A stretch of 64,000 bases of DNA, taken from contig JAUIHT010000005.1 of the NCBI GenBank assembly GCA_030432235.1, positions 124,001-188,000 on the forward strand, in the 5' to 3' direction. The notes under the pieces are model-generated. The model made no database searches. It worked only from the letters and a program-made list of their open reading frames with translations, and had not been told where the DNA came from. Positions within the stretch are counted from its first letter, which is position 1, and every line of letters begins with the position of its first letter. The translations under genes and the position numbers were made by a program. This document shows, in pieces, positions 1 through 64,000 of this stretch. The DNA is from Verrucomicrobiia bacterium (GTDB taxonomy: Bacteria > Verrucomicrobiota > Verrucomicrobiia > Opitutales > Cerasicoccaceae).

Positions 1-209
1 CTTTGTTAGCCAAAGCTTCCAAAACGCAGGACCAGAAGGAGCGCTATGCCATCCTGCAACAGGCAGAGGCCCTCATGCTTGAAGAGCAGCCGGTCATCCC
101 CATCTACTTCTACATGAGCGCCTACCTCGTCAATCCGGCGGTCAAGGGCTGGTATCCCAACATCATGGACGAGCATCCCTACTGGGCCGTCTGGCTGGAG
201 GAGGATTAA
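1..209 (+). CDS. C-terminal end of an ABC transporter solute-binding protein (family 5, partial)
   Basis: Only the last ~69 codons lie in the window; the gene begins upstream. The visible tail, with 'QAEALMLEEQPVIPIYFY' followed by an aromatic segment (KGWYPNIMDEHPYWAVW), is typical of the C-terminus of oligopeptide-binding proteins of the OppA/DppA type, which deliver peptides or similar ligands to an ABC importer in the periplasm. The stop codon overlaps by four bases the stop of the convergent deacetylase-like gene. The ligand cannot be read from this fragment. Confidence 0.8.
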   Translation, partial: LLAKASKTQDQKERYAILQQAEALMLEEQPVIPIYFYMSAYLVNPAVKGWYPNIMDEHPYWAVWLEED

Positions 210-1054
210 TTGACGGCGCTTTTCGCTGGCAGGCGTTCGGTCAGCTCCGTGATGGTGATGAACTCAGCCTTCTGCGCCTGTAGGAAATCGACGACCTTCA
301 CAAACTCTTCCCACTGATGGTCGTTCCAATTATGAGGATGGCCCTGCAGCACATAATAGGGACGTCCACGATTGGTGGCATAGTTTTTCACGAACGCTTC
401 GTAGTTGGGCTTCAGGACCGGCGTTTCCAGGTTGGGCTTACGCGGGTCAGACAGGACGGTCAGGCCTTCCACTTCGTGCCCGGGACCGTAAACCCAGATG
501 TTGATGTCGGGGTCTTCCTGCAAGGCCTTTGCCGTGTCCGCATCGAATGCGTTAAAGGGGGCGCCAAAAGCGGTGAAGACAAAGCCCAGGTTTTCCCTGG
601 CCAGTTGCTGTCCCCGCGTAATGTGATCTTGCTGGTGCTCGTAACCTGAGTTCTTGAACTCAAAGACGGGCTCACCGTCTTCCTCCCAGCGTTTGTGATC
701 CAGGCCGTGGTGCCAAAACTCCACCGTGCCTTCGTCGTGCTCTTTGCGAATCCATTCGCGGTAGGCCTCGGCCTCGGGCGTATCCTTGTCGAGCCCTGTG
801 GTAATGATACCGAAGGTGACCTTGATGCCGCGCTCGCGGGCGAAATCCGCTACTTTTTGCCAGGCTTGCGGCTTGTTCCAGGCAACGCAGAGGTCGTCGA
901 GCTTGAGTACGACCAGTGGAGGCTCTTTGCCGTTGTAGGGGTCGGCCTCGATGATGGCGAGGGATTCCTCGAGAGTCTTGGGCTCTGCACTGGCGAAATT
1001 CATCATAAAAATAGCAAGGGCAATCGCGAACAGGAAGGTGAGGGGGCTTTTCAT
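206..1054 (-). CDS. secreted polysaccharide deacetylase-like protein
   Basis: The chosen start gives a clean signal peptide (MKSPLTFLFAIALAIFMMNFASA); an upstream in-frame ATG at 1102 would bury it behind 16 polar residues. The mature protein has features of the NodB/DUF2334-like deacetylase fold: 'VVLKLDD' near the N-terminus, 'WHHGLDHKR' with paired histidines, 'FGAPFNAFD' and 'LQGHPHNW' near the C-terminus. Such enzymes remove acetyl groups from polysaccharides or are non-catalytic relatives. Substrate unknown. It is convergent with the solute-binding protein gene. A second deacetylase-like protein (43245-43901) is cytoplasmic and not closely similar. Confidence 0.75.
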   Translation of the reverse strand: MKSPLTFLFAIALAIFMMNFASAEPKTLEESLAIIEADPYNGKEPPLVVLKLDDLCVAWNKPQAWQKVADFARERGIKVTFGIITTGLDKDTPEAEAYREWIRKEHDEGTVEFWHHGLDHKRWEEDGEPVFEFKNSGYEHQQDHITRGQQLARENLGFVFTAFGAPFNAFDADTAKALQEDPDINIWVYGPGHEVEGLTVLSDPRKPNLETPVLKPNYEAFVKNYATNRGRPYYVLQGHPHNWNDHQWEEFVKVVDFLQAQKAEFITITELTERLPAKSAVN

Positions 1055-1341
1055 CAGTACGGGATTAAGTTGCCGACACTCAATAGCGTTGGCAGCCAGC
1101 ACATGGCGAACGCTTTGTGCTCCCTGACAGGAGATAACAAAAGGCGGTCGGCAAAAAGAATCACGGTATCATGGATTAATGTCCCTATGGGCCTTTATAT
1201 TCAAAAGGAAACAGGCAATATGCCTCAGGCCGTAAGACCGTCTCATAAGATTATGATATCTAATTTGTTACGTGAATTAAATTCAGTTAATCAGGCTATT
1301 GGAAGTTGACCTCAATTAGGTAACTTTCTTTAGTATCGAAT

Positions 1342-2001
1342 ATGACTGCTACTTCTTACAGAGATCGTATTGCTTCACGCAAGTCACGCCTGCGCGGTGG
1401 CTCTATGACCGGTGCCGCTGTCGCGATAGGAGCCATTGCCAGCACGGCGCAGGCTGCCATCACCTACCATGAGACTCCCGGCGTCAGCTCATCCGATGCC
1501 GTTGGGGTCAATCCATTGACCGGGCAGGCGGCGGTCCTTCCTTTTAATCCTCCCTTTGTCTCCTCGACTTACCCGATTGCCTTCTGGTCCTCCGGTGGAT
1601 TCAGTGACTCGGGCTTCAGCAACGGGGATGACTCATCCAGCATTCATGCCTCAGCACTACCGGTAGGGAGCATGGTGGATGGTAATCTCTCATATGTGAC
1701 GGGGAATTATTTATCACTCGGAAGCGCACCCTCGCAGTTTTATGTCGCGTTTCGCTATCAGAACCAGGGTGTCGGCAACGACGAGACCTACTACGGCTAC
1801 GTCGAACTGGAGAAATCCGGGGCGACCTACACGATGATCGGTTATGCCATCAGTGATACCGATGGTGAGTCCCTGACGACGCAATCCGTCGTGCCCGAGC
1901 CATCGACCTATGCACTTGGTTTCGGGGCGCTAGTACTTGCTGGATTTGTTTGCTACAAACGGTACAAAGGGCGTATCGCGTCGCTGCTGTCAGGCGCCTA
2001 A
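1342..2001 (+). CDS. PEP-CTERM sorting-domain protein
   Basis: A 219-residue exported protein. Its N-terminus (MTATSYRDRIASRKSRLRG, then a hydrophobic stretch ending TAQA) acts as a long signal peptide. The C-terminus has the sorting signal 'VPEPSTYAL', a transmembrane segment and a basic tail (CYKRYKGR). Such proteins are cut and processed by an exosortase; one lies at 57754-59337. The middle is Gly/Ser/Thr-rich with 'NQGVGNDETYYGYVEL'. It is the upstream member of a tandem pair: the gene at 2135 has nearly the same N-terminus, the same GNDETY motif and the same C-terminus, with a divergent middle. Function unknown, probably surface or matrix-associated. Confidence 0.9.
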   Translation: MTATSYRDRIASRKSRLRGGSMTGAAVAIGAIASTAQAAITYHETPGVSSSDAVGVNPLTGQAAVLPFNPPFVSSTYPIAFWSSGGFSDSGFSNGDDSSSIHASALPVGSMVDGNLSYVTGNYLSLGSAPSQFYVAFRYQNQGVGNDETYYGYVELEKSGATYTMIGYAISDTDGESLTTQSVVPEPSTYALGFGALVLAGFVCYKRYKGRIASLLSGA

Positions 2002-2134
2002 AAGTGCCTTGGTCAGTAGATGACCAAGGCAAATGTCCGTAGAAGTGACGTTACGGCCTTGAGGCATAATGTGACGCATAAATTAGGCTTATACTATGTT
2101 TGACACATTAAAAATAAGGTATAGCATTTAATTT

Positions 2135-2794
2135 ATGACTGCTACTTACAAAGATCGTATCGCTGCACGTAAATCTCGCCTCCGCGGTAGCTCTGCCGCC
2201 GGGGCCGCCGTCGCCCTCGGGGCGATTGGCTCGACCGCTCAGGCGGCCATTGTCACTCAAACCTACAATCTTGCCGCAACGGGCTCTCCGGGCTTCAGTG
2301 TTTTTCTTCGCTTTAACCCGCTGACGGGTGCTTCGGAAGCGGGCTCGCAATCAACCAACGCGACTTATCCCTTAGGGAACGGCACTTCTTTCTCTACTAT
2401 GTTTTCTCGTCTGGATCAGAGTCTGGCAGATTGGGCCAACAATCCCAAGATAAGTTACGGCACGGATGTCAGCACGCTGGATTTTTCGGCTTCCAGTCCC
2501 AATACCTATGATTTGACTCCTTTCGGCACTTATTACACGGGCTTCAAGATGGTCAATCAAGGCGCAGGCAACGACGAAACCTATTTCGGCTTTGCTGAGT
2601 ACGTTTCCTCCACCGGAAATAACTTCACCCTGGTATCCACCTCCATCAATACTACCGATGGCGCACCGATTGAGGCCGGCATCGTCCCTGAGCCTTCGAC
2701 CTATGCGCTCAGCTTCGGTGCGGTCATACTGGCAGGCTTTGTCCTCTACAAACGCTATAAAGGGCGCATCGCGTCACTATTGCCAGGGGCGTAG
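2135..2794 (+). CDS. PEP-CTERM sorting-domain protein (tandem paralogue)
   Basis: A 219-residue paralogue of the gene at 1342. The start region MTATYKDRIAARKSRLRG matches its neighbour almost residue for residue, as do 'NQGAGNDETYFGF' and the C-terminal 'VPEPSTYAL'-transmembrane-'LYKRYKGRIASLL' block. The central ~130 residues differ. This suggests tandem duplication with conserved export and sorting signals and a fast-changing exposed part. The 3' end overlaps the convergent methyltransferase-like gene by 18 bases. Processing by the exosortase at 57754 is expected but not shown by the sequence. Confidence 0.9.
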   Translation: MTATYKDRIAARKSRLRGSSAAGAAVALGAIGSTAQAAIVTQTYNLAATGSPGFSVFLRFNPLTGASEAGSQSTNATYPLGNGTSFSTMFSRLDQSLADWANNPKISYGTDVSTLDFSASSPNTYDLTPFGTYYTGFKMVNQGAGNDETYFGFAEYVSSTGNNFTLVSTSINTTDGAPIEAGIVPEPSTYALSFGAVILAGFVLYKRYKGRIASLLPGA

Positions 2795-3430
2795 CAAAGG
2801 CATTGCCGCGAGGGCCTTTGCGAATTCCTTGCTGTCGGTCAAAAAGGCGGTGCCGCGCTTGGCTCCGGTTTCTTCCGATGAAGGTGAGGCGGGGCCAAAC
2901 CAGTGCAGGCCCAGACGGTCCGTTGTTCGTAAATACTCTCGTGTCAGTTCACCCACATGCGGCGGGTAGGCGTCGAAGCCGTAGCCGCTATCCCATGGCA
3001 CTTTGAAGTCGTCGATGACAATGACGAAGTTGCGCCAGTGCTTCGCGATGAGTGCGACCTCCTCGCGGATGGGCAGGTCCTCATACCAGTGGGCATCGAG
3101 GTAGAACAGCACGCCCTGCAGCGGACAACGCGGCTCCACGATCAAGTCCCGCAGGAATGTACGGCTGTCGCCCTGATAAGCATGCACGAGGGGCTGCTCA
3201 GAGAAACGCTTTTTGACCTTGAGATGATTTTTGACATCAAATTCGACTGTAAAGACGACCAGCCCTTTGTTCGCCAGCCATTCCGTCGTATCCCCCATAA
3301 AGGTACCCGTTTCGACGGCGCATTGAATCGGCAGTGTTTCAAGGATTGTCTCGACCACCTCGATGCGCTTGGCTTGGCTGTTAAAGGCGCCCCAGCCGGT
3401 CACTTCTAATGGCGCTTCAGGATTATTCAT
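2777..3430 (-). CDS. putative class I SAM-dependent methyltransferase
   Basis: 217 residues. 'AVETGTFMGDTTEWL' (about residues 38-52) resembles motif I of class I methyltransferases (ExGTxxGxT), followed by 'VFTVEFD', 'VLFYLDAHW' and 'IVIDDF', the order seen in TylF-like and cephalosporin-hydroxylase-like methyltransferases. The acceptor is unknown. Its start codon overlaps the start of the divergent GT41 gene by two bases, so both share one very short control region. Together they may modify a surface polymer or protein; that link is inference from position only. Confidence 0.65.
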   Translation of the reverse strand: MNNPEAPLEVTGWGAFNSQAKRIEVVETILETLPIQCAVETGTFMGDTTEWLANKGLVVFTVEFDVKNHLKVKKRFSEQPLVHAYQGDSRTFLRDLIVEPRCPLQGVLFYLDAHWYEDLPIREEVALIAKHWRNFVIVIDDFKVPWDSGYGFDAYPPHVGELTREYLRTTDRLGLHWFGPASPSSEETGAKRGTAFLTDSKEFAKALAAMPLLRPWQ

Positions 3431-5042
3431 GGGCAGCCATACTCAGTCAGCTATCGATGAAGGTAGCGAGGCCAAACTCAAGGAAGCCAGAGAGGCGCTG
3501 GATGCCAGGGACTGGGACCGCCTCGTTGCCCTGGCCACAGACTTGCAACAGCTCAACCAGTGGGAAGCGGCTGAATTCGCCCTGCAAAAGGTATTGGCTG
3601 AGAAGCCGGACCATTACAAAGCTCAGCTTGCGCTGATCGAGCATTACCTCATTGGCGGCTATACCGACGACGCCTACAAGTTGGCGGAATCTGCCTTGGC
3701 CATCAAACCGGAGGATCCCGAACTACTTCTGCACTTGGGCAAAACGTGCATCTGGCGCGGAGAGATTGAGGATGCCTTGGCTGCTTTTGAATTGGCGGAG
3801 TCCAAGCCCGGGCCGTGGCAACAGAGTGCGGGTATGCTATTCCTGATCAACCTTTGCTACCTGCCCGATGTGACCGCAACCGACATTATGGAGTGCGCGG
3901 CGGAGTGGGAGCTGCGCTATGCACGCCCTGTGGCCAGGAAGCCGAAGCCTGCCCGTCGCGCCGGGCCGCTGCGCATCGGCTATTATTCGCCGGACTTTCG
4001 CGGACACTCGATCACGAACTTTATATTGCCCATTATGAGGTCGCATGACCGTGAGGCCTTCGAACTTTTTCTCTACTCCGACACGCACCACACGGATGAG
4101 CATACCAGAGACTATCGGCAGGCAGCGGACCACTGGCGCGACTTGACCAAGCTTTCTGTTGCAAAGTCCGTAGAAACTATTGCGAAGGATTCACTCGATC
4201 TGCTCATCGACTGCGCAGGGCTTTTTGGCTCCTGTCGCCCGGAGATTTTTGCCCAACGGCCAGCCCCCGTGCAGGCGCATTTGATTGGCCACAATGGCAC
4301 GACCGGGCTCAGTTCTATTGATTACCGCTTCACCGATGCGATCTGTGAGCCCGAGGGAACAGAGAAGGAAAGCTCGGAAAAACTCGTGCGGCTGGAGCCG
4401 GGCTTTCACTGTTATATGCCGGTGAAAGCGGATGTCGAGCCCGGCCTTCCGCCTTCGACGCTGACAGGGCACATTACCTTTGGCAGCTTCAACAACACGG
4501 CAAAAATCAACGATGAGGTCATTGCTTTGTGGTGCAAAGTCCTGCTGGCCGTCACGGGCAGCCGTCTGCTCATCAAGGCGGTGGGGCTGGGTAATCGCGG
4601 CACGCGTGAACTCTGGCTTGCGCGCTTCAATCAGCAGGGCATTGCCTCCGAGCGAATCGACATTCTGCCCGGACTGAGGGACAAGGATGCCCATTTTAAG
4701 GCTTACAACCGTGTCGACATCGCACTGGACACCTTTCCTGTCAACGGCACCACCACCACGCTCGAGGGCCTCTGGATGGGCGTGCCCATGATTACCCTGC
4801 AAGGCCACCGCCACAGCGCCCGCGTCAGCTCCAGTTTACTTTCGCAGATTGGATTGCACGAGTGCATCGCGGTCAATGAGCAGGCCTATATCAGTGCGGC
4901 ACAGCAACTCGCTGCCAACGAAGCGAAACGCAAAACCTGGCGCATGGAGCTGCGTCAACGCATCCAGGCAGCACCCCTGGGCGATCCGAAACAGTTCGTT
5001 CCCAGGCTCGAGGCCGCATACCGAGAACTAGTGAAGGCCTGA
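3429..5042 (+). CDS. TPR-containing SPINDLY/OGT-type glycosyltransferase (GT41)
   Basis: 537 residues. The N-terminal ~150 residues are TPR-like helical repeats ('ALQKVLAEKPDHYKAQLALIEHY', 'LAESALAIKPEDPELLLHLG', each split here as separate repeats). The remainder is the OGT/SPY catalytic region: 'IGYYSPDFRGHSITNF', 'HLIGHNGTTGLSSIDYRF', 'FGSFNNTAKI', 'YNRVDIALDTFPVNG' and 'GVPMITLQGHRHSARV'. These motifs are diagnostic of GT41, which transfers GlcNAc or another sugar from a nucleotide donor to Ser/Thr of proteins. The ATG at 3429 was preferred to 3363, which lies inside the opposite gene. Proximity to PEP-CTERM genes makes glycosylation of exported proteins a reasonable but unproven idea. 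Confidence 0.88.
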   Translation: MGSHTQSAIDEGSEAKLKEAREALDARDWDRLVALATDLQQLNQWEAAEFALQKVLAEKPDHYKAQLALIEHYLIGGYTDDAYKLAESALAIKPEDPELLLHLGKTCIWRGEIEDALAAFELAESKPGPWQQSAGMLFLINLCYLPDVTATDIMECAAEWELRYARPVARKPKPARRAGPLRIGYYSPDFRGHSITNFILPIMRSHDREAFELFLYSDTHHTDEHTRDYRQAADHWRDLTKLSVAKSVETIAKDSLDLLIDCAGLFGSCRPEIFAQRPAPVQAHLIGHNGTTGLSSIDYRFTDAICEPEGTEKESSEKLVRLEPGFHCYMPVKADVEPGLPPSTLTGHITFGSFNNTAKINDEVIALWCKVLLAVTGSRLLIKAVGLGNRGTRELWLARFNQQGIASERIDILPGLRDKDAHFKAYNRVDIALDTFPVNGTTTTLEGLWMGVPMITLQGHRHSARVSSSLLSQIGLHECIAVNEQAYISAAQQLAANEAKRKTWRMELRQRIQAAPLGDPKQFVPRLEAAYRELVKA

Positions 5043-5096
5043 CTGATGTTGGGCAGGTTGCGTCTTCAAATAGGCTCAGGCTGACGTTGCCTTTGG

Positions 5097-6521
5097 CTAG
5101 CTATCTCCTTCAGACTCCGCCAGTCGCGCGACGCCTCTCACCATGGCACTGAATATATACTTGTGGATAATATATAGGCTGTACCAGTAGATGACTCCGG
5201 GGAAGCCTCTGGGTCTAAAAATGGCGCATTGGACCAAGCGCGTTCCCTGCGGTTCCTCCCATGCCTCCCACTGCAGCCAGGCTTTGCCTGGGACTTTCAT
5301 TTCGGCGCGCAGGCGCAAAAGATGAGGTGAGCGCACCTCTTCGACTCTCCAAAAGTCAACCGTTTCCCCGGCGAGCAACTCGTAAGGATGGCGACGGCCC
5401 CGGCGCAGCCCAGGCCCGCCAAAAATACGGTCGCACCATCCGCGCAAACGCCAGGCCCAGTCCATCACCAGCCAGCCACGCTCCCCACCAAGGCTACAAA
5501 ATGCACGGTAAGTTGCCTCCTGGCTCGCCTTAACGAGATAAGTACGCTCTTCGCGTATCGTGCCTTCCCAATCAATCAGGCGATAGGTTGGCCCGGTTCC
5601 CAAGGCGCCACTCCAGCGCGTCTCCACATCCCGGTGAGATATTTTCACCATGGCAAACTCGACGGCTTCTTCGTAATGGATCGGTTTTATTTCCGGAAAT
5701 ATCCGTCTGGCTTTGGCGGTATCGGCTTCCAACGGCTGAACCACGCCTTCAATCAAAGGAACGGCCAAAGAGTTAGGAATCGGTGTGACTAAACCGACCC
5801 AGCGCGCCGCCAGACCGGGGGTCAGCACTGGTAGCGCTATGATGGTGCGGCGCAGCTGGTTGACCTTGGCGTAGCCGAGCATCATTTCTTTGAATGTGAG
5901 CGATTCGGGAGTTCCCACATCGACAATCCCCAAAGGTCCGCTTTTCAGAGCTGCCATCAGGTAGGCCAAAATATCACGCACGGCAATAGGCTGAACTTTA
6001 TTTGATATCCACTTGGGCGCAACCATCACCGGCAGGCGCTCAGTCAGGTAGCGCACCATCTCAAAACTCGCGGAGCCAGAGCCGATGATCGGGCCTGCGC
6101 GAAACTCTGTAACGGGCAAATAACTGGCAAGCACCCGGCCTGTCTCGGCACGACTGCTGAGGTGCCGCGATGCAGCTGAATGCCTTGGCATTAGCCCGCC
6201 CAAATAGATCGTATGTGGAATGGAATTGGCGGCTTCAGCGAAATTGGATGCGGCCAGTTTGTCTTCGTTTTCAAAATCTTTAGACGAGCCCATCGAATGC
6301 ACCAAATAATAGGCGGCATCAAACCCGATCAGCTTTTGCCTCCACTCGCCTTGGGTATCCAGTAGGTCTCCCTGGATGCACTGGACGTTCTCAAACCAGG
6401 AGCGGCCCTCGAGTCGTGACGGGTCTCGGGTCAGCACAGTAACTTCATGTCCATCACCCAGAAGGCGCGGAGCAAGCCGCCCGCCGATATAGCCCGTGGC
6501 ACCTGTCAGCAGAATTCGCAC
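5097..6521 (-). CDS. SDR-family NAD(P)-binding oxidoreductase with DUF2867 domain
   Basis: 474 residues. Residues 1-~300 form an atypical short-chain dehydrogenase/NAD(P)-binding domain with 'TGATGYIGGRL' at the start and 'YYLVHSMGSS' further on. Residues ~315-470 match DUF2867-type domains, with 'YRLIDWEGTIREER' and 'FRPRGFPGVIYWYSL'. This fusion is widespread in bacteria and is often annotated as a nucleoside-diphosphate-sugar epimerase or complex I NDUFA9-like protein, but its substrate is not known. Convergent with the GT41 gene; downstream of the pnp terminator on the same strand. Confidence 0.85.
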   Translation of the reverse strand: MRILLTGATGYIGGRLAPRLLGDGHEVTVLTRDPSRLEGRSWFENVQCIQGDLLDTQGEWRQKLIGFDAAYYLVHSMGSSKDFENEDKLAASNFAEAANSIPHTIYLGGLMPRHSAASRHLSSRAETGRVLASYLPVTEFRAGPIIGSGSASFEMVRYLTERLPVMVAPKWISNKVQPIAVRDILAYLMAALKSGPLGIVDVGTPESLTFKEMMLGYAKVNQLRRTIIALPVLTPGLAARWVGLVTPIPNSLAVPLIEGVVQPLEADTAKARRIFPEIKPIHYEEAVEFAMVKISHRDVETRWSGALGTGPTYRLIDWEGTIREERTYLVKASQEATYRAFCSLGGERGWLVMDWAWRLRGWCDRIFGGPGLRRGRRHPYELLAGETVDFWRVEEVRSPHLLRLRAEMKVPGKAWLQWEAWEEPQGTRLVQCAIFRPRGFPGVIYWYSLYIIHKYIFSAMVRGVARLAESEGDS

Positions 6522-6579
6522 ACCTATATAAAGCTCATAACAGGCAATTTTTCAAATCGCTCGATCCGGGAGTGGTGGA

Positions 6580-6617
6580 GACTAAAAAACCCCGCACGGG
6601 CTGACCATGCGGGGTTT
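6580..6617 (-). terminator. Rho-independent terminator of pnp
   Basis: A perfect 10-bp stem (AAACCCCGCA at 6587-6596 with its complement at 6608-6617), an 11-nt loop, and on the minus strand a run of six T after the stem. It lies 26 bases beyond the pnp stop codon. Confidence 0.9.
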
Positions 6618-6642
6618 GAAAGTTTGCGGTTAAGCGTTGGGC

Positions 6643-8964
6643 TTACTCGGCGCTGGCGGGCTCGGGCTGGCGTTCGCCACCTTCGCCACCGCGATCGCCA
6701 CGGTCGTCACGACGGCCACGGCCACCGCGATCATCACGGCCACGGCCACGACCACCACGATCTCCGCCGCGTCCACGGCCACCACGATCTCCACGGTCAC
6801 CACCGCGTCCGCCTTCAGGCTTCGGCTTGGGCTCGTAGGGGCGGCCTTCGGCTTCAGCCAGAGCGGCACGACGTGAGAGGCGGACCTTGCCGCGATCATC
6901 GACACCGATGCACTTGACGAGAATTTCGTCACCGAGCTTGCAGACGTCCTCGACCTTTTCGACGCGGAAGTCGGCCAGTTCGGAAACGTGCACGAGGCCT
7001 TCCTGGCCGGGCAGACATTCGACGAAGGCGCCGAATTCCTTGATGGAACGGACGATGCCCTTGTAGGTCTTGTTGACCTGAATCTCGGCCGTGACGAGCT
7101 CGACTTCCTCGATGGCGCGGCGCATGGCCTCGCCACCCGCGGCAAAGATGAGCACCTTGCCGGAGTTGTCTTCGTTGATGTCGATTTGCGCGCCGGTGAT
7201 TTCCTGGATGCGGCGGATGTTCTTGCCGCCGGGACCGATGAGCGCACCGATCTTTTCGGGGTCGATCTGGACCTGCTCGATACGCGGGGCATGCTCCTTG
7301 AGCGCTTCGCTGGCAGAGGGCTTGGCCTCGGTCATGACGTCAAGGATGGCGTTGCGCGCGTCGCGGTTGCGCATGATGGCCTCCTTGGCGATTTCGAAGG
7401 GCAGGCCGTGAATCTTCAGGTCGAGCTGGAAGCCGGTGATGCCTTCGCGGGTGCCGCAGATCTTGAAGTCCATGTCGCCGAAGTGGTCTTCCGCGCCGAG
7501 GATGTCGGTCAGGATGACGTGCTTGCTGATGGCGCCGCCGTCGGTCTCGGTAACAAGGCCGACGGAGATGCCGGCAACCGGAGCGGTGATGGGCACTCCG
7601 GCGTCCATGAGGGCGAGCGTACCGCCGCAGACACTGGCCATGGAGGTCGAGCCGTTGGACTCCATGATTTCCGACACGAGGCGGATGGAGTAGGGGAACT
7701 CGTCCTCGCTCGGCAGAATCGGTAGCAGGGAACGCTCGGCGAGCGCGCCGTGGCCGATCTCGCGGCGACCGGGGGTGCCGAAGCGGCCGGTTTCACCAAC
7801 GGAGTAGGGCGGGAAGTTGTAGTGCAGGATGAAGGACTTTTCCTTCGAGCCGCCGGTCAGGCCGTCGAGCTCCTGGGAGTCCTTGCCGGTGCCGAGGGTG
7901 GCCACGACGACGGTCTGGGTTTCGCCGCGCTGGAAGAGAGCGGAACCGTGGACGCGCTTGAGCATGTCGGTCTTGCAAAGCAGGGGACGGAGGTCCGCCG
8001 GGCCACGACCGTCGACGCGCTTACCGCTATCGAGGATGTTCTGGCGGTAGACTTCTTCCTGCAGGACTTCGAAGGCCATGTTGATCTGCGGCTTTTCGAA
8101 GTTCTCTTCGCCGACCTTTTCCTTCACGAATTCGGCGGCTTCGTCCTTCAGGGCGGAAACAGCTGCTTCGCGCTCCTGCTTGATTTCCTTGAAAACCGCT
8201 GGGCCAAGCTTGTCGCCGACAAATTCGCGGCACATGGCGAGCACCTCATCGGTGACCTTGTGCAGCTCGAATTCCTTCTTGGTCTTGCCGAGCTTGGAAG
8301 CGAGTTCCTTCTGGGCGGCGATGATGGGCTGGATGGCGCTGTGGGCGAATTCCAGGGCCTCGATGAAGCGCTCGTCCGACAACTGGTCGGCGGAGCCTTC
8401 GATCATCATCATTTCCTTTTCATTGCCGACATAGATGAGGTCGAGAACGCTCTCGAACATCTCGGCGTTGGTCGGGTTGACGACGAACTGACCGTCGATT
8501 TCGGCGATGCGGACGCAGCCGATGGGGCCGTTCCAGGGGATGTCCGAGCACATCAGCGCGAAGGACGCGCCGTTGACCATGAGGACGTCGGGTTCGTTGA
8601 CGAGGTCGGTCGACATGAGCATGCCGATGACCTGCACTTCGTTGAGGAAGCCCTTGGGGAAGAGCGGGCGCAGCGGGCGGTCGCAGAGGCGGCAGGTGAG
8701 GATTTCCTTCTCGGAAGGACGGCCCTCGCGCTTGAAGTAACCACCGGGGAAGCGGCCCGCGGCAGAGAATTTTTCACGATACTCGACCGTCAGCGGGAAA
8801 AAGTCCTGGTCGGGGGAGCGGAGTGAGTTGGCGGCGGTTGCGGCCACGAAGACTTCCGTTTCACCTTTGCTGATGGTGACGGCGCCGTTGGCCTGCTTGG
8901 CGATGGAGCCGGTCTGCACGGTGATGCCGAGCGACTCGATCGTGATGCTGTGTTCTTGTTCCAT
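6643..8964 (-). CDS. pnp: polyribonucleotide nucleotidyltransferase (PNPase) with RG-rich tail
   Basis: 773 residues. PNPase degrades RNA phosphorolytically from the 3' end and takes part in mRNA decay. Domains in order: RNase PH domain 1 (~1-220, with '[20 protein letters not shown]'), alpha-helical linker, RNase PH domain 2 (~310-540, with '[11 protein letters not shown]' and '[16 protein letters not shown]'), KH (~555-615, '[12 protein letters not shown]') and S1 (~620-690, '[14 protein letters not shown]'). The last ~65 residues are a low-complexity tail of RGG/RGGDR repeats, which is not universal in the family. The gene follows rpsO on the same strand, the conserved rpsO-pnp order, but a terminator separates them. 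No Shine-Dalgarno is seen before the ATG. Confidence 0.97.
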
Positions 8965-9097
8965 TATCTTGTGGGTTTATGTCTTTTGGGTTGTGCCCGG
9001 GGCGGATAGGACGCTGGTACGGGCAGGGTCGTTTGTTTTGTTTTAGTCGAAAGCGATAAGCTCAAAGCTGAAAGCGGGATTGAATGGGCAAAAACAA

Positions 9098-9138
9098 AAA
9101 AGTCTAAAGCCGGTGGATTCCGTATGCTTTAGACTTTT
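9098..9138 (-). terminator. terminator between rpsO and pnp
   Basis: A perfect 13-bp inverted repeat (AAAAGTCTAAAGC at 9098-9110, complement at 9126-9138) with a 15-nt loop. On the minus strand it is followed by TTTTTTGTTTTTG. It lies just past the rpsO stop. Flanking bases extend the symmetry imperfectly with GCTGAAAGC/GCTTTCAGC, linking it to the AAAG/CTTT repeats seen elsewhere in the window. Confidence 0.8.
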
Positions 9139-9157
9139 GGCTTTCAGCTTTCGGCGC

Positions 9158-9424
9158 TCAGTGGCGCAGGCCGAGCTTCTGGACGATAGCGTTATAACGC
9201 TCGAGCTCGTTGCGTTTGAGATAGTTGAGGAGCTTCCGGCGGCGGTTGGTCATGTGGATGAGGCCGCGGCGGGAGTGGAAGTCCTTGCGGTGCTCGCGCA
9301 GGTGATCCGTCAGGTGGGTGATGCGTGCGGTCAGCAGCGCGATCTGAACCTCGGGAGAGCCGGTATCGCCCTCCTTGGTTGCGTGTTCTTTGATGATTTC
9401 TTCTTTGTTTACTACTTCTGGCAT
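9158..9424 (-). CDS. rpsO: 30S ribosomal protein S15
   Basis: 88 residues, the normal S15 length. S15 binds the 16S rRNA central domain early in 30S assembly. Diagnostic motifs: '[19 protein letters not shown]', '[15 protein letters not shown]', '[10 protein letters not shown]'. Expression is probably autoregulated, as in other bacteria; the upstream leader at 9425-9600 is rich in hairpins. There is no clear Shine-Dalgarno in front of the ATG (sequence reads ACGACCTATG). Confidence 0.98.
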
Positions 9425-9600
9425 AGGTCGTTTTTGGTTTCACGGCTGATAACCCCGGACTACCGGGGCCGCATCCCTCGCAGCGGAGCCAGGGATGCCG
9501 CTGGACCGGAACCGAAGCCCCGGCCAACCGCGGAAGCAGGCTGCTCGACGCAACCGACCTCTAGCGTAAGGCGTGGAAAGTTGGCATCTTGCGGCGAATT
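9425..9600 (-). promoter_or_regulatory. structured rpsO leader, candidate S15 autoregulatory element
   Basis: The 200 bases between rpsO and the sulfotransferase gene hold no ORF but several strong helices: CCCCGG/CCGGGG (9453-9458 with 9463-9468, tetraloop), GCATCCCT/AGGGATGC (9471-9478 with 9491-9498) and further GC-rich pairings near 9500-9525. They lie 30-100 bases upstream of the rpsO start on its own strand. In several phyla S15 represses its own mRNA through leader structures that differ by lineage. Assignment here is inference. Confidence 0.45.
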
Positions 9601-9625
9601 TGCAAGCTAAAAGCGTTAGGTGCTT

Positions 9626-10537
9626 TTACCACTCGTAGCCGACCTTGACCAGAGCCTGATAAGCCTCTTCACCGAACCAGCGGACGGACTCGTCGTTGAA
9701 GTATTTCGGCCATTCGCCGGCCGCGCCACGGCGCTCGAAGGCAGTAGGCCGCGCTTTGGGAAATCCCGGCGTAGTTAAATCATCCAGGGGCAGGCATTCT
9801 GCGGGGTCCACGTCAAGGAAGCGAAAGAGGACGTCTTTGCTGGCCTGGAAATCATCCAGAAGTGACTCGTACTTGAGCAAATGGATATTCTCCGGAATTT
9901 CGTCACGCTGCGCCTTCTGGAATTGCTCAAAGTTGCTTTCAACCGCTTGGGCCCAATTCCAGGAGAATCCGCGAACAAAGGATTCGCAGCTCAGCAACTC
10001 CTCGGGGTTCTCATCAAAGTAGTGGGGATTTTCGACGAATTTCGCGTGCAGGGCCAGCAGCTCGGGATTGTCCAGGAAGGGCCGCTTGCTTTGTTGATTC
10101 AGCATATGATAGGCGGCGCTGACCAAGGTGTCGCGGCCGTCCCGCATAATGATGATGTAATGCGCCTTGCGCAGGGTGAACGGCAGCACTTGTTCCGGCG
10201 TGCGGTCGCCCAACCAGACGACTTGATCGAAGTCCTTGGTTTCGGCTTTGCGAACTTTTTCCACGGCCAGGATATGGCGGCGCACCAGCGCCTCGTAGCC
10301 GTCGCGCAAATCGTCCAGATGCTGGAAGTAGGTCAGCAGGCCGTGACGGGTATTCGCCATTTTTTCCAGGCCACGATCCATGAACTCCCAGTGGAACTCA
10401 CCGGAGACCGAGATGCGCGGATGCTTGTCCATCAAGCGCTCCAGCCACGTCGTCCCGGATTTCATCGAACCCCGAATGAAAAAATAGCGATAATCCTCAG
10501 ATTCCTTCACAACAGCCCATGGATGAAGCACATGCAC
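9626..10537 (-). CDS. sulfotransferase family protein
   Basis: 303 residues. 'GSMKSGTTWLERLM' (residues ~23-36) is the 5'-phosphosulfate-binding loop and 'YIIIMRDGRDTLVSAAYHM' (~132-150) the 3'-phosphate-binding motif of PAPS-dependent sulfotransferases. The enzyme would transfer sulfate from PAPS to a carbohydrate or other hydroxyl or amine. The acceptor cannot be inferred. Its 5' end lies about 30 bases from the dif-like site, so this is the last host gene before the prophage. Confidence 0.85.
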   Translation of the reverse strand: MHVLHPWAVVKESEDYRYFFIRGSMKSGTTWLERLMDKHPRISVSGEFHWEFMDRGLEKMANTRHGLLTYFQHLDDLRDGYEALVRRHILAVEKVRKAETKDFDQVVWLGDRTPEQVLPFTLRKAHYIIIMRDGRDTLVSAAYHMLNQQSKRPFLDNPELLALHAKFVENPHYFDENPEELLSCESFVRGFSWNWAQAVESNFEQFQKAQRDEIPENIHLLKYESLLDDFQASKDVLFRFLDVDPAECLPLDDLTTPGFPKARPTAFERRGAAGEWPKYFNDESVRWFGEEAYQALVKVGYEW

Positions 10538-10568
10538 AGCTCATTAGCCAACTTTAAAATAGTATCAA

Positions 10569-10600
10569 ATAATGCACAATATATATTATGTCTAATTTAT
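10569..10600 (+). other. dif-like XerC/XerD site and left prophage junction (attL)
   Basis: A 28-bp site at 10569-10596 has an 11-bp putative XerC arm (ATAATGCACAA), a 6-bp centre (TATATA) and an 11-bp putative XerD arm (TTATGTCTAAT). Against E. coli dif, the XerC arm matches at 6 of 11, and the centre plus XerD arm are strikingly similar (TGTATA, TTATGTTAAAT). The two arms are imperfect inverted repeats of each other. Bases 10580-10600 recur exactly at 18542-18562, defining the left end of the prophage. Confidence 0.75.
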
Positions 10601-10646
10601 GAGGGTTCTTAAACGGGGACTTTCCGATTCTGTAAATCGTTGTCCC

Positions 10647-10811
10647 CTAACCCTTAGCGACGCGACTCTTTACCGTGTCCTCCAAGGCCAAAGCAATCCA
10701 TTGGGACATCGAGCGTCGGTCCCTGGAAGCGATATCTTTGATTTTGGCCTTCATGTCTTTGGAGATCACGACGGAAATCACGTCAGAATTCTGACCTAAC
10801 TTACCCGGCAT
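10647..10811 (-). CDS. ribbon-helix-helix (CopG/Arc-like) DNA-binding protein of the prophage
   Basis: 54 residues from the ATG at 10811. 'SDVISVVISKDMKAKIKDIASRDRRSMSQWIALALEDTVKS' has the beta-strand, helix, turn, helix pattern of ribbon-helix-helix proteins, with 'RRSMSQWIALAL' in the position of the second helix. Such proteins dimerise and repress their own operons; small RHH proteins often act as inovirus regulators. It lies at the left end, on the strand opposite to the virion genes, and imperfect repeats at 10867-10904 just upstream could be its operators. An alternative start at 10850 adds 13 unlikely residues. Confidence 0.7.
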   Translation of the reverse strand: MPGKLGQNSDVISVVISKDMKAKIKDIASRDRRSMSQWIALALEDTVKSRVAKG

Positions 10812-10866
10812 AGATTTAGGGAACCTTATAAAACCTACCCAGGGAGTCAATAATCTTGTGCGGGCG

Positions 10867-10904
10867 TAGGTAGACTACATATTTGGGCTTAGGTAGATTA
10901 CATA
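10867..10904. promoter_or_regulatory. two direct repeats, candidate operator of the RHH regulator
   Basis: TAGGTAGACTACATA (10867-10881) and TAGGTAGATTACATA (10890-10904) differ at one base and are spaced 23 bp start to start, about two helical turns. The first contains the partial palindrome GTAG-n5-CTAC. They lie upstream of the RHH gene and overlap the 3' end of the DUF2726 gene. A regulatory role is inference. Confidence 0.5.
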
Positions 10905-11407
10905 GGATTACTCAATATCGGCAACCTACTCCTCAGTTCTTCAGCGCTCATGCTCATCACATTACCAGTCACATGTATCAGCGGGATGCCCGCTTCTTTG
11001 AATACATGGTCTAAGTACTGGTCGCGGTCGATTCTGTCGGGTCTGTTATGTGAGCTGTCGTCTAGCTCTATCGCAAAAGCGATAATGCACGGCCCTTTCG
11101 TAATCAGAAAGTCAACGTGCTTCATGCAGCACTTGTTGAAATTCGTTTGGTATACGGAGTTACCGAATTTCTTGCTGACTTTGACGATATCGGAGATCCG
11201 CACCATGGGATTTATGGTATATCCTGGTGGTAGCGCACCTGTCAGCAACGCATGGAATGCGGTTTCGTATGGGGTCAGGATTGAGTTCCTAGAGGCAAAT
11301 AGCCCTGAGCGTGCGTTAGTACCCTTTTTCGTGGCTACACCGGCTAGTACGCCAAGTAGTGCCGCACTCAGAAGCACTAAAAACAATCCAATGATAATCC
11401 AAATCAT
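10898..11407 (-). CDS. membrane-anchored DUF2726 nuclease-like protein of the prophage
   Basis: 169 residues. The N-terminus is one transmembrane helix (MIWIIIGLFLVLLSAALLGVLAG). The rest matches DUF2726, a restriction-endonuclease-like fold: 'LTPYETAFHALLTGAL', 'VDFLI', 'IAFAIELDDSSHNRPDRIDRD' (written with E-L-D-D as possible metal ligands) and 'FKEAGIPLIHV'. DUF2726 proteins occur on many mobile elements with unproven roles. It is on the same strand as and upstream of the RHH regulator. Superinfection exclusion or DNA processing at the membrane are possible but unsupported roles. Confidence 0.65.
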   Translation of the reverse strand: MIWIIIGLFLVLLSAALLGVLAGVATKKGTNARSGLFASRNSILTPYETAFHALLTGALPPGYTINPMVRISDIVKVSKKFGNSVYQTNFNKCCMKHVDFLITKGPCIIAFAIELDDSSHNRPDRIDRDQYLDHVFKEAGIPLIHVTGNVMSMSAEELRSRLPILSNPM

Positions 11408-11462
11408 GGGGATTTAGATAACTCATTTTCTATCACAATCAACAATCAACCCAGGCTACGGA

Positions 11463-11759
11463 ATGAAAATGGAAGAAATCAAAAAGCTGGTTAAGGCAAC
11501 TGGTGAAATCGGGCTTAGTTATCTGCCCTTCATCTATGATGAGGTAGAAAATTGGGAGACCCTACAAAGCTATGTTGGTACGTATGCTCCTGAAAAGGTT
11601 TACTATCGTCATGGCAAATTTGTCTTCAAGACGGTTCAAGATGCTAAAGATGCACGCAGCAATCTAGCAGACCGATATCCCTCATGGCGCGTTTATCGTC
11701 GTGGACGTAGGGTTACTATAGCGGAGGGCAATCGTCGCGGATGGAAGGAGGCCGCATGA
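11463..11759 (+). CDS. prophage small protein, unknown function
   Basis: 98 residues, not recognised. N-terminal half mixed, C-terminal half strongly basic (SWRVYRRGRRVTIAEGNRRGW), suggesting nucleic-acid contact. It is the first gene of the plus-strand prophage operon after a 55-bp divergent gap. The stop overlaps the next start as ATGA at 11756-11759, and the next gene's GGAAGGAGG lies inside this gene. A second in-frame ATG lies two codons in (11469). Confidence 0.6.
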   Translation: MKMEEIKKLVKATGEIGLSYLPFIYDEVENWETLQSYVGTYAPEKVYYRHGKFVFKTVQDAKDARSNLADRYPSWRVYRRGRRVTIAEGNRRGWKEAA

Positions 11760-11986
11760 ACTCCGACGAGTATTATTTCGGGGGCGTTCCCCTATCTGAG
11801 ATAGCGTACTTCGATTACGTAGATGAGGAGCATGTCAGGGGCTGGGAAGTCACCATGGCATTGAAGGGCAACATGGGCGAAGAAACGATTGCCTATGCCG
11901 AAAGTATGGAAACTGCGGATTCGATTCGGGAGTGCTTGAATGCGCTACTCCAAAGACTTCGCGAGGAAAAGGAGGCCATCAAATGA
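11756..11986 (+). CDS. prophage small acidic protein, unknown function
   Basis: 76 residues, acidic, no signal peptide or membrane span. The ATG at 11756 was chosen over 11741 because GGAAGGAGG lies at the right distance before it and because it forms an ATGA overlap with the preceding gene. The C-terminal half (SMETADSIRECLNALLQRLREEKEAIK, read in two parts) is probably helical. ATGA overlap with the following gene implies translational coupling. No family recognised. Confidence 0.6.
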   Translation: MNSDEYYFGGVPLSEIAYFDYVDEEHVRGWEVTMALKGNMGEETIAYAESMETADSIRECLNALLQRLREEKEAIK

Positions 11987-12180
11987 GCCATGAGGATAAA
12001 GTTTCTATGGGCATGACTCAGAAGGATGTGGATAGCTTAATCGCGATGGCACAAGGGATCTATGCCGCAGGTTTAGCATGGTACCTTGCGATGCGCGTAA
12101 TGCGTGGCCTACGTCGTTACCGTCTTCGTGAAGAACGCGAGGCCCTACTCCGAATTCTAAAGGAAAGGGCCAAGCAATGA
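11983..12180 (+). CDS. prophage small membrane protein, unknown function
   Basis: 65 residues from the ATG at 11983, preceded by GGAGG at 11971. A central hydrophobic stretch (IAMAQGIYAAGLAWYLAMRVM) is followed by a highly charged Arg-rich tail, as in small single-span membrane proteins. It overlaps its neighbours on both sides by ATGA. Positionally it could be an early assembly or regulatory factor; no homology is recognised. Confidence 0.55.
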   Translation: MSHEDKVSMGMTQKDVDSLIAMAQGIYAAGLAWYLAMRVMRGLRRYRLREEREALLRILKERAKQ

Positions 12181-12359
12181 GCACGGGCCGTCGTTACCAC
12201 GTCTACCGGAACAAGTATCAAAGGGATGTCCTATGGACTGAGGAGCTCGAAACGGAGTGCTCTACCCTGGAATTGGCGCGTGAAACCGTTCGCGAGATGA
12301 AGGCTAATTATCGCTTCATGCGCATAGTGGATTCGACCACTGGAAAGGAGGTCAAATGA
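12177..12359 (+). CDS. prophage small basic protein, unknown function
   Basis: 60 residues, basic N-terminus (MSTGRRYHVYRNKYQRDVLW) and a predicted helix in the middle. ATGA overlaps with both neighbours; an A/G-rich sequence (AGGAAAGGG) precedes the start. The pattern 'YHVYRNKYQRDVLWTEELE...F.RIVDSTTGKEV' hints at a small beta-alpha fold, but no family was recognised. Confidence 0.55.
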   Translation: MSTGRRYHVYRNKYQRDVLWTEELETECSTLELARETVREMKANYRFMRIVDSTTGKEVK

Positions 12360-12580
12360 GCTCAAGCCCCCTTCCCTATATCGATGCTAACATCGATTAC
12401 CTGCAACGTCTCAATCTAGCGTACAATGACGCTATAGACGGTTATTTAAATGGCATTCTGCATGTACGGGATCTCCAGAGCATCTGCGAGCATTATCGGG
12501 TCATGCCCGGTACGGTCCTGGAGATGTGCCAGAATGCCGCCGAAGTCATTGCCGACCTCAAGGACACGGAAACCGAATGA
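12356..12580 (+). CDS. prophage small protein, unknown function
   Basis: 74 residues, acidic and probably helical, with no membrane segment. GGAAAGGAGG ends a few bases before the ATG. It ends the run of five ATGA-coupled genes that precedes the coat region. 'GILHVRDLQSICEHYRVMPGTVLEMCQ' (shown in two pieces: GILHVRDLQSICEHYRV and MPGTVLEMCQ) looks helix-turn-helix-like but too weakly to call DNA binding. Confidence 0.55.
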   Translation: MSSSPLPYIDANIDYLQRLNLAYNDAIDGYLNGILHVRDLQSICEHYRVMPGTVLEMCQNAAEVIADLKDTETE

Positions 12581-12672
12581 ATATTTTGCCTACAGCCGTA
12601 GCCCGATTGTTGGCTAGTGACACACAGCCTCGGGGTGCTTTGTCGCCTCGGGGCTTCACTTTGAACTCATAG
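12577..12672 (+). CDS. possible 31-residue prophage peptide
   Basis: An ATG at 12577 again forms an ATGA overlap with the preceding stop and opens 31 codons (MNILPTAVARLLASDTQPRG and on). No ribosome binding site as strong as for the preceding genes, and the sequence contains a direct repeat of CCTCGGGG (12629-12655 region). It may be only a chance frame; listed because the coupling pattern continues. Confidence 0.25.
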   Translation: MNILPTAVARLLASDTQPRGALSPRGFTLNS

Positions 12673-12676
12673 CACA

Positions 12677-12802
12677 ATGGAAACCGCCACAGATCTATTT
12701 ACCGGGGTTGTTCCCTGGCTCGCGCTTTACGGCTCCGTGTGGGCCTCACAATTCGGGATTCTGTATCTCCGAGAGATGTTCTCAGTCTCCATGGGGGAAT
12801 GA
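12677..12802 (+). CDS. 41-residue single-span membrane protein, candidate minor coat protein (pVII/pIX-like)
   Basis: Translation gives METATDLFTGVVPWLALYG then SVWASQFGILYLREMFSVSMGE: one hydrophobic span with short polar ends and no signal peptide. In filamentous phages the tip proteins pVII and pIX are about 32-33-residue membrane proteins encoded just before the major coat gene. Size, topology and position immediately before the coat gene fit. Sequence homology is not detectable by eye, so the call rests on context. Confidence 0.5.
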   Translation: METATDLFTGVVPWLALYGSVWASQFGILYLREMFSVSMGE

Positions 12803-12849
12803 CGAAAAACACCAAACCACAAACACCAACCACACACACAGAAAAAACC
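12803..12849 (+). promoter_or_regulatory. A/C-only leader before the major coat gene
   Basis: After the first few bases the stretch consists almost only of A and C (for example CAAACCACAAACA at 12813-12825), so it cannot fold and lacks a Shine-Dalgarno. The same 13-mer recurs at 16259-16271 in front of the other gene expected to be highly expressed. An unstructured leader that favours efficient initiation is inferred. Confidence 0.5.
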
Positions 12850-13080
12850 ATGAATAAGTACATCCTGCAAATCCTCACCTTCCTGAGCCTGTTCCTGGGC
12901 TTCTCGGTGGGTGTCTATGCCGAGCCGGTGGATTACTCCACTGTTTCCACTGGCATCACTGCGGAGATCGCGCCGATTCTCACTCTTGGCCTGGCTATCG
13001 CCGTGGCTGCGGTGGGCATCATGGCGGCTCCGAAGGGCGTCCGCTTCGCCAAGCGCATGTGGGCGGCCATTGCTGGCTAA
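12850..13080 (+). CDS. inovirus major coat protein precursor (pVIII-like)
   Basis: 76 residues. A signal peptide (MNKYILQILTFLSLFLGFSV then GVYA) is followed by a mature protein of ~52 residues: acidic amphipathic N-terminus (EPVDYSTV), hydrophobic core (IAPILTLGLAIAVAAVGIMA) and basic C-terminus (PKGVRFAKRMW). This is exactly the architecture of pVIII, the helical subunit that sheathes the ssDNA in the virion, with the basic end facing DNA. The start at 12850 was chosen over an earlier in-frame ATG (12739) because of the signal peptide. It follows an A/C-only leader and is followed at once by a strong hairpin. Confidence 0.85.
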   Translation: MNKYILQILTFLSLFLGFSVGVYAEPVDYSTVSTGITAEIAPILTLGLAIAVAAVGIMAAPKGVRFAKRMWAAIAG

Positions 13081-13091
13081 ACACAGCTATG

Positions 13092-13127
13092 AGGGGCGGG
13101 GGCGGTTCCATTCCGCCCTCCCCCTTT
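13092..13127 (+). terminator. hairpin terminator after the major coat gene
   Basis: A GC-rich stem of about 12 bp with one mismatch (GGGGCGGGGGCGG at 13093-13105 with CCGCCCTCCCCCT at 113-125 of the same block), 7-nt loop, then TTT. It lies 12 bases after the coat stop. Ff phages also place their central terminator directly after gene VIII. Confidence 0.65.
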
Positions 13128-13132
13128 AAGCC

Positions 13133-13237
13133 ATGGATACAACGAACATAGAGGCGTTACTCAGGCTACTTCTGGAATCCCAGATAGCCGCAACCATCGT
13201 TATCATATGGTCAATATTCTGGAGTCAAAGGCGCTAG
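13133..13237 (+). CDS. 34-residue single-span membrane protein, candidate minor coat protein
   Basis: The frame from ATG 13133 reads MDTTNIEALLRLLLES then QIAATIVIIWSIFWSQRR: acidic start, one hydrophobic span, basic end, no signal peptide. The length equals that of pVII/pIX of Ff phages. It overlaps the 5' end of the adsorption-protein gene by 31 bases, a compact arrangement common in filamentous phages. No ribosome binding site is obvious. The call is contextual. Confidence 0.45.
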   Translation: MDTTNIEALLRLLLESQIAATIVIIWSIFWSQRR

Positions 13238-14631
13238 CGGTTCTCGTTCTTCTGTTTCTCCTGGGTGTGGCACATGGTGAGACGCCGGGCTGGGATAAGA
13301 AATGGGATCTTAACGAATTATATGGCCCAAATTATTGGGGCAATTCTGACCGCACGACCGGCACGATTTGGGGTTATTATGACACGCAATCTGGCACATG
13401 GTCTTTCGAGCAAGACACGCTGACAAAATGGTTTCCTAATGCTGGGCCGGAAGATCCCCCAATAGGTCAGATAGCAAATCGACTTAGTTTTGATGAAGAC
13501 GGCTCCGGGATGTGGCGGGCTGGTTACCATGCTCATGAAGGTAATTACTTTCGTTATTATCTCGGTGTAAGGGATGGAGAGCCGCCAGAGGATGACGGCG
13601 GAGATGACCAGTCAAATTCAAGTTACATATATACGTTTCCTAACGCAAAGTATGAAGTAACGGAAGCCGGGGCATATCGTATTGTATTTAAGAATTCAGA
13701 GGGTGAAATTATACAGTATGATGAAGCAATAGTAACGGGTGAAGGCGCTATTGCTAAGGCTTCTGCGCAGTATGATGAACACGTAAAGTTTGTTGTACAA
13801 AAGAAGAATTTTGATGAGGAGTGGGAAGACATTTATGTAAAAGGCTCGTCGAGTCGGTATCGATACTACGAGGGCTATTTTAAAAAGTACCTCAAGGGAT
13901 ACTGGTCCTTGGTATCCTCTCCTCCTCCAGACCCTGAACCCGAGCCGGACCCGGAGCCGGAGCCCGACCCCGAAGACGTACCGGACCCGGAAACACCGGA
14001 CCCAAATTTACTTTGGCAAACGGACGCTGAGACGCTCAACGAACATCAGGAATCCAGGCATACCGATATCAAGGGCGAGTTCGCCAAGACCCGGAACAAA
14101 TTCCGTGAAGCCATCTATGATTCAGGCCGTTCCCAGGTGGAAGAAATGCAGCGTGGAGAGCGCAACGAGCAAGAGCGTTGGCAGTCTGGACAGGATGCCG
14201 ATTACCAACGACACAAAGAAACGCTGGATGCCCTCGAAGCTCTTGAAAACGATGAATCCGACTATACCGCAGTTCTCGATGCCATTGCAGAAAATACATC
14301 AGCATTGAGTGATGACGCAGGCGGTGAAGGTCCTGGAGAGTATACCGGGCCGGGAGACGAAGGCGTGCCCGATTACGGTCATTTACAGACTTCCGTCGCT
14401 GACCTTCTCGGGCTCATTCCAGACGTGTCGGCCTTCCCTGCGATTACGGGCCGCAACTACGATTTTGGAATCAATCTGCCCTCCTACAAAGGGGCGGATT
14501 TTTCATTCAGTTTAGACCTCAATCCCTACGCTGAGGTTATCGAGCTCGTGCGGACACTGGAGGCCGCGCTTGTGGTTGTCATGTTCGCTGTCGCGGTCAT
14601 TGCCACACTGAAAGGAGGCTTCGCAACATGA
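13207..14631 (+). CDS. inovirus adsorption protein (pIII/TspB-like)
   Basis: 474 residues. Signal peptide (to ...LLFLLGVAHG), an aromatic- and acidic-rich N-terminal domain (~25-235), a Pro-Asp/Glu linker (PDPEPEPDPEPEPDP at ~240-255), a helical charged middle, and a C-terminal transmembrane anchor (AALVVVMFAVAVIATL). The layout matches pIII-type tip proteins and, in position and acidic Pro-rich linker, the TspB family of Neisseria filamentous phages. It would bind the host receptor and cap the virion. Placed between the coat genes and the DUF2523 gene. The receptor domain is not recognisable, as expected for a fast-evolving host-range determinant. Confidence 0.75.
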   Translation: MVNILESKALAVLVLLFLLGVAHGETPGWDKKWDLNELYGPNYWGNSDRTTGTIWGYYDTQSGTWSFEQDTLTKWFPNAGPEDPPIGQIANRLSFDEDGSGMWRAGYHAHEGNYFRYYLGVRDGEPPEDDGGDDQSNSSYIYTFPNAKYEVTEAGAYRIVFKNSEGEIIQYDEAIVTGEGAIAKASAQYDEHVKFVVQKKNFDEEWEDIYVKGSSSRYRYYEGYFKKYLKGYWSLVSSPPPDPEPEPDPEPEPDPEDVPDPETPDPNLLWQTDAETLNEHQESRHTDIKGEFAKTRNKFREAIYDSGRSQVEEMQRGERNEQERWQSGQDADYQRHKETLDALEALENDESDYTAVLDAIAENTSALSDDAGGEGPGEYTGPGDEGVPDYGHLQTSVADLLGLIPDVSAFPAITGRNYDFGINLPSYKGADFSFSLDLNPYAEVIELVRTLEAALVVVMFAVAVIATLKGGFAT

Positions 14632-14975
14632 TAGGCCTGCTACAGAAGATCCTCGATTGGTTTGTTCATACGGATAACAAATTCAGCATATTGCTGGTTC
14701 CGTTGCTCCCGTTTCTGTTGGGAGTCTATGCGCTATTGAGCTTTGGGCATGTCATGCTCTCCGAGTTGCTTACGAAGATAGACGATTCAGTAGCGCTATT
14801 AAATCAGGAGTTCCCGACCGTTGATTTGTCCAGTGTGGGCACGGATTTCTGGGTCAATGTAAACACCTTTATTCCGTTGGATTTAATCTTCGAGCTCGGC
14901 TTGCTCCTAATCACTTTAAAAGGCCTCATGGCCATCGTTCGAATCATTAAATCCTTTGTGCCGACTATCTCATGA
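14628..14975 (+). CDS. DUF2523-family inner-membrane/minor coat protein (pVI position)
   Basis: 115 residues with three hydrophobic segments (about 18-45, 70-100 region and C-terminal). Small proteins of the DUF2523 family lie between the TspB/pIII gene and the zot gene in many inoviruses and correspond to pVI, which helps cap and release the virion. GGAGG at 14613-14617 and an ATGA overlap with the upstream gene support the start; its stop overlaps the zot start by ATGA as well. Family assignment is from size, topology and position. Confidence 0.65.
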   Translation: MIGLLQKILDWFVHTDNKFSILLVPLLPFLLGVYALLSFGHVMLSELLTKIDDSVALLNQEFPTVDLSSVGTDFWVNVNTFIPLDLIFELGLLLITLKGLMAIVRIIKSFVPTIS

Positions 14976-16189
14976 AGGATTCGATTTTCAGGATATTCGC
15001 GGGCACGCTTGGCAGCTACAAGAGCTATCATGGCGTCCTGGAGATGTTGGAGACCTGGAAGACGGGCGGCATCGTGTTTACGAATATCGAGATTATTTGG
15101 GAGCGGGTTAAGCTTTTCATGGAGGATGAGCATGATGTCATCGTAGACGATAAGCAGCTCGTTTATATCTCGTTTGAGGAGTGTTCCAATTTTGCGGAGC
15201 GCCTAACTAAAGGCACTATGGAGCGGCCTAATCGGCTTGTCCTGGACGAAGCGGCCATTACGCAGAATGCCAAAGACCATAAGCAGGCAAACGAGTTGAG
15301 CCGAGACATGATTCGGCACGCTCGCAAGCTGCATATCGATACCGTTTTTATCGCGCATGATTTCTATGAAATCGACAAGCAGATGCGCAATAAGGCGCAG
15401 TCGGTAACGTGGCATCGGGACATGCAGAAAGTGAAGTTTGCCGGCTTCCATCTTCCCTTTCCGTTTTGGGTGTCTGTTGAAGTCGATGCGCGCAATCCTA
15501 AGCTCAAGTATGACTCCGGTTGTCATCGCAAGGACAAGCGCATCTACAAGCTGTATAAGTCGCATGATGTCCAGTCTCAGGCCGCGCACGCTATCGGAGA
15601 ATCTCCCGAAATAGATCTAAAGACTATTGAGCGGTCAAAGCGCCCTTCCCTACTTCGGCCTATTCGCCGTTTCGCTTTCATGGGTCTCGCTGGATTCGGG
15701 CTTTGGTCCTGGCTCGGTGGAAGCTCGGAGGCAGAAAAGCCTCAGCAGGTAGCCCAGGAGCCCGTCAAAGTTGCTCCGGTGGACGAGATCGCGGCACCAC
15801 GTCCTCGATTAGTCCACTATCAGCCAAAGCAGCCAGAGAAACCAGAGCCCTTAATGGTGAGCGGCTATGTCATTCGAGGCGATAAAGTCACGGTCTGGCT
15901 TACGGATGGGCGCATGATTACCGAGCACACCGGCCAGATTCAGCAGGTTAATTCCCGGCGCGGTGTCCTGGTTGAGGGCGAGTGGGTTCCCATGAAACAG
16001 TATAGGAGCCCAGAAAGGCCCGTGGTGACACGTTCGGTGTTTGAGCCTCCGGTCACGGTGCCAGTTGAGCCCGAAAAGCCCGCAGAGGTCACGCCAGAGC
16101 CCCAGGACAAGCCGTTGCGGTCGCTATCCAGTTTCAAGCCTTACCGTGCGTTTGGTGGCCTTCCTCCCCCAGATGCAAAAAGCAGGTAG
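14972..16189 (+). CDS. Zot-domain assembly ATPase (pI-like)
   Basis: 405 residues. A modified Walker A (GTLGSYKS, residues 11-18; Tyr in place of the usual Gly before Lys) and Walker B (RLVLDEA, ~88-94) define the Zot/pI P-loop domain, followed by 'IDTVFIAHDF'. One transmembrane helix (~232-250) divides it from a Pro/Glu-rich periplasmic part. This is the hallmark gene of inoviruses: the inner-membrane motor that strips ssDNA-binding protein and extrudes the virion. Its periplasmic part must dock to a secretin; none is encoded in the element, so a host secretin is implied. Confidence 0.9.
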   Translation: MKDSIFRIFAGTLGSYKSYHGVLEMLETWKTGGIVFTNIEIIWERVKLFMEDEHDVIVDDKQLVYISFEECSNFAERLTKGTMERPNRLVLDEAAITQNAKDHKQANELSRDMIRHARKLHIDTVFIAHDFYEIDKQMRNKAQSVTWHRDMQKVKFAGFHLPFPFWVSVEVDARNPKLKYDSGCHRKDKRIYKLYKSHDVQSQAAHAIGESPEIDLKTIERSKRPSLLRPIRRFAFMGLAGFGLWSWLGGSSEAEKPQQVAQEPVKVAPVDEIAAPRPRLVHYQPKQPEKPEPLMVSGYVIRGDKVTVWLTDGRMITEHTGQIQQVNSRRGVLVEGEWVPMKQYRSPERPVVTRSVFEPPVTVPVEPEKPAEVTPEPQDKPLRSLSSFKPYRAFGGLPPPDAKSR

Positions 16190-16247
16190 CTGGGCAAGCA
16201 GAGCGCAGCAGCCATCGGCCCGCCGTAGGCGGCAGCGGCAATAAGGT

Positions 16248-16274
16248 ATTTTCCATCACAAACCACAAACAAAC
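16248..16274 (+). promoter_or_regulatory. A/C-rich leader before the putative ssDNA-binding gene
   Basis: CAAACCACAAACA at 16259-16271 is identical to the 13-mer in the coat-gene leader (12813-12825); the stretch has no Shine-Dalgarno and almost no G. Shared use before the two genes expected to be most highly expressed suggests a common initiation enhancer. Confidence 0.5.
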
Positions 16275-16637
16275 ATGAATACATCAAAACTGGTAAATAA
16301 AACCGAAAACGTGACAACCACCATCGAGACGGTCATTACGAATGCCTCCGTTTCGATTTTCGACAGCAAGAAAGGCAATCGCATGTGCACGGTCATCTTA
16401 CCCGGTGCCGAACTCTGGGCAGGTGTCTCTCAGGACGCGCCGATAACAGATCGCGACAAGCCGTTTCAGGCATCGAAGATTGTCTGCCGTGCAAATGGCC
16501 TCCGTCAGGGCAATCTCGACCTGGGCACGATTCTGGAGCTCTGGGATGGCCAGGATTGCGTCTACCGTGACCCGGACCATCAAGCGGACCTGGACGGCCA
16601 GAAAAACGGCCTCAGTGCCTCCAAGAAGGCATCCTGA
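16275..16637 (+). CDS. candidate phage ssDNA-binding protein (pV-like position)
   Basis: 120 residues, soluble, beta-rich in appearance: 'VTTTIETVITNASVSIFDSK' then 'GNRMCTVILPGAELWAGV' and 'LRQGNLDLGTILELWDGQDC', with a charged C-terminal tail (DLDGQKNGLSASKKAS). No family was recognised. Reasons for the call: size near gene V proteins, position beside rep, its own strong leader shared with the coat gene, and its own terminator, as for a protein needed in many copies. A basic OB-fold surface cannot be verified by eye. Confidence 0.4.
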   Translation: MNTSKLVNKTENVTTTIETVITNASVSIFDSKKGNRMCTVILPGAELWAGVSQDAPITDRDKPFQASKIVCRANGLRQGNLDLGTILELWDGQDCVYRDPDHQADLDGQKNGLSASKKAS

Positions 16638-16694
16638 GCGATTAGCGGCCATAGGGAGAGGCAGCTTGCTGCCTCCCCTCGGCCGCATCGCTCT
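16637..16694 (+). terminator. strong hairpin between the ssDNA-binding candidate and rep
   Basis: A long interrupted stem: AGCGAT, GCGGCC, GAGGCAG paired with CTGCCTC, GGCCGC, ATCGCT around a CTTG loop, then CTCTTTAG. It begins at the stop codon of the preceding gene. It could stop transcription or, less likely, act as a single-strand origin structure next to rep. Confidence 0.6.
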
Positions 16695-16754
16695 TTAGTC
16701 TATAGTGCATATTGTGCCGTTTTTAATTTCCCTTCCCTAAAATGAAAGGTTCGC

Positions 16755-17570
16755 ATGTCCCGAAAAGCCCTCTCGAGCCCTCGGCTCTTGGCGGTGAAAT
16801 GCAGCGACGATAAGCCCGCAGACGAGACAACCAAAACGGACAAAGAAAAAGCCCCCCGGCAGGATGGAGACCTAGCGCGAGGGGCGATTAAAGGTTGGAG
16901 TCGATACTCTCGGATGCGACTATCAAGGCTGTTGGCTAGTGTGTCAACACCGGATTATATTTATCACGTGACGGTTACCTATGGTCGAGACTGGCCGGAT
17001 GGTGAAACCATCAAGAAACACCTACGCGCTTTCAGCAAGTGCCTTGTCCGAGCCGGGTTCTATGGCTTCTGGATAAAGCACTATCAGCGACGTGGAGCAC
17101 CCCACTTTCATTGTCTCATCTGGAATGCAGAGCATACTGATTGTTCCGATATCGCGGAAGATTGGAGGCGCATCACCGGCAACGAGTCAGAGCATGCCGT
17201 GGACGTTCGTGTAGGCGATGAAGGCAAGGCCGGTTGGTATTTGGCCATGCACTCGCTTAAGGAGCATCAGCGCCCGGATGACGTCGAGGATGGTCGTTGG
17301 TGGGGATACTTCGACCGGGCCAGGGTCCAGGAGCACATTGTCTGCTATGATGTAGCTGACGGGCTGACCGCTAAAGAGATCGTTTGGTTGAAGCGTCTCT
17401 ATCGTCGGTCCACCGGGTGCCGTACCTTTGGGGGATCCGTAGACCATCCTTACGATATGGGGCGGCAAGGTCTGTCCTGGTTCCTACCAGAGGCAGAGCA
17501 CAAGCGTGTTCTGCTCTGGGTTCACCGACAATGCGCTCTCGCCAGTAAACTGGATGAGAATCCTTTTTAA
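16755..17570 (+). CDS. HUH-family rolling-circle replication initiator (Rep)
   Basis: 271 residues. Motif 1 'YHVTVTYG' (~70-77), the HUH motif 'PHFHCLIW' (His117, His119) and a single catalytic Tyr in 'GWYLAMHSLK' (~Tyr162, with the following Lys) give the order expected of inovirus/plasmid Rep proteins with one catalytic Tyr. Rep nicks the double-strand origin, stays bound to the 5' end through the Tyr and starts rolling-circle replication. The N-terminal ~50 residues are basic and low complexity. It follows a terminator-like hairpin, so it probably has its own promoter in the A/T-rich stretch at 16695-16754. The origin itself was not located. Confidence 0.85.
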   Translation: MSRKALSSPRLLAVKCSDDKPADETTKTDKEKAPRQDGDLARGAIKGWSRYSRMRLSRLLASVSTPDYIYHVTVTYGRDWPDGETIKKHLRAFSKCLVRAGFYGFWIKHYQRRGAPHFHCLIWNAEHTDCSDIAEDWRRITGNESEHAVDVRVGDEGKAGWYLAMHSLKEHQRPDDVEDGRWWGYFDRARVQEHIVCYDVADGLTAKEIVWLKRLYRRSTGCRTFGGSVDHPYDMGRQGLSWFLPEAEHKRVLLWVHRQCALASKLDENPF

Positions 17571-17587
17571 TGTGATAAATACTTACT

Positions 17588-17830
17588 ATGGAGCAACTTG
17601 AGTTCTCCTTTAACCGCCGTCCTCTTATCATCCATTTCTATAAGCAGTCTCGAAGGCTGCGAGGAGATGAGGTGTACATAATAGAATCAACAATGCCAGG
17701 TTTACCGGTGTATCGTACACAGTTGCGTTCGGAGGCCCGAGGCAGGGCTAGAGAGCTTTTTGCTTGTATGGGAAGAGGAGAAGGAAATATATATATCTGG
17801 ATACAAAGAACACAAAATAAACATGGATAA
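17588..17830 (+). CDS. prophage small protein downstream of rep, unknown function
   Basis: 80 residues, basic (SFNRRPLIIHFYKQSRRLRGDEVY), no membrane span. It starts 17 bases after the rep stop, so co-transcription is likely. The 3' end overlaps the next gene by eight bases. No family recognised. Base composition turns distinctly A/T-rich from here to the right end of the element. Confidence 0.45.
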   Translation: MEQLEFSFNRRPLIIHFYKQSRRLRGDEVYIIESTMPGLPVYRTQLRSEARGRARELFACMGRGEGNIYIWIQRTQNKHG

Positions 17831-18410
17831 CGCCTATACTGAGTCGGAGTTCAGAAAGTCAAGAAAATGGCTTCTTTCATTATCGTTAGTCCTTTTGTTT
17901 ATCCTATCATCAAATCTAGAGTTTAGGGAAATAAATATTTTTGGTAATGTTGCTGAAATAGAAAGCCAAAAAGGATTATACTCATTCTATATGATGGTTA
18001 TGCTCTACTTCGCAATTAGGTATTATATATTTTTTAAAGACGATTATTACGTTGATTATATTGGATCAATGAACAATATTCGAGGTAGGAGCTTATCCGC
18101 ATTTCTTTTGCTTGAAGCTAGAAAATCAATAAAGAGTAGTCATAATAAAGCATTTAGGTTTAATGCAAGCACAGTCGAGAAAGACAAAAACCATAAGGGC
18201 GTTGGCAATTATATTGTTCTGGTAAATAATGCTCTAACAGACGAAAGTTATTGGCATGAATTTAGAGTAAATGTAATACGCTTTTATTTTCGTAAATATA
18301 CTAATTTATTCATTGGTCTTTTTGTTCAAGATAAAGTTCTCACGGAATATCTATTGCCTCCATTTTTATGTGTCTTAGCTATTATGCTATATTTTATTAG
18401 GAGCTTATAG
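17823..18410 (+). CDS. A/T-rich accessory membrane protein of the prophage
   Basis: 195 residues from ATG 17823. Three hydrophobic segments: WLLSLSLVLLFILSS near the N-terminus, a second around 'YSFYMMVMLYFAIRYYIFF', and a C-terminal 'YLLPPFLCVLAIMLYFI'. The codons are much richer in A/T than in the rest of the phage or the host, a sign of separate acquisition. It lies at the right end after the replication genes, the usual place for accessory (moron) genes that alter the host or exclude related phages. No family recognised; the role is open. Confidence 0.55.
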   Translation: MDNAYTESEFRKSRKWLLSLSLVLLFILSSNLEFREINIFGNVAEIESQKGLYSFYMMVMLYFAIRYYIFFKDDYYVDYIGSMNNIRGRSLSAFLLLEARKSIKSSHNKAFRFNASTVEKDKNHKGVGNYIVLVNNALTDESYWHEFRVNVIRFYFRKYTNLFIGLFVQDKVLTEYLLPPFLCVLAIMLYFIRSL

Positions 18411-18541
18411 CCTTTAGCATGCCTTTAACGATAGGGATTCGACACTCCGCAGCATTAGAACAGCTAATCACTCAAAGCAGGCCATATCTGAAAAGTGTTG
18501 ACCCCTGGCCCACTACCCCACTCAAGCGGCAACGAAAAGAC

Positions 18542-18562
18542 TATATATTATGTCTAATTTAT
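18542..18562 (+). other. right prophage junction (attR)
   Basis: An exact 21-bp copy of 10580-10600: centre TATATA plus TTATGTCTAAT plus four more bases. The 11 bases on its left (AACGAAAAGAC) fit a XerC arm poorly, as is usual for the phage-derived half of such junctions. The host gene malQ starts 92 bases further on. Confidence 0.8.
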
Positions 18563-18654
18563 AAATGCGGCATAATTGCTGGGCTCCTGCTCTATTTCAC
18601 CGTTGAGCTAAGCACTGCTTTGACTTTAGCGTGGAGCGTGTCTGACTAACGTAT

Positions 18655-20193
18655 ATGGCGAATACTACTCAGCGTGTGCTTTTTGATTGGCTTGGACCCG
18701 ACGAGCGGTCTGCCGGTGTACTGTTGCACCCCACTTCGTTGCCGGGAGATTTGGGCATCGGCAAGTTCGGGCGCGAGGCCTACCGCTTTGTCGACTTCCT
18801 GGCGGCAGCCGGCATGAAGCATTGGCAGGTCTGTCCGTTGGGGCCGACGGGCTATGGAGACTCGCCCTATCAGTGCTTTTCCGCCTTTGCCGGAAACCCC
18901 TACCTGATTGATCTGCACCCGCTGGCAGCCGAGGGTTTGGTAACCAAGGACGAACTCATTTCGCTGCAGCGTCTGCCCCGCGAGCGAATCGACTACGGCG
19001 AGGTCTATCAAAAGCTTTGGCCGGTGCTCAATGCCGCCTGCGAACGCTTTGCTCAATCCGGCGCCGACCACCTTGATGGCTACGGTGACTACGCAGCTTT
19101 CAAGAAGGAGCATGCGGACTGGCTGGAGCCCTACGCGGCCTTCAGCGCGGCCAAGTCTCATTTCGAGGGCAAGCCCTGGAACGAATGGCCCAAGGAGCTC
19201 CGCAGTTACGCTGGATTTCAAAAAAGCGCCCTACCCGGTAAGCTCGCCGCCGCGATGGAGTCGGTGCGCTTCCTGCAGTATCTCTTTTACGGGCAGTGGT
19301 CCCAACTGAGGGCCTATGCGGCGGAGCACGACATCGGCATCATTGGCGATGCCCCCATTTTCGTGGCTTACGACAGTGCGGATGTCTGGGCCTCGCCGGA
19401 GCTATTCCAGCTCAAAAAGGACGGCACTCCGGTGGCCGTGGCTGGTTGTCCGCCAGACTATTTTGCCAAGACCGGCCAATACTGGGGCAACCCCCTTTAC
19501 GACTGGGACAAGATGGCGGCGGACGGCTACGCTTGGTGGAAGGCCCGTCTGCGTTCCAATTTCACTCTCTTTGACATCATCCGGCTCGACCACTTTCGCG
19601 GCTTTGCCAGCTACTGGTCCATTCCCTATGGATCTCCGGACGCCCGTCCGGGCAAATGGGTCGACGGCCCCGGCCTGCCGTTCTTCGAATCCCTGGCCAA
19701 GGAATTCCCCGATGCGAAAATCATCGCAGAAGACCTCGGTGACATCACACCAGACGTTATTGAGCTTAAGGAAGCTACCGGGCTGCCGGGCATGGTCGTG
19801 CTGCAGTTCGCCTTTGGTGACCCCAAGAGCATCCACCTACCACACAACCACGAGCCGGTGCAGACGGTCTATCCCGGCACACACGACAACGACACCACGC
19901 TGGGCTGGTACGCCGAAGCTGGTGAGAAAGCGTGCGATCATATGCGCCGCTACCTGGGCGTGGATGGCTCCGTACCGCAATGGGATTTCGTGCGAGCAGC
20001 CTACCGGTCCCCTGCGCGTCTGGCGATCATTCCGCTGCAGGACCTTTTCAATTTGGACACCGAGGCGCGTATGAATATGCCTGGCGCAGCCGCCGGCAAC
20101 TGGCAGTGGCGTTACCGCCCCGAACAACTGGAAAAGCTTTGGCAGGAAAGCGCCTCCTACCTAAAGGAGCTGGGCGAGCTTTTCGACAGATAA
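18655..20193 (+). CDS. malQ: 4-alpha-glucanotransferase (amylomaltase, GH77)
   Basis: 512 residues, normal for GH77. It transfers maltosyl and longer glucan units between alpha-1,4-glucans in cytosolic glycogen/maltose metabolism. Motifs: 'LGPTGYGDSPYQCFSAFAG', the nucleophile region 'FDIIRLDHFRGF', the acid/base region 'IIAEDLGD' and 'GTHDNDTTLGW'. The ATG at 18655 has no Shine-Dalgarno. The prophage inserted 92 bp upstream, so the original promoter region may have been separated from distal control elements. Confidence 0.96.
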   Translation: MANTTQRVLFDWLGPDERSAGVLLHPTSLPGDLGIGKFGREAYRFVDFLAAAGMKHWQVCPLGPTGYGDSPYQCFSAFAGNPYLIDLHPLAAEGLVTKDELISLQRLPRERIDYGEVYQKLWPVLNAACERFAQSGADHLDGYGDYAAFKKEHADWLEPYAAFSAAKSHFEGKPWNEWPKELRSYAGFQKSALPGKLAAAMESVRFLQYLFYGQWSQLRAYAAEHDIGIIGDAPIFVAYDSADVWASPELFQLKKDGTPVAVAGCPPDYFAKTGQYWGNPLYDWDKMAADGYAWWKARLRSNFTLFDIIRLDHFRGFASYWSIPYGSPDARPGKWVDGPGLPFFESLAKEFPDAKIIAEDLGDITPDVIELKEATGLPGMVVLQFAFGDPKSIHLPHNHEPVQTVYPGTHDNDTTLGWYAEAGEKACDHMRRYLGVDGSVPQWDFVRAAYRSPARLAIIPLQDLFNLDTEARMNMPGAAAGNWQWRYRPEQLEKLWQESASYLKELGELFDR

Positions 20194-20200
20194 TCTCTCC

Positions 20201-21142
20201 TTACTTGGGCGGCTTGGGCTTGGCCGGTTTCTTTTTCGGCACGGTTTCCTGCTCGGGATCGTCCAGGAAGTTCTCGATATTGATGAGGCAGGTATCGCGC
20301 CGGTCTTCGAGCAGGTAGTGCCCGGCGTCGTGCAGTTCGACCGTTTTGGCAGCAGGAAAACGCTTTTGCCATTCGCGAAGGAAAGTGACGTCGAAGCAAA
20401 AGTCCTTCATGCCCCAAAGCAGCAACATCGCTTTGCTTTGCAAAGCTTCCAGGCCTTCCTCGATTCCCTTTAGCGTGTCATAGCTGGGATGAGACGGCTT
20501 CATCGGGATGTCCTTGACGAAGCGGTGCGTGGCAATGCGACTGGCCCAGTCACGATACGGATAAAGATATCCCGCCTTGGCAGCCAGATCGAGGGGCCGA
20601 TTCGTTGCCATCCAGGTGGCCGGACCGGCAAAGCCGTTCAGGCCGCGCACATAGAGTTCGCCCAGCAGAGGCGTTCGGCAAAGGGCAATACGCCCAGGGA
20701 TGCGTGTGGCGCGAAAGGCGGCGGTGTTCATCACGACCAGCTTGCCCACGCGCTCCGGAAAACGTTCGGCCAGGCCCATGCCGATGGCCCCGCCCCAGTC
20801 GTGCACAACCAGATGAAAGCGTTCCAGTCCGATTTCTTTAACGAGACGGGCAACGTTGTCGATGTGGCTGGCCAGGCGGTAGTCAAAGCCCTGGCCCGGC
20901 TTGTCGGAAAGGCCCATGCCGATATGGTCGGGGGCAATGCAGCGATAGCGGTGCTTCAGTCCGTTGATGAGATTCCGGTAAAAGAAAGACCAGGTCGGGT
21001 TGCCGTGCAGCATGAGGACGGCTTCGCCCTGCCCTTCGTCGACATAGCTCATGCGCCCGCCGACGACCTCAAGCGTCTTGGGCGTGAAGGGGTAAAGCTT
21101 GGAAATGACCTCGGGGAGTTCTGTGGCCATTGGGAGAGGCAT
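20201..21142 (-). CDS. alpha/beta hydrolase, haloalkane dehalogenase/OleB-like
   Basis: 313 residues. 'LMLHGNPTWSFFYRNLI' is the oxyanion-hole region, 'VVHDWGG' carries an aspartate nucleophile instead of serine, and 'DAGHYL' the catalytic histidine. This set is typical of haloalkane dehalogenases and of OleB beta-lactone decarboxylases. No oleA, C or D is adjacent. The protein ends in a Lys/Pro-rich tail (KKKPAKPKPPK). Starts at 21142 or 21130 are both possible; the longer frame to 21193 would overlap the upstream gene by 43 bases. It ends eight bases from malQ, convergent. Confidence 0.8.
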   Translation of the reverse strand: MPLPMATELPEVISKLYPFTPKTLEVVGGRMSYVDEGQGEAVLMLHGNPTWSFFYRNLINGLKHRYRCIAPDHIGMGLSDKPGQGFDYRLASHIDNVARLVKEIGLERFHLVVHDWGGAIGMGLAERFPERVGKLVVMNTAAFRATRIPGRIALCRTPLLGELYVRGLNGFAGPATWMATNRPLDLAAKAGYLYPYRDWASRIATHRFVKDIPMKPSHPSYDTLKGIEEGLEALQSKAMLLLWGMKDFCFDVTFLREWQKRFPAAKTVELHDAGHYLLEDRRDTCLINIENFLDDPEQETVPKKKPAKPKPPK

Positions 21143-21150
21143 TCGGGGTT

Positions 21151-21786
21151 TTATTGAGTCCAGGCGTCGATGCGGGAGGCGATAATCAGGCACACGCCCA
21201 CCATCAATTCGATGTGACGTCGCTCGGTCTCGGTTCGCGGCAGGCCCATCTCCTCGTAGGTCAGGGTGCGCTTATGCAGGGAAAGAAAGCCGGTGGTAGT
21301 CTTCCAATCCGTGAGGATGAGCTGGCGTAGTTCGTCGTCTATAATAGCGGAAGCACCGGGGTTGTTGCTGCGCAGTGTGAACTCCTTGTCGAAGTCTTGA
21401 TCGCCTGTCGGCACTTCCTTGAGGCGCCCAACCTGCCCCAGTTTTCCGGAGAGGCTTTTACGGGCCAGACTGAGATGAAGCGAAGCCGGCGCGCGGGTCA
21501 TCATGCGCACGGCGGTATCGGTCTGCCGGGTGTTATCCAGACCGTAGCCTCGCGGATAGATGGACATCTCACGCCCTTCGTAAGTCCCATAGACATTGGG
21601 GTTGCGCTGATAAAGCCCGGCCATCGTGCGCGGTGGTATGGTCAGCTCGAGGCCAAATTTGTTGGCCAACTCGCGGAACTGCACGATGACCTTGGAGGCG
21701 TAGCTCAGGTTATAAGCCACCGCGATCACTCCCATGGCGATAGCCAGGGCCAGGAGGACGGCGAGTAAGATCAAGGCTTGAGTCAT
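21151..21786 (-). CDS. hypothetical membrane-anchored protein
   Basis: 211 residues. An N-terminal transmembrane helix (ILLAVLLALAIAMGVIAVAY) is followed by a soluble domain with 'FGLELTIPP', 'PNVYGTYEGREMSIYPRGYG' and 'DFDKEFTLRSNNP'. The pattern (vascular-like beta domain after one span) resembles DUF3137-type or other envelope-facing proteins, but no firm family was recognised. Same strand as and directly upstream of the hydrolase, likely co-transcribed. Confidence 0.65.
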   Translation of the reverse strand: MTQALILLAVLLALAIAMGVIAVAYNLSYASKVIVQFRELANKFGLELTIPPRTMAGLYQRNPNVYGTYEGREMSIYPRGYGLDNTRQTDTAVRMMTRAPASLHLSLARKSLSGKLGQVGRLKEVPTGDQDFDKEFTLRSNNPGASAIIDDELRQLILTDWKTTTGFLSLHKRTLTYEEMGLPRTETERRHIELMVGVCLIIASRIDAWTQ

Positions 21787-21979
21787 AAACGTTCGAGACT
21801 GACGCCCTCTCCGAGAAGTTCAACTCCCAAGCACAGTGAAAAATCGCAATGACCTCTTTACATATCCCGGGCATGTGCCATGCTACTCACTCAGGGACAT
21901 TTCTCTCCTGGAAACGGGCCAAAACTAACGCTCTACCGGCTCATGCCGGCGCCGGATTCAGGAAATCAGTCCCGAGCTA

Positions 21980-23125
21980 ATGAACTTGCACAGTAACGCG
22001 TCTCAAAACAGTCAGACTAAACTTGAGCTGACTTCACGCCTGAACCGGTTCATTGGACTCATCGGAGTCCTGGTTCTTATCGTTGGTCTGTTGGTCTTAA
22101 GGACGGACTTCGAGATCGTGGCCAAAGGCACGGTTACACGTGAAGACGAGTACTCCGTATATGCGCCAGTGTTTGGCGCGGTGGATGCGGTCTATTTTCG
22201 GGAAGGAGACACCGTGGCCAAAGGAGATATCGTACTGGTTCTTGATGGCAACGAGCTCGAGCTGCGGTTGCTGGCCAAACGCCGTGAAGTGGCCGATCTG
22301 GAGTTCCGCCTCGCGGCCAACGAGCTGGCTCTGAAGGAATTCGCGGTAAAGCCGGCCTCTGTGGAGGTCATGGTAGCCAAGGACAAAAGCCGCCTGCTTG
22401 GTGAGATTTTTGACATCCAGACCAACCTGGTCAACCGCTGGGAAGAGCTTGAGCGCACCCGCGACATCAGCACCATCGAGTTGCAGCAAGAGCGTATTGA
22501 GCAGCTTCGGCTCGAGCTTGAGCAACTGGAGGTCAAAGTCCGCGCCAATTGGATGGAAGCCGGCGCCCAGGAGATCGACCACGCCAAGCTGGAGCTGGAC
22601 CAAAGGCAGTTAAAGCACGCTCTGGAGCTGGCGAACGAGGAAGTCGCTGTTCTCAGGAAGGAGCGTGACAGGCTGCAACTGCGCGCGCCGACGAATGGAC
22701 GGCTTACCCGGCTGGACATGCGCTACCCCGGCCTTATGGCCGAGAAAGGACAATTCCTCTTCACTGTAGCGGACACAGACAGCCCCTATATTGTCGAGGC
22801 GCTCGTGCCCGAGCGTAACATCGACCTCATCCAGCCGGGTACCCATGCGCGCATGGAAAGCGAGGTCTTCGACTCGATGTTCGAGGGCTTCATTCTCGGC
22901 ACCGTCGTGAGTGTCTCTCCTGACTCGACCAACCGCAGCGACGCACCCGGCAAGGAGACTTACTTCGAAGTGGATATTCGCGTGGACAGCACTCCCCTGC
23001 CTCTGGTCATGGGCTCCAGCCTCAAGACTTACTTGATTCTCGGCAAGCGCTCCCTCTGGGATCTGCTACTGGACCGTCGAGGCCAGACAAATAACCTGCG
23101 TGCCAATGCGGAGGAGACCACATGA
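21980..23125 (+). CDS. HlyD-family membrane fusion protein
   Basis: 381 residues. One N-terminal transmembrane helix (FIGLIGVLVLIVGLLVL), then the split lipoyl domain ('YAPVFGAVDAVYFREGDTVAKGD' read in parts, and 'LRAPTNGRLTRL' after the coiled coil), a long coiled coil (~100-245) and a beta-barrel domain. It bridges an inner-membrane transporter to an outer-membrane channel. The stop overlaps the ABC transporter start as ATGA (23122-23125), so the pair works together. No outer-membrane TolC gene is in the operon. Confidence 0.9.
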   Translation: MNLHSNASQNSQTKLELTSRLNRFIGLIGVLVLIVGLLVLRTDFEIVAKGTVTREDEYSVYAPVFGAVDAVYFREGDTVAKGDIVLVLDGNELELRLLAKRREVADLEFRLAANELALKEFAVKPASVEVMVAKDKSRLLGEIFDIQTNLVNRWEELERTRDISTIELQQERIEQLRLELEQLEVKVRANWMEAGAQEIDHAKLELDQRQLKHALELANEEVAVLRKERDRLQLRAPTNGRLTRLDMRYPGLMAEKGQFLFTVADTDSPYIVEALVPERNIDLIQPGTHARMESEVFDSMFEGFILGTVVSVSPDSTNRSDAPGKETYFEVDIRVDSTPLPLVMGSSLKTYLILGKRSLWDLLLDRRGQTNNLRANAEETT

Positions 23126-24855
23126 AGGAAACACGTGATATCGTTGAGTCGCCCGACCTCATCAACTTCATCTGGGCGCGCCGCAAAAACCTCTCCAAGG
23201 CCACGTTCATGGCCGTTATGCGTACGGTGGTGCTGGCGCCGGTGCCGCTGTTTTTCCAGATCATCGTCGATGAGTACGTCAAGACGGGCAACGTGGCGGG
23301 CATCGGGGCCATTTCGCTGATGTTTATTGGCCTGATGTGCATCCATTACTACTTCTCACTGGAGGGCATGCGCCTGATCGCCCTGGAGGTGTCCAAGCTG
23401 ATCATGGAGCTGCGTAGCCGGGTTTTTCAGAAGTTGCAGTTCCTTCATTTCGGCTACCTGGACAAACAGAAGGCCGGCAGGCTCTTGTCGAAGTACGCCT
23501 TCGACACGCAGAAGGTGGAGATGTCGCTTAGCTCCATCCTCAACACCATGTTTCCCAGCATCGCGCACGCCGTAGTCGTATGTATAGTGCTGGCCTTCCT
23601 GGACTGGAGACTGCTTTCGGTGGTGTTGGTGCTCATTCCTTTTTACGCCGTCTCCAAGCACGCCTTTTTCACCCGGATCATGAAGAAAAACAATCAGGCG
23701 CGCATCGCCCAAGAGCGCCTGACGGGCCGGGCCAACGAATACATTTCCGCCATCCGGCTCATCCGTGGCTACGGCGAGGAGGTCCAGACCACGGGTTCTC
23801 TGGAGGAATCCAGCGAGTTCTATGCGCGCAGCCGGGCCGAGCAGATGAACATCAACGCCGCCTACGGCACCTTCGCTTATGTGGCTACCAACCTGTTGCA
23901 GCTACTCGTCATTGCCGGTGGTGGCATCATGGTGCTGAACGGCGGGATGTCCGTCGGTACGCTTTTCGCCTTCATCGCTGCCATGCCCGTCATCATTTCG
24001 CCCATTCAGGCCTTCACCCAGATCAGCCAGCAGTACTTCCAGGGCAAGGAAGGCTACAACAGCATCCGTGAACTACTGGACAGCCGCTACGTGGAGGCCT
24101 GGGCCGGCTCTCGTATTTTGCCACACTTGCAGGGGCAGATCGTCTTCGACCGGGTGACCTTCGGCTATGAAAGCCAGCCGGACCCGGCCCTGAAGGAGTT
24201 TTCGCTGCAAATTCCGAACGGGCAGCATGTGGCTCTGGTCGGCCCTTCCGGCTCGGGAAAGAGCACCGTGGCCAACCTCATCCTCGGTCTCTACAACCCC
24301 ACCAGTGGCCGCATCCTCATCGACGGTTGCCCTCAGGAGCAGCTAGACATGCGCTGGCTGCGTCGCCGCTGCGCCATCGTCATGCAGGAGAGCCTGTTGC
24401 TGTCGGGCTCCATCATGGATAATCTCCGCTTCGCAAAGTCACATGCCGAAGAAGAGGAAATCTACGAAGCTGCCCGCCTGGCAAACGCTGACCAGTTTAT
24501 CCGCGATCTGCCACAAGGCTACGACACCAAGGTCGGCGAGCGCGGAGTTTCCCTTTCCGGTGGCCAGCGACAGCGCATATCCATCGCCCGCGCCATCTTG
24601 CGCGACCCGCGTATTCTCATCCTCGACGAAGCCACCTCCGCCTTGGACTACGAAAGCGAAAGGCTCATCCAGGAAGCGATGGACAATCTCTCACGCGGCC
24701 GCACCGTCATCACGATAGCCCACCGCCTCAGCACGGTTAAAAAAGCGGATCGCATTGTCGTGCTGGAGAAAGGCCACATCATGGAAGAAGGATCCTTCGA
24801 AGACCTGGCCGACGCAGGCGGCTACTTCCAAGCCCTGCTCAGTGCGCAGGGATGA
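23122..24855 (+). CDS. ABC exporter half-transporter (permease fused to ATPase)
   Basis: 577 residues. About six transmembrane helices in the first ~310 residues, then a nucleotide-binding domain with Walker A 'GPSGSGKST', signature 'LSGGQRQR', Walker B 'ILILDEATS' and H-loop 'ITIAHRLS'. This is the MsbA/LapB type of exporter, working as a homodimer. It lacks an N-terminal C39 peptidase, so it need not process a leader peptide. Coupled to the HlyD gene by ATGA. The cargo (peptide, protein or lipid-linked sugar) is unknown. Confidence 0.93.
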   Translation: MKETRDIVESPDLINFIWARRKNLSKATFMAVMRTVVLAPVPLFFQIIVDEYVKTGNVAGIGAISLMFIGLMCIHYYFSLEGMRLIALEVSKLIMELRSRVFQKLQFLHFGYLDKQKAGRLLSKYAFDTQKVEMSLSSILNTMFPSIAHAVVVCIVLAFLDWRLLSVVLVLIPFYAVSKHAFFTRIMKKNNQARIAQERLTGRANEYISAIRLIRGYGEEVQTTGSLEESSEFYARSRAEQMNINAAYGTFAYVATNLLQLLVIAGGGIMVLNGGMSVGTLFAFIAAMPVIISPIQAFTQISQQYFQGKEGYNSIRELLDSRYVEAWAGSRILPHLQGQIVFDRVTFGYESQPDPALKEFSLQIPNGQHVALVGPSGSGKSTVANLILGLYNPTSGRILIDGCPQEQLDMRWLRRRCAIVMQESLLLSGSIMDNLRFAKSHAEEEEIYEAARLANADQFIRDLPQGYDTKVGERGVSLSGGQRQRISIARAILRDPRILILDEATSALDYESERLIQEAMDNLSRGRTVITIAHRLSTVKKADRIVVLEKGHIMEEGSFEDLADAGGYFQALLSAQG

Positions 24856-24865
24856 TAGGATGATT

Positions 24866-25306
24866 TCAGAAGCCGGCCTTTTGCAGCTCCTGCTGGAGGG
24901 CCACCTGGAATTCCGCGATGTCTTCCTCGCTGGGGCGGTATTCCTTGTCCGGGCCGGGTAGCAGACCGAGGCGGCCCATCTGGTCCAGTTGCCAGCCCAT
25001 GCTGTTGCCATCGGAGAAAACGACAGTGCCGCTCATCATGGCTCCGGGGCGCTGCACTTTGTCCACCTCGACGCGTACGCCACCCGGTGCGGGCTCAGGC
25101 TCGGCGGCCTTGGATAGATCGGCCTCAGGCTTGGGGTCGGGCTTGTCGACGACTTCGACATCGAGATCGTCGATGAGGAAACGCACTTCCATGAAAGTCA
25201 GCTTGAGGTCGAAATCACTTTCCAGGCGGCGTTGCACTTCAGCCAGGCTCATGCCCTCGCCGACCCAGCCGGTGACGGCCTGCTTTTGTTCGTCGCTTAA
25301 ATCCAT
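24866..25306 (-). CDS. conserved hypothetical protein, helical N-terminus
   Basis: 146 residues. 'DLSDEQKQAVTGWVGEGMSL' and 'AEVQRRLESDFDLKLTFMEVR' predict a helix-turn-helix-like start; an acidic Pro/Ala/Glu linker (~54-74) joins a C-terminal beta domain with 'MSGTVVFSDGNSMGWQLDQMGRLG'. No signal peptide. The last part recurs in my memory as a small domain typical of Verrucomicrobiota, but without an assigned function. Convergent with the ABC exporter. Confidence 0.7.
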   Translation of the reverse strand: MDLSDEQKQAVTGWVGEGMSLAEVQRRLESDFDLKLTFMEVRFLIDDLDVEVVDKPDPKPEADLSKAAEPEPAPGGVRVEVDKVQRPGAMMSGTVVFSDGNSMGWQLDQMGRLGLLPGPDKEYRPSEEDIAEFQVALQQELQKAGF

Positions 25307-25433
25307 AGCGTCCCAGCTAACAGTCGAAAGCCGCTAGCTGGAAGACTAAAATCGGCGGAAATTGACATCCCGTTTGCCGGTATTACCGCTTTTGTCTTTT
25401 CGCGCCCGAAAACATCCTTTTAGCTGCTTCGCT

Positions 25434-26585
25434 ATGGCTTCTGAAACCCTCTTCGAAGATTCCTTTGGCCGCGCGCCGGAAAAGGTAGCCGCCGCACCCG
25501 GGCGCCTTGAGTTTATCGGCAATCACACCGACTACAACGGCGGCCTCGTCATGGGAGTGGCGGTGGACCGTGGCGTTACCTGTGCGGTTGCACGCCGCAA
25601 GGACGACCGACTGGTTTTCCACAGCGGAGAGATGGCGGTGGAAGCCCGCTCAAAAATCGGCGATATCGTGCCCTTGTCCGGGGACGCTTCCTGGGCCAAC
25701 TACGCACTGGGGGTCTTCGACCAGCTTCTCAAGGCCGGCATGCAGGCCGAAACGGGCTTCGACATGGCCGTCAGCACCACCCTGCCCTTCGGCGCAGGCA
25801 TGAGCAGCAGCGCCGCTTTCGAGCTGTCCTCCGGGCTGGCATTAGGGGCCCTGTATGGTTTTGAGCAAAGCACAGCGGACTGGGCGCGCCTTGGCCGCCG
25901 GGCGGAGAACCATTTCGTCGGCGTGCCCTGCGGCATTCTCGACCAGGGCGTGTCCGCTTTCGGGCTGAAAGACCACCTCGTGCGCATCGACTGCAAGGAA
26001 GAGAGTTTCGCTCGCGTGCGTCTGCCTGAAGGTTTGCATTTCTGGGTCTTTAATACCGGCGTGAAACACGCCCTGCTGGATTCGCTCTACGCGACACGCC
26101 ATAAGGAGTGCATGGACGCCCTGAAGATTCTGCAACAGAGTGAGCCCTCGCTGACCTGTCTGGCGGACACCACTCCGGATGTCGTCCGGGCTCAAAGCGA
26201 AAAGCTCGGTCCGGTTCTGACCAAGCGCGCGCTTCATGTGACCGAAGAGATCGCCCGCGTCCAGAAGATGCAGGAGCTGCTGGGGTCCGGTGATTTGACG
26301 GCCGCCGGTGCGCTTCTGACCGCCTCACATGAAAGCTCGCGCGACCTCTTCGAAAACAGCGTGCCGGAGCTGGACTTCCTCGTCGAGCAACTGCGGACCG
26401 CACCCGGCGTCTACGGCTGCCGTCTGACCGGCGGTGGGTTTGGTGGCGCTGTTATGGCGGTCACCGGCCCAAGCTTCGGTGAGAATGATGCTGCGACCGT
26501 CTCAAAAGCCTACGGGGAAAAGTTCGACCACGCTCCGAGTGTGTTCCACACGCTTAGTGGTGACGGCGCACGCCTGCTGGATTAA
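25434..26585 (+). CDS. galK: galactokinase
   Basis: 383 residues from ATG 25434; an earlier in-frame start (25362) adds 24 residues that do not match the family. GHMP kinase: 'PGRLEFIGNHTDYNGG' is the galactokinase signature, 'LPFGAGMSSSAAFELSSG' the ATP-binding loop, and 'GGGFGGAVMAV' the third GHMP motif. It phosphorylates galactose at C1 in the Leloir pathway. No galT or galE adjoins it. No Shine-Dalgarno. Confidence 0.93.
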   Translation: MASETLFEDSFGRAPEKVAAAPGRLEFIGNHTDYNGGLVMGVAVDRGVTCAVARRKDDRLVFHSGEMAVEARSKIGDIVPLSGDASWANYALGVFDQLLKAGMQAETGFDMAVSTTLPFGAGMSSSAAFELSSGLALGALYGFEQSTADWARLGRRAENHFVGVPCGILDQGVSAFGLKDHLVRIDCKEESFARVRLPEGLHFWVFNTGVKHALLDSLYATRHKECMDALKILQQSEPSLTCLADTTPDVVRAQSEKLGPVLTKRALHVTEEIARVQKMQELLGSGDLTAAGALLTASHESSRDLFENSVPELDFLVEQLRTAPGVYGCRLTGGGFGGAVMAVTGPSFGENDAATVSKAYGEKFDHAPSVFHTLSGDGARLLD

Positions 26586-26633
26586 CCGCCTGTATGGTTT
26601 GCCGCCCGACGTAATGCGCGTAACGTATTAGAA

Positions 26634-27227
26634 ATGTCGATTTCCGATCGCTGGCCTTTCAGTCCCAAGCTCAATCGTGCCCTTGAGCGCGTCGAGCGGC
26701 GGCATTTTATTCCGCAAAAGTATCAGGACGAGGCCGCCTGCGATCACCCCCTGCCTATCGGTTATGGGCAAACCATTTCCCAGCCTAGCCTGGTTGCCTA
26801 TATGACGGAGGAGCTCGGCCTCTCGCAGGGGGCGCGTGTGCTGGATGTGGGCACCGGGTCGGGTTACCAAACAGCTATTCTGGCCGAGCTCTGCGACGAG
26901 GTCTACAGTATTGAGGTCGTACCGGCTTTGGCCATGTCCGCACGAAAACGCTTGGACTCTCTGGGATATAAAAACATCCGCTTCCGCATCGGGGATGGTC
27001 ACGCCGGCTGGCCGGAGGCTGCGCCCTTCGACGCGATTGTGGTCAGCGCCGCAGCGGAGAGGGTTCCGGCGCCCTTGCTTGAACAGTTGGCTCCGGACGG
27101 ACGGATGGTCATCCCCGTCGGGCCACCGGCCGGCGATCAACGCCTACTCCGCTTTGAAAATACCGGTGACGGCACTGAGGAGCGCGAACTACTCGGCGTA
27201 CGCTTTGTGCCGCTGATACACAGTTAG
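26634..27227 (+). CDS. pcm: protein-L-isoaspartate O-methyltransferase
   Basis: 197 residues, slightly shorter than the E. coli enzyme. 'DHPLPIGYGQTISQPSLVAY' is the substrate-binding signature and 'VLDVGTGSGYQTAIL' the SAM-binding motif; 'FDAIVVSAAAERVP' follows. It methylates isoaspartyl residues to start protein repair. Starts 48 bases after galK on the same strand, so the two may share a transcript. Confidence 0.93.
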   Translation: MSISDRWPFSPKLNRALERVERRHFIPQKYQDEAACDHPLPIGYGQTISQPSLVAYMTEELGLSQGARVLDVGTGSGYQTAILAELCDEVYSIEVVPALAMSARKRLDSLGYKNIRFRIGDGHAGWPEAAPFDAIVVSAAAERVPAPLLEQLAPDGRMVIPVGPPAGDQRLLRFENTGDGTEERELLGVRFVPLIHS

Positions 27228-27250
27228 AAAAGCAGCCATTGCTAATCAAA

Positions 27251-27324
27251 TGGCAGGCCCGTAGGGACTCGAACCCCAACAAGCAGAACCAGAATCTGCT
27301 GTGCTACCATTACACCACAGGCCC
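27251..27324 (-). tRNA. tRNA-Gln (anticodon CUG)
   Basis: On the minus strand the sequence folds as a tRNA: acceptor GGGCCTG paired with CGGGCCT (two G-U pairs), D arm with TAATGGTA loop, anticodon arm GCAGA-TTCTGGT-TCTGC with CTG at 34-36, and T arm with GGTTCGAGTCC. The CCA end is encoded (27251-27253). It reads CAG codons. Confidence 0.95.
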
Positions 27325-27387
27325 GTAATGATGGAAACGCAGGAAAAAACGTGAAACTGCCGCCGGTGTCAAGCGGGATATGTTTAC

Positions 27388-27909
27388 CTACCAGGCGATG
27401 GTCGCGTAAATGTACCAGCCGATGTGCAGGCAGATGCTGGTAGCCATGGCGGCGGCGACATCGTCGGCCACCACGCCCCAGCCTCCCGGGTAGTCCTGAA
27501 GCTTTTTGATACCGAACGGCTTGAGGATATCGAAAAGGCGAAAAAGGCCGAATCCGGCCAGGAGGATTATCCAAGCCCAGGGGCCCAGGCTGTCAATCGC
27601 GCCTTGCAACCCAAAAAAGCACAGCGGCACGCTGACGAACTCGTCGAGGATGATTTCACCGGGGTCGCGCTTCATCATGCGCTCTTCGGCCTCACCGCAA
27701 ATAGCGACCCCGAGGTACAGCGTGACCAGCAACAGCACCAGGAACGCGATGGGGTGCAAATAATGAAAGGCCAGCGTGTACCAGAGCAGGCCCGCGACGG
27801 ACCCCACGGTGCCGGGCGCTTTGCCCCACCCGCCCAGCGGACCGAGCGTCGCCAGGCCGTTCACCAACGGCGTCGGCAGCAAGGCCGTCCAACGAAAGCC
27901 CGGCGTCAT
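27388..27909 (-). CDS. pgpA: phosphatidylglycerophosphatase A
   Basis: 173 residues. 'GTVGSVAGLLWYTL', 'ILDEFVSVPLCFF' and 'GGWGVVADDVAAAMAT' are the conserved PgpA blocks, including metal-binding acidic residues; there are several transmembrane helices. It dephosphorylates phosphatidylglycerophosphate to phosphatidylglycerol. The start overlaps the pgsA stop by four bases, joining consecutive steps of one pathway in one operon. Confidence 0.93.
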   Translation of the reverse strand: MTPGFRWTALLPTPLVNGLATLGPLGGWGKAPGTVGSVAGLLWYTLAFHYLHPIAFLVLLLVTLYLGVAICGEAEERMMKRDPGEIILDEFVSVPLCFFGLQGAIDSLGPWAWIILLAGFGLFRLFDILKPFGIKKLQDYPGGWGVVADDVAAAMATSICLHIGWYIYATIAW

Positions 27910-28565
27910 CGGTGAGGCGGCTTGGGTTCGGTTGGCGCGCCCGTAAGCAGGTGCCAGTACTTGGACAGATAGCCGTAGCCGGACTGCACGGTCATAGCGG
28001 TCGCAATCAGCAGTAGAATAATCGCCGCCCCGGCCAGCAAGTCACAGAACCAGGTGGCCATCGCGAAGTCATGCACCGCGGCGGCATTGGCGATGAAGAG
28101 CGAGGCGGCTACGATTTGAAAGACGGTTTTTATTTTCCCGCTCTTTTCGGCGGCCAGGACGACACCCCGCGTTGCTGCCACCTGCCTCAGACCAGTGATG
28201 AGAAACTCGCGGCTAAGGATAATCAGGATCAGAAAGATGGTCCAGCCGGGCATCAGCCCCGGAACCGTGTAGAGCACGACAAAGACGCCGACGTTGAGCA
28301 CCTTGTCGGCCAGCGCGTCCATGAGTTTGCCGAAGTCGGTAATCATCCCGTATTTGCGGGCTACCCAGCCGTCCGCCCAATCGGTGATGGCCGCGAGGAT
28401 ATACAACACGAGCGACGCGGTGGCCGCCCCGCGAAACCCCCAATACAGCAGCAAGGCGATGACAAAAAGAAACGCCACGCGCGAAAGGGAAAGTAGATTG
28501 GGCAAGTTCACAAAATGCTGTTCGATTTCGCTGAATATCACGCACCGGGCAGCGCGGGCTGTCAA
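27906..28565 (-). CDS. pgsA: CDP-diacylglycerol--glycerol-3-phosphate 3-phosphatidyltransferase
   Basis: 219 residues with several membrane helices. The CDP-alcohol phosphotransferase motif is intact: 'DWADGWVARKYG' followed by 'GKLMDALADK' (DG-x2-AR-x8-G-x3-D-x3-D). It makes phosphatidylglycerophosphate, the substrate of the pgpA product encoded next. The start at 28565 yields ~18 residues before the usual family start ('VNLPNLLSLSRV'); a later start is possible. Confidence 0.93.
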   Translation of the reverse strand: MTARAARCVIFSEIEQHFVNLPNLLSLSRVAFLFVIALLLYWGFRGAATASLVLYILAAITDWADGWVARKYGMITDFGKLMDALADKVLNVGVFVVLYTVPGLMPGWTIFLILIILSREFLITGLRQVAATRGVVLAAEKSGKIKTVFQIVAASLFIANAAAVHDFAMATWFCDLLAGAAIILLLIATAMTVQSGYGYLSKYWHLLTGAPTEPKPPHR

Positions 28566-28615
28566 GGAGAGAGGCTGCCTGCGGTATCGACATTGGCAAA
28601 TCCTTTGCTAGGCTA

Positions 28616-29224
28616 TTGTTTATGCAGGGAGATCCCAACCTGCCCGTGATCATTATCATGGTGGCCATGGGTGTCGGACTGGCCGCAGCCAGCGGCTTTC
28701 GCGTTTTTGTACCCCTGTTTGTCGCCTCGCTGGCAATTCGCTCGGGGGTGATACCTCCGGAATACCTCGACGAGGGTATGCAGTGGCTGGGGTCCACGCC
28801 TGCCCTAATCGTCTTCGGGACGGCCTGCGTGGTCGAGATTGCCGCCTATTATATCCCTTGGCTGGACAACGCCCTGGACTCCGTGGCGACCCCGGCGGCG
28901 GTCGTGGCGGGCACCTTGATTGCCTACGGGTTCGCACCGGAGATGTCGCCCGCGCTCAAGTGGGGTCTGGCTGTGTTGGCCGGAGGCGGCTCGGCGGCCA
29001 TGGTGCAGACCGGCACCGTGGCCACGCGTGGCGGCTCCACCCTGACAACCGCCGGGCTGGCCAACCCGCTCGTCTCCACCGTTGAGCTGGGCGGCGCGCT
29101 CGTGCTATCGATTTTGGCCATCCTGGCGCCCATCTTCTGCGTGATTGTGCTCCTGGTTATTTTCATCCTGATCTCACGCAGAGTTTTCCGGTTCGTTTTC
29201 CGCCGCCGGGTCCAGCCCGTTTAA
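28616..29224 (+). CDS. DUF4126 family membrane protein
   Basis: 202 residues with about five hydrophobic segments. 'GVGLAAASGFRVFVPLFVASLA' (in parts), 'IPWLDNALDSVATPAAVVAG' and 'TRGGSTLTTAGLANPLVST' are typical of DUF4126, a conserved bacterial integral membrane family of unknown function. An alternative start is the ATG at 28622. Divergent from pgsA. Confidence 0.8.
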   Translation: MFMQGDPNLPVIIIMVAMGVGLAAASGFRVFVPLFVASLAIRSGVIPPEYLDEGMQWLGSTPALIVFGTACVVEIAAYYIPWLDNALDSVATPAAVVAGTLIAYGFAPEMSPALKWGLAVLAGGGSAAMVQTGTVATRGGSTLTTAGLANPLVSTVELGGALVLSILAILAPIFCVIVLLVIFILISRRVFRFVFRRRVQPV

Positions 29225-29273
29225 GCCCTTCTTCCTCCTTGCATTGGCGGGTCGGCTACCCCATACCGTGAGA

Positions 29274-29759
29274 ATGCGCCGAGCCGTCTACGCCGGAACT
29301 TTTGATCCTGTAACCAACGGGCACCTGGATATTCTTGCCCGGGCCTGCCTGCTGTTTGACGAGGTCATCGTGGCGGTGGCAACGAACGAATCGAAATCGC
29401 CGGTTTTCACGGCGGAGGAGCGGGTTGCGCTGCTGGAGGGCAACCTTGCGGCAACCCCTAACGCACGCGCTACGATACTCGAGGGTTTGACGGTGGACTT
29501 TGCGCGAGTCCATGACGCGCAGGCTATCGTGCGCGGCCTGCGGGCTGTTTCCGACTTCGAGTACGAATTTCAAATGGCGCAGATGAACCGGCATCTGGCC
29601 GACGATATCGAAACCATCTTCCTCATGCCCAGTGAGGACTTCTTTTTCACCAGCTCCAACCTCATCAAGGCCGTCTCGCGCTACAGCCGTGAGCGCATCG
29701 CGAAGTTCATCCCCGAAAACGTGGTGAAGGCCCTGGAGGCGAAATTTCCCCAAGAGTGA
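29274..29759 (+). CDS. coaD: phosphopantetheine adenylyltransferase
   Basis: 161 residues from ATG 29274, the usual length; an upstream in-frame start would add ten non-conserved residues. 'AGTFDPVTNGHLDIL' has the nucleotidyltransferase TxGH motif, and 'SSNLIKAVSRY' the C-terminal ISSTxVR-like motif. It makes dephospho-CoA, the penultimate step of CoA synthesis. The stop touches the start region of the next gene. Confidence 0.95.
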   Translation: MRRAVYAGTFDPVTNGHLDILARACLLFDEVIVAVATNESKSPVFTAEERVALLEGNLAATPNARATILEGLTVDFARVHDAQAIVRGLRAVSDFEYEFQMAQMNRHLADDIETIFLMPSEDFFFTSSNLIKAVSRYSRERIAKFIPENVVKALEAKFPQE

Positions 29760-29773
29760 GTCACCCCGAAGAC

Positions 29774-30307
29774 ATGGAAACGACGCAAATTGAAGAAACC
29801 GCGTCGGCGGTAGGTATGTTTGGAGCGGCCTGGGGTCTGCTTGGCGTCACGTATATTATCGGCAGTGCGGTGTTTCGCCTCGCGCCCTACATGGTGGCAT
29901 CCTTCGACTACCAGTGGAACCTCTGGCATTGGGTGCTGTTTGTCGGCTTCACGTTTTTCATGGCCTACGGAGAGGGTTACAAAGGCTTTCAAAAGGCCTT
30001 TTCACCACGAGTTGCGGCACGTGCGCTCTACCTGAGTAAGCACCCCACCCCGCTTCGTGTGATTCTTGCGCCGCTGTTCTGCATGGGCTTTTTTGGCGCC
30101 ACCAGAAAACGTAAGATCGTCACCTGGTGCCTGACCACCGGTATTATCATCCTGATTATCATCGTGCGGCAATTGAGCCAACCCTGGCGCGGCATCATCG
30201 ATTTCGGCGTCGTGCTCGGTCTCGCCTGGGGCACCATTGCCCTGTGGGTATTCGCCTGGAAAGCATTCTTCATCGGCGGCCATGACCGTGACCCTGAGGT
30301 ATCATGA
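29774..30307 (+). CDS. conserved membrane protein, unknown function
   Basis: 177 residues from ATG 29774 (a GTG at 29756 overlapping the coaD stop is an alternative). Four to five hydrophobic segments; 'FFMAYGEGYKGFQKAFSPRVAARA' and 'LYLSKHPTPLRVILAPLFCMGFFGATRKR' (in parts) contain conserved-looking polar stretches between spans. Likely co-transcribed with coaD. A perfect 30-bp inverted repeat follows its stop. No family recognised with confidence. Confidence 0.7.
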   Translation: METTQIEETASAVGMFGAAWGLLGVTYIIGSAVFRLAPYMVASFDYQWNLWHWVLFVGFTFFMAYGEGYKGFQKAFSPRVAARALYLSKHPTPLRVILAPLFCMGFFGATRKRKIVTWCLTTGIIILIIIVRQLSQPWRGIIDFGVVLGLAWGTIALWVFAWKAFFIGGHDRDPEVS

Positions 30308-30316
30308 GTAATTTTT

Positions 30317-30397
30317 AACCACGGAAGACACGGAAGGACACGGAATAGATAAGAAGTATCGAAAAAAATTCCGTGTCCTTCCGTGTCTTCCGTGGTT
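30317..30397. repeat. perfect 30-bp inverted repeat of CACGGAA units, bidirectional terminator
   Basis: Arms 30317-30346 and 30368-30397 are exact reverse complements around a 21-nt loop. The arm is built of CACGGAAGA/CACGGAAGGA units. It lies exactly between the convergent ends of the membrane protein gene and rsmB; the right arm touches the rsmB stop. CACGGAA-type intergenic hairpins are common in Verrucomicrobiota and Planctomycetota genomes. Confidence 0.85.
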
Positions 30398-31659
30398 TAT
30401 GTTTTACTCAATAAGTATGTCCCCGCGCCGTCATGGCCGGTGTCGATTGGCAGATGGACCTGGCCGGAAGCGAGTTGAAAATCCGGATGCGCGACGAGGA
30501 AGGCTTCGACCACGCCCTGATTTTCCTCAGGCTCAATACTACACGTGCTGTAGACGATGCGTCCGCCGGGGAGAACGAGCGTCGCCGCCTTGGCCAGCAG
30601 TTCGGTTTGCAGCATTGCCATTTCTGCCACGGACGTCGGTTCCAGCCGCCACTTGACATCCGGGCGGCGGCGGATGACGCCGGTGTTGGAGCACGGGGCG
30701 TCCAGCAGGATGGCGTTGAACTGCCCCAGTTCGGCCGGGTCGAGGGTCAGGGCGTCCACCGCCAGGAGTTGCACCTCGGGCCCGTTGTCGTCGGAGAGCT
30801 TGCGTAGATTTTCGTCGAGCTGCTCGATGCGCGGCCCGGGCCTGTCCACACAGACCAGCAGCCCGGACTCGTCTTCTCCGAGGGCATCGGCCAGCATGAG
30901 GCTCTTGCCGCCGGGCGCGGCGCAAAGATCGAGAACTTGCTCGCCGGGCTGGGCGTCCAGTAGTGCCGGGGCCAGGCGCGTGCCGGGGTCCTGTGCGTAA
31001 AGTTCTCCCGTGGCGAGGAGGGCCTCAATCTCGGCCCAGTCACCCTCGCCAGTCCAACGAACGAATCCCGGCCAGTCCGTTTCGGCACAGCCCGGTGGCA
31101 CTGGCCTACCCTGCCCACGCATCCTGATAAACACCTCGGCGGGCTGCTGATTCCAGGCCATGAGGGCGGCGGTTTTTTCCGGGCCCAGCGATGCGGTCCA
31201 TTTTTCGACCAGCCAGTCCGGATGGCTGTAACGCAAAGCGGGATTGCCGGTGACCTCCTCCGAGGCCCAGAATTCCATCGCGCGACGCAGGACGGCGTTG
31301 ACCAGCCCGGCCTCGCCTTTGGAGAGGATTTTGCGGGTTTTCCCGACCCAGAAATCGACGATTTTCGGCTGGTCCGCGGCGACGGCATTCCACAGTTCGG
31401 CCAGGGCTGCGCGGAGCATTCCAGCCAATCGCGGACGCGGCGGGCGGCTCACGAGCTTTTCCAGGGTGGCATCGACCAGCCGGGCATGGCGAACATAGGC
31501 GTAAAACAAGCGTTGACAATGCCGCCGTTCACGACTGCCTAGTAAGGTAACATATTGGTCGAGAGCTTTCTCGGCCTTGCCCAAGCCGCTCGTCGGCCGT
31601 TCGCAAAGCCTTGCTGCCAGCTCCCAACTGGCAGGCGGGGTTTTTCGACTTTTCGACAT
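30397..31659 (-). CDS. 16S rRNA m5C methyltransferase, RsmB/NSUN family
   Basis: 420 residues. The N-terminal ~150 residues resemble the NusB-like domain of RsmB. The C-terminal domain has SAM motif 'DLCAAPGGKSLML', 'LLDAPCSNTGVIRRRPDVKW' and the catalytic cysteine in 'YSTCSIEPEENQ', the two-cysteine signature of RNA m5C methyltransferases. RsmB modifies C967 of 16S rRNA in E. coli; the exact target here is inferred. Convergent with the upstream membrane protein across the 30-bp inverted repeat. Confidence 0.88.
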   Translation of the reverse strand: MSKSRKTPPASWELAARLCERPTSGLGKAEKALDQYVTLLGSRERRHCQRLFYAYVRHARLVDATLEKLVSRPPRPRLAGMLRAALAELWNAVAADQPKIVDFWVGKTRKILSKGEAGLVNAVLRRAMEFWASEEVTGNPALRYSHPDWLVEKWTASLGPEKTAALMAWNQQPAEVFIRMRGQGRPVPPGCAETDWPGFVRWTGEGDWAEIEALLATGELYAQDPGTRLAPALLDAQPGEQVLDLCAAPGGKSLMLADALGEDESGLLVCVDRPGPRIEQLDENLRKLSDDNGPEVQLLAVDALTLDPAELGQFNAILLDAPCSNTGVIRRRPDVKWRLEPTSVAEMAMLQTELLAKAATLVLPGGRIVYSTCSIEPEENQGVVEAFLVAHPDFQLASGQVHLPIDTGHDGAGTYLLSKT

Positions 31660-31714
31660 AGCTACTTACGCGGGCAAGGTTTGGGCCCTCTTCCCCATTA
31701 GATAAATCCCGATT

Positions 31715-33574
31715 ATGAAGGCTGACGCAATCGATTTGCTCATAGAACAGAAACCCGACCTCAAGGGCGCTCGCGAAAAATTGGAAGCGATGCAACCGGG
31801 GGCCTATTGCATGCACCGCAGCTGGGGCTTCGGAGTCATCCAAGGCTACGATGACGCCGAGAACAAGCTCATTATTGATTTTGAGGAAGGCAAACAAGGC
31901 CACCTGATGGACCCGGCGTTCTGCGTGGACAAGCTGGAGATCCTCCCCACGACCAATATCCTCGTACGCCGTCGTACCGAGCCCGAAGTCATCGAAGAGA
32001 TGATCAAGAAGCGCCAGGGAGACCTGGTGGCCGAGATCCTTTCCCACATGCCCGACCAGGAAGCCAGCCCGACCGAGCTGGAGAACCTCCTCGGCCGCCT
32101 GCTCGGCCCGACCAAGTTCAAGAAGTGGTGGACCAACACCAAGAAGATACTGGTCAAGGATTCACGCATCGCCACGCCTTCCAAGAAGACCGACCCGTAC
32201 ATTCTCCGTGAGGAACCGCTTATGCCCGAGCAGGAAATCCTTGAGGACTTTTACGTCTACAAGCAGCCCAAGAAGAAGATTCTGCTGGCTGAAAAGCTCT
32301 ACCAGATTTCCGACAACGTCGACGAAATCAAGGAAGACCTGCCTAATATTTTCGACCACTTGACTACCGCGATCAAGGACGCCAAGGGCCTTTCCCAGGC
32401 CGAGCGTTTGCACGGTGTCTGGGTCCGCAACAATCTTGCCCGCACCCTCCACGAGGACCCGGAGGCCATCGAGCCGACTTCGAAGTCGCTCATCCTTGAA
32501 ACCGAGGACCTCAGCGAGCTGGCCGACGAAATCCCTGCCGCCTACCAGAAGCGTTTCCTCGACCTGCTGACCCGCGTCTTCCCCGAAGACTGGAAGAGCG
32601 TCATCATCGGCACGCTCAAGGACAGCTCCGGCAAGATGACCAGCGAAACGATCAACTTCATGGTCGAGCGCGAATGCATGGACCTCGTCGCCGAAAGCTT
32701 CCGCAAGTGGCTGGCCGAGCAAAGCATGAAGGGGCCGGTCCTCTTCTGGGTGGTCAAGAACCGCAACTCCCGCAAGTACGCCAAGATCGTCGACGGCCTC
32801 GTCGGCCCGCGCCTGCTCTCGGCCATGTTCTACGCCATCGACTACGAAGCGCTCCAGAACACCACTTCCCGCCGCATCCAGCTCGCCGACGCCCTCATGG
32901 ACGACCAGGAGCTCATCGGCGACCTCCTCGAAAACGCCAGCGAGGAAGAAGCGCGTGACCTGGCTCAGAGCCTCCTGCTCAACCAGGGCTTCGAGGACCT
33001 GACCAAGAAGTCGCTCATGGCTCGCTTCATCAAGCGTTTCCCCCGCGTGCAGTCCCTGCTCTCCGGCGATGCCGAAGAAAAGGCAGACGAGCTTATCGTC
33101 TCCCAGAAGAGCCTCGACGTGCGCAAGAAGGAGTACGACGACCTTATCAACGTCCGCATTCCCGAGAACAAGGAGGCCATCCAGATTGCCCGCGAGCACG
33201 GCGACTTGCGCGAAAACGCCGAGTACAAGATGGCCCGTCAGGACCAGGAAACGCTCATGGCTCGCAAGGCTCAGCTCGAGTCCGACTTTGGCCGTGCCCG
33301 TGTGACCGATTTCTCCGATTCCTCCAAGGAAATGGTGGGCGTCGGCTCCATCGTCGAGCTTACCCAGCCCAGCGGCACCGCCCATACCTACGCCATTCTC
33401 GGTGCTTGGGACAGCGATCCGGACAACGCGATCCTCTCCTACCAAACGCCGCTTGGCCAGGCCCTGTTGACTCATCGTGTCGGCGAAACCGTCACCACCG
33501 AGATCGACAACAACACCGAGACCTGGACCATCAAGAGCATCCAGCGTTGGGCAGATAGCGGACGTAAGCTGTAA
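31715..33574 (+). CDS. very long GreA/GreB-domain protein
   Basis: 619 residues. Only the last ~160 are GreA-like: a coiled-coil N-terminal part with 'GDLRENAEYKMARQDQETLM' (the acidic DxxxNxE tip that enters the RNA polymerase secondary channel) and the FKBP-like C-terminal domain with 'VGSIVELT' and 'ISYQTPLGQALL'-like sequence. The first ~450 residues are a large helical region with 'PGAYCMHRSWGFGVIQGYDD' near the start, which resembles a short beta domain fused in Verrucomicrobiota GreA homologues. It probably rescues backtracked polymerase; the long extension may contact other partners. Confidence 0.88.
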   Translation: MKADAIDLLIEQKPDLKGAREKLEAMQPGAYCMHRSWGFGVIQGYDDAENKLIIDFEEGKQGHLMDPAFCVDKLEILPTTNILVRRRTEPEVIEEMIKKRQGDLVAEILSHMPDQEASPTELENLLGRLLGPTKFKKWWTNTKKILVKDSRIATPSKKTDPYILREEPLMPEQEILEDFYVYKQPKKKILLAEKLYQISDNVDEIKEDLPNIFDHLTTAIKDAKGLSQAERLHGVWVRNNLARTLHEDPEAIEPTSKSLILETEDLSELADEIPAAYQKRFLDLLTRVFPEDWKSVIIGTLKDSSGKMTSETINFMVERECMDLVAESFRKWLAEQSMKGPVLFWVVKNRNSRKYAKIVDGLVGPRLLSAMFYAIDYEALQNTTSRRIQLADALMDDQELIGDLLENASEEEARDLAQSLLLNQGFEDLTKKSLMARFIKRFPRVQSLLSGDAEEKADELIVSQKSLDVRKKEYDDLINVRIPENKEAIQIAREHGDLRENAEYKMARQDQETLMARKAQLESDFGRARVTDFSDSSKEMVGVGSIVELTQPSGTAHTYAILGAWDSDPDNAILSYQTPLGQALLTHRVGETVTTEIDNNTETWTIKSIQRWADSGRKL

Positions 33575-33678
33575 TAAGTGCTGAATGCTAAGCGCTAAAC
33601 GCTGAATTTTTTATATCGTACGCAGATTACGACGTATTTTTAATTCAGCATTTAGAACTTAGCGTTTAGCGTTTATTC

Positions 33679-34614
33679 ATGCCCGCGCCTTGGGAAATCC
33701 TTAAACTGCTCGCCGACCCCACCCGGTTGCGCCTGGTTCACCTGTTGGCTCAGGAGGAACTGTCCGTGGCCGAGTTGCAGGAAATCCTGGAGATGGGCCA
33801 GTCGCGCATTTCCACCCATCTTGGGCTGCTGCGCGGCGCGGAGTTGGTGCTGGACCGCCGTCAGGGCAAGAAGGCGTTTTATCGGCTCAACGAAGACCTG
33901 GGCGAGCCTGACAAGCAGCTCATCGACGCTGCCTTGAAGGCCGTGGCCCGTGATCGTCAGACGCGTGAGGACGCGGAGACGTTGGCCCGCGTGCTGGACA
34001 AACGCCGTCGCGCCTCCGAGCAGTATTTCAATCAGGTGGCCGGTAGATTGGGGAAGAATTACTGTCCGGGCCGATCCTGGGAGGCCATTGGGCACGCCCT
34101 GCTGCAGTTGACACCCCGCATCGTCATCGCCGACCTCGGCGCCGGTGAAGGCGTGCTCTCCCAGCTCCTGGCGCAGCGGGCCGAGCGTGTCCACTGCATC
34201 GACAATTCTCCGAAGATGGTCGAGTTTGGCCGAGAGCTGGCCAAGAAGCACGGCATCGAAAATCTCGACTACGCCCTCGGCGATATCGAGGAAGTGCCGC
34301 TGAAGAAGAACTCGGTCGACCTCGCACTGCTTAGCCAGGCTCTACACCATGCACAGAAACCGGCCCGTGCCATCGCCGAGGCTTTTCGCATCCTCAAGCC
34401 CGGCGGACGGCTCGTCATCCTCGATCTGCGCGAGCATAACTTCGAGAAGGCCCGCGAGCTCTACGCGGATGTCTGGCTGGGCTTCGCCGAAAATCAACTC
34501 TACCGCTGGCTCAAAGAAGCCGGGTTTACCCAGCCGGACGTCACCGTCGTAGCCAAAGAGGAACAAGAACCCTACTTCGAGACGCTGCTGGCTACAGCCG
34601 TCAAACCGGGCTGA
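33679..34614 (+). CDS. ArsR-family regulator fused to a SAM-dependent methyltransferase
   Basis: 311 residues. Residues 1-~90 are a winged helix of the ArsR type ('LADPTRLRLVHLLAQEELSV', 'GQSRISTHLGLLRGAELV'). Residues ~140-300 are a class I methyltransferase with 'VIADLGAGEGVLSQLL', 'VDLALLSQALHHA' and 'ILKPGGRLVILDLREH', near the UbiE/MetW group. The fusion occurs in several phyla, where it may couple metabolite sensing to a methylation step. Effector unknown. It follows an imperfect inverted repeat at 33587-33672. Confidence 0.88.
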   Translation: MPAPWEILKLLADPTRLRLVHLLAQEELSVAELQEILEMGQSRISTHLGLLRGAELVLDRRQGKKAFYRLNEDLGEPDKQLIDAALKAVARDRQTREDAETLARVLDKRRRASEQYFNQVAGRLGKNYCPGRSWEAIGHALLQLTPRIVIADLGAGEGVLSQLLAQRAERVHCIDNSPKMVEFGRELAKKHGIENLDYALGDIEEVPLKKNSVDLALLSQALHHAQKPARAIAEAFRILKPGGRLVILDLREHNFEKARELYADVWLGFAENQLYRWLKEAGFTQPDVTVVAKEEQEPYFETLLATAVKPG

Positions 34615-34692
34615 TGAATCTGCCACCTTGCGGGCAGCGAGCAATGCGAGCGATGGGGCACAGCCCCATGATCGTCCAGTGCGGTCACGCAC

Positions 34693-35061
34693 TTATTTTT
34701 TAAACCAGTCGCCTTTTTCGTTCTGGAGCCACAGGCCGGTGGCGGCGCGCTGCGAAATCTGGCGGGCGCGTTGCACGCCGACTTCCTTCGGAGTGCTCTT
34801 CGACTTCTGTGCGATAGCGGAATAGACCTGCTTGCGATCATCATTCTCCGCCTTGACGAGTTTCTCCTGATCGGCGCTGAGGGAACCGCGCGGTGACAGG
34901 TAGCCTTCGTTGTTCTCGCCGATGAGCCCCTGCTTCCAGAGGGCTTCGATTTTCGGCTGGCGCTTCTGCATATCAGACTTGATCGCATTCAAGTCCTGCC
35001 CGAAGGCGGAACCGGCAATCAGGAAGGCGAAAAGAAAAATAAAGCTGCGGGCAATGTTCAT
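34693..35061 (-). CDS. YdbL (DUF1318) family periplasmic protein
   Basis: 122 residues with a signal peptide (MNIARSFIFLFAFLIAGSAFG). 'IKSDMQKRQPKIEALWKQGL', 'IGENNEGYLSPRG' and 'RARQISQRAATGLW' are characteristic of YdbL. In E. coli, ydbL lies with ynbE and ydbH, and YdbH-YnbE form an intermembrane bridge for phospholipid transport. Here a YnbE-like gene is directly upstream on the same strand, but no ydbH is seen next to them. Confidence 0.85.
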   Translation of the reverse strand: MNIARSFIFLFAFLIAGSAFGQDLNAIKSDMQKRQPKIEALWKQGLIGENNEGYLSPRGSLSADQEKLVKAENDDRKQVYSAIAQKSKSTPKEVGVQRARQISQRAATGLWLQNEKGDWFKK

Positions 35062-35088
35062 GGCTTGGGCGAATTTGAAGTTGGCTAA

Positions 35089-35322
35089 CTACTGGGTACT
35101 GCTGTGGGAGGGCTCGGCGGGCGGCTCCTCGTAGTCGATGAGGGTGGATTGCTGGTCGAGGTCGCCGAAGAAGTTGTTCAGCTCGCGGTCAACCTTCAGG
35201 TTCACATCCACGGTGATGTGTATCGGCTTCACCTCGCTGACCGTTTCGACGCGGTGTGTGGTTTCGCAGCCTGCGACGAGGATGCACGCGGAAGCGAGGA
35301 TGGAGGCCAATGCCTTTTGCAT
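35089..35322 (-). CDS. YnbE-like outer-membrane lipoprotein
   Basis: 77 residues from ATG 35322; an upstream start (35358) would precede the signal peptide with 12 residues. A lipoprotein signal ends in 'ILVAGCETT' (lipobox LVAG-C). The mature part has 'PIHITVDVNLKVDRELNNFF', the short conserved segment of YnbE. In E. coli, YnbE multimers join the YdbH bridge between membranes. Its downstream partner is the YdbL-like gene. The missing ydbH may lie elsewhere in the genome. Confidence 0.82.
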   Translation of the reverse strand: MQKALASILASACILVAGCETTHRVETVSEVKPIHITVDVNLKVDRELNNFFGDLDQQSTLIDYEEPPAEPSHSSTQ

Positions 35323-35366
35323 ACGATTGATTAAGGTACGGAATGAAACGCTAGTCAATCAGACAT

Positions 35367-36848
35367 CTACATAGCGTCCCTGTTCCCCACGGCAGCTTCG
35401 GATGGCCAGTCATCGCTGCGAAAAGGTGCCGCGGGCAAGCCGGCGGTATTGAACAAGCTGGCCTCCGGTGTATCGATCCAGGCATAGCGCACTGCCACCG
35501 GCTCGGAAACCTCGGTACTCCAAACCAGCAGCGTATCACCCTCGATTTTGGCTTCAGCGGGATGAAATACCCGTTCTTCCCCGGCGACCTCGAAGCCTCC
35601 TTCGTCGACCTTGAGGACAAGCGCACTCTCCGCGGGCGCAAAATGCACCCGCAGGCGCGCATCTTCCTGCGATACGGACGCGAATACCGGCCCACTATCG
35701 ACGACCGGTTTGTCGTAGGTCCGGGCCAGCGCCAATAATGCCGCGCGCTCCCCGACCGGCCGTTTGTTGGCTGGGTGATTGTCTTTGGCTTCGCCGACAT
35801 CGATCGTCACGACCATGCCCGTATTCGGCAGGGACAGCGTGTCCGCCTGGGCTTCGCGCAAGCCTACGATGTCAGCGGGAGCAGACGTTTCAAATCCCGG
35901 AAGCTGCACAAAATAAAACGGGATATCCCCTTCGCCCCAAACTTCACGCCAGGATTGAATCATGAGGGGAAAGAGCATAGCGTACATTTGCGGATGCCGC
36001 TTGTCGCTTTCGCCCTGATACCAAAGGAAGCCGCGGATGGCGAACGGAACCACTTTGTCGATGTAGCGCCCATAGAGGGCTCCGATTTGCGCCGATTTAA
36101 AAACTTCCCAGCCTGGGTCGAGCGCACCCTTGTACTCCTCACCCCGGGCGACAGCTCGGTCGTGCTTTCTCTTGCGGTAGGCCAGTTCGTGTTCATAGCG
36201 CTCCCGTGTGTAGACCTCGTTGCCATAGGCCCACAGCTCAGGATTGCTTTTCAGCGCGTCACGGGAGGTCCAGCGAAAGGCGCTGCTGCCGCCAATGGAA
36301 AAGGAAAGCAGGCCGATAGGCACACCCAGCGCTTCCTGAAGCCGGGTGGCGAAGACATACGCCACGGCGGAAAACTCACTGACGGTCTGCGGAGAGCAAA
36401 CGTCCCAGGGCTTGCCCAGGCCATTGATACCTAGCAGCCGAATCTCGGGATAGTTGGCTGCGGCAATCTCCTTCTCGGCATCGAGCATCCTTTTCACGTC
36501 AAACTTCATGTTGGATTGGCCGGAGCATACCCAGACCTCGCCTATCAAAACATCCTCGATGGACACGCCTTCTCTGTCGCTTTTTACCGTCAGTGTGCGC
36601 CCTTCCCTGCTGGCTTCCATTGGGTCCAGGTCCAGCATCCAGTTGCCCTCGGCATCGGCCTGGGCGGTCTTGCTTTGTCCCGCAAAGTCCACCGTGACGG
36701 TCGATGAGGGCGCTGCCCTACCCCAGATGGGTACCGGCATGTCGCGCTGCAGCACCATGTGGTCGCCAAAGGGCGGTGCAAGCTTAAGGGCGTGGGCCAA
36801 CGATGGTATTATGAGGATAAGAACAAGCGAGATGGGTATGCGATTCAT
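35367..36848 (-). CDS. secreted sialate O-acetylesterase-like protein
   Basis: 493 residues from ATG 36848, giving signal peptide MNRIPISLVLILIIPSLAHA. SGNH-hydrolase motifs: 'VWVCSGQSNMKF' (nucleophile Ser), 'SIGGSSA', 'FLWYQGESD' and 'IDVGEAKDNHPANKRPVGER' (His/Asp region). It would remove acetyl esters from sialic acids or, in verrucomicrobia, more often from acetylated plant or algal glycans. Carbohydrate-active neighbours are few here, so the substrate is open. Confidence 0.9.
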   Translation of the reverse strand: MNRIPISLVLILIIPSLAHALKLAPPFGDHMVLQRDMPVPIWGRAAPSSTVTVDFAGQSKTAQADAEGNWMLDLDPMEASREGRTLTVKSDREGVSIEDVLIGEVWVCSGQSNMKFDVKRMLDAEKEIAAANYPEIRLLGINGLGKPWDVCSPQTVSEFSAVAYVFATRLQEALGVPIGLLSFSIGGSSAFRWTSRDALKSNPELWAYGNEVYTRERYEHELAYRKRKHDRAVARGEEYKGALDPGWEVFKSAQIGALYGRYIDKVVPFAIRGFLWYQGESDKRHPQMYAMLFPLMIQSWREVWGEGDIPFYFVQLPGFETSAPADIVGLREAQADTLSLPNTGMVVTIDVGEAKDNHPANKRPVGERAALLALARTYDKPVVDSGPVFASVSQEDARLRVHFAPAESALVLKVDEGGFEVAGEERVFHPAEAKIEGDTLLVWSTEVSEPVAVRYAWIDTPEASLFNTAGLPAAPFRSDDWPSEAAVGNRDAM

Positions 36849-36915
36849 GAATATTACACACGTGCACAATTTCGGTAGTGCTTCAAGTAAAAAGAGACAG
36901 AGGGGGCACGGATGC

Positions 36916-37797
36916 TCAGGCGGTGGCGGCGTGACCGCTGAGTTTGAAATGCGAGCTTTGCTCGTCAGCGTGGTAGCTGGAACGCACCAGCGGGCCAGAC
37001 TCCACCACGTCGAAACCGATGCTCAGCCCGAACTCTTTCCAGTGGGCAAACTCCTCCGGCGTGACCCAGCGGTCAATGGCCGCATGCTTCGAGGTGGGCT
37101 GCAAATATTGGCCGATGGTGAGGATGTTGACATCCACCTTGCGCATGTCGCGTAGGAGTTGCTCGACCTCCTCGACCTTTTCGCCGATGCCGAGCATAAT
37201 GCCGCTCTTGGTCACGAAGCCACGGCTTTTGGCGTGCTCCAGCACCCAGAGCGAGCGGTCGTAACGTGCGGTCTTGCGGACCGTCCGCTGCAGGCGTTCG
37301 ACGGTTTCAAGGTTGTGGTTAAGGATGTCGGGCTTGGCCTCCAAAAGCGTGTCCAGGTGCTCAGCCTGGCCCTTGAAGTCCGCCGGGAGCACTTCGATGG
37401 CGGTGTTCGGGCAGCGGTGGCGAATGGCGCGAATGGTCGCCGCCCAGACGGAGGCTCCGCCGTCCTTGAGGTCGTCGCGGGCCACGGAAGTGACCACCAC
37501 GTGGGTCAGGTTCATGCGGGCTACGCTGTCGGCCACGCGGGCGGGCTCGCCGAGGTCGAGCTCGGTGGGACGCCCGGTGTTAATGGCGCAAAAGGTGCAG
37601 GAGCGCGTACAGATGTTGCCCAGGATCATGACCGTGGCGGTGCCGCGGCTCCAGCACTCGCCCATGTTCGGGCAGCGGGCACTCTCGCAGACGGTGTGCA
37701 GGCTGTGCTCGTCCACGTTGCGGCGCGTCTCCATGTAGCCGGGACCGGACGGGAGCTTGGCGCGCAGCCAATCGGGCTTCTTCTTAATATCGACCAT
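36916..37797 (-). CDS. lipA: lipoyl synthase
   Basis: 293 residues from ATG 37797. Two [4Fe-4S] ligands sets are intact: 'CESARCPNMGEC' (auxiliary cluster) and 'CTRSCTFC' (radical SAM CxxxCxxC). 'GIMLGIGEKVEEVEQLLRDM' and 'TIGQYLQPTSKHA' are further family signatures. It inserts two sulfur atoms into octanoyl-protein to make the lipoyl cofactor. A longer start (37839) would run into the terminator upstream. lipB is not adjacent. Confidence 0.96.
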   Translation of the reverse strand: MVDIKKKPDWLRAKLPSGPGYMETRRNVDEHSLHTVCESARCPNMGECWSRGTATVMILGNICTRSCTFCAINTGRPTELDLGEPARVADSVARMNLTHVVVTSVARDDLKDGGASVWAATIRAIRHRCPNTAIEVLPADFKGQAEHLDTLLEAKPDILNHNLETVERLQRTVRKTARYDRSLWVLEHAKSRGFVTKSGIMLGIGEKVEEVEQLLRDMRKVDVNILTIGQYLQPTSKHAAIDRWVTPEEFAHWKEFGLSIGFDVVESGPLVRSSYHADEQSSHFKLSGHAATA

Positions 37798-37802
37798 TGT
37801 TA

Positions 37803-37834
37803 AACCGCCCAAGGTGACGCAGCCTTGGGCGGTT
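37803..37834 (-). terminator. terminator upstream of lipA
   Basis: Stem AACCGCCCAAGG with complement CCTTGGGCGGTT around a short loop; on the minus strand it is followed by TTTAACAATG, the lipA start. It would end transcription of the PEP-CTERM gene just before lipA. Confidence 0.6.
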
Positions 37835-37881
37835 GTCAATGGAGAGCCGCAGGATGGATGCTTTATCCGAAGCGTCCGTTT

Positions 37882-38622
37882 TTATCTTTTTCGATGGCGG
37901 GAGGCAATCCATAGCCCGGAGGCCAAAACAATAATCAATGCGGTTGTGGCCGGTTCGGGGATGGAATTGGTGACGCTGATGTTATCCACGGAAAAGTCGA
38001 CATCGCCTGCCGAACCCGCGGCATGGAAGAGGAGCTTGCCGTACTGGCCGTTGGTCTGGGCGTTGGGATAATAGCCCAAGCCGCTGGCCGAGCCGGTTTC
38101 CTGCACGACTCCCGCCACGTTCACCCGGGACACCGTGACATCATAGGTCTGGGCCACCGGGTCGAAGATGAACTCAGTGAAATAGGGAGTGCTGAAAGTG
38201 AGGTTGATCCCGGTATCCACGAAGGAAGTCCCATCGGAGGCCATCCAGGGGATATCACCATTACTGCCGTCCCCGTTCAGTCTGAGCTGACCGGCAAAGG
38301 CTCCGTAGTCGCCATTAGCGATGGCAAAATTACCGCTGGAAGGCGGATCCGCGCCGAAGTCAATCTGCACATACAGGGACATCCTGTAGGAGGCACTGAC
38401 CAGATCGAGCCCAGCGGTGTTGTTCTTGAAAATACGGTAGGCCTCCTGGCCCACGGCCGTCGTGCCCATGCCGGCCTGCTGTCCGCCGAGTGCTTCGTCC
38501 AGGAACGTGGGGGCCGATTGCGTATACCCGACAGGCGCCACCCAGTCGTCGCCCCAATCCGACGTATCTTCACCGACCTCAAAGGTTTGTATAATCGACC
38601 CAAGGCCCAAGGCAGTCTGCAT
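37882..38622 (-). CDS. PEP-CTERM protein whose signal-peptide codons contain an in-frame TGA
   Basis: The open frame from ATG 38622 gives 246 residues: a beta-rich domain resembling jelly-roll or concanavalin-like secreted domains and a C-terminal 'IPEPATTALIIVLASG' plus membrane span and 'SRHRKR' tail, the PEP-CTERM signal. Read backwards in frame, codons 38670-38623 give MKL, then TGA (38661-38659), then LCSLVSLIGLLS before this ATG. Those residues would make a normal signal peptide. The only remaining ATG removes most of it. The gene is therefore probably inactivated by a single nonsense change (CGA/TGG-like to TGA), unless it is a sequencing error or read through. Confidence 0.75.
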   Translation of the reverse strand: MQTALGLGSIIQTFEVGEDTSDWGDDWVAPVGYTQSAPTFLDEALGGQQAGMGTTAVGQEAYRIFKNNTAGLDLVSASYRMSLYVQIDFGADPPSSGNFAIANGDYGAFAGQLRLNGDGSNGDIPWMASDGTSFVDTGINLTFSTPYFTEFIFDPVAQTYDVTVSRVNVAGVVQETGSASGLGYYPNAQTNGQYGKLLFHAAGSAGDVDFSVDNISVTNSIPEPATTALIIVLASGLWIASRHRKR

Positions 38623-38848
38623 ACTGAGCAGGCCAATGAGCGATACGAGAGAGCATAATCAGAGTTTCATAAGGGCCAACAAATCATATTACTGCTAATT
38701 GTACAACAACCTAATGGCCCTAATATCAAATAGGCTTTATTGCCTATATATTGATTTACAAAAATCCTCAGGCCACCGGCGGACCTGCTTTCCTTGCTCG
38801 CAGCTACCCACGCTTGACCTTGCCGCCCGGCCCCGCCCCAATGCTTGC

Positions 38849-41188
38849 GTGGAAATCGATACACAGGAACGCCGCGTCAAGCTGAGCGCGAAGGACTTCG
38901 CTACCTTTGGGCTACCGGGGGCGATGACCTCCATGCGCGCGCAGGCCTGGCGGGCGGCAGTCGGCACGGCCTGGCACAACGATCTGCGGAATCAAACTGC
39001 CGCCGAAGATACCACCGCGCGCTTCGAGGTGCCTTTCAACGTCCTCTATCCGCAGGATGGCTGGACCTTCGAAATCGGCGGCCGCATCGACCAGCTTTTG
39101 CCCACGGCGGTTGGTTCGCTGTTGCGCGAGATTAAAACCGTTACCCGCAACCTGCCCGAGTCCGTCGACAGCCTGCGGGCCGACTACCCCGAGCACTTTC
39201 TGCAACTGGCCTGCTACCTGGCGCTGGCGCCCTTCGACCCGAACCTGCAAGACCTCGGCGAGCTGTCCGGCGAGTTGGTCTTCGTCGACTACCGGGCGGG
39301 CGTCCTGCAGAACGTCCCCGCGCCGGAAAACTGGAAGGCGGACTTTGAGGCTCAGGCCGCACGCCTGGCTGCCTGGCTGGAAGAACGCCGAGAACACGAA
39401 AAGCGCCTGCGCCGCTTGGACATTCCGCCGGCCTTCGCGGAGCTGCGCCCGGAACAAGCCGCACCGCTGCACAAGCTGCAGCAATCCCTGGCAGCGGGCG
39501 GCATCGCCCTCTTTCAGGCCCCGACGGGCTTCGGCAAAACCGGTTTGGCCCTGCAGGCTGCGTTGGAACAGGTCCGCAACGGCAAATATGACCGCGTGCT
39601 GTTCCTCTCCGGCAAGTCCACCGGGCAGATGGCCGCCATGCGCCAGCTAGAGGCCTTTTCCAAAAACAACTCCAACGGCCCGCACTGCTTTCAAATGCGT
39701 TCGAAGCGGGAGCACGCCGAGCGCTGTCCCCTGCCCCGCTGCGATGGGCGCAAGAGCTGCCAGGAAAGCCTGCGCGCCGCCCCACCCGGCCTCACGCTTT
39801 CCCCAAGCCGTTTTTTGCAGGGTGGCTCCCTGCGCCTGGACGGCGTGCTGAGCCTCTCGGCGGAGTGCGGCCTGTGCCCCTACGAGATATCTCGCGCTGC
39901 TCTGCCCGGCGCCGAGGTATGGGTCTGCGACTACAATTACATCTTTTCGCCGCCGCACCGGGGCACCTTCGACAACCAGCTCGACTTTCGTTCGGCGCGC
40001 ACCTGCCTCATCGTCGACGAGGCGCACAACCTCCCGAGCCGCGTCGAGGACGTCTTTTCCTTTGCTGCCAGTGCCGGCGAGGCGGTTTACATCGTCAACC
40101 AACTCCGGCTGCTCGGGGCCTGGGGCAAAATCATCGCCGCCTGGGAGGCCTGGGCCGACTTTCTCGACAAGCTCAAACCCAAGGACCGCCACGAGAGCCT
40201 CGTCAGTTACGAGGCCGCCGATGCCCTCGAAGCGCTCACACAGGCCACCGGCGAAGCCCAGCTCGATTGGGATACCATCCCGGATGAGTTCGCCGAGCGA
40301 CTGTTCGCGCCCTACTGGTGGCTGGAAATCCTGCGCACCGAGGGGCTGGCGCATCTGGTCTGGACGCGGGCCGCCGGCGAGCTGCGCGTGGACTGTCTCG
40401 ACGCCGCCTCGGCCATCGGTCCGCGCCTGCGTGAGTTCGGTGCTGCGCTGCTGATGTCCGCCACCCTCGACCCGCTGGATGTCTTCCGGGACAGTGCGGG
40501 TCTCGACGCCAAAGAGACACAAACGGTAAGGGCCGGAGCGCCCTGGCGGGAGGAAGGCTACCGCGTGGCCATCGACGCCCGCATCGATACCCGCTTCCGC
40601 CGCCGGGCCGACTACTACGCGGTCACCGCGCAAACCGTCGCGACATTGGCGGACGCCACCGCGACGCCCGTGGCCGTCTTCTTCCCCAGCTACCAGTACG
40701 CCGAGACCATCCGCGCCTACCTCGGGGCTGAGCAGCCCGGGCTGACCGTCGCCATGCAGCCGCGTGCCATCGACCTCGACGGCCAGATGCGCTTCATCGA
40801 CGAGGCCCTGCTGACCGCCCACGCGCTGTTCTTCGTCCTCGGCAGCAGTTTCAGCGAAAGCATCGACCAGCTCGGCGGCAAAATCGAGGCGGCGCTCGTC
40901 GTCGGCCCCGCCCTGCCGGAAGTCTCACCGCTGCAAAAAGCGCGAGAGACCGCGCACGCCCATGCCGGCCGCGACGAAGCCTTCCGTCGCGCCTGGATTG
41001 TCCCGGCCATGCAGAAGATCAACCAGGCCCTCGGACGCCTCGTCCGCGCCCCTGGCCAGCAAGCGCGTGTCGTGCTGCACTGCCGCCGCTTCCGTGACGA
41101 GGCCTACCGCAACGCCCTCGATGTCGACTTCACCCCCGAGGAAACCTTGAGAGGCGACGAGGATTTGCTGTTGTGGCTGCGGGGCTAA
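38849..41188 (+). CDS. PD-(D/E)XK nuclease fused to DinG/XPD-type helicase
   Basis: 779 residues from GTG 38849; an in-frame TTG at 38699 would add 50 unlikely residues. Residues ~1-190 are a RecB/Cas4-type nuclease: 'GGRIDQL' (Asp), 'REIKTVT' (ExK) and 'HFLQLACYLAL' (QxxxY). The helicase follows: Walker A 'APTGFGKTGLAL' (~224), cysteines 'CPLPRCDGRKSC' and 'CGLCPYE' (Fe-S cluster, ~290-345), DEAH 'IVDEAHNL' (~388) and motif VI 'QALGRLVRAP' (~726). Fe-S superfamily 2 helicases unwind 5' to 3'. The combination suggests coordinated unwinding and cutting in repair or defence. Neighbours give no defence context. Confidence 0.88.
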   Translation: MEIDTQERRVKLSAKDFATFGLPGAMTSMRAQAWRAAVGTAWHNDLRNQTAAEDTTARFEVPFNVLYPQDGWTFEIGGRIDQLLPTAVGSLLREIKTVTRNLPESVDSLRADYPEHFLQLACYLALAPFDPNLQDLGELSGELVFVDYRAGVLQNVPAPENWKADFEAQAARLAAWLEERREHEKRLRRLDIPPAFAELRPEQAAPLHKLQQSLAAGGIALFQAPTGFGKTGLALQAALEQVRNGKYDRVLFLSGKSTGQMAAMRQLEAFSKNNSNGPHCFQMRSKREHAERCPLPRCDGRKSCQESLRAAPPGLTLSPSRFLQGGSLRLDGVLSLSAECGLCPYEISRAALPGAEVWVCDYNYIFSPPHRGTFDNQLDFRSARTCLIVDEAHNLPSRVEDVFSFAASAGEAVYIVNQLRLLGAWGKIIAAWEAWADFLDKLKPKDRHESLVSYEAADALEALTQATGEAQLDWDTIPDEFAERLFAPYWWLEILRTEGLAHLVWTRAAGELRVDCLDAASAIGPRLREFGAALLMSATLDPLDVFRDSAGLDAKETQTVRAGAPWREEGYRVAIDARIDTRFRRRADYYAVTAQTVATLADATATPVAVFFPSYQYAETIRAYLGAEQPGLTVAMQPRAIDLDGQMRFIDEALLTAHALFFVLGSSFSESIDQLGGKIEAALVVGPALPEVSPLQKARETAHAHAGRDEAFRRAWIVPAMQKINQALGRLVRAPGQQARVVLHCRRFRDEAYRNALDVDFTPEETLRGDEDLLLWLRG

Positions 41189-41258
41189 AGCGGTAGGAGC
41201 GGTCGGCACAAGGATTTGCATACAACAGAACCTACCACACCAAAAATAGGAGTATTCT

Positions 41259-41774
41259 ATGAAAACTACCTTCCTTCTAGTCGCGCTAATACCCATCTTT
41301 TCCTCAATTTCACATGCGCTGAGTCTAGTACCTTTTGAGGAAGCGATAGAAGGTATCGATGCGTTGATAGTCGGTGATTTTCAAAAGCTCACAGGGAAAT
41401 CCATCTCTATTATCTATAAAGATGGAGAATTAACGGATGAGGGGGAATTTGTTCAAATTCACATAATCAATGCCGTTGCCGTAGTGAGCCTAAATGAGCC
41501 TGTAGTTTCTCATAATAAGACACTCAACAAGGATCTTCTGTTATCGCTGCTGGAAGTTTCCGATGATAATAAATCATTTTACTGCGATGTTTACATTAGC
41601 GCACCTACACTGACCTCTTTGAGAAAAGAAGAGACCAAGCTGTGGCTCATTGAGAAAGATACTATGAGTGGAGGCTTTGTAGCGAACCTGCTTTCGAGCG
41701 ATTATGTTGAAACAACTGAGATAATCTCGTCTGTAAAATCAGGGACATTCGCAGATGGTTCTACGGTTCCATAG
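41259..41774 (+). CDS. hypothetical secreted protein
   Basis: 171 residues. Signal peptide MKTTFLLVALIPIFSSISHA. The mature part has 'FEEAIEGIDALIVGDFQKL', 'VVSHNKTLNKDLLLSLLEVS' and 'LWLIEKDTMSGGFVANLLSS', consistent with a small beta domain; no family recognised. The gene is visibly A/T-richer than its neighbours. It starts 70 bases after the helicase stop with AGGAGTATTCT in front, one of the few host starts with a Shine-Dalgarno-like GGAG. Confidence 0.65.
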   Translation: MKTTFLLVALIPIFSSISHALSLVPFEEAIEGIDALIVGDFQKLTGKSISIIYKDGELTDEGEFVQIHIINAVAVVSLNEPVVSHNKTLNKDLLLSLLEVSDDNKSFYCDVYISAPTLTSLRKEETKLWLIEKDTMSGGFVANLLSSDYVETTEIISSVKSGTFADGSTVP

Positions 41775-41861
41775 CAACGAGCGACTCGTCTTGGAAATGG
41801 CTTGTGACAAAGGATTCTGCCTGATTGACCTATCTACCCCACGCACTACCATGCGCTGATC

Positions 41862-42479
41862 ATGAAGGGCATTGCGTTAGGCATCTACGCGGTCGTGTTT
41901 GTGGTCTGCGCCATTAACCCCTACGACCGGGGCGTGTGGTGGGCGGAAAATGTGCCCATCGTGCTACTGGTGGCGGGCGTCTGGTGGGTGTCGCGCTACC
42001 ATAAGTTCTCCGGGCTGAGTTGGTGCCTGATGCTCGTGCTGCCCGTGTTGCACACCATTGGCGGGCACTACACCTTCGAGCGTGTGCCCTTCGGCTGGGT
42101 CACGGACCTGCTCGGCTTCGAACGCAATCACTATGACCGCATCGCGCACTTCAGCGTCGGGTTCTACGCCTACGCCATCGCGGAGTTCACCGAGGCCAAG
42201 GGCATTATCCGGCGGCGCGCCTTCGCGCTGATGTTCGCCGTGTTTTCCATCTTCACCGTCGCGGCAGTCTACGAAATCTTCGAATGGCTGTACGCCCTGA
42301 GCGCGGACCCCGAGGCGGGCATCGCCGTGCTGGGTTCGCAGGGCGACATCTGGGACGCGCAAAAGGACATGCTGGCCGACGGACTCGGCGCGATTTGCGC
42401 GGCGGCACTGTATGCGTTCGTCTACCGCAAGGGAGCGCCCGCTGTGGACTCAGGCAGGCTGGAAGGCCATGACGGTTGA
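41862..42479 (+). CDS. DUF2238 (YjdF-like) membrane protein
   Basis: 205 residues with about six transmembrane helices. 'HTIGGHYTFERVPFG', 'RNHYDRIAHFSVGFYAYAIAE' (in parts), 'YEIFEWLYAL' and 'GSQGDIWDAQKDMLADGLGA' are the conserved blocks of DUF2238, with the histidine and acidic residues that line the membrane interior. Function is not established for the family. Starts at ATG 41862. Confidence 0.9.
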   Translation: MKGIALGIYAVVFVVCAINPYDRGVWWAENVPIVLLVAGVWWVSRYHKFSGLSWCLMLVLPVLHTIGGHYTFERVPFGWVTDLLGFERNHYDRIAHFSVGFYAYAIAEFTEAKGIIRRRAFALMFAVFSIFTVAAVYEIFEWLYALSADPEAGIAVLGSQGDIWDAQKDMLADGLGAICAAALYAFVYRKGAPAVDSGRLEGHDG

Positions 42480-42593
42480 TTCAGCAGCAGGCGTAAAAAT
42501 ATCCTGCTTTTTAGGAAAACTTAATCAGCCATTAACGTTCCTTCTGCTATCATAGCAGTCATGGATGGGAAAATAATCAGCCATCAGCGGGGA

Positions 42594-43178
42594 ATGCTTA
42601 CCCGCATCATTCTTTTTTCTATCGTATGGGTGGCGGGTGCGGCATCCGCCTCGGCCATCCTCACACTGCAAATCAATACGGGCTCCAAGACCGTTAAGTT
42701 TGTTGGGACGGGTCCTTACACTGACCTGGTGGCGGATGAGACTTATACTTACAAGGTTAGATTCAGAACGAACACCACGACGACCGGGAGCTACGTCGAT
42801 ATCGGTGCAGCAAAAGGCATGGTTGATGTCGGTGGTCTGGACAACACCATCCTGGGCTCTTTTATCCAGATGAAGAGCACCGGGATGGTAATGGATGTTC
42901 AGTTTTCTTTTTCGAGTCTCGGTGGCATAACCGAAGGCTACCTGACTGGGAGCAACATCAGTTATAGCTACGCCGAGTCCAACCTATTTACAACTTATCT
43001 TGGAGATGGCTCGAACATCAACGGCACAACCCTGGTCCCGTTTATGCCGAACCCGGAGCTGACCTTCCCGGATGACCCGAGCCCGAGCATTTCGATCCAA
43101 GTCGTGCCGGAGCCCCGTACCTGGGCCTTCGTGGTCGCGATTGTGGGACTGGCCTGGCTGATGAAGCGGCGGCGCTGA
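42594..43178 (+). CDS. PEP-CTERM sorting-domain protein
   Basis: 194 residues from ATG 42594 (an earlier ATG at 42561 is possible). Signal peptide MLTRIILFSIVWVAGAASASA, a Thr/Gly/Ser-rich beta domain, and the C-terminal 'VVPEPRTWAFVVAIVGLAWL' followed by MKRRR, a standard PEP-CTERM signal. It should be a substrate of the exosortase at 57754. No close similarity to the other three PEP-CTERM proteins outside the sorting signal. Confidence 0.88.
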   Translation: MLTRIILFSIVWVAGAASASAILTLQINTGSKTVKFVGTGPYTDLVADETYTYKVRFRTNTTTTGSYVDIGAAKGMVDVGGLDNTILGSFIQMKSTGMVMDVQFSFSSLGGITEGYLTGSNISYSYAESNLFTTYLGDGSNINGTTLVPFMPNPELTFPDDPSPSISIQVVPEPRTWAFVVAIVGLAWLMKRRR

Positions 43179-43244
43179 TTGCGACTCGTGTAATAGCCAC
43201 AGACTTGACTTGCTCTGGTGTGTTGGGCGTGCTTGATAGGCCCT

Positions 43245-43901
43245 ATGCTCAAAGTAGTCCAATGTTGGGATGACGGGGTCCAGTGGGACATCCCGCTCAT
43301 CGAGATCCTCCGTAAACATGGCGCCAAAGCCAGCTTCAACCTGAATGCCGCCACGCACAAGGAGCAACGGCACGGTGAGCATAAGCACAAGGATGTGCAG
43401 CTTGTGCAACGGCTGGCTCTAGCCGAGCTGCCGTCCGTATACGAGGGCTTCACCATCGCCAACCACGGCCTGGAGCACAAGCACCTCAGTGCGCTCTCCG
43501 AGGACGAAGCCCGTTACGAAATCCGGGAGAACCGCAAACGCCTGCAGGACATTTTTCAGCAACCCATCGAGGGGTTTGCTTACGCGTATGGCGATTACGA
43601 TGATCAAGCCATGCGCCTCATCGAGGAGGAGGGCCATTGCTACGCCCGCACCGTAAAGCACGTGCTACCGTGCATGCCGCCGGAGAGCCCCTTCGCCTTC
43701 CACCCGACGTGCAAGTTCAACGACCCGGAGTTTTTCCAACTCTACGAACGCGCCAAGACCGAGGGAGGCGTCTTCTACTTCTGGGGTCACTCCTATGAGA
43801 TGATCAGCCCGGAGATGTGGGCAGACTTCGAGGCGAAGATTCAGCACATCACCGAAGACCCCGAATCCGAATGGGAAGAGCTGGTCGCCCTCTTTAAATA
43901 G
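43245..43901 (+). CDS. polysaccharide deacetylase (NodB-like) family protein
   Basis: 218 residues from ATG 43245. 'VVQCWDDGVQWDIPLIEIL' carries the first Asp pair of the NodB fold, 'IANHGLEHKHLS' the His-rich metal site and 'FYFWGHSYEM' the last motif. No signal peptide, so it is probably cytoplasmic. It would deacetylate a carbohydrate; the substrate is unknown. The stop is directly followed by the ATG of the DUF1697 gene, suggesting one transcript. Confidence 0.88.
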   Translation: MLKVVQCWDDGVQWDIPLIEILRKHGAKASFNLNAATHKEQRHGEHKHKDVQLVQRLALAELPSVYEGFTIANHGLEHKHLSALSEDEARYEIRENRKRLQDIFQQPIEGFAYAYGDYDDQAMRLIEEEGHCYARTVKHVLPCMPPESPFAFHPTCKFNDPEFFQLYERAKTEGGVFYFWGHSYEMISPEMWADFEAKIQHITEDPESEWEELVALFK

Positions 43902-44435
43902 ATGCATACCACGATAGCATTGTTCCGGGGCATCAATGTCGGCGGCAAGAATCTGCTGCCAATGAAGGAGCTGGTCGCGGTGCTGGAATCGCTGGGCTTT
44001 GAGAATATAAAAACTTATATCCAGAGCGGCAATGTCGTCATGCTCAGCCGGACTGCCCCCGGTGCCAAGGAGGCCGGCACCATTGAAGATGCGATTGAAA
44101 AAGCCAAGGGCTTTCGCCCCGAAGTTTTCCTTTTGAGCGCGGCGGAGCTGACGGATGCGATTGCCGGGAACCCCTTTTCCATCGATACGGGAAAAGACGT
44201 CCATTTCTACTTTCTCAACGAACCGCCAGGCCGCCCTGATATGGCCCGTCTGGATTCGCTCAAGAGCTACACCGAGGATTTCGCCCTCAAGGGTTTGGTC
44301 TTTTACCTGTACGCCCCCGACGGCATTGGTCGCTCCAAGCTCGCCGCCGCCGTTGAGAAGGCGCTGGGTGTGCCCGTGACCGCGCGCAACGGCAACACCG
44401 TGCTGAAGCTCGCTGAGCTGGCGAAGGGATTGTAA
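43902..44435 (+). CDS. DUF1697 family protein
   Basis: 177 residues. 'TIALFRGINVGGKNLLPMKE' at the N-terminus, 'YIQSGNVV' and 'TARNGNTVLKLAEL' at the C-terminus are the defining DUF1697 blocks. The family is common in bacteria and has no established role; it is often found beside other housekeeping or transferable genes. Starts at the base after the deacetylase stop. Confidence 0.9.
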   Translation: MHTTIALFRGINVGGKNLLPMKELVAVLESLGFENIKTYIQSGNVVMLSRTAPGAKEAGTIEDAIEKAKGFRPEVFLLSAAELTDAIAGNPFSIDTGKDVHFYFLNEPPGRPDMARLDSLKSYTEDFALKGLVFYLYAPDGIGRSKLAAAVEKALGVPVTARNGNTVLKLAELAKGL

Positions 44436-44525
44436 TGTGACGTAACAGGTGCGGTGCTAATGTATGAGGGCGCTTGTTTGACGTGGCTATTTCTGATTCT
44501 ATGTGGCGAACCCCAAAGCGTTATC

Positions 44526-45065
44526 ATGAATGAGACACCTACGCCCAAGAATGCCGCACTGGAGGCGGCCAAACAGCTTCTGGTCAGCATGGTCGAATGC
44601 ATCGAAGAAATCCAGCAGCTTGCCCCTCGTTTCCCCGAGGAAATGTACGAAGCCCGCGACGCTTCGATGGAGCACATGCTAATGGCAGATTACCTGGAGC
44701 GCATGGCTCGCCACAATCAGCAACACCAACGCGAGATTGCCGCCATCCGTGCTTCAGTTGGCGCGGCCTGGCCGACCGATCCCCGCGACAGTAATCCCGT
44801 CACCGGAGAGCCCTACGCCAACACCTGGTGTCAGTGGTTTCTACTGGATGCCTTTCAGCACCGGGCGGAGCTGGTGGCCGAGTTGATCGGCTTAACGGAT
44901 GCGGAGTTCACCGCTGCGCCCGATCCCAAATATACGGCCAGCAACGAGCGCAGCATCAAGGACGTTTGCGAGCACGTCCTTCACGTGCAAAACTGGCAGA
45001 TGAACGGCATTCGGGATGCCGTGACGACTTACCGTAAACAGTCGAAAGACGACTCTAAGAGCTAG
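44526..45065 (+). CDS. DinB-like four-helix protein
   Basis: 179 residues from ATG 44526. Long helices with a histidine in 'HNQQHQREIAAIRASVG', 'DAFQHRAELVAELIGL' and 'HVLHVQNWQMNGIRDAV', spaced as in DinB/DUF664 metal-dependent proteins, some of which are thiol transferases. No catalytic assignment is possible. Its stop overlaps by four bases the stop of the convergent opcA-like gene. Confidence 0.7.
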   Translation: MNETPTPKNAALEAAKQLLVSMVECIEEIQQLAPRFPEEMYEARDASMEHMLMADYLERMARHNQQHQREIAAIRASVGAAWPTDPRDSNPVTGEPYANTWCQWFLLDAFQHRAELVAELIGLTDAEFTAAPDPKYTASNERSIKDVCEHVLHVQNWQMNGIRDAVTTYRKQSKDDSKS

Positions 45066-46072
45066 GCGAAAAAGATGGCCTCTGAGAGCGCCTTTTCGCC
45101 CTCGAGGAACTTGATCTGCATCGGCACCGAAACACGGCCGTGACCGAAGTCAGCCGTGACGGCGGCTTCCGCGCAGCCGGCCTTGTGGGTCCAGAGGAAG
45201 TGCTTGTCGCCTTCGAAGGTCCACTCCAGAGCCAGGCAGTTGGTCTCGTCTTTGACTTCCTCGAGCTTGAACTCGGCGTCGCAAGTCACGCCGCTGACCT
45301 GTGCGCAGGCGTTAAGGCGCTGACGGCACCACATGAGCAGATTCGTGCCCTCGCCACAGCGTTTTTCGTTGTGACGCACGGTAACCGTCTTGAGGCCTTC
45401 GACGAGGTCCTTGGGAGCGGTGGCGCTGAGAAATTGCCCGATACCCTGGCGGGCCGGCAACAGACGTGCCAGCGCGAGATCCGCGACGGCCTCGGGGCGG
45501 GGCCAGGGAATCTCTTTGAAATCGGTGATTTCCACACAGGAGTCGTACAGGACCCGGGTGGTGCGCTTGACCCACTCCATGTGGTGCGCCTCGATGCGCT
45601 CAGCGGGTACGCGGTTGAACCAGTGGTAGGTCGGCAAATCGTTTTCAACCCAGACCGACACCGAGTTGGTAATGAAGCCGGCCTCGCGCGTGGGATAGCC
45701 GACAATAATGGCCTCGATGCAGCACTGCTCGCGCATGTCCGCACCGATGTAGCACTGGCTGAATAGTTTGCCCTCGAGCAGCTTGTCACTGCGCTCACGC
45801 CCCATGGGGCAAAGCACGATGAGGCGGCAGGGATACTTCTGCGCAAAGGCCACGAGGGTCTCGAAGCGTTCGCGGGCCTCCTCCAGCGGAGTCTTGAGCC
45901 CGAGGTGGAGAATCAGGTTCATCTGCGAGGCGTGAAACTCCGTCGGCACCTTGTGGTCGGAGCCCATATGGACCGACCACATCTCGGCGAGCGTCGGACT
46001 GATTTCGGACACGGGCATCACTTGCCCGGGCAAGGCGTCGAAAATGGTGGCTTCAGCGGTGGCGGTGGACAT
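45062..46072 (-). CDS. OpcA-like glucose-6-phosphate dehydrogenase assembly protein
   Basis: 336 residues from ATG 46072. 'GREAGFITN'-like 'TREAGFITNSVSVWVENDLP' and 'YHWFNRVPAE' correspond to the OpcA conserved core. OpcA activates glucose-6-phosphate dehydrogenase in cyanobacteria and actinobacteria. Distinct features: several cysteines ('EQCCIEAI', 'NLLMWCRQRLNACAQ'). zwf is not in the window, so the role is inferred from the family alone. Confidence 0.8.
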   Translation of the reverse strand: MSTATAEATIFDALPGQVMPVSEISPTLAEMWSVHMGSDHKVPTEFHASQMNLILHLGLKTPLEEARERFETLVAFAQKYPCRLIVLCPMGRERSDKLLEGKLFSQCYIGADMREQCCIEAIIVGYPTREAGFITNSVSVWVENDLPTYHWFNRVPAERIEAHHMEWVKRTTRVLYDSCVEITDFKEIPWPRPEAVADLALARLLPARQGIGQFLSATAPKDLVEGLKTVTVRHNEKRCGEGTNLLMWCRQRLNACAQVSGVTCDAEFKLEEVKDETNCLALEWTFEGDKHFLWTHKAGCAEAAVTADFGHGRVSVPMQIKFLEGEKALSEAIFFA

Positions 46073-46106
46073 GGGAGTAAATGTGGAGCGCATTGGCCAA
46101 AGGGAC

Positions 46107-46290
46107 AAGCAGATAAAAGATGAAAGCAGAAAGATGAAATGAATGGATGGAAAAAGTGAAAAGCTGACGAATCAACGCGTTCATCAAAAGTGCTCCCTGT
46201 GTCTTCTATTCATCAATTTTCTACTACGCTCACTATTCTGCACTCATAGACTTCATCTTTCATCTTTCTGCTTTCATCTTTTATCTGCTT
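46107..46290. repeat. perfect 32-bp inverted repeat, AAAG/CTTT type
   Basis: Arms 46107-46138 and 46259-46290 are exact reverse complements; one is purine-rich (AAGCAGATAAAAGATGAAAG...), the other pyrimidine-rich. The 120-bp loop holds no ORF. The right arm is followed by GCTTCGTCAGC, partly complementary to AGCTGACGAA (46163 region). It fills most of the gap between opcA and the next gene. Similar purine/pyrimidine repeats occur elsewhere in the window. Confidence 0.8.
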
Positions 46291-46335
46291 GCTTCGTCAG
46301 CTCCGCTGGCATAAGCTATGCTCAACACGTAAGTT

Positions 46336-47040
46336 ATGGAGCTAATTGTTCCCTTCTGCCGCGAAGGTCTGAACTCCTCCGACAAGGAGTTTGTGGCGGG
46401 AGCTCTCACGCGCACGCGCACAGACCACGAGGCTTGCCTCAATCTCCTGGATGACCCGGGAGAGCGTGACAACCTCCTCGATGGCGAGGGCTTATTCGCC
46501 GCCATCGTCAATCGTCCCGGAGCTATCGGGGTTTCGTCCCGGCTGTACTTCTACGTGCTGGTGCGCCGCGTCTTCAAGGAGGCGGGGTTATCCGACCGCG
46601 AAGTGGCCGACTACATAGCTACCTTGCTGGCCGCCTTTTCCGAGGCGCAGCGTGCCTTCGGTGAAAACCGTGGCCAGCGCGAGGCGTTCTTCTACGCGGT
46701 CGACATCATGGCCGCCGCGGAAGACGCGCCTCCCGGCCAGCGCTTCACCCTGCTGGTGCGTCTGGCGGATCGCGCCCTGTTTCTCACCGGGCTGTTTCCG
46801 TCGCACGTGGCCCAGCGTGAGCGTCAGCGGGCAGCACCCGGCATGAGTTACTACGAAGGCATCGGGCAGAATAACTACCGCCAGGCGGGCGAGCATTACA
46901 TCGCCCAGGAGTACTGCCTGGAAAACATCTACGGTGAGCTGGGCGACCGTTTCGTGCAAGTGCGCCGTGCGCTCAACCGGCTGGCTGAGCACCTGGTCTT
47001 CCTGGGCGACCACCCTCCCGGCCTGCCGGGCATGAACTGA
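46336..47040 (+). CDS. conserved hypothetical protein
   Basis: 234 residues, soluble and mostly helical. 'RLYFYVLVRRVFKEAGLS', 'ADYIATLLAAFSEAQRAF', 'FFYAVDIMAAAEDAPPGQRF', 'LLVRLADRALFLTGLFPSH' and 'YYEGIGQNNYRQAGEH' give a regular helical pattern with conserved-looking aromatic and charged residues. A family like it occurs widely in Opitutia, but no function was recognised. Preceded by the 32-bp inverted repeat. Confidence 0.65.
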   Translation: MELIVPFCREGLNSSDKEFVAGALTRTRTDHEACLNLLDDPGERDNLLDGEGLFAAIVNRPGAIGVSSRLYFYVLVRRVFKEAGLSDREVADYIATLLAAFSEAQRAFGENRGQREAFFYAVDIMAAAEDAPPGQRFTLLVRLADRALFLTGLFPSHVAQRERQRAAPGMSYYEGIGQNNYRQAGEHYIAQEYCLENIYGELGDRFVQVRRALNRLAEHLVFLGDHPPGLPGMN

Positions 47041-47060
47041 CTCCAACGCCTGGGTGCGGC

Positions 47061-47855
47061 CTACCGGAATCCGGCTTCGCCTTCCTCGTGAACCGAGGGT
47101 CCCTTCGCTACGATGGGCTCGGGCGCCTTGTCCACCGGTACGTTGGGAGCGGCCATGACGCCGACCCAGTGACCTTGCGGAGCGGCCCATTGCACGGCAT
47201 TGGCGAGGACCTTGCGGACGTTCTCATCGTAGTAGATGGGATAGGTCTCGTGTCCGGGCCGGAAGTAGAAGATTTTGCCGTTGCCACGAATCCAGGTGCA
47301 GCCGGAGCGGAAGACTTCCCCACCCTCGAACCAGGAAATAAAGACCTGTTCGTCGGGTGACGGGATACCGAAGGGCTCGCCGTACATCTCGGTCTGGGGC
47401 AGCTCGAAATAATCGCCCAGCCCGGCAGCGATGGGATGGCCGGGATTGCAAACCCAGAGACGCTCTTTCTCGCCGGCTTCACGCCACTTCAAGGCGCAGG
47501 AAGTACCAAGCAGGCGCTTGAAGGGCTTGGAGAAGTGGCCGGAGTGCAGGACAATCAGGCCCATGCCTTGCAGGACGCGCGCCTGCACACGATTCACCAC
47601 TTCATCGGAGACCTCGCCGTGGGCACAGTGGCCCCACCACAGAAGCACGTCCGTGGCGTCAAGACGCTCCTGGGTCAGGCCGTGCTCTGGCTCCTGCAAG
47701 GTGGCGGTGCCGACCTCTGCGGAATCGCCCAGCTTTTCACGTAAGCCATCGGCGATGACGACATGCATGCCATCGGGGTAGATTTCCTTCACGGAAGCAT
47801 TCTTTTTTTCGTGCACGAATTCGTGCCAGACACAGACGCGGAGTTTTTTTGCCAT
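47061..47855 (-). CDS. ThuA-like protein (trehalose utilization family)
   Basis: 264 residues. '[12 protein letters not shown]', '[16 protein letters not shown]', '[14 protein letters not shown]' and '[20 protein letters not shown]' are the ThuA glutamine-amidotransferase-like fold motifs. Members take part in sugar (trehalose) utilisation in rhizobia. No trehalose genes are near, and no signal peptide is present, so the function is not determined. A second related run of 'GAPFN...' was not seen. Confidence 0.85.
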
Positions 47856-47997
47856 AAGGTTTTGCTAGGTAGTGCATGTTGTAGCGGTGGAAAAGAAAAA
47901 AAGACCGAGAAGCTGTTCAACAGAACAACTTGTTCACTCGGGAAAAAAGTCTAATAATAATGTTTGATATTTTATATTACTAATGCATTTTCAAGGT

Positions 47998-48711
47998 ATG
48001 GACCGATATCGAGCACCCCGACTAAAGGAAATGGCTCTGGGCGAGCGGCCACAGGAACGGCTGGAGCGCGTTGGCGCGAAGGCTTTGTCGGACACCGAGC
48101 TGCTGGCCATGCTTCTGCGCAGCGGCAACCGTGAGCTCGACGTGCTGGGCCTGTCCTCCACCCTGCTCTCACGGGCGGGCTCCCTGGGCAAGCTGTTGAC
48201 CTGGCATGAGGCGGACTTCCGTGCCATCCATGGTATCGGGCACGTCAAAGCCCTTCAGCTGCTGGCCGTCATGGAAATGGCCCGTCGCATCATTAGCCAG
48301 AGCTTCCCGGTGGACGTACTTCTGGATTCGGCGGAGGCCGTCTATCGTCACCTTGCACCCCACGTGGCCGGATTGGCGGTGGAGAAATTCTGGGTCTTGT
48401 GCCTGAATCGTAAAAACCGTCTCCTGCGCTTGGTGGAGGTTAGCTCCGGGACGGCCACGGCCAGCCTGGTGCATCCGCGAGAAGCGTTCCGGGAGGCCAT
48501 TCAGGCAGGCGCCAGCGCGGTGATCGCCGCCCACAACCACCCCAGCGGAGACCCGACACCGAGCCAGGCCGACATCCGTGCCACGCGGCAATTGAAAGAG
48601 GCATCACGGGTGGTGGACATTGAGTTGCTCGACCACGTAATTCTAGGATCCCCCAGTGCCGATCCGGCCGGTTGTGGCTATTATAGTTTTTGCGACGCGG
48701 GCTTATTGTGA
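47998..48711 (+). CDS. radC: RadC family JAMM protein
   Basis: 237 residues from ATG 47998 (an upstream ATG at 47983 adds five). The N-terminus is a helix-hairpin-helix region ('LLTWHEADFRAIHGIGHVKA'). The C-terminal metalloprotease-like domain has the JAMM motif 'HNHPSGDPTPSQAD'. Originally linked to recombinational repair, RadC has no settled activity. The intergenic stretch before it is very A/T-rich. Confidence 0.93.
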   Translation: MDRYRAPRLKEMALGERPQERLERVGAKALSDTELLAMLLRSGNRELDVLGLSSTLLSRAGSLGKLLTWHEADFRAIHGIGHVKALQLLAVMEMARRIISQSFPVDVLLDSAEAVYRHLAPHVAGLAVEKFWVLCLNRKNRLLRLVEVSSGTATASLVHPREAFREAIQAGASAVIAAHNHPSGDPTPSQADIRATRQLKEASRVVDIELLDHVILGSPSADPAGCGYYSFCDAGLL

Positions 48712-48849
48712 TTAGGCACAATCCCCTTATAAGCTATTCAAATATATCGGGTAAGTTGCTCTTAAACAAGGCGATAAGAAGTTTTTACTTTACAGCATTG
48801 CTAAAGTGTGAATTTCTAATCCTCTACCCAAATTTAAGTAGCTTACCCC

Positions 48850-49125
48850 ATGAGTGAAATTCTACAATTCTTACCCTTCCTGTTTAGCTGTACCCTCTTT
48901 TTTGTATTCCTGACCCTGGGCCTGGGATTACTGATAACCAGCCGGGACACAGTTCTGGAGCGCTTTGGTCAACTGTACTTTAATCTGACCAATCGCTCCT
49001 ACGAAGAAGACAACGACATCAGTGAGTCCGTGGTGATATCCATTTCCCGGGCTATGGGCGGCATATGCCTGACCCTTTCCGCACTGGGCGCCTGGATGAT
49101 TGTCGCGCGCTTTTTCGAAGCCTAG
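48850..49125 (+). CDS. small two-span membrane protein, unknown
   Basis: 91 residues. Two hydrophobic helices (FLFSCTLFFVFLTLGLGLLI at ~9-28 and a second, ICLTLSALGAWMIVARFF, at the C-terminus) flank a polar stretch (LTNRSYEEDNDISESVV). No family recognised. The last four bases overlap the convergent peroxiredoxin gene. Confidence 0.55.
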   Translation: MSEILQFLPFLFSCTLFFVFLTLGLGLLITSRDTVLERFGQLYFNLTNRSYEEDNDISESVVISISRAMGGICLTLSALGAWMIVARFFEA

Positions 49126-49643
49126 TCTGTCTTGCGCTCGTCGAGCACGGTCAGGACATCCGCTGCCTGCTTGGCGGTAGAGGCCGAAGTATCCCGCCAA
49201 ATGACTTTGCCGTCTTCGATGAGGAAGGCCTGCCGACTGGCAAAACGACCGCGACGCGGTACCCCGAATGCCTCGACCAGCTTGCCATCGGAATCAGCCA
49301 GCAAGGTGAAAGGAAGGTGGTACTTTTCTTTGAACTCCTTTTGCTCGGCAGGCGTATCCATACTCACGCCGTAGATGAGGACGCCACGGTCCTGTAGCTC
49401 CTCATAAGAATCCCGCAGACTGCAGGCCTGGGCGGTGCAGCCCGGCGTATCGGCCTTGGGGTAAAAATAAATCAGCACCAAGCCGGATTCGTAGGCCTTG
49501 CCCAAGTCGACGGAATTGCCGTCCTGATCCGGCACCGTAACGGTGGGTGCGGCGACACCGACCTCAATGGGCTCGCCACTGACAGAGTTAACCAGAGCTG
49601 TGCCGACACCGGCAGCGACAGTAAAGAGCGTTTTCAGGTTCAT
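49122..49643 (-). CDS. exported peroxiredoxin (Bcp/PrxQ type)
   Basis: 173 residues. An N-terminal signal peptide (MNLKTLFTVAAGVGTALVNSVSG) precedes a thioredoxin fold with 'YFYPKADTPGCTAQACSLRD': peroxidatic Cys in TPGCT and a second Cys five residues on, the C-x4-C arrangement of PrxQ. It reduces peroxides and is placed outside the cytoplasm, which is less usual for Bcp. 'GREVTWRDT'-like tail replaced by 'VIWRDTSASTAKQA'. Confidence 0.88.
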   Translation of the reverse strand: MNLKTLFTVAAGVGTALVNSVSGEPIEVGVAAPTVTVPDQDGNSVDLGKAYESGLVLIYFYPKADTPGCTAQACSLRDSYEELQDRGVLIYGVSMDTPAEQKEFKEKYHLPFTLLADSDGKLVEAFGVPRRGRFASRQAFLIEDGKVIWRDTSASTAKQAADVLTVLDERKTD

Positions 49644-49716
49644 GTGCGCAGACTAGCCAGAAACGCCTGACAGGCAAGTGCGGTCGATATATTTTTCGCC
49701 GATTTCGAAAGACATG

Positions 49717-50043
49717 CTAATCCATGGCCAGAACCATGGCCAGGGTCGCTGCGGCACTGAAAAGAATCAGGAAACCGAAAGCCACACCCAGGTCGACCAG
49801 CGAGACATCCCGACTGCGCTGAAACTTTTTCACAAAATTCTCCTTTTTGACCTTGGTCTTGGGGCCGGCCACCTTCTCGCGCAACCCTAACAAGCCGTTG
49901 GGTTTCCCTGGCGAACGCGTCTGACGTGGCACCCGGGCCCGGCGAGCCGGCGCCTTCTTGCCGGGCGCTTCGCAGACTTCGTGCTTGTACAGGGAAACGC
50001 AATTGAGGGCGTTCAGGTTCGGCTTGAGTTCTTTGCTGGTCAT
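49717..50043 (-). CDS. hypothetical protein, basic with C-terminal membrane helix
   Basis: 108 residues. A basic, Ala/Pro/Arg-rich middle (PGKKAPARRARVPRQTRSPG) precedes a C-terminal membrane helix (LVDLGVAFGFLILFSAAATL and on). The arrangement resembles small tail-anchored proteins. No family recognised. The start ATG at 50043 has no Shine-Dalgarno. Confidence 0.45.
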   Translation of the reverse strand: MTSKELKPNLNALNCVSLYKHEVCEAPGKKAPARRARVPRQTRSPGKPNGLLGLREKVAGPKTKVKKENFVKKFQRSRDVSLVDLGVAFGFLILFSAAATLAMVLAMD

Positions 50044-50249
50044 TTACCTACATAGTGGGTCAAGGCACCTGCTCAAGCAAGCTTTTCGAGCCAAAAAAGA
50101 TTACCTAACCCTATGGTATGCAAGTGACTAGGGATTTTTAAAAAACTGGGCCATGCACCCCGGAGGCACCCCCCGCAAGCCCCCAGAGGCAGCAGTCGGG
50201 CGATGCCTGATATTCCCTCGGGGGAAACCTGTAGAAACCGGGAAGTAAG

Positions 50250-51743
50250 TCACCCCCGGTCCGCGTCAGGCCCCAGTTTATCGAGGAAAGCGCGTAACTC
50301 CCGGGCGAGCTTGGAGCCGATGCCCTCGACGGCGGTCAGTTCGCCCTCCCCGGCCTGTTTGAGTCGCTCCAGGCTGCCAAAGTGCTCCAGGATCGCCTTG
50401 CGACGGACCGGTCCCAGGCCCGAAAAGTCGTCGAGTACGGACTCGCGGATTTTCTTGCTGCGCAGTTCCGCATTGAAGCTGTTGGCAAACCGGTGAGCCT
50501 CGTCGCGCAGACGCTGGAGCAAGCGCAGGCCGGGGTCGTGACGCGGCAGAACAAGCTCACGCCCATCCGGGAAGACCACCGTCTCCTCGCGTTTGGCCAG
50601 GCCAATGAGTGGCGGCGGGGTCAGGTCCAGGACCAGAAAAGCCTTCTGGGCTGCGTGAACCTGCCCCAGCCCACCGTCGATGACAATCAAGCCGGGAAAA
50701 TCCCTGCCCTCTTCCGCCAGGCGACGGTAACGGCGGCCCACCACTTCCTCCATGGCGCGAAAGTCGTCATTGCCCTCGAAGCTGCGAATCTTGAAGCGGC
50801 GGTAACCGGCTCGCTCCGGCCTGCCGTCGACAAAGCGCACCATCGAGGCGACGCTGAAGCTGCCAGAGATATGCGAGATGTCGAAGCACTCCATGGCCTG
50901 TGGTGGATCGGGCAGTTCAAGGGACTCGGCCAAAGATTGCAGCGCATGCGTGTCCGCCTCGGTCATGACCTTGGGCACACGCGTGTAGCGCCGGGCGGGC
51001 TTGATAGTTTGCTCCAGGGCCCGGATGATGTCGCGCAGCTCCGCGGCACGTTCGTAACGCTTGTCCGCGGCGGCCTGCTCCATGGAGGTTTTCAGGTCGG
51101 CCAGCCATTCGCGGGACTTGCCTTCGAGAAAAACACAGGCCTCCTCGACGCGTTGCCGGTACTCCTCGGTGGTAACCTCTTCGGTCTGGCCGTAAATCTC
51201 GGCCCGTGCATCACCGTAGAGCCGCCAGCGCCCGGGAGCAATTTCATCAGGCTTGGCGTCGCCGAGCAGGATGCCGAACTGCCGCCGCATCTCCGCCAGG
51301 GTGCGCCGCAGCAGGCCGGAGTGCGCGAAGGGACCGAAGTAACGGGACTTGTCCTCGGTGCGGTTACGGGTCAGTCGGAAACGCGGCAACGTGTTTTGCA
51401 TATCCACGCGCACGAGCAGGAACTGTTTGTTGTCGGTAAAATCGGTGTTGTAGCGGGGCCGGTACTCCTTGATCAGTTTGCCTTCCAGCAAAAGCGCTTC
51501 GGCCTCCGAACGCACCTCAATGGTCTCGACATCGTGGATGAGGTCCAGCATGGCGGCGACCTTGGGCTGGGCGATCTGCAGCTTGCGCGAGGGCTGGAAG
51601 TAAGTCGTGACGCGCTTCTTGAGGTCCTTGGCCTTACCCACGTACAGGACGCCCCCGAAGCGGTCCTTCATCAGGTACACGCCGGGCTTGTGCGTGATGC
51701 GACGCACTTTTTCCTTCAGCTTCGACTTGGGGTCACTGGCCAT
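50250..51743 (-). CDS. uvrC: UvrC excinuclease subunit, short form
   Basis: 497 residues versus ~600 in E. coli. UvrC makes the two incisions of nucleotide excision repair. Present: GIY-YIG ('PGVYLMKD' and 'VLYVGKAKDLKKRV'), UVR domain (~215-245, 'AAADKRYERAAELRDIIRAL'), RNase H-like endonuclease ('MECFDISHISG', 'LIVIDGGLGQVHAA', 'HRFANSFN') and C-terminal helix-hairpin-helix. Missing: most of the ~100-residue linker between UVR and the RNase H domain. Both nuclease centres look intact, so it is probably functional but compact. Confidence 0.92.
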   Translation of the reverse strand: MASDPKSKLKEKVRRITHKPGVYLMKDRFGGVLYVGKAKDLKKRVTTYFQPSRKLQIAQPKVAAMLDLIHDVETIEVRSEAEALLLEGKLIKEYRPRYNTDFTDNKQFLLVRVDMQNTLPRFRLTRNRTEDKSRYFGPFAHSGLLRRTLAEMRRQFGILLGDAKPDEIAPGRWRLYGDARAEIYGQTEEVTTEEYRQRVEEACVFLEGKSREWLADLKTSMEQAAADKRYERAAELRDIIRALEQTIKPARRYTRVPKVMTEADTHALQSLAESLELPDPPQAMECFDISHISGSFSVASMVRFVDGRPERAGYRRFKIRSFEGNDDFRAMEEVVGRRYRRLAEEGRDFPGLIVIDGGLGQVHAAQKAFLVLDLTPPPLIGLAKREETVVFPDGRELVLPRHDPGLRLLQRLRDEAHRFANSFNAELRSKKIRESVLDDFSGLGPVRRKAILEHFGSLERLKQAGEGELTAVEGIGSKLARELRAFLDKLGPDADRG

Positions 51744-51756
51744 AAATACGAGTGAT

Positions 51757-51837
51757 CAAAACAGAAAGATCGGGAAGGACGGGGAGAAAAGCAAATCAAC
51801 CCGAACTCCTTTCCATTCTTCCCGATCTTCCTGTTAA
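51757..51837. repeat. imperfect inverted repeat between dusB and uvrC
   Basis: AACAGAAAGATCGGGAAG (from 51759) pairs with CTTCCCGATCTTCCTGTT (to about 51836) with one mismatch around a ~45-nt middle. The right arm overlaps the end of dusB, so on the minus strand it follows the dusB stop directly and could act as terminator. Purine-rich left arm as in the other AAAG-type repeats. Confidence 0.65.
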
Positions 51838-52826
51838 AAAGCTGCGGATTTCTGGTTTTCTATTTGTGCCACGGCGAGCGCTTTTAAGTCGTCCATGGAA
51901 ACGATGGTGTCGAGGGCAGCGCGGACCTTGCGGCTGCCGGTCATATCCTTGGTCAGGGCTTTGAGCTTGGCGCGCATCCAGCGGATGTCGTCCGGGGTCT
52001 TGTGGGCATACTGGGTGGTCAAAAGGAGTTCAGCAAAGCGCAGGATGGTGGCCCAACGCACTTCCGGAGTTGGCTTGGTCGGGATTTCCCCGGTGGCCAG
52101 ATAGTGTTTGATTTCGGAAAAGAGCCAGGGATAGCCCAAGGCTGCGCGACCGATCATCAGGCCCCGCACGGGTGATTCACGCCTGAGGCGCACGACATCT
52201 CTCACTCCGGAGACATCGCCGTTGCCGATGACGGGGATGTCCAATTGTGCGGCCACCGAATCTATGACGGCCCAATCGGCTTGCCCGGAGTAGCCCTGCT
52301 CCTTGGTACGGCCATGGATGGCCAGGGCCTGTGCGCCTGCCGCCTGCACGGCCTGGCCGACATCCGTGGCCACAATGCTGTCGGCATCCCAGCCGATGCG
52401 GATTTTGACCGTCACCGGGGTCTCAGGGACGGCCCGCACCACGGCTCCGGTGATATCAGCCAGGCGTTGAGGGTCGCGCAGGAGGGAAGAGCCTGCCAGT
52501 TGGTCGGTGACCTTGTCCGCGGGGCACCCGCAGTTGATATCGATGAAGTCCGGGCGCAGGCGCTGCTCGACCCGCCGGGCAGCCTCGGCCATTTTTTCCC
52601 GGTTGGAACCAAAAATCTGCACCCCCATGGGACGCTGCTCCTCGGTAAAGTCCAGCGTGCGCCAAGCGTGTTCCCCCGAGAGCAACCCGTCGGCCATGAC
52701 GAACTCCGTCACCATGACATCTGCCCCCTGCTCTTTGCAGAGTTGACGAAAGGCCCGGTCGGTGAAGCGGGCCATGGGCGCGAGATAAAGCGGGTACGCG
52801 CCGTTCTGGAACCAGGGAAGCATCAC
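51834..52826 (-). CDS. tRNA-dihydrouridine synthase
   Basis: 330 residues, DusA/B family. 'YLAPMARFTDRAFRQL' (FMN site), 'MVTEFVMADGLLS', 'FIDINCGCPADKVT' with the catalytic Cys, and 'IPVIGNGDVSGVRD' near the C-terminal half. It reduces uridine in tRNA loops using FMN and NADPH. The paralogue (DusA/B/C) cannot be fixed by eye; the 330-residue length and 'VTEFVMADGL' fit DusB-like enzymes. Confidence 0.92.
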   Translation of the reverse strand: MMLPWFQNGAYPLYLAPMARFTDRAFRQLCKEQGADVMVTEFVMADGLLSGEHAWRTLDFTEEQRPMGVQIFGSNREKMAEAARRVEQRLRPDFIDINCGCPADKVTDQLAGSSLLRDPQRLADITGAVVRAVPETPVTVKIRIGWDADSIVATDVGQAVQAAGAQALAIHGRTKEQGYSGQADWAVIDSVAAQLDIPVIGNGDVSGVRDVVRLRRESPVRGLMIGRAALGYPWLFSEIKHYLATGEIPTKPTPEVRWATILRFAELLLTTQYAHKTPDDIRWMRAKLKALTKDMTGSRKVRAALDTIVSMDDLKALAVAQIENQKSAAF

Positions 52827-53275
52827 GATAAGCTAAAAGCCGAAAGACTAAAGTCGAAAGCTAAAAGCAGCGTGCCGCCGCGGTCATTGACTGTCGGCTG
52901 CGCAAAGAAGCAAACGGTTTTTCCTGTCCCGTTTAAGTTTTGGCACAAACCCCGTAACACGCTCCTGGGTGCTACGGGCAGGCAGGCAGATGACTCCATG
53001 CGCTCGCATTCTTCACCTTGGCTAAGGCGGCACAGGCCGTTTCTTTTTTGTCGGATTCATTCACGCATTGTATCACGTAAAACCAATAATTCAAGGAAAA
53101 GTTTGGCCCTATTCGTAAAGCCGTTTGGGACGTTCTCAGCCTGTCCCGTTAGCCGCCGCAGAGCGGCTAGCCAACCGAAACCTTGCTCCCTACGACCTGA
53201 GATTGCCCGTAGAAAACCTTGCAGGATTTCTCGCAATCTCTACGGTCGAGGGGGAACTCGGCATTCTGAGAAAAA
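52827..53275. other. intergenic region without a gene, several hairpins
   Basis: 449 bases without a convincing ORF. The start (52827-52870) holds AAAGC/GAAAGACTAAAG repeats like those near rpsO. Later, AGCCGC-n-GCGGCT pairs near 53153-53170, and GAGATTGC pairs with GCAATCTC (53200-53245) extended by CGACC/GGTCG. A stretch of 53140-53265 could be a structured RNA or a degenerate repeat; no known RNA was recognised. Confidence 0.3.
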
Positions 53276-53674
53276 ATGAAACTCACTGAAAAAGAAATCA
53301 AAGCACTTCGAAAGCTCCAGAAGTATGAACGGCAGTTTCACAAGATGCGTTATTTCTTTTTGGCCCTTTGTGTCCTAATGGTCGGCCTTGGTCTTTACAC
53401 TGGCAATCTACTGGTGAGCATACCCGAAAAATTCGAAGGAAAAATCGAATTGCAGGCACTGTTATATTCGACGGCGATGCCACAGTTTTATTTCTTCTGC
53501 GGTATGACTGGTTTCATTATTGGAATCACCATTAACAATTGGATTGGAGACCCAAATCGAATTCTACTAGTCGGGCTAGTCGAAAGACTTGAAAAGGAGT
53601 CAGAACAAGTCGATGCAGCGAATGCGAGTAACGCCGCCAGTGATAATCTAAATCAGTCGGCTCTTATCCGCTGA
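53276..53674 (+). CDS. hypothetical membrane protein
   Basis: 132 residues with two transmembrane helices (YFFLALCVLMVGLGLYTGNLL and a second, FYFFCGMTGFIIGITINNW), a charged N-terminus (KEIKALRKLQKYERQFHKM) and a Glu/Asn/Ala-rich tail. No family recognised. It stands isolated between the hairpin-rich gap to its left and a repeat cluster to its right, and may be a relic of an insertion. Confidence 0.5.
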   Translation: MKLTEKEIKALRKLQKYERQFHKMRYFFLALCVLMVGLGLYTGNLLVSIPEKFEGKIELQALLYSTAMPQFYFFCGMTGFIIGITINNWIGDPNRILLVGLVERLEKESEQVDAANASNAASDNLNQSALIR

Positions 53675-53682
53675 TCTCGACG

Positions 53683-53845
53683 TTAAGGCCGCCTTCGGCG
53701 GCCTTAAAGGGCCGTAATAATCCATGTTTATGTTGGCCCTTCAGGCCTTACCGACTGAGGCATCCCTGCCCAGGGCGTTGCCCTGGGCTGTTATAGAACG
53801 CGCCGTTGGCGCTTGATGAATGTCCGCCACAAGGCGGTGCTGGCA
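53683..53845. repeat. cluster of palindromic hairpins
   Basis: Begins with a perfect 11-bp stem TTAAGGCCGCC/GGCGGCCTTAA (53683-53707), then hairpins CCCAGGGCGTTGCCCTGGG, GCGCCGTTGGCGC and CCGCCACAAGGCGG in quick succession. The arrangement with 'GCGTTGCCCTGGGC' resembles palindromic repeat elements scattered in Verrucomicrobiota, Planctomycetota and related genomes. The first hairpin may terminate the gene before it. No ORF. Confidence 0.6.
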
Positions 53846-54015
53846 ACGTCGGCTATCCCAGAGGCCGTTCTGTGTGTTTTGTGCCTTTTTGTGGCTAAAA
53901 TATATTTCCAAAAGGGCTAACCTAACAGCACACTAGTGTCACCGAACCCACCGCCGCCTCCCTCAGTGCTTGTTCTTGACCTGAGACTCGTTCCCGGTTT
54001 GGGTAAGGGTTGATT

Positions 54016-54888
54016 ATGGAAGTCATTAGAGCAAAAAGTGCCGGTTTCTGCTGGGGTGTGGAGCGTGCGATTGACATCGCGGCCAAGTTCGCCTCCGAGG
54101 GCAAGCGTCCCGTCTACACGGACGGCCCCCTCATCCACAATAAGCAGATGATGGAGCGCCTCGAGGCCACGGGCATCAAGGAAGTGGGCGACTACCAAAG
54201 CACGACCGAGGTCCAAGTGACCGACGAAGACCGCGCCAACGGCGTCCTCGTGGTGCGTGCGCACGGCATTTCCCCGGAACGTCGCGGCTACCTGAAAGAC
54301 CTCGGGATGGAGTTCAAGGACGCCACCTGCCCGGACGTCGGCATCATCGCCGGTAAGATCAAGATGCACTCCCGCAAGGGCTTCAGCACCGTTATTTTTG
54401 GCGACCCCAAGCACCCGGAGGTCATGGGCCTGATGGGCTACACGGAAAACCGTGGCCACGTCATCAAGAACGAAGAGGACATCCGCGGGCTGCCGGACCT
54501 GGGTGAAAAGGTTTGCATGGTTTCCCAGTCCACCATGTTCACCGACGAATTTTGGCGCCTCTCCGAAATCCTGATGGAAAGCTATCCGGACGCCCTGGTC
54601 TTCGACACCATCTGCGGAGCAACCAAGGAGCGCCAGAGCGACATCCATGTGCTCAAGGACGCCGGTGCCGAGGCTATCGTGGTTGTCGGCGGCCGCCATT
54701 CGGCCAACACCCGCAAGCTCGCCGCCTTGGTGGAAAAAGAGCACCTGCCGGCCTATCATGTGGAAACGGCCGCGGAGCTGGATTTCGACCACCTCAAGTC
54801 CCGCTACGTCAAGGTCGGCGTGACCGCCGGTGCCTCGACGCCGGAGTTTCTCATCCAGGAAGTGGTCGAGAAACTTCAGGAAATCTAA
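54016..54888 (+). CDS. ispH: 4-hydroxy-3-methylbut-2-enyl diphosphate reductase
   Basis: 290 residues from ATG 54016. The three [4Fe-4S] cysteines are in 'SAGFCWGVERAID', 'DATCPDVG' and 'DTICGATKERQ'. 'GDPKHPEVMGLMGY' and 'VTAGASTPE' are further signatures. Last step of the non-mevalonate isoprenoid pathway. The long opposing frame (53917-54792) is a shadow. The preceding ~130 bases, after the hairpin cluster, hold no gene. Confidence 0.96.
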   Translation: MEVIRAKSAGFCWGVERAIDIAAKFASEGKRPVYTDGPLIHNKQMMERLEATGIKEVGDYQSTTEVQVTDEDRANGVLVVRAHGISPERRGYLKDLGMEFKDATCPDVGIIAGKIKMHSRKGFSTVIFGDPKHPEVMGLMGYTENRGHVIKNEEDIRGLPDLGEKVCMVSQSTMFTDEFWRLSEILMESYPDALVFDTICGATKERQSDIHVLKDAGAEAIVVVGGRHSANTRKLAALVEKEHLPAYHVETAAELDFDHLKSRYVKVGVTAGASTPEFLIQEVVEKLQEI

Positions 54889-54960
54889 TCTTTCGCGGTA
54901 AGTTCACCGAGTTGATTTGCCTTTTTCCGGGTCTGTGTTTTGCTCTGCCCAGAATTTGTC

Positions 54961-56355
54961 ATGTTCGACTTGAAGGACATCGTTACCACTCGCCAGGGCG
55001 AGAACTACGAACTGCACGAGGCCCACGTGAACCGCACGCTGGTCAAGGTGCTGCGGACCATTGGCTTCGACAAGGTCTATGCCCGGGCCGAGGGCGCCTA
55101 CCTGTACGACATGGACGGGCGCGACTACCTCGACTTCCTCAGCGGCTACGGCGTGTACAACATGGGGCGCAACCACCCCGCGATCAAGAAAGCCGTGCAG
55201 GACGTGTTGGACCTGGAGCTGCCCAACATGGTGCAGATGGACTGCGCGTTACTCAGCGGGCTTCTGGCCGAGCGGATCTGCGAGGTCACCCCACCCCACC
55301 TCGACGCGGTCTTTTTCTGCAACAGCGGCACGGAGTCGATTGAAGGCGCGCTGAAGTTCGCCCGCGCCGCCACCGGCCGCAACCGCATCCTGACCCTTTC
55401 CGGCAGCTATCACGGGCTGACTTATGGTGCCCTTTCCGCCACCAACAACGGCCACTTTCAGGAGGGCTTCGGAAAGCTCCTGCCCGGCGTTGAGCCGGTG
55501 CCCTTTGGAGACTTGAATGCGCTTGAGGCTGGGCTCAAAGCTGGCGATGTGGCGGCATTCCTGGCCGAGCCCATCCAGGGCAAAGGCGTCCATATCCCGG
55601 AGCCGGACTACTTTCCAAAGGCCCAGGCACTTTGTCGCAAGCACGGCGCGCTTTTCATCATGGATGAGGTGCAGACCGGGCTCGGGCGCACGGGCAAGCT
55701 TTTCGCCTTCGAGCATTGGGGGCTGGAGCCGGACATCATCACGCTGGCCAAAGCGCTCAGCGGTGGCTATGCGCCCTGTGCCGCCATCGTTACCCGGCGA
55801 AGCATCCACCAGGCCCTCTTTTCCCGGCTGGACCGCTGTGTGGTCCATTCCACGACTTTTGGCCGCAACAATCTGGCCATGGCCTGCGGTCTGGCTTCGC
55901 TGCATGTTCTCGAAGAGGAAAAGCTGGTCGAAAACAGCGCCCGCCGCGGTTGGGAGTTGCTCACCGGCCTGCAAAAGCTCCAGGAAAAGCACGAGCTGAT
56001 CAAGGAAGTGCGCGGGCGCGGCTGCATGATCGCCATTGAGTTTCACCAGCCCAGCTCACTCAAACTCAAGATGGCCTGGAAGGCCATCCACGCCGTGGAC
56101 AAGGGCCTCTTCGCGCAGATGGTGGTCAGCTCGTTGCTGTCCAAGCACCGGATTCTCAGTCACGTGGCGGGCCACAACATGGACGTGGTAAAAATCCTGC
56201 CGCCCCTGATGATTGGCGACCGCGAGGTCGGGCGCTTTATCGAGGCCTTCGATGACATTCTAACGGACTGCCAGCGTTTCCCCGGCCCCCTGTGGGACTT
56301 CGGCGCGAACCTGGTGAAAACCGCCATGAGCCAGCGCAAGGCGACACCGGCGTAA
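54961..56355 (+). CDS. PLP-dependent class III aminotransferase
   Basis: 464 residues from ATG 54961. 'FLSGYGVYNMGRNHP', 'SGTESIEGALKFARAATGR', 'SYHGLTYGALSAT', 'LFIMDEVQTGLGRTG' and 'ITLAKALSGGYAPCAAIV' (PLP lysine in AKALSGG) are class III transaminase motifs, close to the acetylornithine/4-aminobutyrate/putrescine group. Substrate not determined. Starts 72 bases after ispH on the same strand. Confidence 0.9.
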   Translation: MFDLKDIVTTRQGENYELHEAHVNRTLVKVLRTIGFDKVYARAEGAYLYDMDGRDYLDFLSGYGVYNMGRNHPAIKKAVQDVLDLELPNMVQMDCALLSGLLAERICEVTPPHLDAVFFCNSGTESIEGALKFARAATGRNRILTLSGSYHGLTYGALSATNNGHFQEGFGKLLPGVEPVPFGDLNALEAGLKAGDVAAFLAEPIQGKGVHIPEPDYFPKAQALCRKHGALFIMDEVQTGLGRTGKLFAFEHWGLEPDIITLAKALSGGYAPCAAIVTRRSIHQALFSRLDRCVVHSTTFGRNNLAMACGLASLHVLEEEKLVENSARRGWELLTGLQKLQEKHELIKEVRGRGCMIAIEFHQPSSLKLKMAWKAIHAVDKGLFAQMVVSSLLSKHRILSHVAGHNMDVVKILPPLMIGDREVGRFIEAFDDILTDCQRFPGPLWDFGANLVKTAMSQRKATPA

Positions 56356-56362
56356 GGCCTGA

Positions 56363-57670
56363 TTAGCTGGACGACGGGGCCTGGCTCACGTTTTTGAGCG
56401 CCTTCATGCCGTCGAGCACGCGGAATTTACCGCGGTTTTCACGGGCGATGCGCTTGAATTGCTCGATATCCCCTTCTTCCTCATCTTCCTCACCTTCTCC
56501 GAGGAAGAGTACGATATTGGTTTCGGTGGGATTGCGCTCAAACTGCTTGGCGTACTTGCGCCCGATGTCCTCGGTGTACTCCTTGATTTCGTCGAAGGAA
56601 AAGGCCTGTGAGGGCTTCATGCGAAGTTTGCGATCGATGACGCCAATGCCCTTCAGCTCAGATATCAGGGCGTGATCGCTATGAACAATTTTCTCCGGCG
56701 TGCCTTTGGCGCGGCGCTTGGAGTTTTCCTCATTTAGCCAGGCACGGGCGTTTTTCACACCCTCCTTCCAGGCCAGTTCCTCTTCCTCGTTCCAGTCAAC
56801 CGACGCCAGATAAGCCAGGCGTTCCTCCTCGGTGAAAAATCGATTATGCCATTGCCAGTCGGAAACCAGAATAAACATGGCGTCGCTATTGAGCTCCTGA
56901 GCCACTTGGAAAGCCTTCAGCCAATGGCTGACCAAGCCCTTGATCGGCTCGACCGACTTGTCCTGCACATCGCGGTTGTTACTGACGTTGGCGATGGAAG
57001 ACATGTTGGCGTTGAACTTGCCAATCCATTTGACCAGGCCGTCCTTGTTGCCGGGGGTGGCAGGCAGCATGCTCTGGGAATACGCCTCGAGACTGTTGCC
57101 GTTGTAGAACATGACGTTGAACAGCGTTCCCGGAGAAAGGTTTTGGACGATATTGCTGACCTCGTTCTTGATGATCTGGTAAGCGGGCAGGCCGCCCTTC
57201 TCGTCCTCCAGCATGTAGCGAGAGGCATCGACGATAATCATGATACGCTCGCCGGAGGATTTGATACCGAAAAAGTTGACCGCCGATTTGCTCAGATCCA
57301 GCCCGCCGGAGCCAAAACCGCGTCCCAGACCGGCGCCACTACCGTGACCGGCCCCGATGGCCACACGCGTGTTGATGCTGGGCATGTCCGGCGTCAGGCT
57401 GGGCATGTTCAGGTTGGAAAGATTGCGCACCGTGATCTTATGTGTCGGTGGAGCGCTTTGCTTGGAACTTTTCTGCAGGCTGACTTTGACCTTCAATTCC
57501 TGCTGGTCGATGGGCTCCTGCATGGGCGGAGCCTCAAACTCCGGCTCGGGCTGGCGAAGGGCTTCAAACAGCGTGATCCCTCCTAACAGCAACAGCCCGG
57601 CAACATGGACCAAGAGGCTGACACCGATGACTTCGATAAGTGGCAGGTTTACTTTGGGCTTACGGGGCAT
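56363..57670 (-). CDS. membrane-anchored von Willebrand factor A-like protein
   Basis: 435 residues. One N-terminal membrane helix (VIGVSLLVHVAGLLLLGGI) with a TonB-like Pro/Glu-rich linker (QPEPEFEAPPMQEP), then Gly-rich 'GAGHGSGAGLGRGFGSGG' and a vWA domain beginning 'IMIIVDASRYM'. The MIDAS-like motif reads DASRY instead of DxSxS, so metal binding may be altered. The protein is on the same strand as, and directly downstream of, the exosortase gene; a linked role is inference. Confidence 0.75.
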   Translation of the reverse strand: MPRKPKVNLPLIEVIGVSLLVHVAGLLLLGGITLFEALRQPEPEFEAPPMQEPIDQQELKVKVSLQKSSKQSAPPTHKITVRNLSNLNMPSLTPDMPSINTRVAIGAGHGSGAGLGRGFGSGGLDLSKSAVNFFGIKSSGERIMIIVDASRYMLEDEKGGLPAYQIIKNEVSNIVQNLSPGTLFNVMFYNGNSLEAYSQSMLPATPGNKDGLVKWIGKFNANMSSIANVSNNRDVQDKSVEPIKGLVSHWLKAFQVAQELNSDAMFILVSDWQWHNRFFTEEERLAYLASVDWNEEEELAWKEGVKNARAWLNEENSKRRAKGTPEKIVHSDHALISELKGIGVIDRKLRMKPSQAFSFDEIKEYTEDIGRKYAKQFERNPTETNIVLFLGEGEEDEEEGDIEQFKRIARENRGKFRVLDGMKALKNVSQAPSSS

Positions 57671-57753
57671 AGCAAATGACTATTTTTGAAGCAGTATCGC
57701 GATCAAATCAATGACAATATGATCAAGACATATGCAAAGAAAGCTTTCCCCGA

Positions 57754-59337
57754 TTAACCGGTAGCCTGCGTGGGCATATTGGGGATTTCGATGGACTGTT
57801 CGAGGAAACGCAGCATTGCCTCCTGAGCCTCCTCCATGCTGGTGGGGCCTTCGATGATGACCTCCAGCAGTTGCTTGTCCTCCTTGCGGTCACCTATCCA
57901 AGCATCCCGCAGGCGATCCAGCCGGAAGCGGCCCGCCTTTGTGTGATAGGGGTAACCCTGGGGATCCCACTGGCAGTAAAACACGTACACGTCGCGATCG
58001 CCGGCCCGGAACTGGTAGGAGTTGAAAACCAGCGCCAGGCCGTCCGGGCCTTCCCAGGTGAATTCGCCCGGTGGGCCCATCATCCCCCAACCCACCGAAG
58101 GCATACACAGCTCAGGATTGTGGACGCCCCCGAGCTGGGCTGCCTTGCCGGAGTTCCATTCGAAGAAATACGCGATCCAGCGATATTGGTTCGGTGTTGT
58201 CCAACTGACCAGCTCACCCTCGTTGAAGAAAAGGACATCCTTGATGCGTGGCTCGATTTCCTCGAAGCGCAGGTTCTGGGCGCCCGCATGCCAATCGACC
58301 GCCCAGATGTGCTGCTTGTTGGACAGCGGGCCGCGAATGGCGTACCAAAGCTGGGCCACCGGCTCGGCCACCAGAAGCAATGCCAGGATGACCGCAACCG
58401 GCTGTATGGGCAGCCAACCTGGATGGATGTAGAAAGGCCCGCCGGTGTTCTCCAGTCGCTGCACGGGCTTGGACACTATCCATTTGCGCAGGCAGAAGCA
58501 CAGAATCCCAAGGGCGCCCAGCGAAAGCACGAAGACCAGATAGCCGGCTGGGTCGTGCCAGCGCTCCATCACTTCGGTTCCGTGATTCGAGGTGATTAGT
58601 GTCAGCGCCAGGGTACGGCAGAAATTGAAAAACAGCGCAAAGCACGTACCTGCGACAATCAATGCGATGCGCGTGTGAATGCTGAAGCGTAACAGCTCGC
58701 CGAGGAAAATGGCCCCCATCACGGTCGACTGGAAGGACCGCACACCGCTACAGGCCTCTTCCACGCTAACCATGCCGGTCTTGAGGATGATGATATTGCC
58801 GGACTGACGGGCATAAATGCCAAGGAAGTTCACCGTCTCCACCGTCGCCGTGGCCACCCACTCCATGAGGTGGATGACCAGTTGGTCCTCCAGCCATCTT
58901 GGCCAGGGCACTGCCGTCAGAATAAAAAAGAAGGGAAACCCGAAGTGCAGTACCCAGCGGGGCCCTCCCCAGCGCCAAAGCAACAACAGGGTCACCCCGA
59001 AAACGATGAGTGCCTGCATCCAGATAATAAGGCGCCAATCCGCGTTCGCCTCAAAGATGATCTTCATCGGATAGTGCACCACCGCTGCTGCGGCCAGTAT
59101 CACCAGCAGGACGAGGCCGTTGGCTTTGCCTGGCGCCACCGGAGCAGGACGGTCCTCCCAGCGCAAGTGCAACAGATATAGCGCCAAAAAGGGCACAAAT
59201 AGCCCGTAGGAGTATTGCCCGTTATGGCTCCATTCGTAGGCCAGTTGCCAAGCCAGCATGCCCCAGAACGCAGCCAGAAGCGCCAGGTTCACCGCAGGCT
59301 GCCAGGCTATCGTCGGGGCTTTGGTAGCACTACTCAT
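57754..59337 (-). CDS. exosortase with fused EpsI-like C-terminal domain
   Basis: 527 residues. About eight to ten transmembrane helices in the first ~310 residues with the exosortase catalytic set: Cys in 'VEEACSGVRSFQ', Arg in 'FNFCRTLAL' and His in 'RWHDPAGYLVF'. Residues ~320-527 form an extracytoplasmic domain with 'HNPELCMPSVGWGM', matching EpsI/DUF3485 accessory proteins that are usually separate. Exosortases cleave PEP-CTERM signals and link proteins to the surface. Four candidate substrates are in this window (1342, 2135, 37882, 42594). The vWA gene lies downstream. Confidence 0.92.
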   Translation of the reverse strand: MSSATKAPTIAWQPAVNLALLAAFWGMLAWQLAYEWSHNGQYSYGLFVPFLALYLLHLRWEDRPAPVAPGKANGLVLLVILAAAAVVHYPMKIIFEANADWRLIIWMQALIVFGVTLLLLWRWGGPRWVLHFGFPFFFILTAVPWPRWLEDQLVIHLMEWVATATVETVNFLGIYARQSGNIIILKTGMVSVEEACSGVRSFQSTVMGAIFLGELLRFSIHTRIALIVAGTCFALFFNFCRTLALTLITSNHGTEVMERWHDPAGYLVFVLSLGALGILCFCLRKWIVSKPVQRLENTGGPFYIHPGWLPIQPVAVILALLLVAEPVAQLWYAIRGPLSNKQHIWAVDWHAGAQNLRFEEIEPRIKDVLFFNEGELVSWTTPNQYRWIAYFFEWNSGKAAQLGGVHNPELCMPSVGWGMMGPPGEFTWEGPDGLALVFNSYQFRAGDRDVYVFYCQWDPQGYPYHTKAGRFRLDRLRDAWIGDRKEDKQLLEVIIEGPTSMEEAQEAMLRFLEQSIEIPNMPTQATG

Positions 59338-59473
59338 AGCAGTATTCTAATTATGGATACTCAACAGCGGATAAGAAAAAGGCAAGATTCTGCCGACGCG
59401 TCCCTTTGCTATTGAAAATCCATCTCAGAGGCGGTTCCATAGGAAGTTTCAAGACTGTAACAAATGTATTTCG

Positions 59474-60253
59474 ATGGCCGCTGATTACCAGAAACTGAAC
59501 GAAAACCAACTCAAAGCCCCCGAAACGCGCTTCGACAAGGTATTTACCCGCGTCATTTCCTGGGTGGAGGAAAAGAATGCCCGCCACTCCCGCGTCGGTA
59601 ATCCGCCCATTTACGACAAGTCCTTGTTTCCTTGGGCCTTGGAGCTCGAAAAGGAATGGAAAACCATCCGCGCCGAGCTGGATGTCATCATGCAAAGACG
59701 CGACGAGCTGCCTAGCTTCCACGAGGTCAGCAGTGAGGTCGCCACCATCACTCAGGATGACAACTGGAAGACCTTTTTCCTTATGGGCTACGGCATCAAG
59801 GTGGAGCAAAACTGCGCCCAGTGCCCCGAGACCACCCGCATCGTGGAAAAGATTCCGGGGCTGAAAACCGCCATGTTCTCCATCCTTGCGCCGGGCAAAC
59901 ACATACCTGCCCATCGTGGTCCCTACAACGGCGTGCTGCGCTACCACCTCGGGCTCATCGTCCCCGAGCCCGCTGAAAATTGCAAAATCCGCGTCGACGA
60001 CCAGTATCATGTCTGGCGCGAGGGCGAAGGCGTCATCTTCGACGACTGCTTTAACCACGAAGTCTGGAACAACACCGATGGCCAGCGCGTGGTGCTCTTC
60101 GTCGACTTCGAGCGGCCCATCAAGTACCCCGCCGCTATTCTCAACAAGGCCGTGCTCAAGGCCTCCGTCTTTACCCCGTACATTCGCGAGGCCGACGACA
60201 ACAACAAGAAATGGGCCGAGAAGTTCTATGGCAAGAACGGCTCGAAGAACTGA
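59474..60253 (+). CDS. aspartyl/asparaginyl beta-hydroxylase family protein
   Basis: 259 residues. 'SILAPGKHIPAHRGPYNGVL' carries the first Fe(II) histidine and 'FDDCFNHEVWNNTD' the second, with 'RYHLGLIVPE' between, the pattern of the Asp_Arg_Hydrox 2-oxoglutarate dioxygenases (BAH, LpxO). LpxO-like members hydroxylate lipid A acyl chains; others act on proteins. Residue conservation outside the metal site does not decide. Divergent from the exosortase. Confidence 0.88.
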   Translation: MAADYQKLNENQLKAPETRFDKVFTRVISWVEEKNARHSRVGNPPIYDKSLFPWALELEKEWKTIRAELDVIMQRRDELPSFHEVSSEVATITQDDNWKTFFLMGYGIKVEQNCAQCPETTRIVEKIPGLKTAMFSILAPGKHIPAHRGPYNGVLRYHLGLIVPEPAENCKIRVDDQYHVWREGEGVIFDDCFNHEVWNNTDGQRVVLFVDFERPIKYPAAILNKAVLKASVFTPYIREADDNNKKWAEKFYGKNGSKN

Positions 60254-60357
60254 CTCCTCACAGTGCCCCGGAGCACAAATTAACGACAGTACCGGCTTAA
60301 TTGCCTAGCCATTAAGTGAATTTATGATTCGTTGGCAACAGGACTGATTTTGCCATC

Positions 60358-61755
60358 ATGAAGTACGTCGTCACTCTTCTGTTCGTCTTGTCGCTCGGCT
60401 ACGCCGCCCAGGGAGAAAGCACCAGCCAGCCTGCCGATCCCAATTTCCTCTGTGAAGAAATCATCGCCTGCCTCGAGGGCCGGGTAGAGGAAAAACGAGC
60501 CGTTCCGCCTCCCAATCGCGAGGAGGATAGCGCCGAGGCCCGCGCCGCTTACAGTCTGGCGCAGACCCAGTTGAACAGTCTCAGTAGCAGCCTCAAGCAG
60601 ATACGCGAGGTCCAGGCCGCGCTCATCGCAGGTGATTATGGTCAGGCGACCCAGAAGGCTTCCACCCACGGCTACCGCGTCGTGCTCAGCGGCGACTGCG
60701 GCGACCTCTGGAGCGAATTACAGCAGGCCATCGCCGGTGCGCAGGATAACGAAATCAAGGCCTTCCAGGCCAAGTTTGAAGCTTTCGAAAAAGAGCTGGG
60801 CAACTTTCTCCCCAACGCCACAGAAGCCGATCAGTTCGACCAGTACATTGAGAGGATCGCGGTACTCAACTCGGAAAGTACGAAGGTACCGAAAGATGGC
60901 CATCGCTTTCAGAACATGTGCAACAGCCTGCTGAACATCACGACCACCTGGCAGGATTACCTCGCCTGCATGCAGTACAAGGACTACGACAAAGCGGAAA
61001 GAGAATTGAGTTCACTTGACAACCTGCTCAAGCGCAGCCCCATCGTTCCACGCTCCATCCTGTTGCAAATCAGGGAGCGGGTCCGCCAGGTCAGGAACAG
61101 CCCGGAGGCCGAGGATAAGACCGCCTCGGTCGACACCATCGTCATTACGGTTAAAAGCTATGACGACCTCGCGCAGGCCCGGGACGACCTTCGCGCCTTT
61201 CGCCATAATAATGGCACCAACAACGATGCCGGCTACTATATCGACATCATCAATCAGCTCCTGAGCACCAAGGGCATGATCGAGGACGGCAACCCCAGCC
61301 TGGCCATGAGCAATTTGCAAAGACTCCCCAACGCCCTGAACAAGGACACCTCGTGGTCGGACGACGTGCGCCTGCAGTTATTCAGCGACGCCCTCTACCT
61401 CTCCATACCCGATGAGCACCGTCCCGATCCGCGACCCGAGAGCCTCGAGGTCCTCATCACCCAGACGGCCAGCGGCATGAAGGAGAATGAAGACTGGCAG
61501 GCGCTGTGGGAGTTCCTTACCGTCACGGAAAACATGCAGGGCAACCGCTTCTACAGTGCAAACGCGATGCCGAGCCTGCGCCAGGACATGGACGCGACCA
61601 AGAAGTTCATCAACGCCCAGCGGCTTGAAGAGGCCGGCAATGTCCAAGCCGCTCTGCAAATGTATTCCCACGTACTGGCCCACCCCGGTAAGTACGGTCC
61701 TTACCAGGAAACTCAGGAAGCGATGAAGCGCCTCTGGGCCGAAAAACTGGAATAG
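60358..61755 (+). CDS. secreted helical protein, tandem paralogue 1
   Basis: 465 residues, signal peptide MKYVVTLLFVLSLGYAAQG. Mostly helical; 'CEEIIACLEGRVEEKRAVPP' followed by 'LNSLSSSLKQIREVQAAL' and later 'NAMPSLRQDMDATKKFINAQ'. Similar in order and spacing to the next gene ('CLDTEMETVQEVPPPSTEEA', 'RLEEAG/RLERAG', 'GPYQET/GPYEQA'), so the two are tandem duplicates. No known domain. A repeated element 'LEEAGNVQAALQMYSHVL...GKYGPY' suggests TPR-like units near the C-terminus. Confidence 0.75.
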   Translation: MKYVVTLLFVLSLGYAAQGESTSQPADPNFLCEEIIACLEGRVEEKRAVPPPNREEDSAEARAAYSLAQTQLNSLSSSLKQIREVQAALIAGDYGQATQKASTHGYRVVLSGDCGDLWSELQQAIAGAQDNEIKAFQAKFEAFEKELGNFLPNATEADQFDQYIERIAVLNSESTKVPKDGHRFQNMCNSLLNITTTWQDYLACMQYKDYDKAERELSSLDNLLKRSPIVPRSILLQIRERVRQVRNSPEAEDKTASVDTIVITVKSYDDLAQARDDLRAFRHNNGTNNDAGYYIDIINQLLSTKGMIEDGNPSLAMSNLQRLPNALNKDTSWSDDVRLQLFSDALYLSIPDEHRPDPRPESLEVLITQTASGMKENEDWQALWEFLTVTENMQGNRFYSANAMPSLRQDMDATKKFINAQRLEEAGNVQAALQMYSHVLAHPGKYGPYQETQEAMKRLWAEKLE

Positions 61756-61867
61756 TCAGCCGCGCTTAGCGACGGCGAATGACCCGAATTTAGTTTGTTA
61801 ATAATTCACCAGGACGGGTGCTATTTATTGTGACTTGGCGCTATATAACGCTAGAAATACACCAACC

Positions 61868-63502
61868 ATGAATCATCGAATAGCCCCCCTCCTTTGTTTA
61901 CTCTCCATTGTCCTGCTTCCCTTGCATGCCCAGGAGGGCGCGAATCGGGAATCCGGGGCGATTCTTTCGGACATGATGGCTTGCCTTGATACTGAAATGG
62001 AGACGGTGCAGGAAGTCCCCCCTCCCTCCACCGAAGAGGCTACTCAAGAGCAACGTACTGCCTACATGACGGCCCAGGCCAAGCTGCGCTCGCTGAAGGA
62101 GCAAAAGCAGCTGCTCTTGTCCATCCAAACCCAGAGTACCCATCGTTCCTCCGAGGAATTGGTGCAGTACACCTCGAGGATGATGGCGAACACGAGTATA
62201 TCCACCGCCTGCAGCGAGCTTTGGGTTGAGTACACAACCGCTCTCAAAGGCGAGGAAGAGGCCCGCATGGCCGAGTTAACCGCCAGCTATGAAAAGTTCA
62301 CCGAGGAGCTCGGTCAGGCCTTGCCCGAAGCCAAACAAGCCAGCGACCTGGACCCCTATTTTGTACGGATTCAAGAATTCACCGCGAACAGCTCCGATTA
62401 CGGGCGCAATGCCAACAGCCTGCGCACCAAGCTGAATAGCCTCAACCAGATCGTGGCCAACTGGCAGGACTACCTGGCCTACCTGAATGCCGGGGACACC
62501 CGGCAAGCCACGAACGAGCTCAATGCCATCATCGGCTCCCTCAGCACCACGCCTGTCGTCCCCCGTTCCTTGGTGCTGGAGCGGCAACTGACGCTCAAGG
62601 GCCTTGACACGAACAACTCAGCCGCCGAACCGCCCTACACCTGCGAATCGGTCGTGGAATCAGTTAAAACGATAGCGGACCTGCCCGCCGCCCGCGAGAA
62701 GCTATCGGTGCTGACACAGTACCGGAATAGCCAGAATGATGCCCGGCGTGACCTCAAAATCATCGATAGCTTTCTTACAACAATCGACATGATCGAGAGC
62801 GACAGCCCGTTGATCGGGCTCAGGATACTCAATGACATGCGCAACTTTAATAATCAAAGCGATTGGTACGATCCGATTAAGACACAGATCAGCACGCTCG
62901 CCATCTATGCCGCCATCCCGGACGCCTACCGGCCCGATCCCATGCCCGAGGGGTTGGACACGCTTGTTCGCGAAACCGCATCGGAGATGGTGCACGCCCA
63001 GGCTTGGCTAAGGCTATGGGAGTTTCTGGAAATCGCCAACGACAGCTACACCGTCAATTATCGCCAGCAATCCGTCTTTCCGGGTATGAACAATGACATT
63101 AAAGCCATTGAGAAATTCATCTACGCCCAGCGCCTGGAGCGGGCCGGAGAGCTAGCCGATTCTCTGGATAATTACCAGGAAGTGCTGCAACAGACCGGCG
63201 AATTTGGCCCCTACGAACAAGCCCGTGCTGCGATTGAAAACCTGCGCGGTCCCTTGGCGGAGGAGCTTTTGGCCGATCAAAAGCGCAAGGCGGAGGTTCC
63301 CAAGGCGCCCGTGACCTACGATCCAAGAATGCGCAATATGATGTATCGCGGCGATTCCCGTGAATTGAATGATCCGCGCATGATTGAGAAAATAGTGGAG
63401 GAAAAGGTGTCGATGTACCTGGCTAACGAAAAAGAGAAGAAAAGCAAAGCCACCACCGAAAAACCGGCACCGGATAAGCCAGCACCAGCGACCAAGCCCT
63501 GA
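61868..63502 (+). CDS. secreted helical protein, tandem paralogue 2
   Basis: 544 residues from ATG 61868, signal peptide MNHRIAPLLCLLSIVLLPLHA. Paralogue of the preceding gene, with 'VPPPSTEEATQEQRTAYMTA' near the N-terminus and 'RLERAGELADSLDNYQEVLQ' with 'FGPYEQARAAIENLRG' near the C-terminus (TPR-like). It has ~75 extra residues at the end: a Lys/Glu coiled stretch and a 'KPAPDKPAPATKP' tail. Function unknown; probably envelope-associated. Confidence 0.75.
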   Translation: MNHRIAPLLCLLSIVLLPLHAQEGANRESGAILSDMMACLDTEMETVQEVPPPSTEEATQEQRTAYMTAQAKLRSLKEQKQLLLSIQTQSTHRSSEELVQYTSRMMANTSISTACSELWVEYTTALKGEEEARMAELTASYEKFTEELGQALPEAKQASDLDPYFVRIQEFTANSSDYGRNANSLRTKLNSLNQIVANWQDYLAYLNAGDTRQATNELNAIIGSLSTTPVVPRSLVLERQLTLKGLDTNNSAAEPPYTCESVVESVKTIADLPAAREKLSVLTQYRNSQNDARRDLKIIDSFLTTIDMIESDSPLIGLRILNDMRNFNNQSDWYDPIKTQISTLAIYAAIPDAYRPDPMPEGLDTLVRETASEMVHAQAWLRLWEFLEIANDSYTVNYRQQSVFPGMNNDIKAIEKFIYAQRLERAGELADSLDNYQEVLQQTGEFGPYEQARAAIENLRGPLAEELLADQKRKAEVPKAPVTYDPRMRNMMYRGDSRELNDPRMIEKIVEEKVSMYLANEKEKKSKATTEKPAPDKPAPATKP

Positions 63503-63793
63503 ATAACAAACACACGCTTGACTTCCCCAGTAAAAAAACGATTTTAGAGCCAATGATAGCGCGAGCCCAGCTCCTTCTGCTTCTCGCCAAGCTTCTCCCC
63601 TAGGGGAGTGGCACGCTATTCCCTGGCCCGGGATCAAGGGCCGTTCGGGCGTGTTGCCCGGCACCGTACCCGCTGATGCATCGCATCGCATTTTTTCTGC
63701 GCGTGGCTTGGCGCTGCGCTTTTCGCTTTAAGCTTTTGGCTTTCGACACTTCACTTTTCAGCTTTCTGATTTTCAACTTTTCCATCTTTCCAA
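63503..63793. other. intergenic region upstream of leuA with CTTT repeats
   Basis: No gene. It has a small palindrome CTCCCCTAGGGGAG (about 63595-63608) and, at 63700-63780, pyrimidine-rich CTTTTGGCTTTCGAC/CTTTCAGCTTTCTG units, the same style as the AAAG/CTTT repeats near rpsO, 46.1 kb and 52.8 kb. The leuA promoter presumably lies here but was not identified. Confidence 0.3.
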
Positions 63794-64000
63794 ATGAAAC
63801 CGACCCAAATCCGTAAATACCGGCACTTCCATGAGAGGTTCCCGATCGTATTGCCCGATCGGCAATGGCCGGACCGACAAATCACCACCGCACCCGTTTG
63901 GTGCAGCGTGGACCTGCGCGACGGTAACCAGGCCCTCGCCATCCCCATGAACGTGGATGAGAAGCTGGAGTTCTTTAAGCTGCTCTGCGCCGTCGGCTTC
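63794..64000 (+). CDS. leuA: 2-isopropylmalate synthase, 5' part
   Basis: The first 69 codons only. '[20 protein letters not shown]' then '[20 protein letters not shown]' are the start of the LeuA2-type 2-isopropylmalate synthase (first committed step of leucine synthesis), with the catalytic DLRDGNQ segment visible. The gene runs off the right end of the window. Confidence 0.95.

Follow-up and report, generated by a model that had tools for sequence, protein, structure and literature searches.

The EndoDinG gene and its domains

The window (the whole stretch of DNA that was analyzed, 64,000 nucleotides) encodes, in one open reading frame, a protein that joins a RecB-family nuclease to an XPD/DinG motor. 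As judged from the sequence and a structure model, both parts are predicted to be intact, and four candidate cluster cysteines are present (Table 1). The fusion architecture is already known and was named EndoDinG in Cheng 2025 (PMC11981726); we use that name here. The frame is open upstream to 38699, and in all 30 homologues compared a start codon lies no more than four codons from the equivalent place.

Table 1. Position of the EndoDinG gene and its parts in the window.
Feature	Coordinates	Strand	Details
EndoDinG gene	38849..41188	+	779 aa, GTG start
PD-(D/E)XK nuclease domain, residues 1-192	38849..39424	+	H43, E60, D81, E94, K96, Q119, Y123
Helicase motor domain 1, residues 193-400	39425..40048	+	Walker A GKT 229-231, DEAH 390-393; holds the Fe-S insert; edges by eye
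Fe-S insert	39725..39880	+	candidate ligands C293, C298, C304, C343
Arch region, residues 401-505	40049..40363	+	least conserved part; edges by eye
Helicase motor domain 2, residues 506-779	40364..41185	+	SAT 537-539, QALGRLVR from 726

In the window protein, Helicase_C_2 (67 bits) and DEAD_2 (48.4 bits) both scored above their Pfam cut-offs, the helicase matches covering the C-terminal three quarters, and the Walker A, DEAH and motif VI features of an XPD/DinG motor were all found. The mean pairwise identity was lowest along the protein in the Arch region (0.245 among 83 homologues). The single frame, the Pfam helicase matches and the fold of the nuclease part (see below) bear out the preliminary description, which had placed a nuclease and an Fe-S DEAH helicase in one chain.

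The nuclease domain

The domain search that had been proposed as a check gave no nuclease Pfam match for the window protein alone. When 30 family members were scanned singly, PDDEXK_1 was found at E ≤0.001 in 26, the window protein being among the four without it. In a whole-genome search of 88 genomes, PDDEXK_1 was above its cut-off in 30 frames of the EndoDinG gene (assigned to this gene by eye, by comparing coordinates).

The full-length model, built from four sequences, was weak (pLDDT 57.9; too poor in the Arch region and motor domain 2), and the nuclease was therefore folded separately. The model of residues 1-189, also built from four sequences, had a pLDDT of 86. Its best structure match was 9KQH (Z 15.4, rmsd 3.6, 171 aligned), followed by human MGME1 (Z 13.4), the Cas4 protein SSO0001 (13.1), RecE (10.5), EXO5 (10.4) and AddA (10.3). 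The nuclease region is thus predicted to have the RecB/Cas4 fold and not another one.

We aligned 96 Verrucomicrobiota homologues, 83 from Opitutales and 13 from elsewhere in the phylum. Six residues of the nuclease set (H43, D81, E94, K96, Q119 and Y123) were invariant in all 96 and E60 was present in 95, so the loss of catalytic residues that had been named as a refutation was not seen. Three loci were left out: L006 and L012, which duplicate L157 and L162, and L204 (G278), where an EndoDinG-like gene at 7462-9740 is split between overlapping frames of 354 and 418 aa. The split at L204 may be a frameshift, an assembly error or a two-chain form.

The domain had also been called Cas4-type, which holds for the fold but not for the cluster. 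Four cysteines that hold a cluster are part of the definition of Cas4 in the relevant passage of PMC4176176. In the window protein C122 is the only cysteine of residues 1-192, and the Cas4 four-cysteine cluster is therefore absent. Across the alignment, the nuclease part has no cysteine in 31 of the 96 homologues and four in 4 of them.

Distribution among relatives

Of 88 related genomes, 55 have the EndoDinG gene, usually as a single copy. Search matches occurred in 56, G025 giving a match to the helicase end only (25% identity, residues 534-770); with G025 counted, 52 of the 77 genomes that are at least 90% complete had a match. The median genome size was about 3.9 Mb with the gene versus 1.3 Mb without it, and the 33 relatives that lack it have mostly small, and some incomplete, genomes. 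Since it is missing in these 33, the gene is not essential to the group. Across the phylum, a match at E 1e-20 or better was found in 71 of 387 genomes, 57 of which belong to the window's order.

The window's genome also encodes a second, stand-alone DinG/YoaA-like helicase (contig C39, a 688-aa frame that is below the YoaA cut-off) and, on contig C42, a 997-aa frame with PDDEXK_1, which would be of AddB size.

The Fe-S ligands and their loss

As read from the alignment, the Fe-S ligands erode while the nuclease and motor residues stay. In DEAH the D and E were invariant (96/96), as was the Walker A lysine, and the H was present in 95 of 96. Using a text-based rule, we observed that 54 of the 83 Opitutales homologues have four or more candidate cysteines (C4 and at least three early in the insert), 19 have an HCCC set (C4 and two further cysteines, with a histidine one or two positions ahead of a cysteine) and the remaining 10 have none, with no intermediates. 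We infer from its position that the histidine of the HCCC forms, such as that of the Cerasicoccus locus L001, is an Fe-S ligand. CCCC is the state of the window protein and of its nearest relative (G001), whereas the eight remaining rows of the window's family are HCCC. Outside Opitutales, 12 of the 13 homologues are CCCC, and L202 retains C4 alone.

The cluster-free homologues, which include the orthologues at L180 and L186, retain Walker A, DEAH, motifs III and VI and the nuclease set. Cluster loss required five changes on a 96-row tree made without the Fe-S columns, and likewise five (bootstrap 4-6) on a more careful tree built from 50 of these rows, where a single origin in one clade was not rejected (AU p 0.138); both trees were made with LG+G4 and carried long-branch warnings. 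The L202 gene (G381, 7424-9742, reverse complement), a non-Opitutales EndoDinG, also has DEGH in place of DEAH.

The role of the Fe-S cluster in XPD-family helicases (structure, unwinding, redox sensing) remains under debate. The Opitutales offer a ready comparison set for this question, with natural four-cysteine, three-cysteine-plus-histidine and cluster-free versions in which the nuclease and ATPase residues are intact.

Another way to read these losses is that the nuclease is the selected function, with the motor as its translocase or regulator and not a true helicase, and the Fe-S cluster dispensable. The ten cluster-free Opitutales homologues and L202, which lost the cluster cysteines and kept the nuclease and ATPase motifs, are what one would expect from this, and so is the S. 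aureus DinG, which, in the part of PMC10450177 that deals with it, is given as lacking the cluster and not unwinding DNA. The window protein keeps its four cysteines, however, and motifs III and VI are also kept. Moreover, CasDinG is described in the same source (PMC10450177) as unwinding DNA without a cluster, and a 5'-3' helicase activity is given for SaDinG in a passage of PMC12345164; loss of the cluster need not, for these two reasons, mean loss of unwinding. We regard this nuclease-led reading as rather unlikely.

The gene neighborhood and a RecO-like gene in relatives

At the window, the neighbors that could be assigned are a radical-SAM lipoyl-synthase-type gene, a DUF2238 gene, a polysaccharide deacetylase and a DUF1697 gene; three short neighbors had no Pfam match. 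Only two of the window's neighbors clustered with genes of other loci, the DUF2238 gene (four loci) and one gene with L124.

Neighborhoods were surveyed in other Verrucomicrobiota, as the preliminary description had suggested. Of 79 Opitutales loci (those with at least 1.5 kb of upstream sequence; four loci with less were left out), 37 have a RecO-like ORF that is on the same strand as EndoDinG and ends no more than 1.5 kb upstream of it. The window has no such neighbor, nor do 42 of the 79 Opitutales loci or any of the ten testable loci outside the order. The 37 linked loci comprise eight family codes (f1, f3, f4, f5, f8, f14, f20 and f23) and L003, out of about 16 family codes with the EndoDinG gene, f14 being over-represented. 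A RecO-like gene is present but falls outside the 37 at L185 and L186 (frame overlap of about 250 bases) and at L027 (flank of 1,459 bases), and it lies farther off at L170, L182 and L193 (1.7-2.3 kb) and at L134 and L135 (6.3 kb).

The assignment of these proteins to RecO comes from matches that are all below the curated cut-off (best 29.7 versus 48.7 bits). RecO_N, RecO_C or TIGR00613, and no other family, was found in 7 of 10 sampled. None of the RecO models matched the proteins of L205, L163 and L003. A PDB search with a profile of 18 RecO-like proteins returned no RecO structure.

Over the same 79 loci, where the fetched stretch reached, the other same-strand neighbors were DUF502 (39), YbeY (34), PhoH (28), HIT (26) and an HD membrane protein (24). 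The window's genome has a cluster of HIT, PhoH, the HD membrane protein, YbeY, DUF502 and the RecO-like gene on another contig (L213, G000:C37, 6532-12857), without EndoDinG, and this RecO-like gene is the best TIGR00613 match of that genome (E 0.005). The simplest reading is that, in this genome, EndoDinG moved out of an ancestral cluster. For the EndoDinG group as a whole, the RecO-like neighbor offers a concrete candidate pathway.

YbeY and PhoH are RNA-related. That they adjoin the gene in relatives, and that CasDinG is described in part of PMC10450177 as unwinding RNA/DNA hybrids, would suit a protein acting mainly on RNA-DNA hybrids or R-loops. We consider this improbable, given that the nuclease matches (MGME1, EXO5, RecE, AddA) are DNA nucleases.

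Defense and mobile elements

Since nuclease-helicase fusions occur in defense and the helicase part is matched by PADLOC typeIV_DinG (E 8.4e-63), we also evaluated the idea, raised in the preliminary description, that the protein acts in defense as an anti-phage or CRISPR-associated effector similar to CasDinG. Only one of the 10 neighboring proteins (31715-45065) matched PADLOC at 1e-5, the gene is widely present in single copy in relatives, and none of the 80 viral loci listed encodes EndoDinG. With the plasmid and phage records (below) likewise giving no support, we consider a defense role very improbable. Membership of a CRISPR system was rejected, as csf and cas genes are absent among the 10 neighboring proteins and the PADLOC match is limited to the helicase. 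The one neighboring protein that matched PADLOC, encoded at 33679-34614 (+), combines an ArsR-type regulator and a methyltransferase-like part. Its two halves match the PADLOC profiles Csa3 and mad2; these matches probably reflect domain type only.

Viral sequences were scanned with two short peptide patterns, which gave at least 80 loci, and these were re-searched with the family profile. Most matches among the 80 loci listed fall between residues 163 and 270, while that of L090 spans 73-233. None of the 80 spans both domains with the family profile. Plasmid records gave 17 matches and phage records 14, all of them distant relatives (22-31% identity). On these listed matches a mobile origin of the gene was rejected. 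Full-length distant relatives (at least 80% of the query, 24-28% identity) were found in 1 of the 17 plasmid and 4 of the 14 phage records, so mobile cousins are possible.

Proposed role

Of the roles weighed here, maintenance of the genome in repair or replication is the best reading of the sequence data, with defense little supported. The predicted intact nuclease and motor, the wide single-copy presence and the recombination-type neighbor in relatives together lead us to favor, with some confidence, EndoDinG being a single-chain nuclease-helicase of genome maintenance. The repair role proposed earlier is thus favored by the distribution and by the RecO-like neighbor of relatives; the RecO-like link itself does not extend to the window.

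By analogy with DinG/XPD relatives, the motor would run 5'-3' on single-stranded DNA and would open flaps, forks or ends, and the strand exposed in this way would then be cut by the nuclease. The gapped or resected DNA would most likely be handed to RecFOR/RecA repair or fork restart, because a RecO-like gene adjoins in about half of the sampled Opitutales families. EndoDinG would work alongside AddAB, as many of these genomes also encode PDDEXK_1 proteins that match AddA/AddB in size.

A more specific proposal, which we put forward as tentative, is that the Opitutales EndoDinG is a dedicated end or gap processor of RecO-centered repair, in transition from an Fe-S helicase-nuclease to a cluster-free nuclease-translocase by way of a Cys-to-His ligand swap; the conserved function would then be the cut, not unwinding that depends on Fe-S. 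The kind of protein is known, and what is new here is the erosion of the ligands and the link to RecO. Among the matches listed in our literature search, where RecO was queried only narrowly, we found no published report of either for EndoDinG.

SOS control of EndoDinG was rejected, though on a weak test: no LexA-like box was found upstream of the gene in any of the 96 homologues. Elsewhere in the window, an exact TGTTC-N4-GAACA palindrome (47914-47927), which we take to resemble a LexA-type box, lies 55 bases before a RadC-family frame (47983-48711, +; NF000642, 224.8 bits), and radC may be under SOS control. Allowing up to two mismatches, this motif is not enriched over the whole window (15 found versus 22.45 expected).

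Comparison with known systems

EndoDinG is a named subgroup of bacterial DinG-like proteins, with the Bdellovibrio bacteriovorus DinG as the example (Cheng 2025, PMC11981726). In the review's passages on this subgroup, it has an N-terminal PD-(D/E)XK nuclease (H, E, D, E, K) and an XPD/DinG motor with a CCCC cluster, the Fe-S domain is called conserved, and unpublished data are cited for the endonuclease activity of the Bdellovibrio protein (section 3.7). A shortened Arch and a motor domain 2 that lacks the seventh strand are further marks of the subgroup, in parts of the protein where our full-length model is poor. By its sequence the window protein is an EndoDinG, sharing the nuclease residues, the XPD/DinG motor and the CCCC cysteines. 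The Opitutales proteins differ from the EndoDinG of the review in that many have HCCC ligands or none, and their gene is often found beside a RecO-like one.

The closest structure is 9KQH ('Crystal structure of Finegoldia magna DinG in complex with ssDNA and ADPNP', released 2025-12-03). It was matched by a profile of 30 family members over positions 7-758 of 780 (E 2.6e-89) and by the full-length model (Z 18.2, identity about 20%). Finegoldia magna belongs to another phylum than the window's organism. The domain order is the same as in the window protein and four cysteines lie in the matching region; an Ala, either engineered or natural, occupies the position of D81 in the deposited chain.

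The ExoDinG proteins (S. aureus and B. subtilis DinG) likewise carry a nuclease N-terminal to a DinG motor, but that nuclease is, as they are described, a 3'-5' exonuclease of the DEDD type with a fold unlike that of the window protein. An ExoDinG identity was rejected on the different N-terminal fold and on the TIGR01407 match, which is confined to residues 586-767. CasDinG (type IV CRISPR) has an XPD-family motor in common with the window protein and, as described, is a precedent for a vestigial Fe-S domain; it differs in being tied to type IV CRISPR and in having no such nuclease domain. Finally, the nuclease domains of Cas4, MGME1, EXO5, RecE and AddA/RecB share the fold of residues 1-189 and have no XPD motor. 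In Cas4, EXO5 and AddA a cluster is held with the nuclease, according to section 3.7 of the review (PMC11981726), whereas the nuclease of the window protein is without one.
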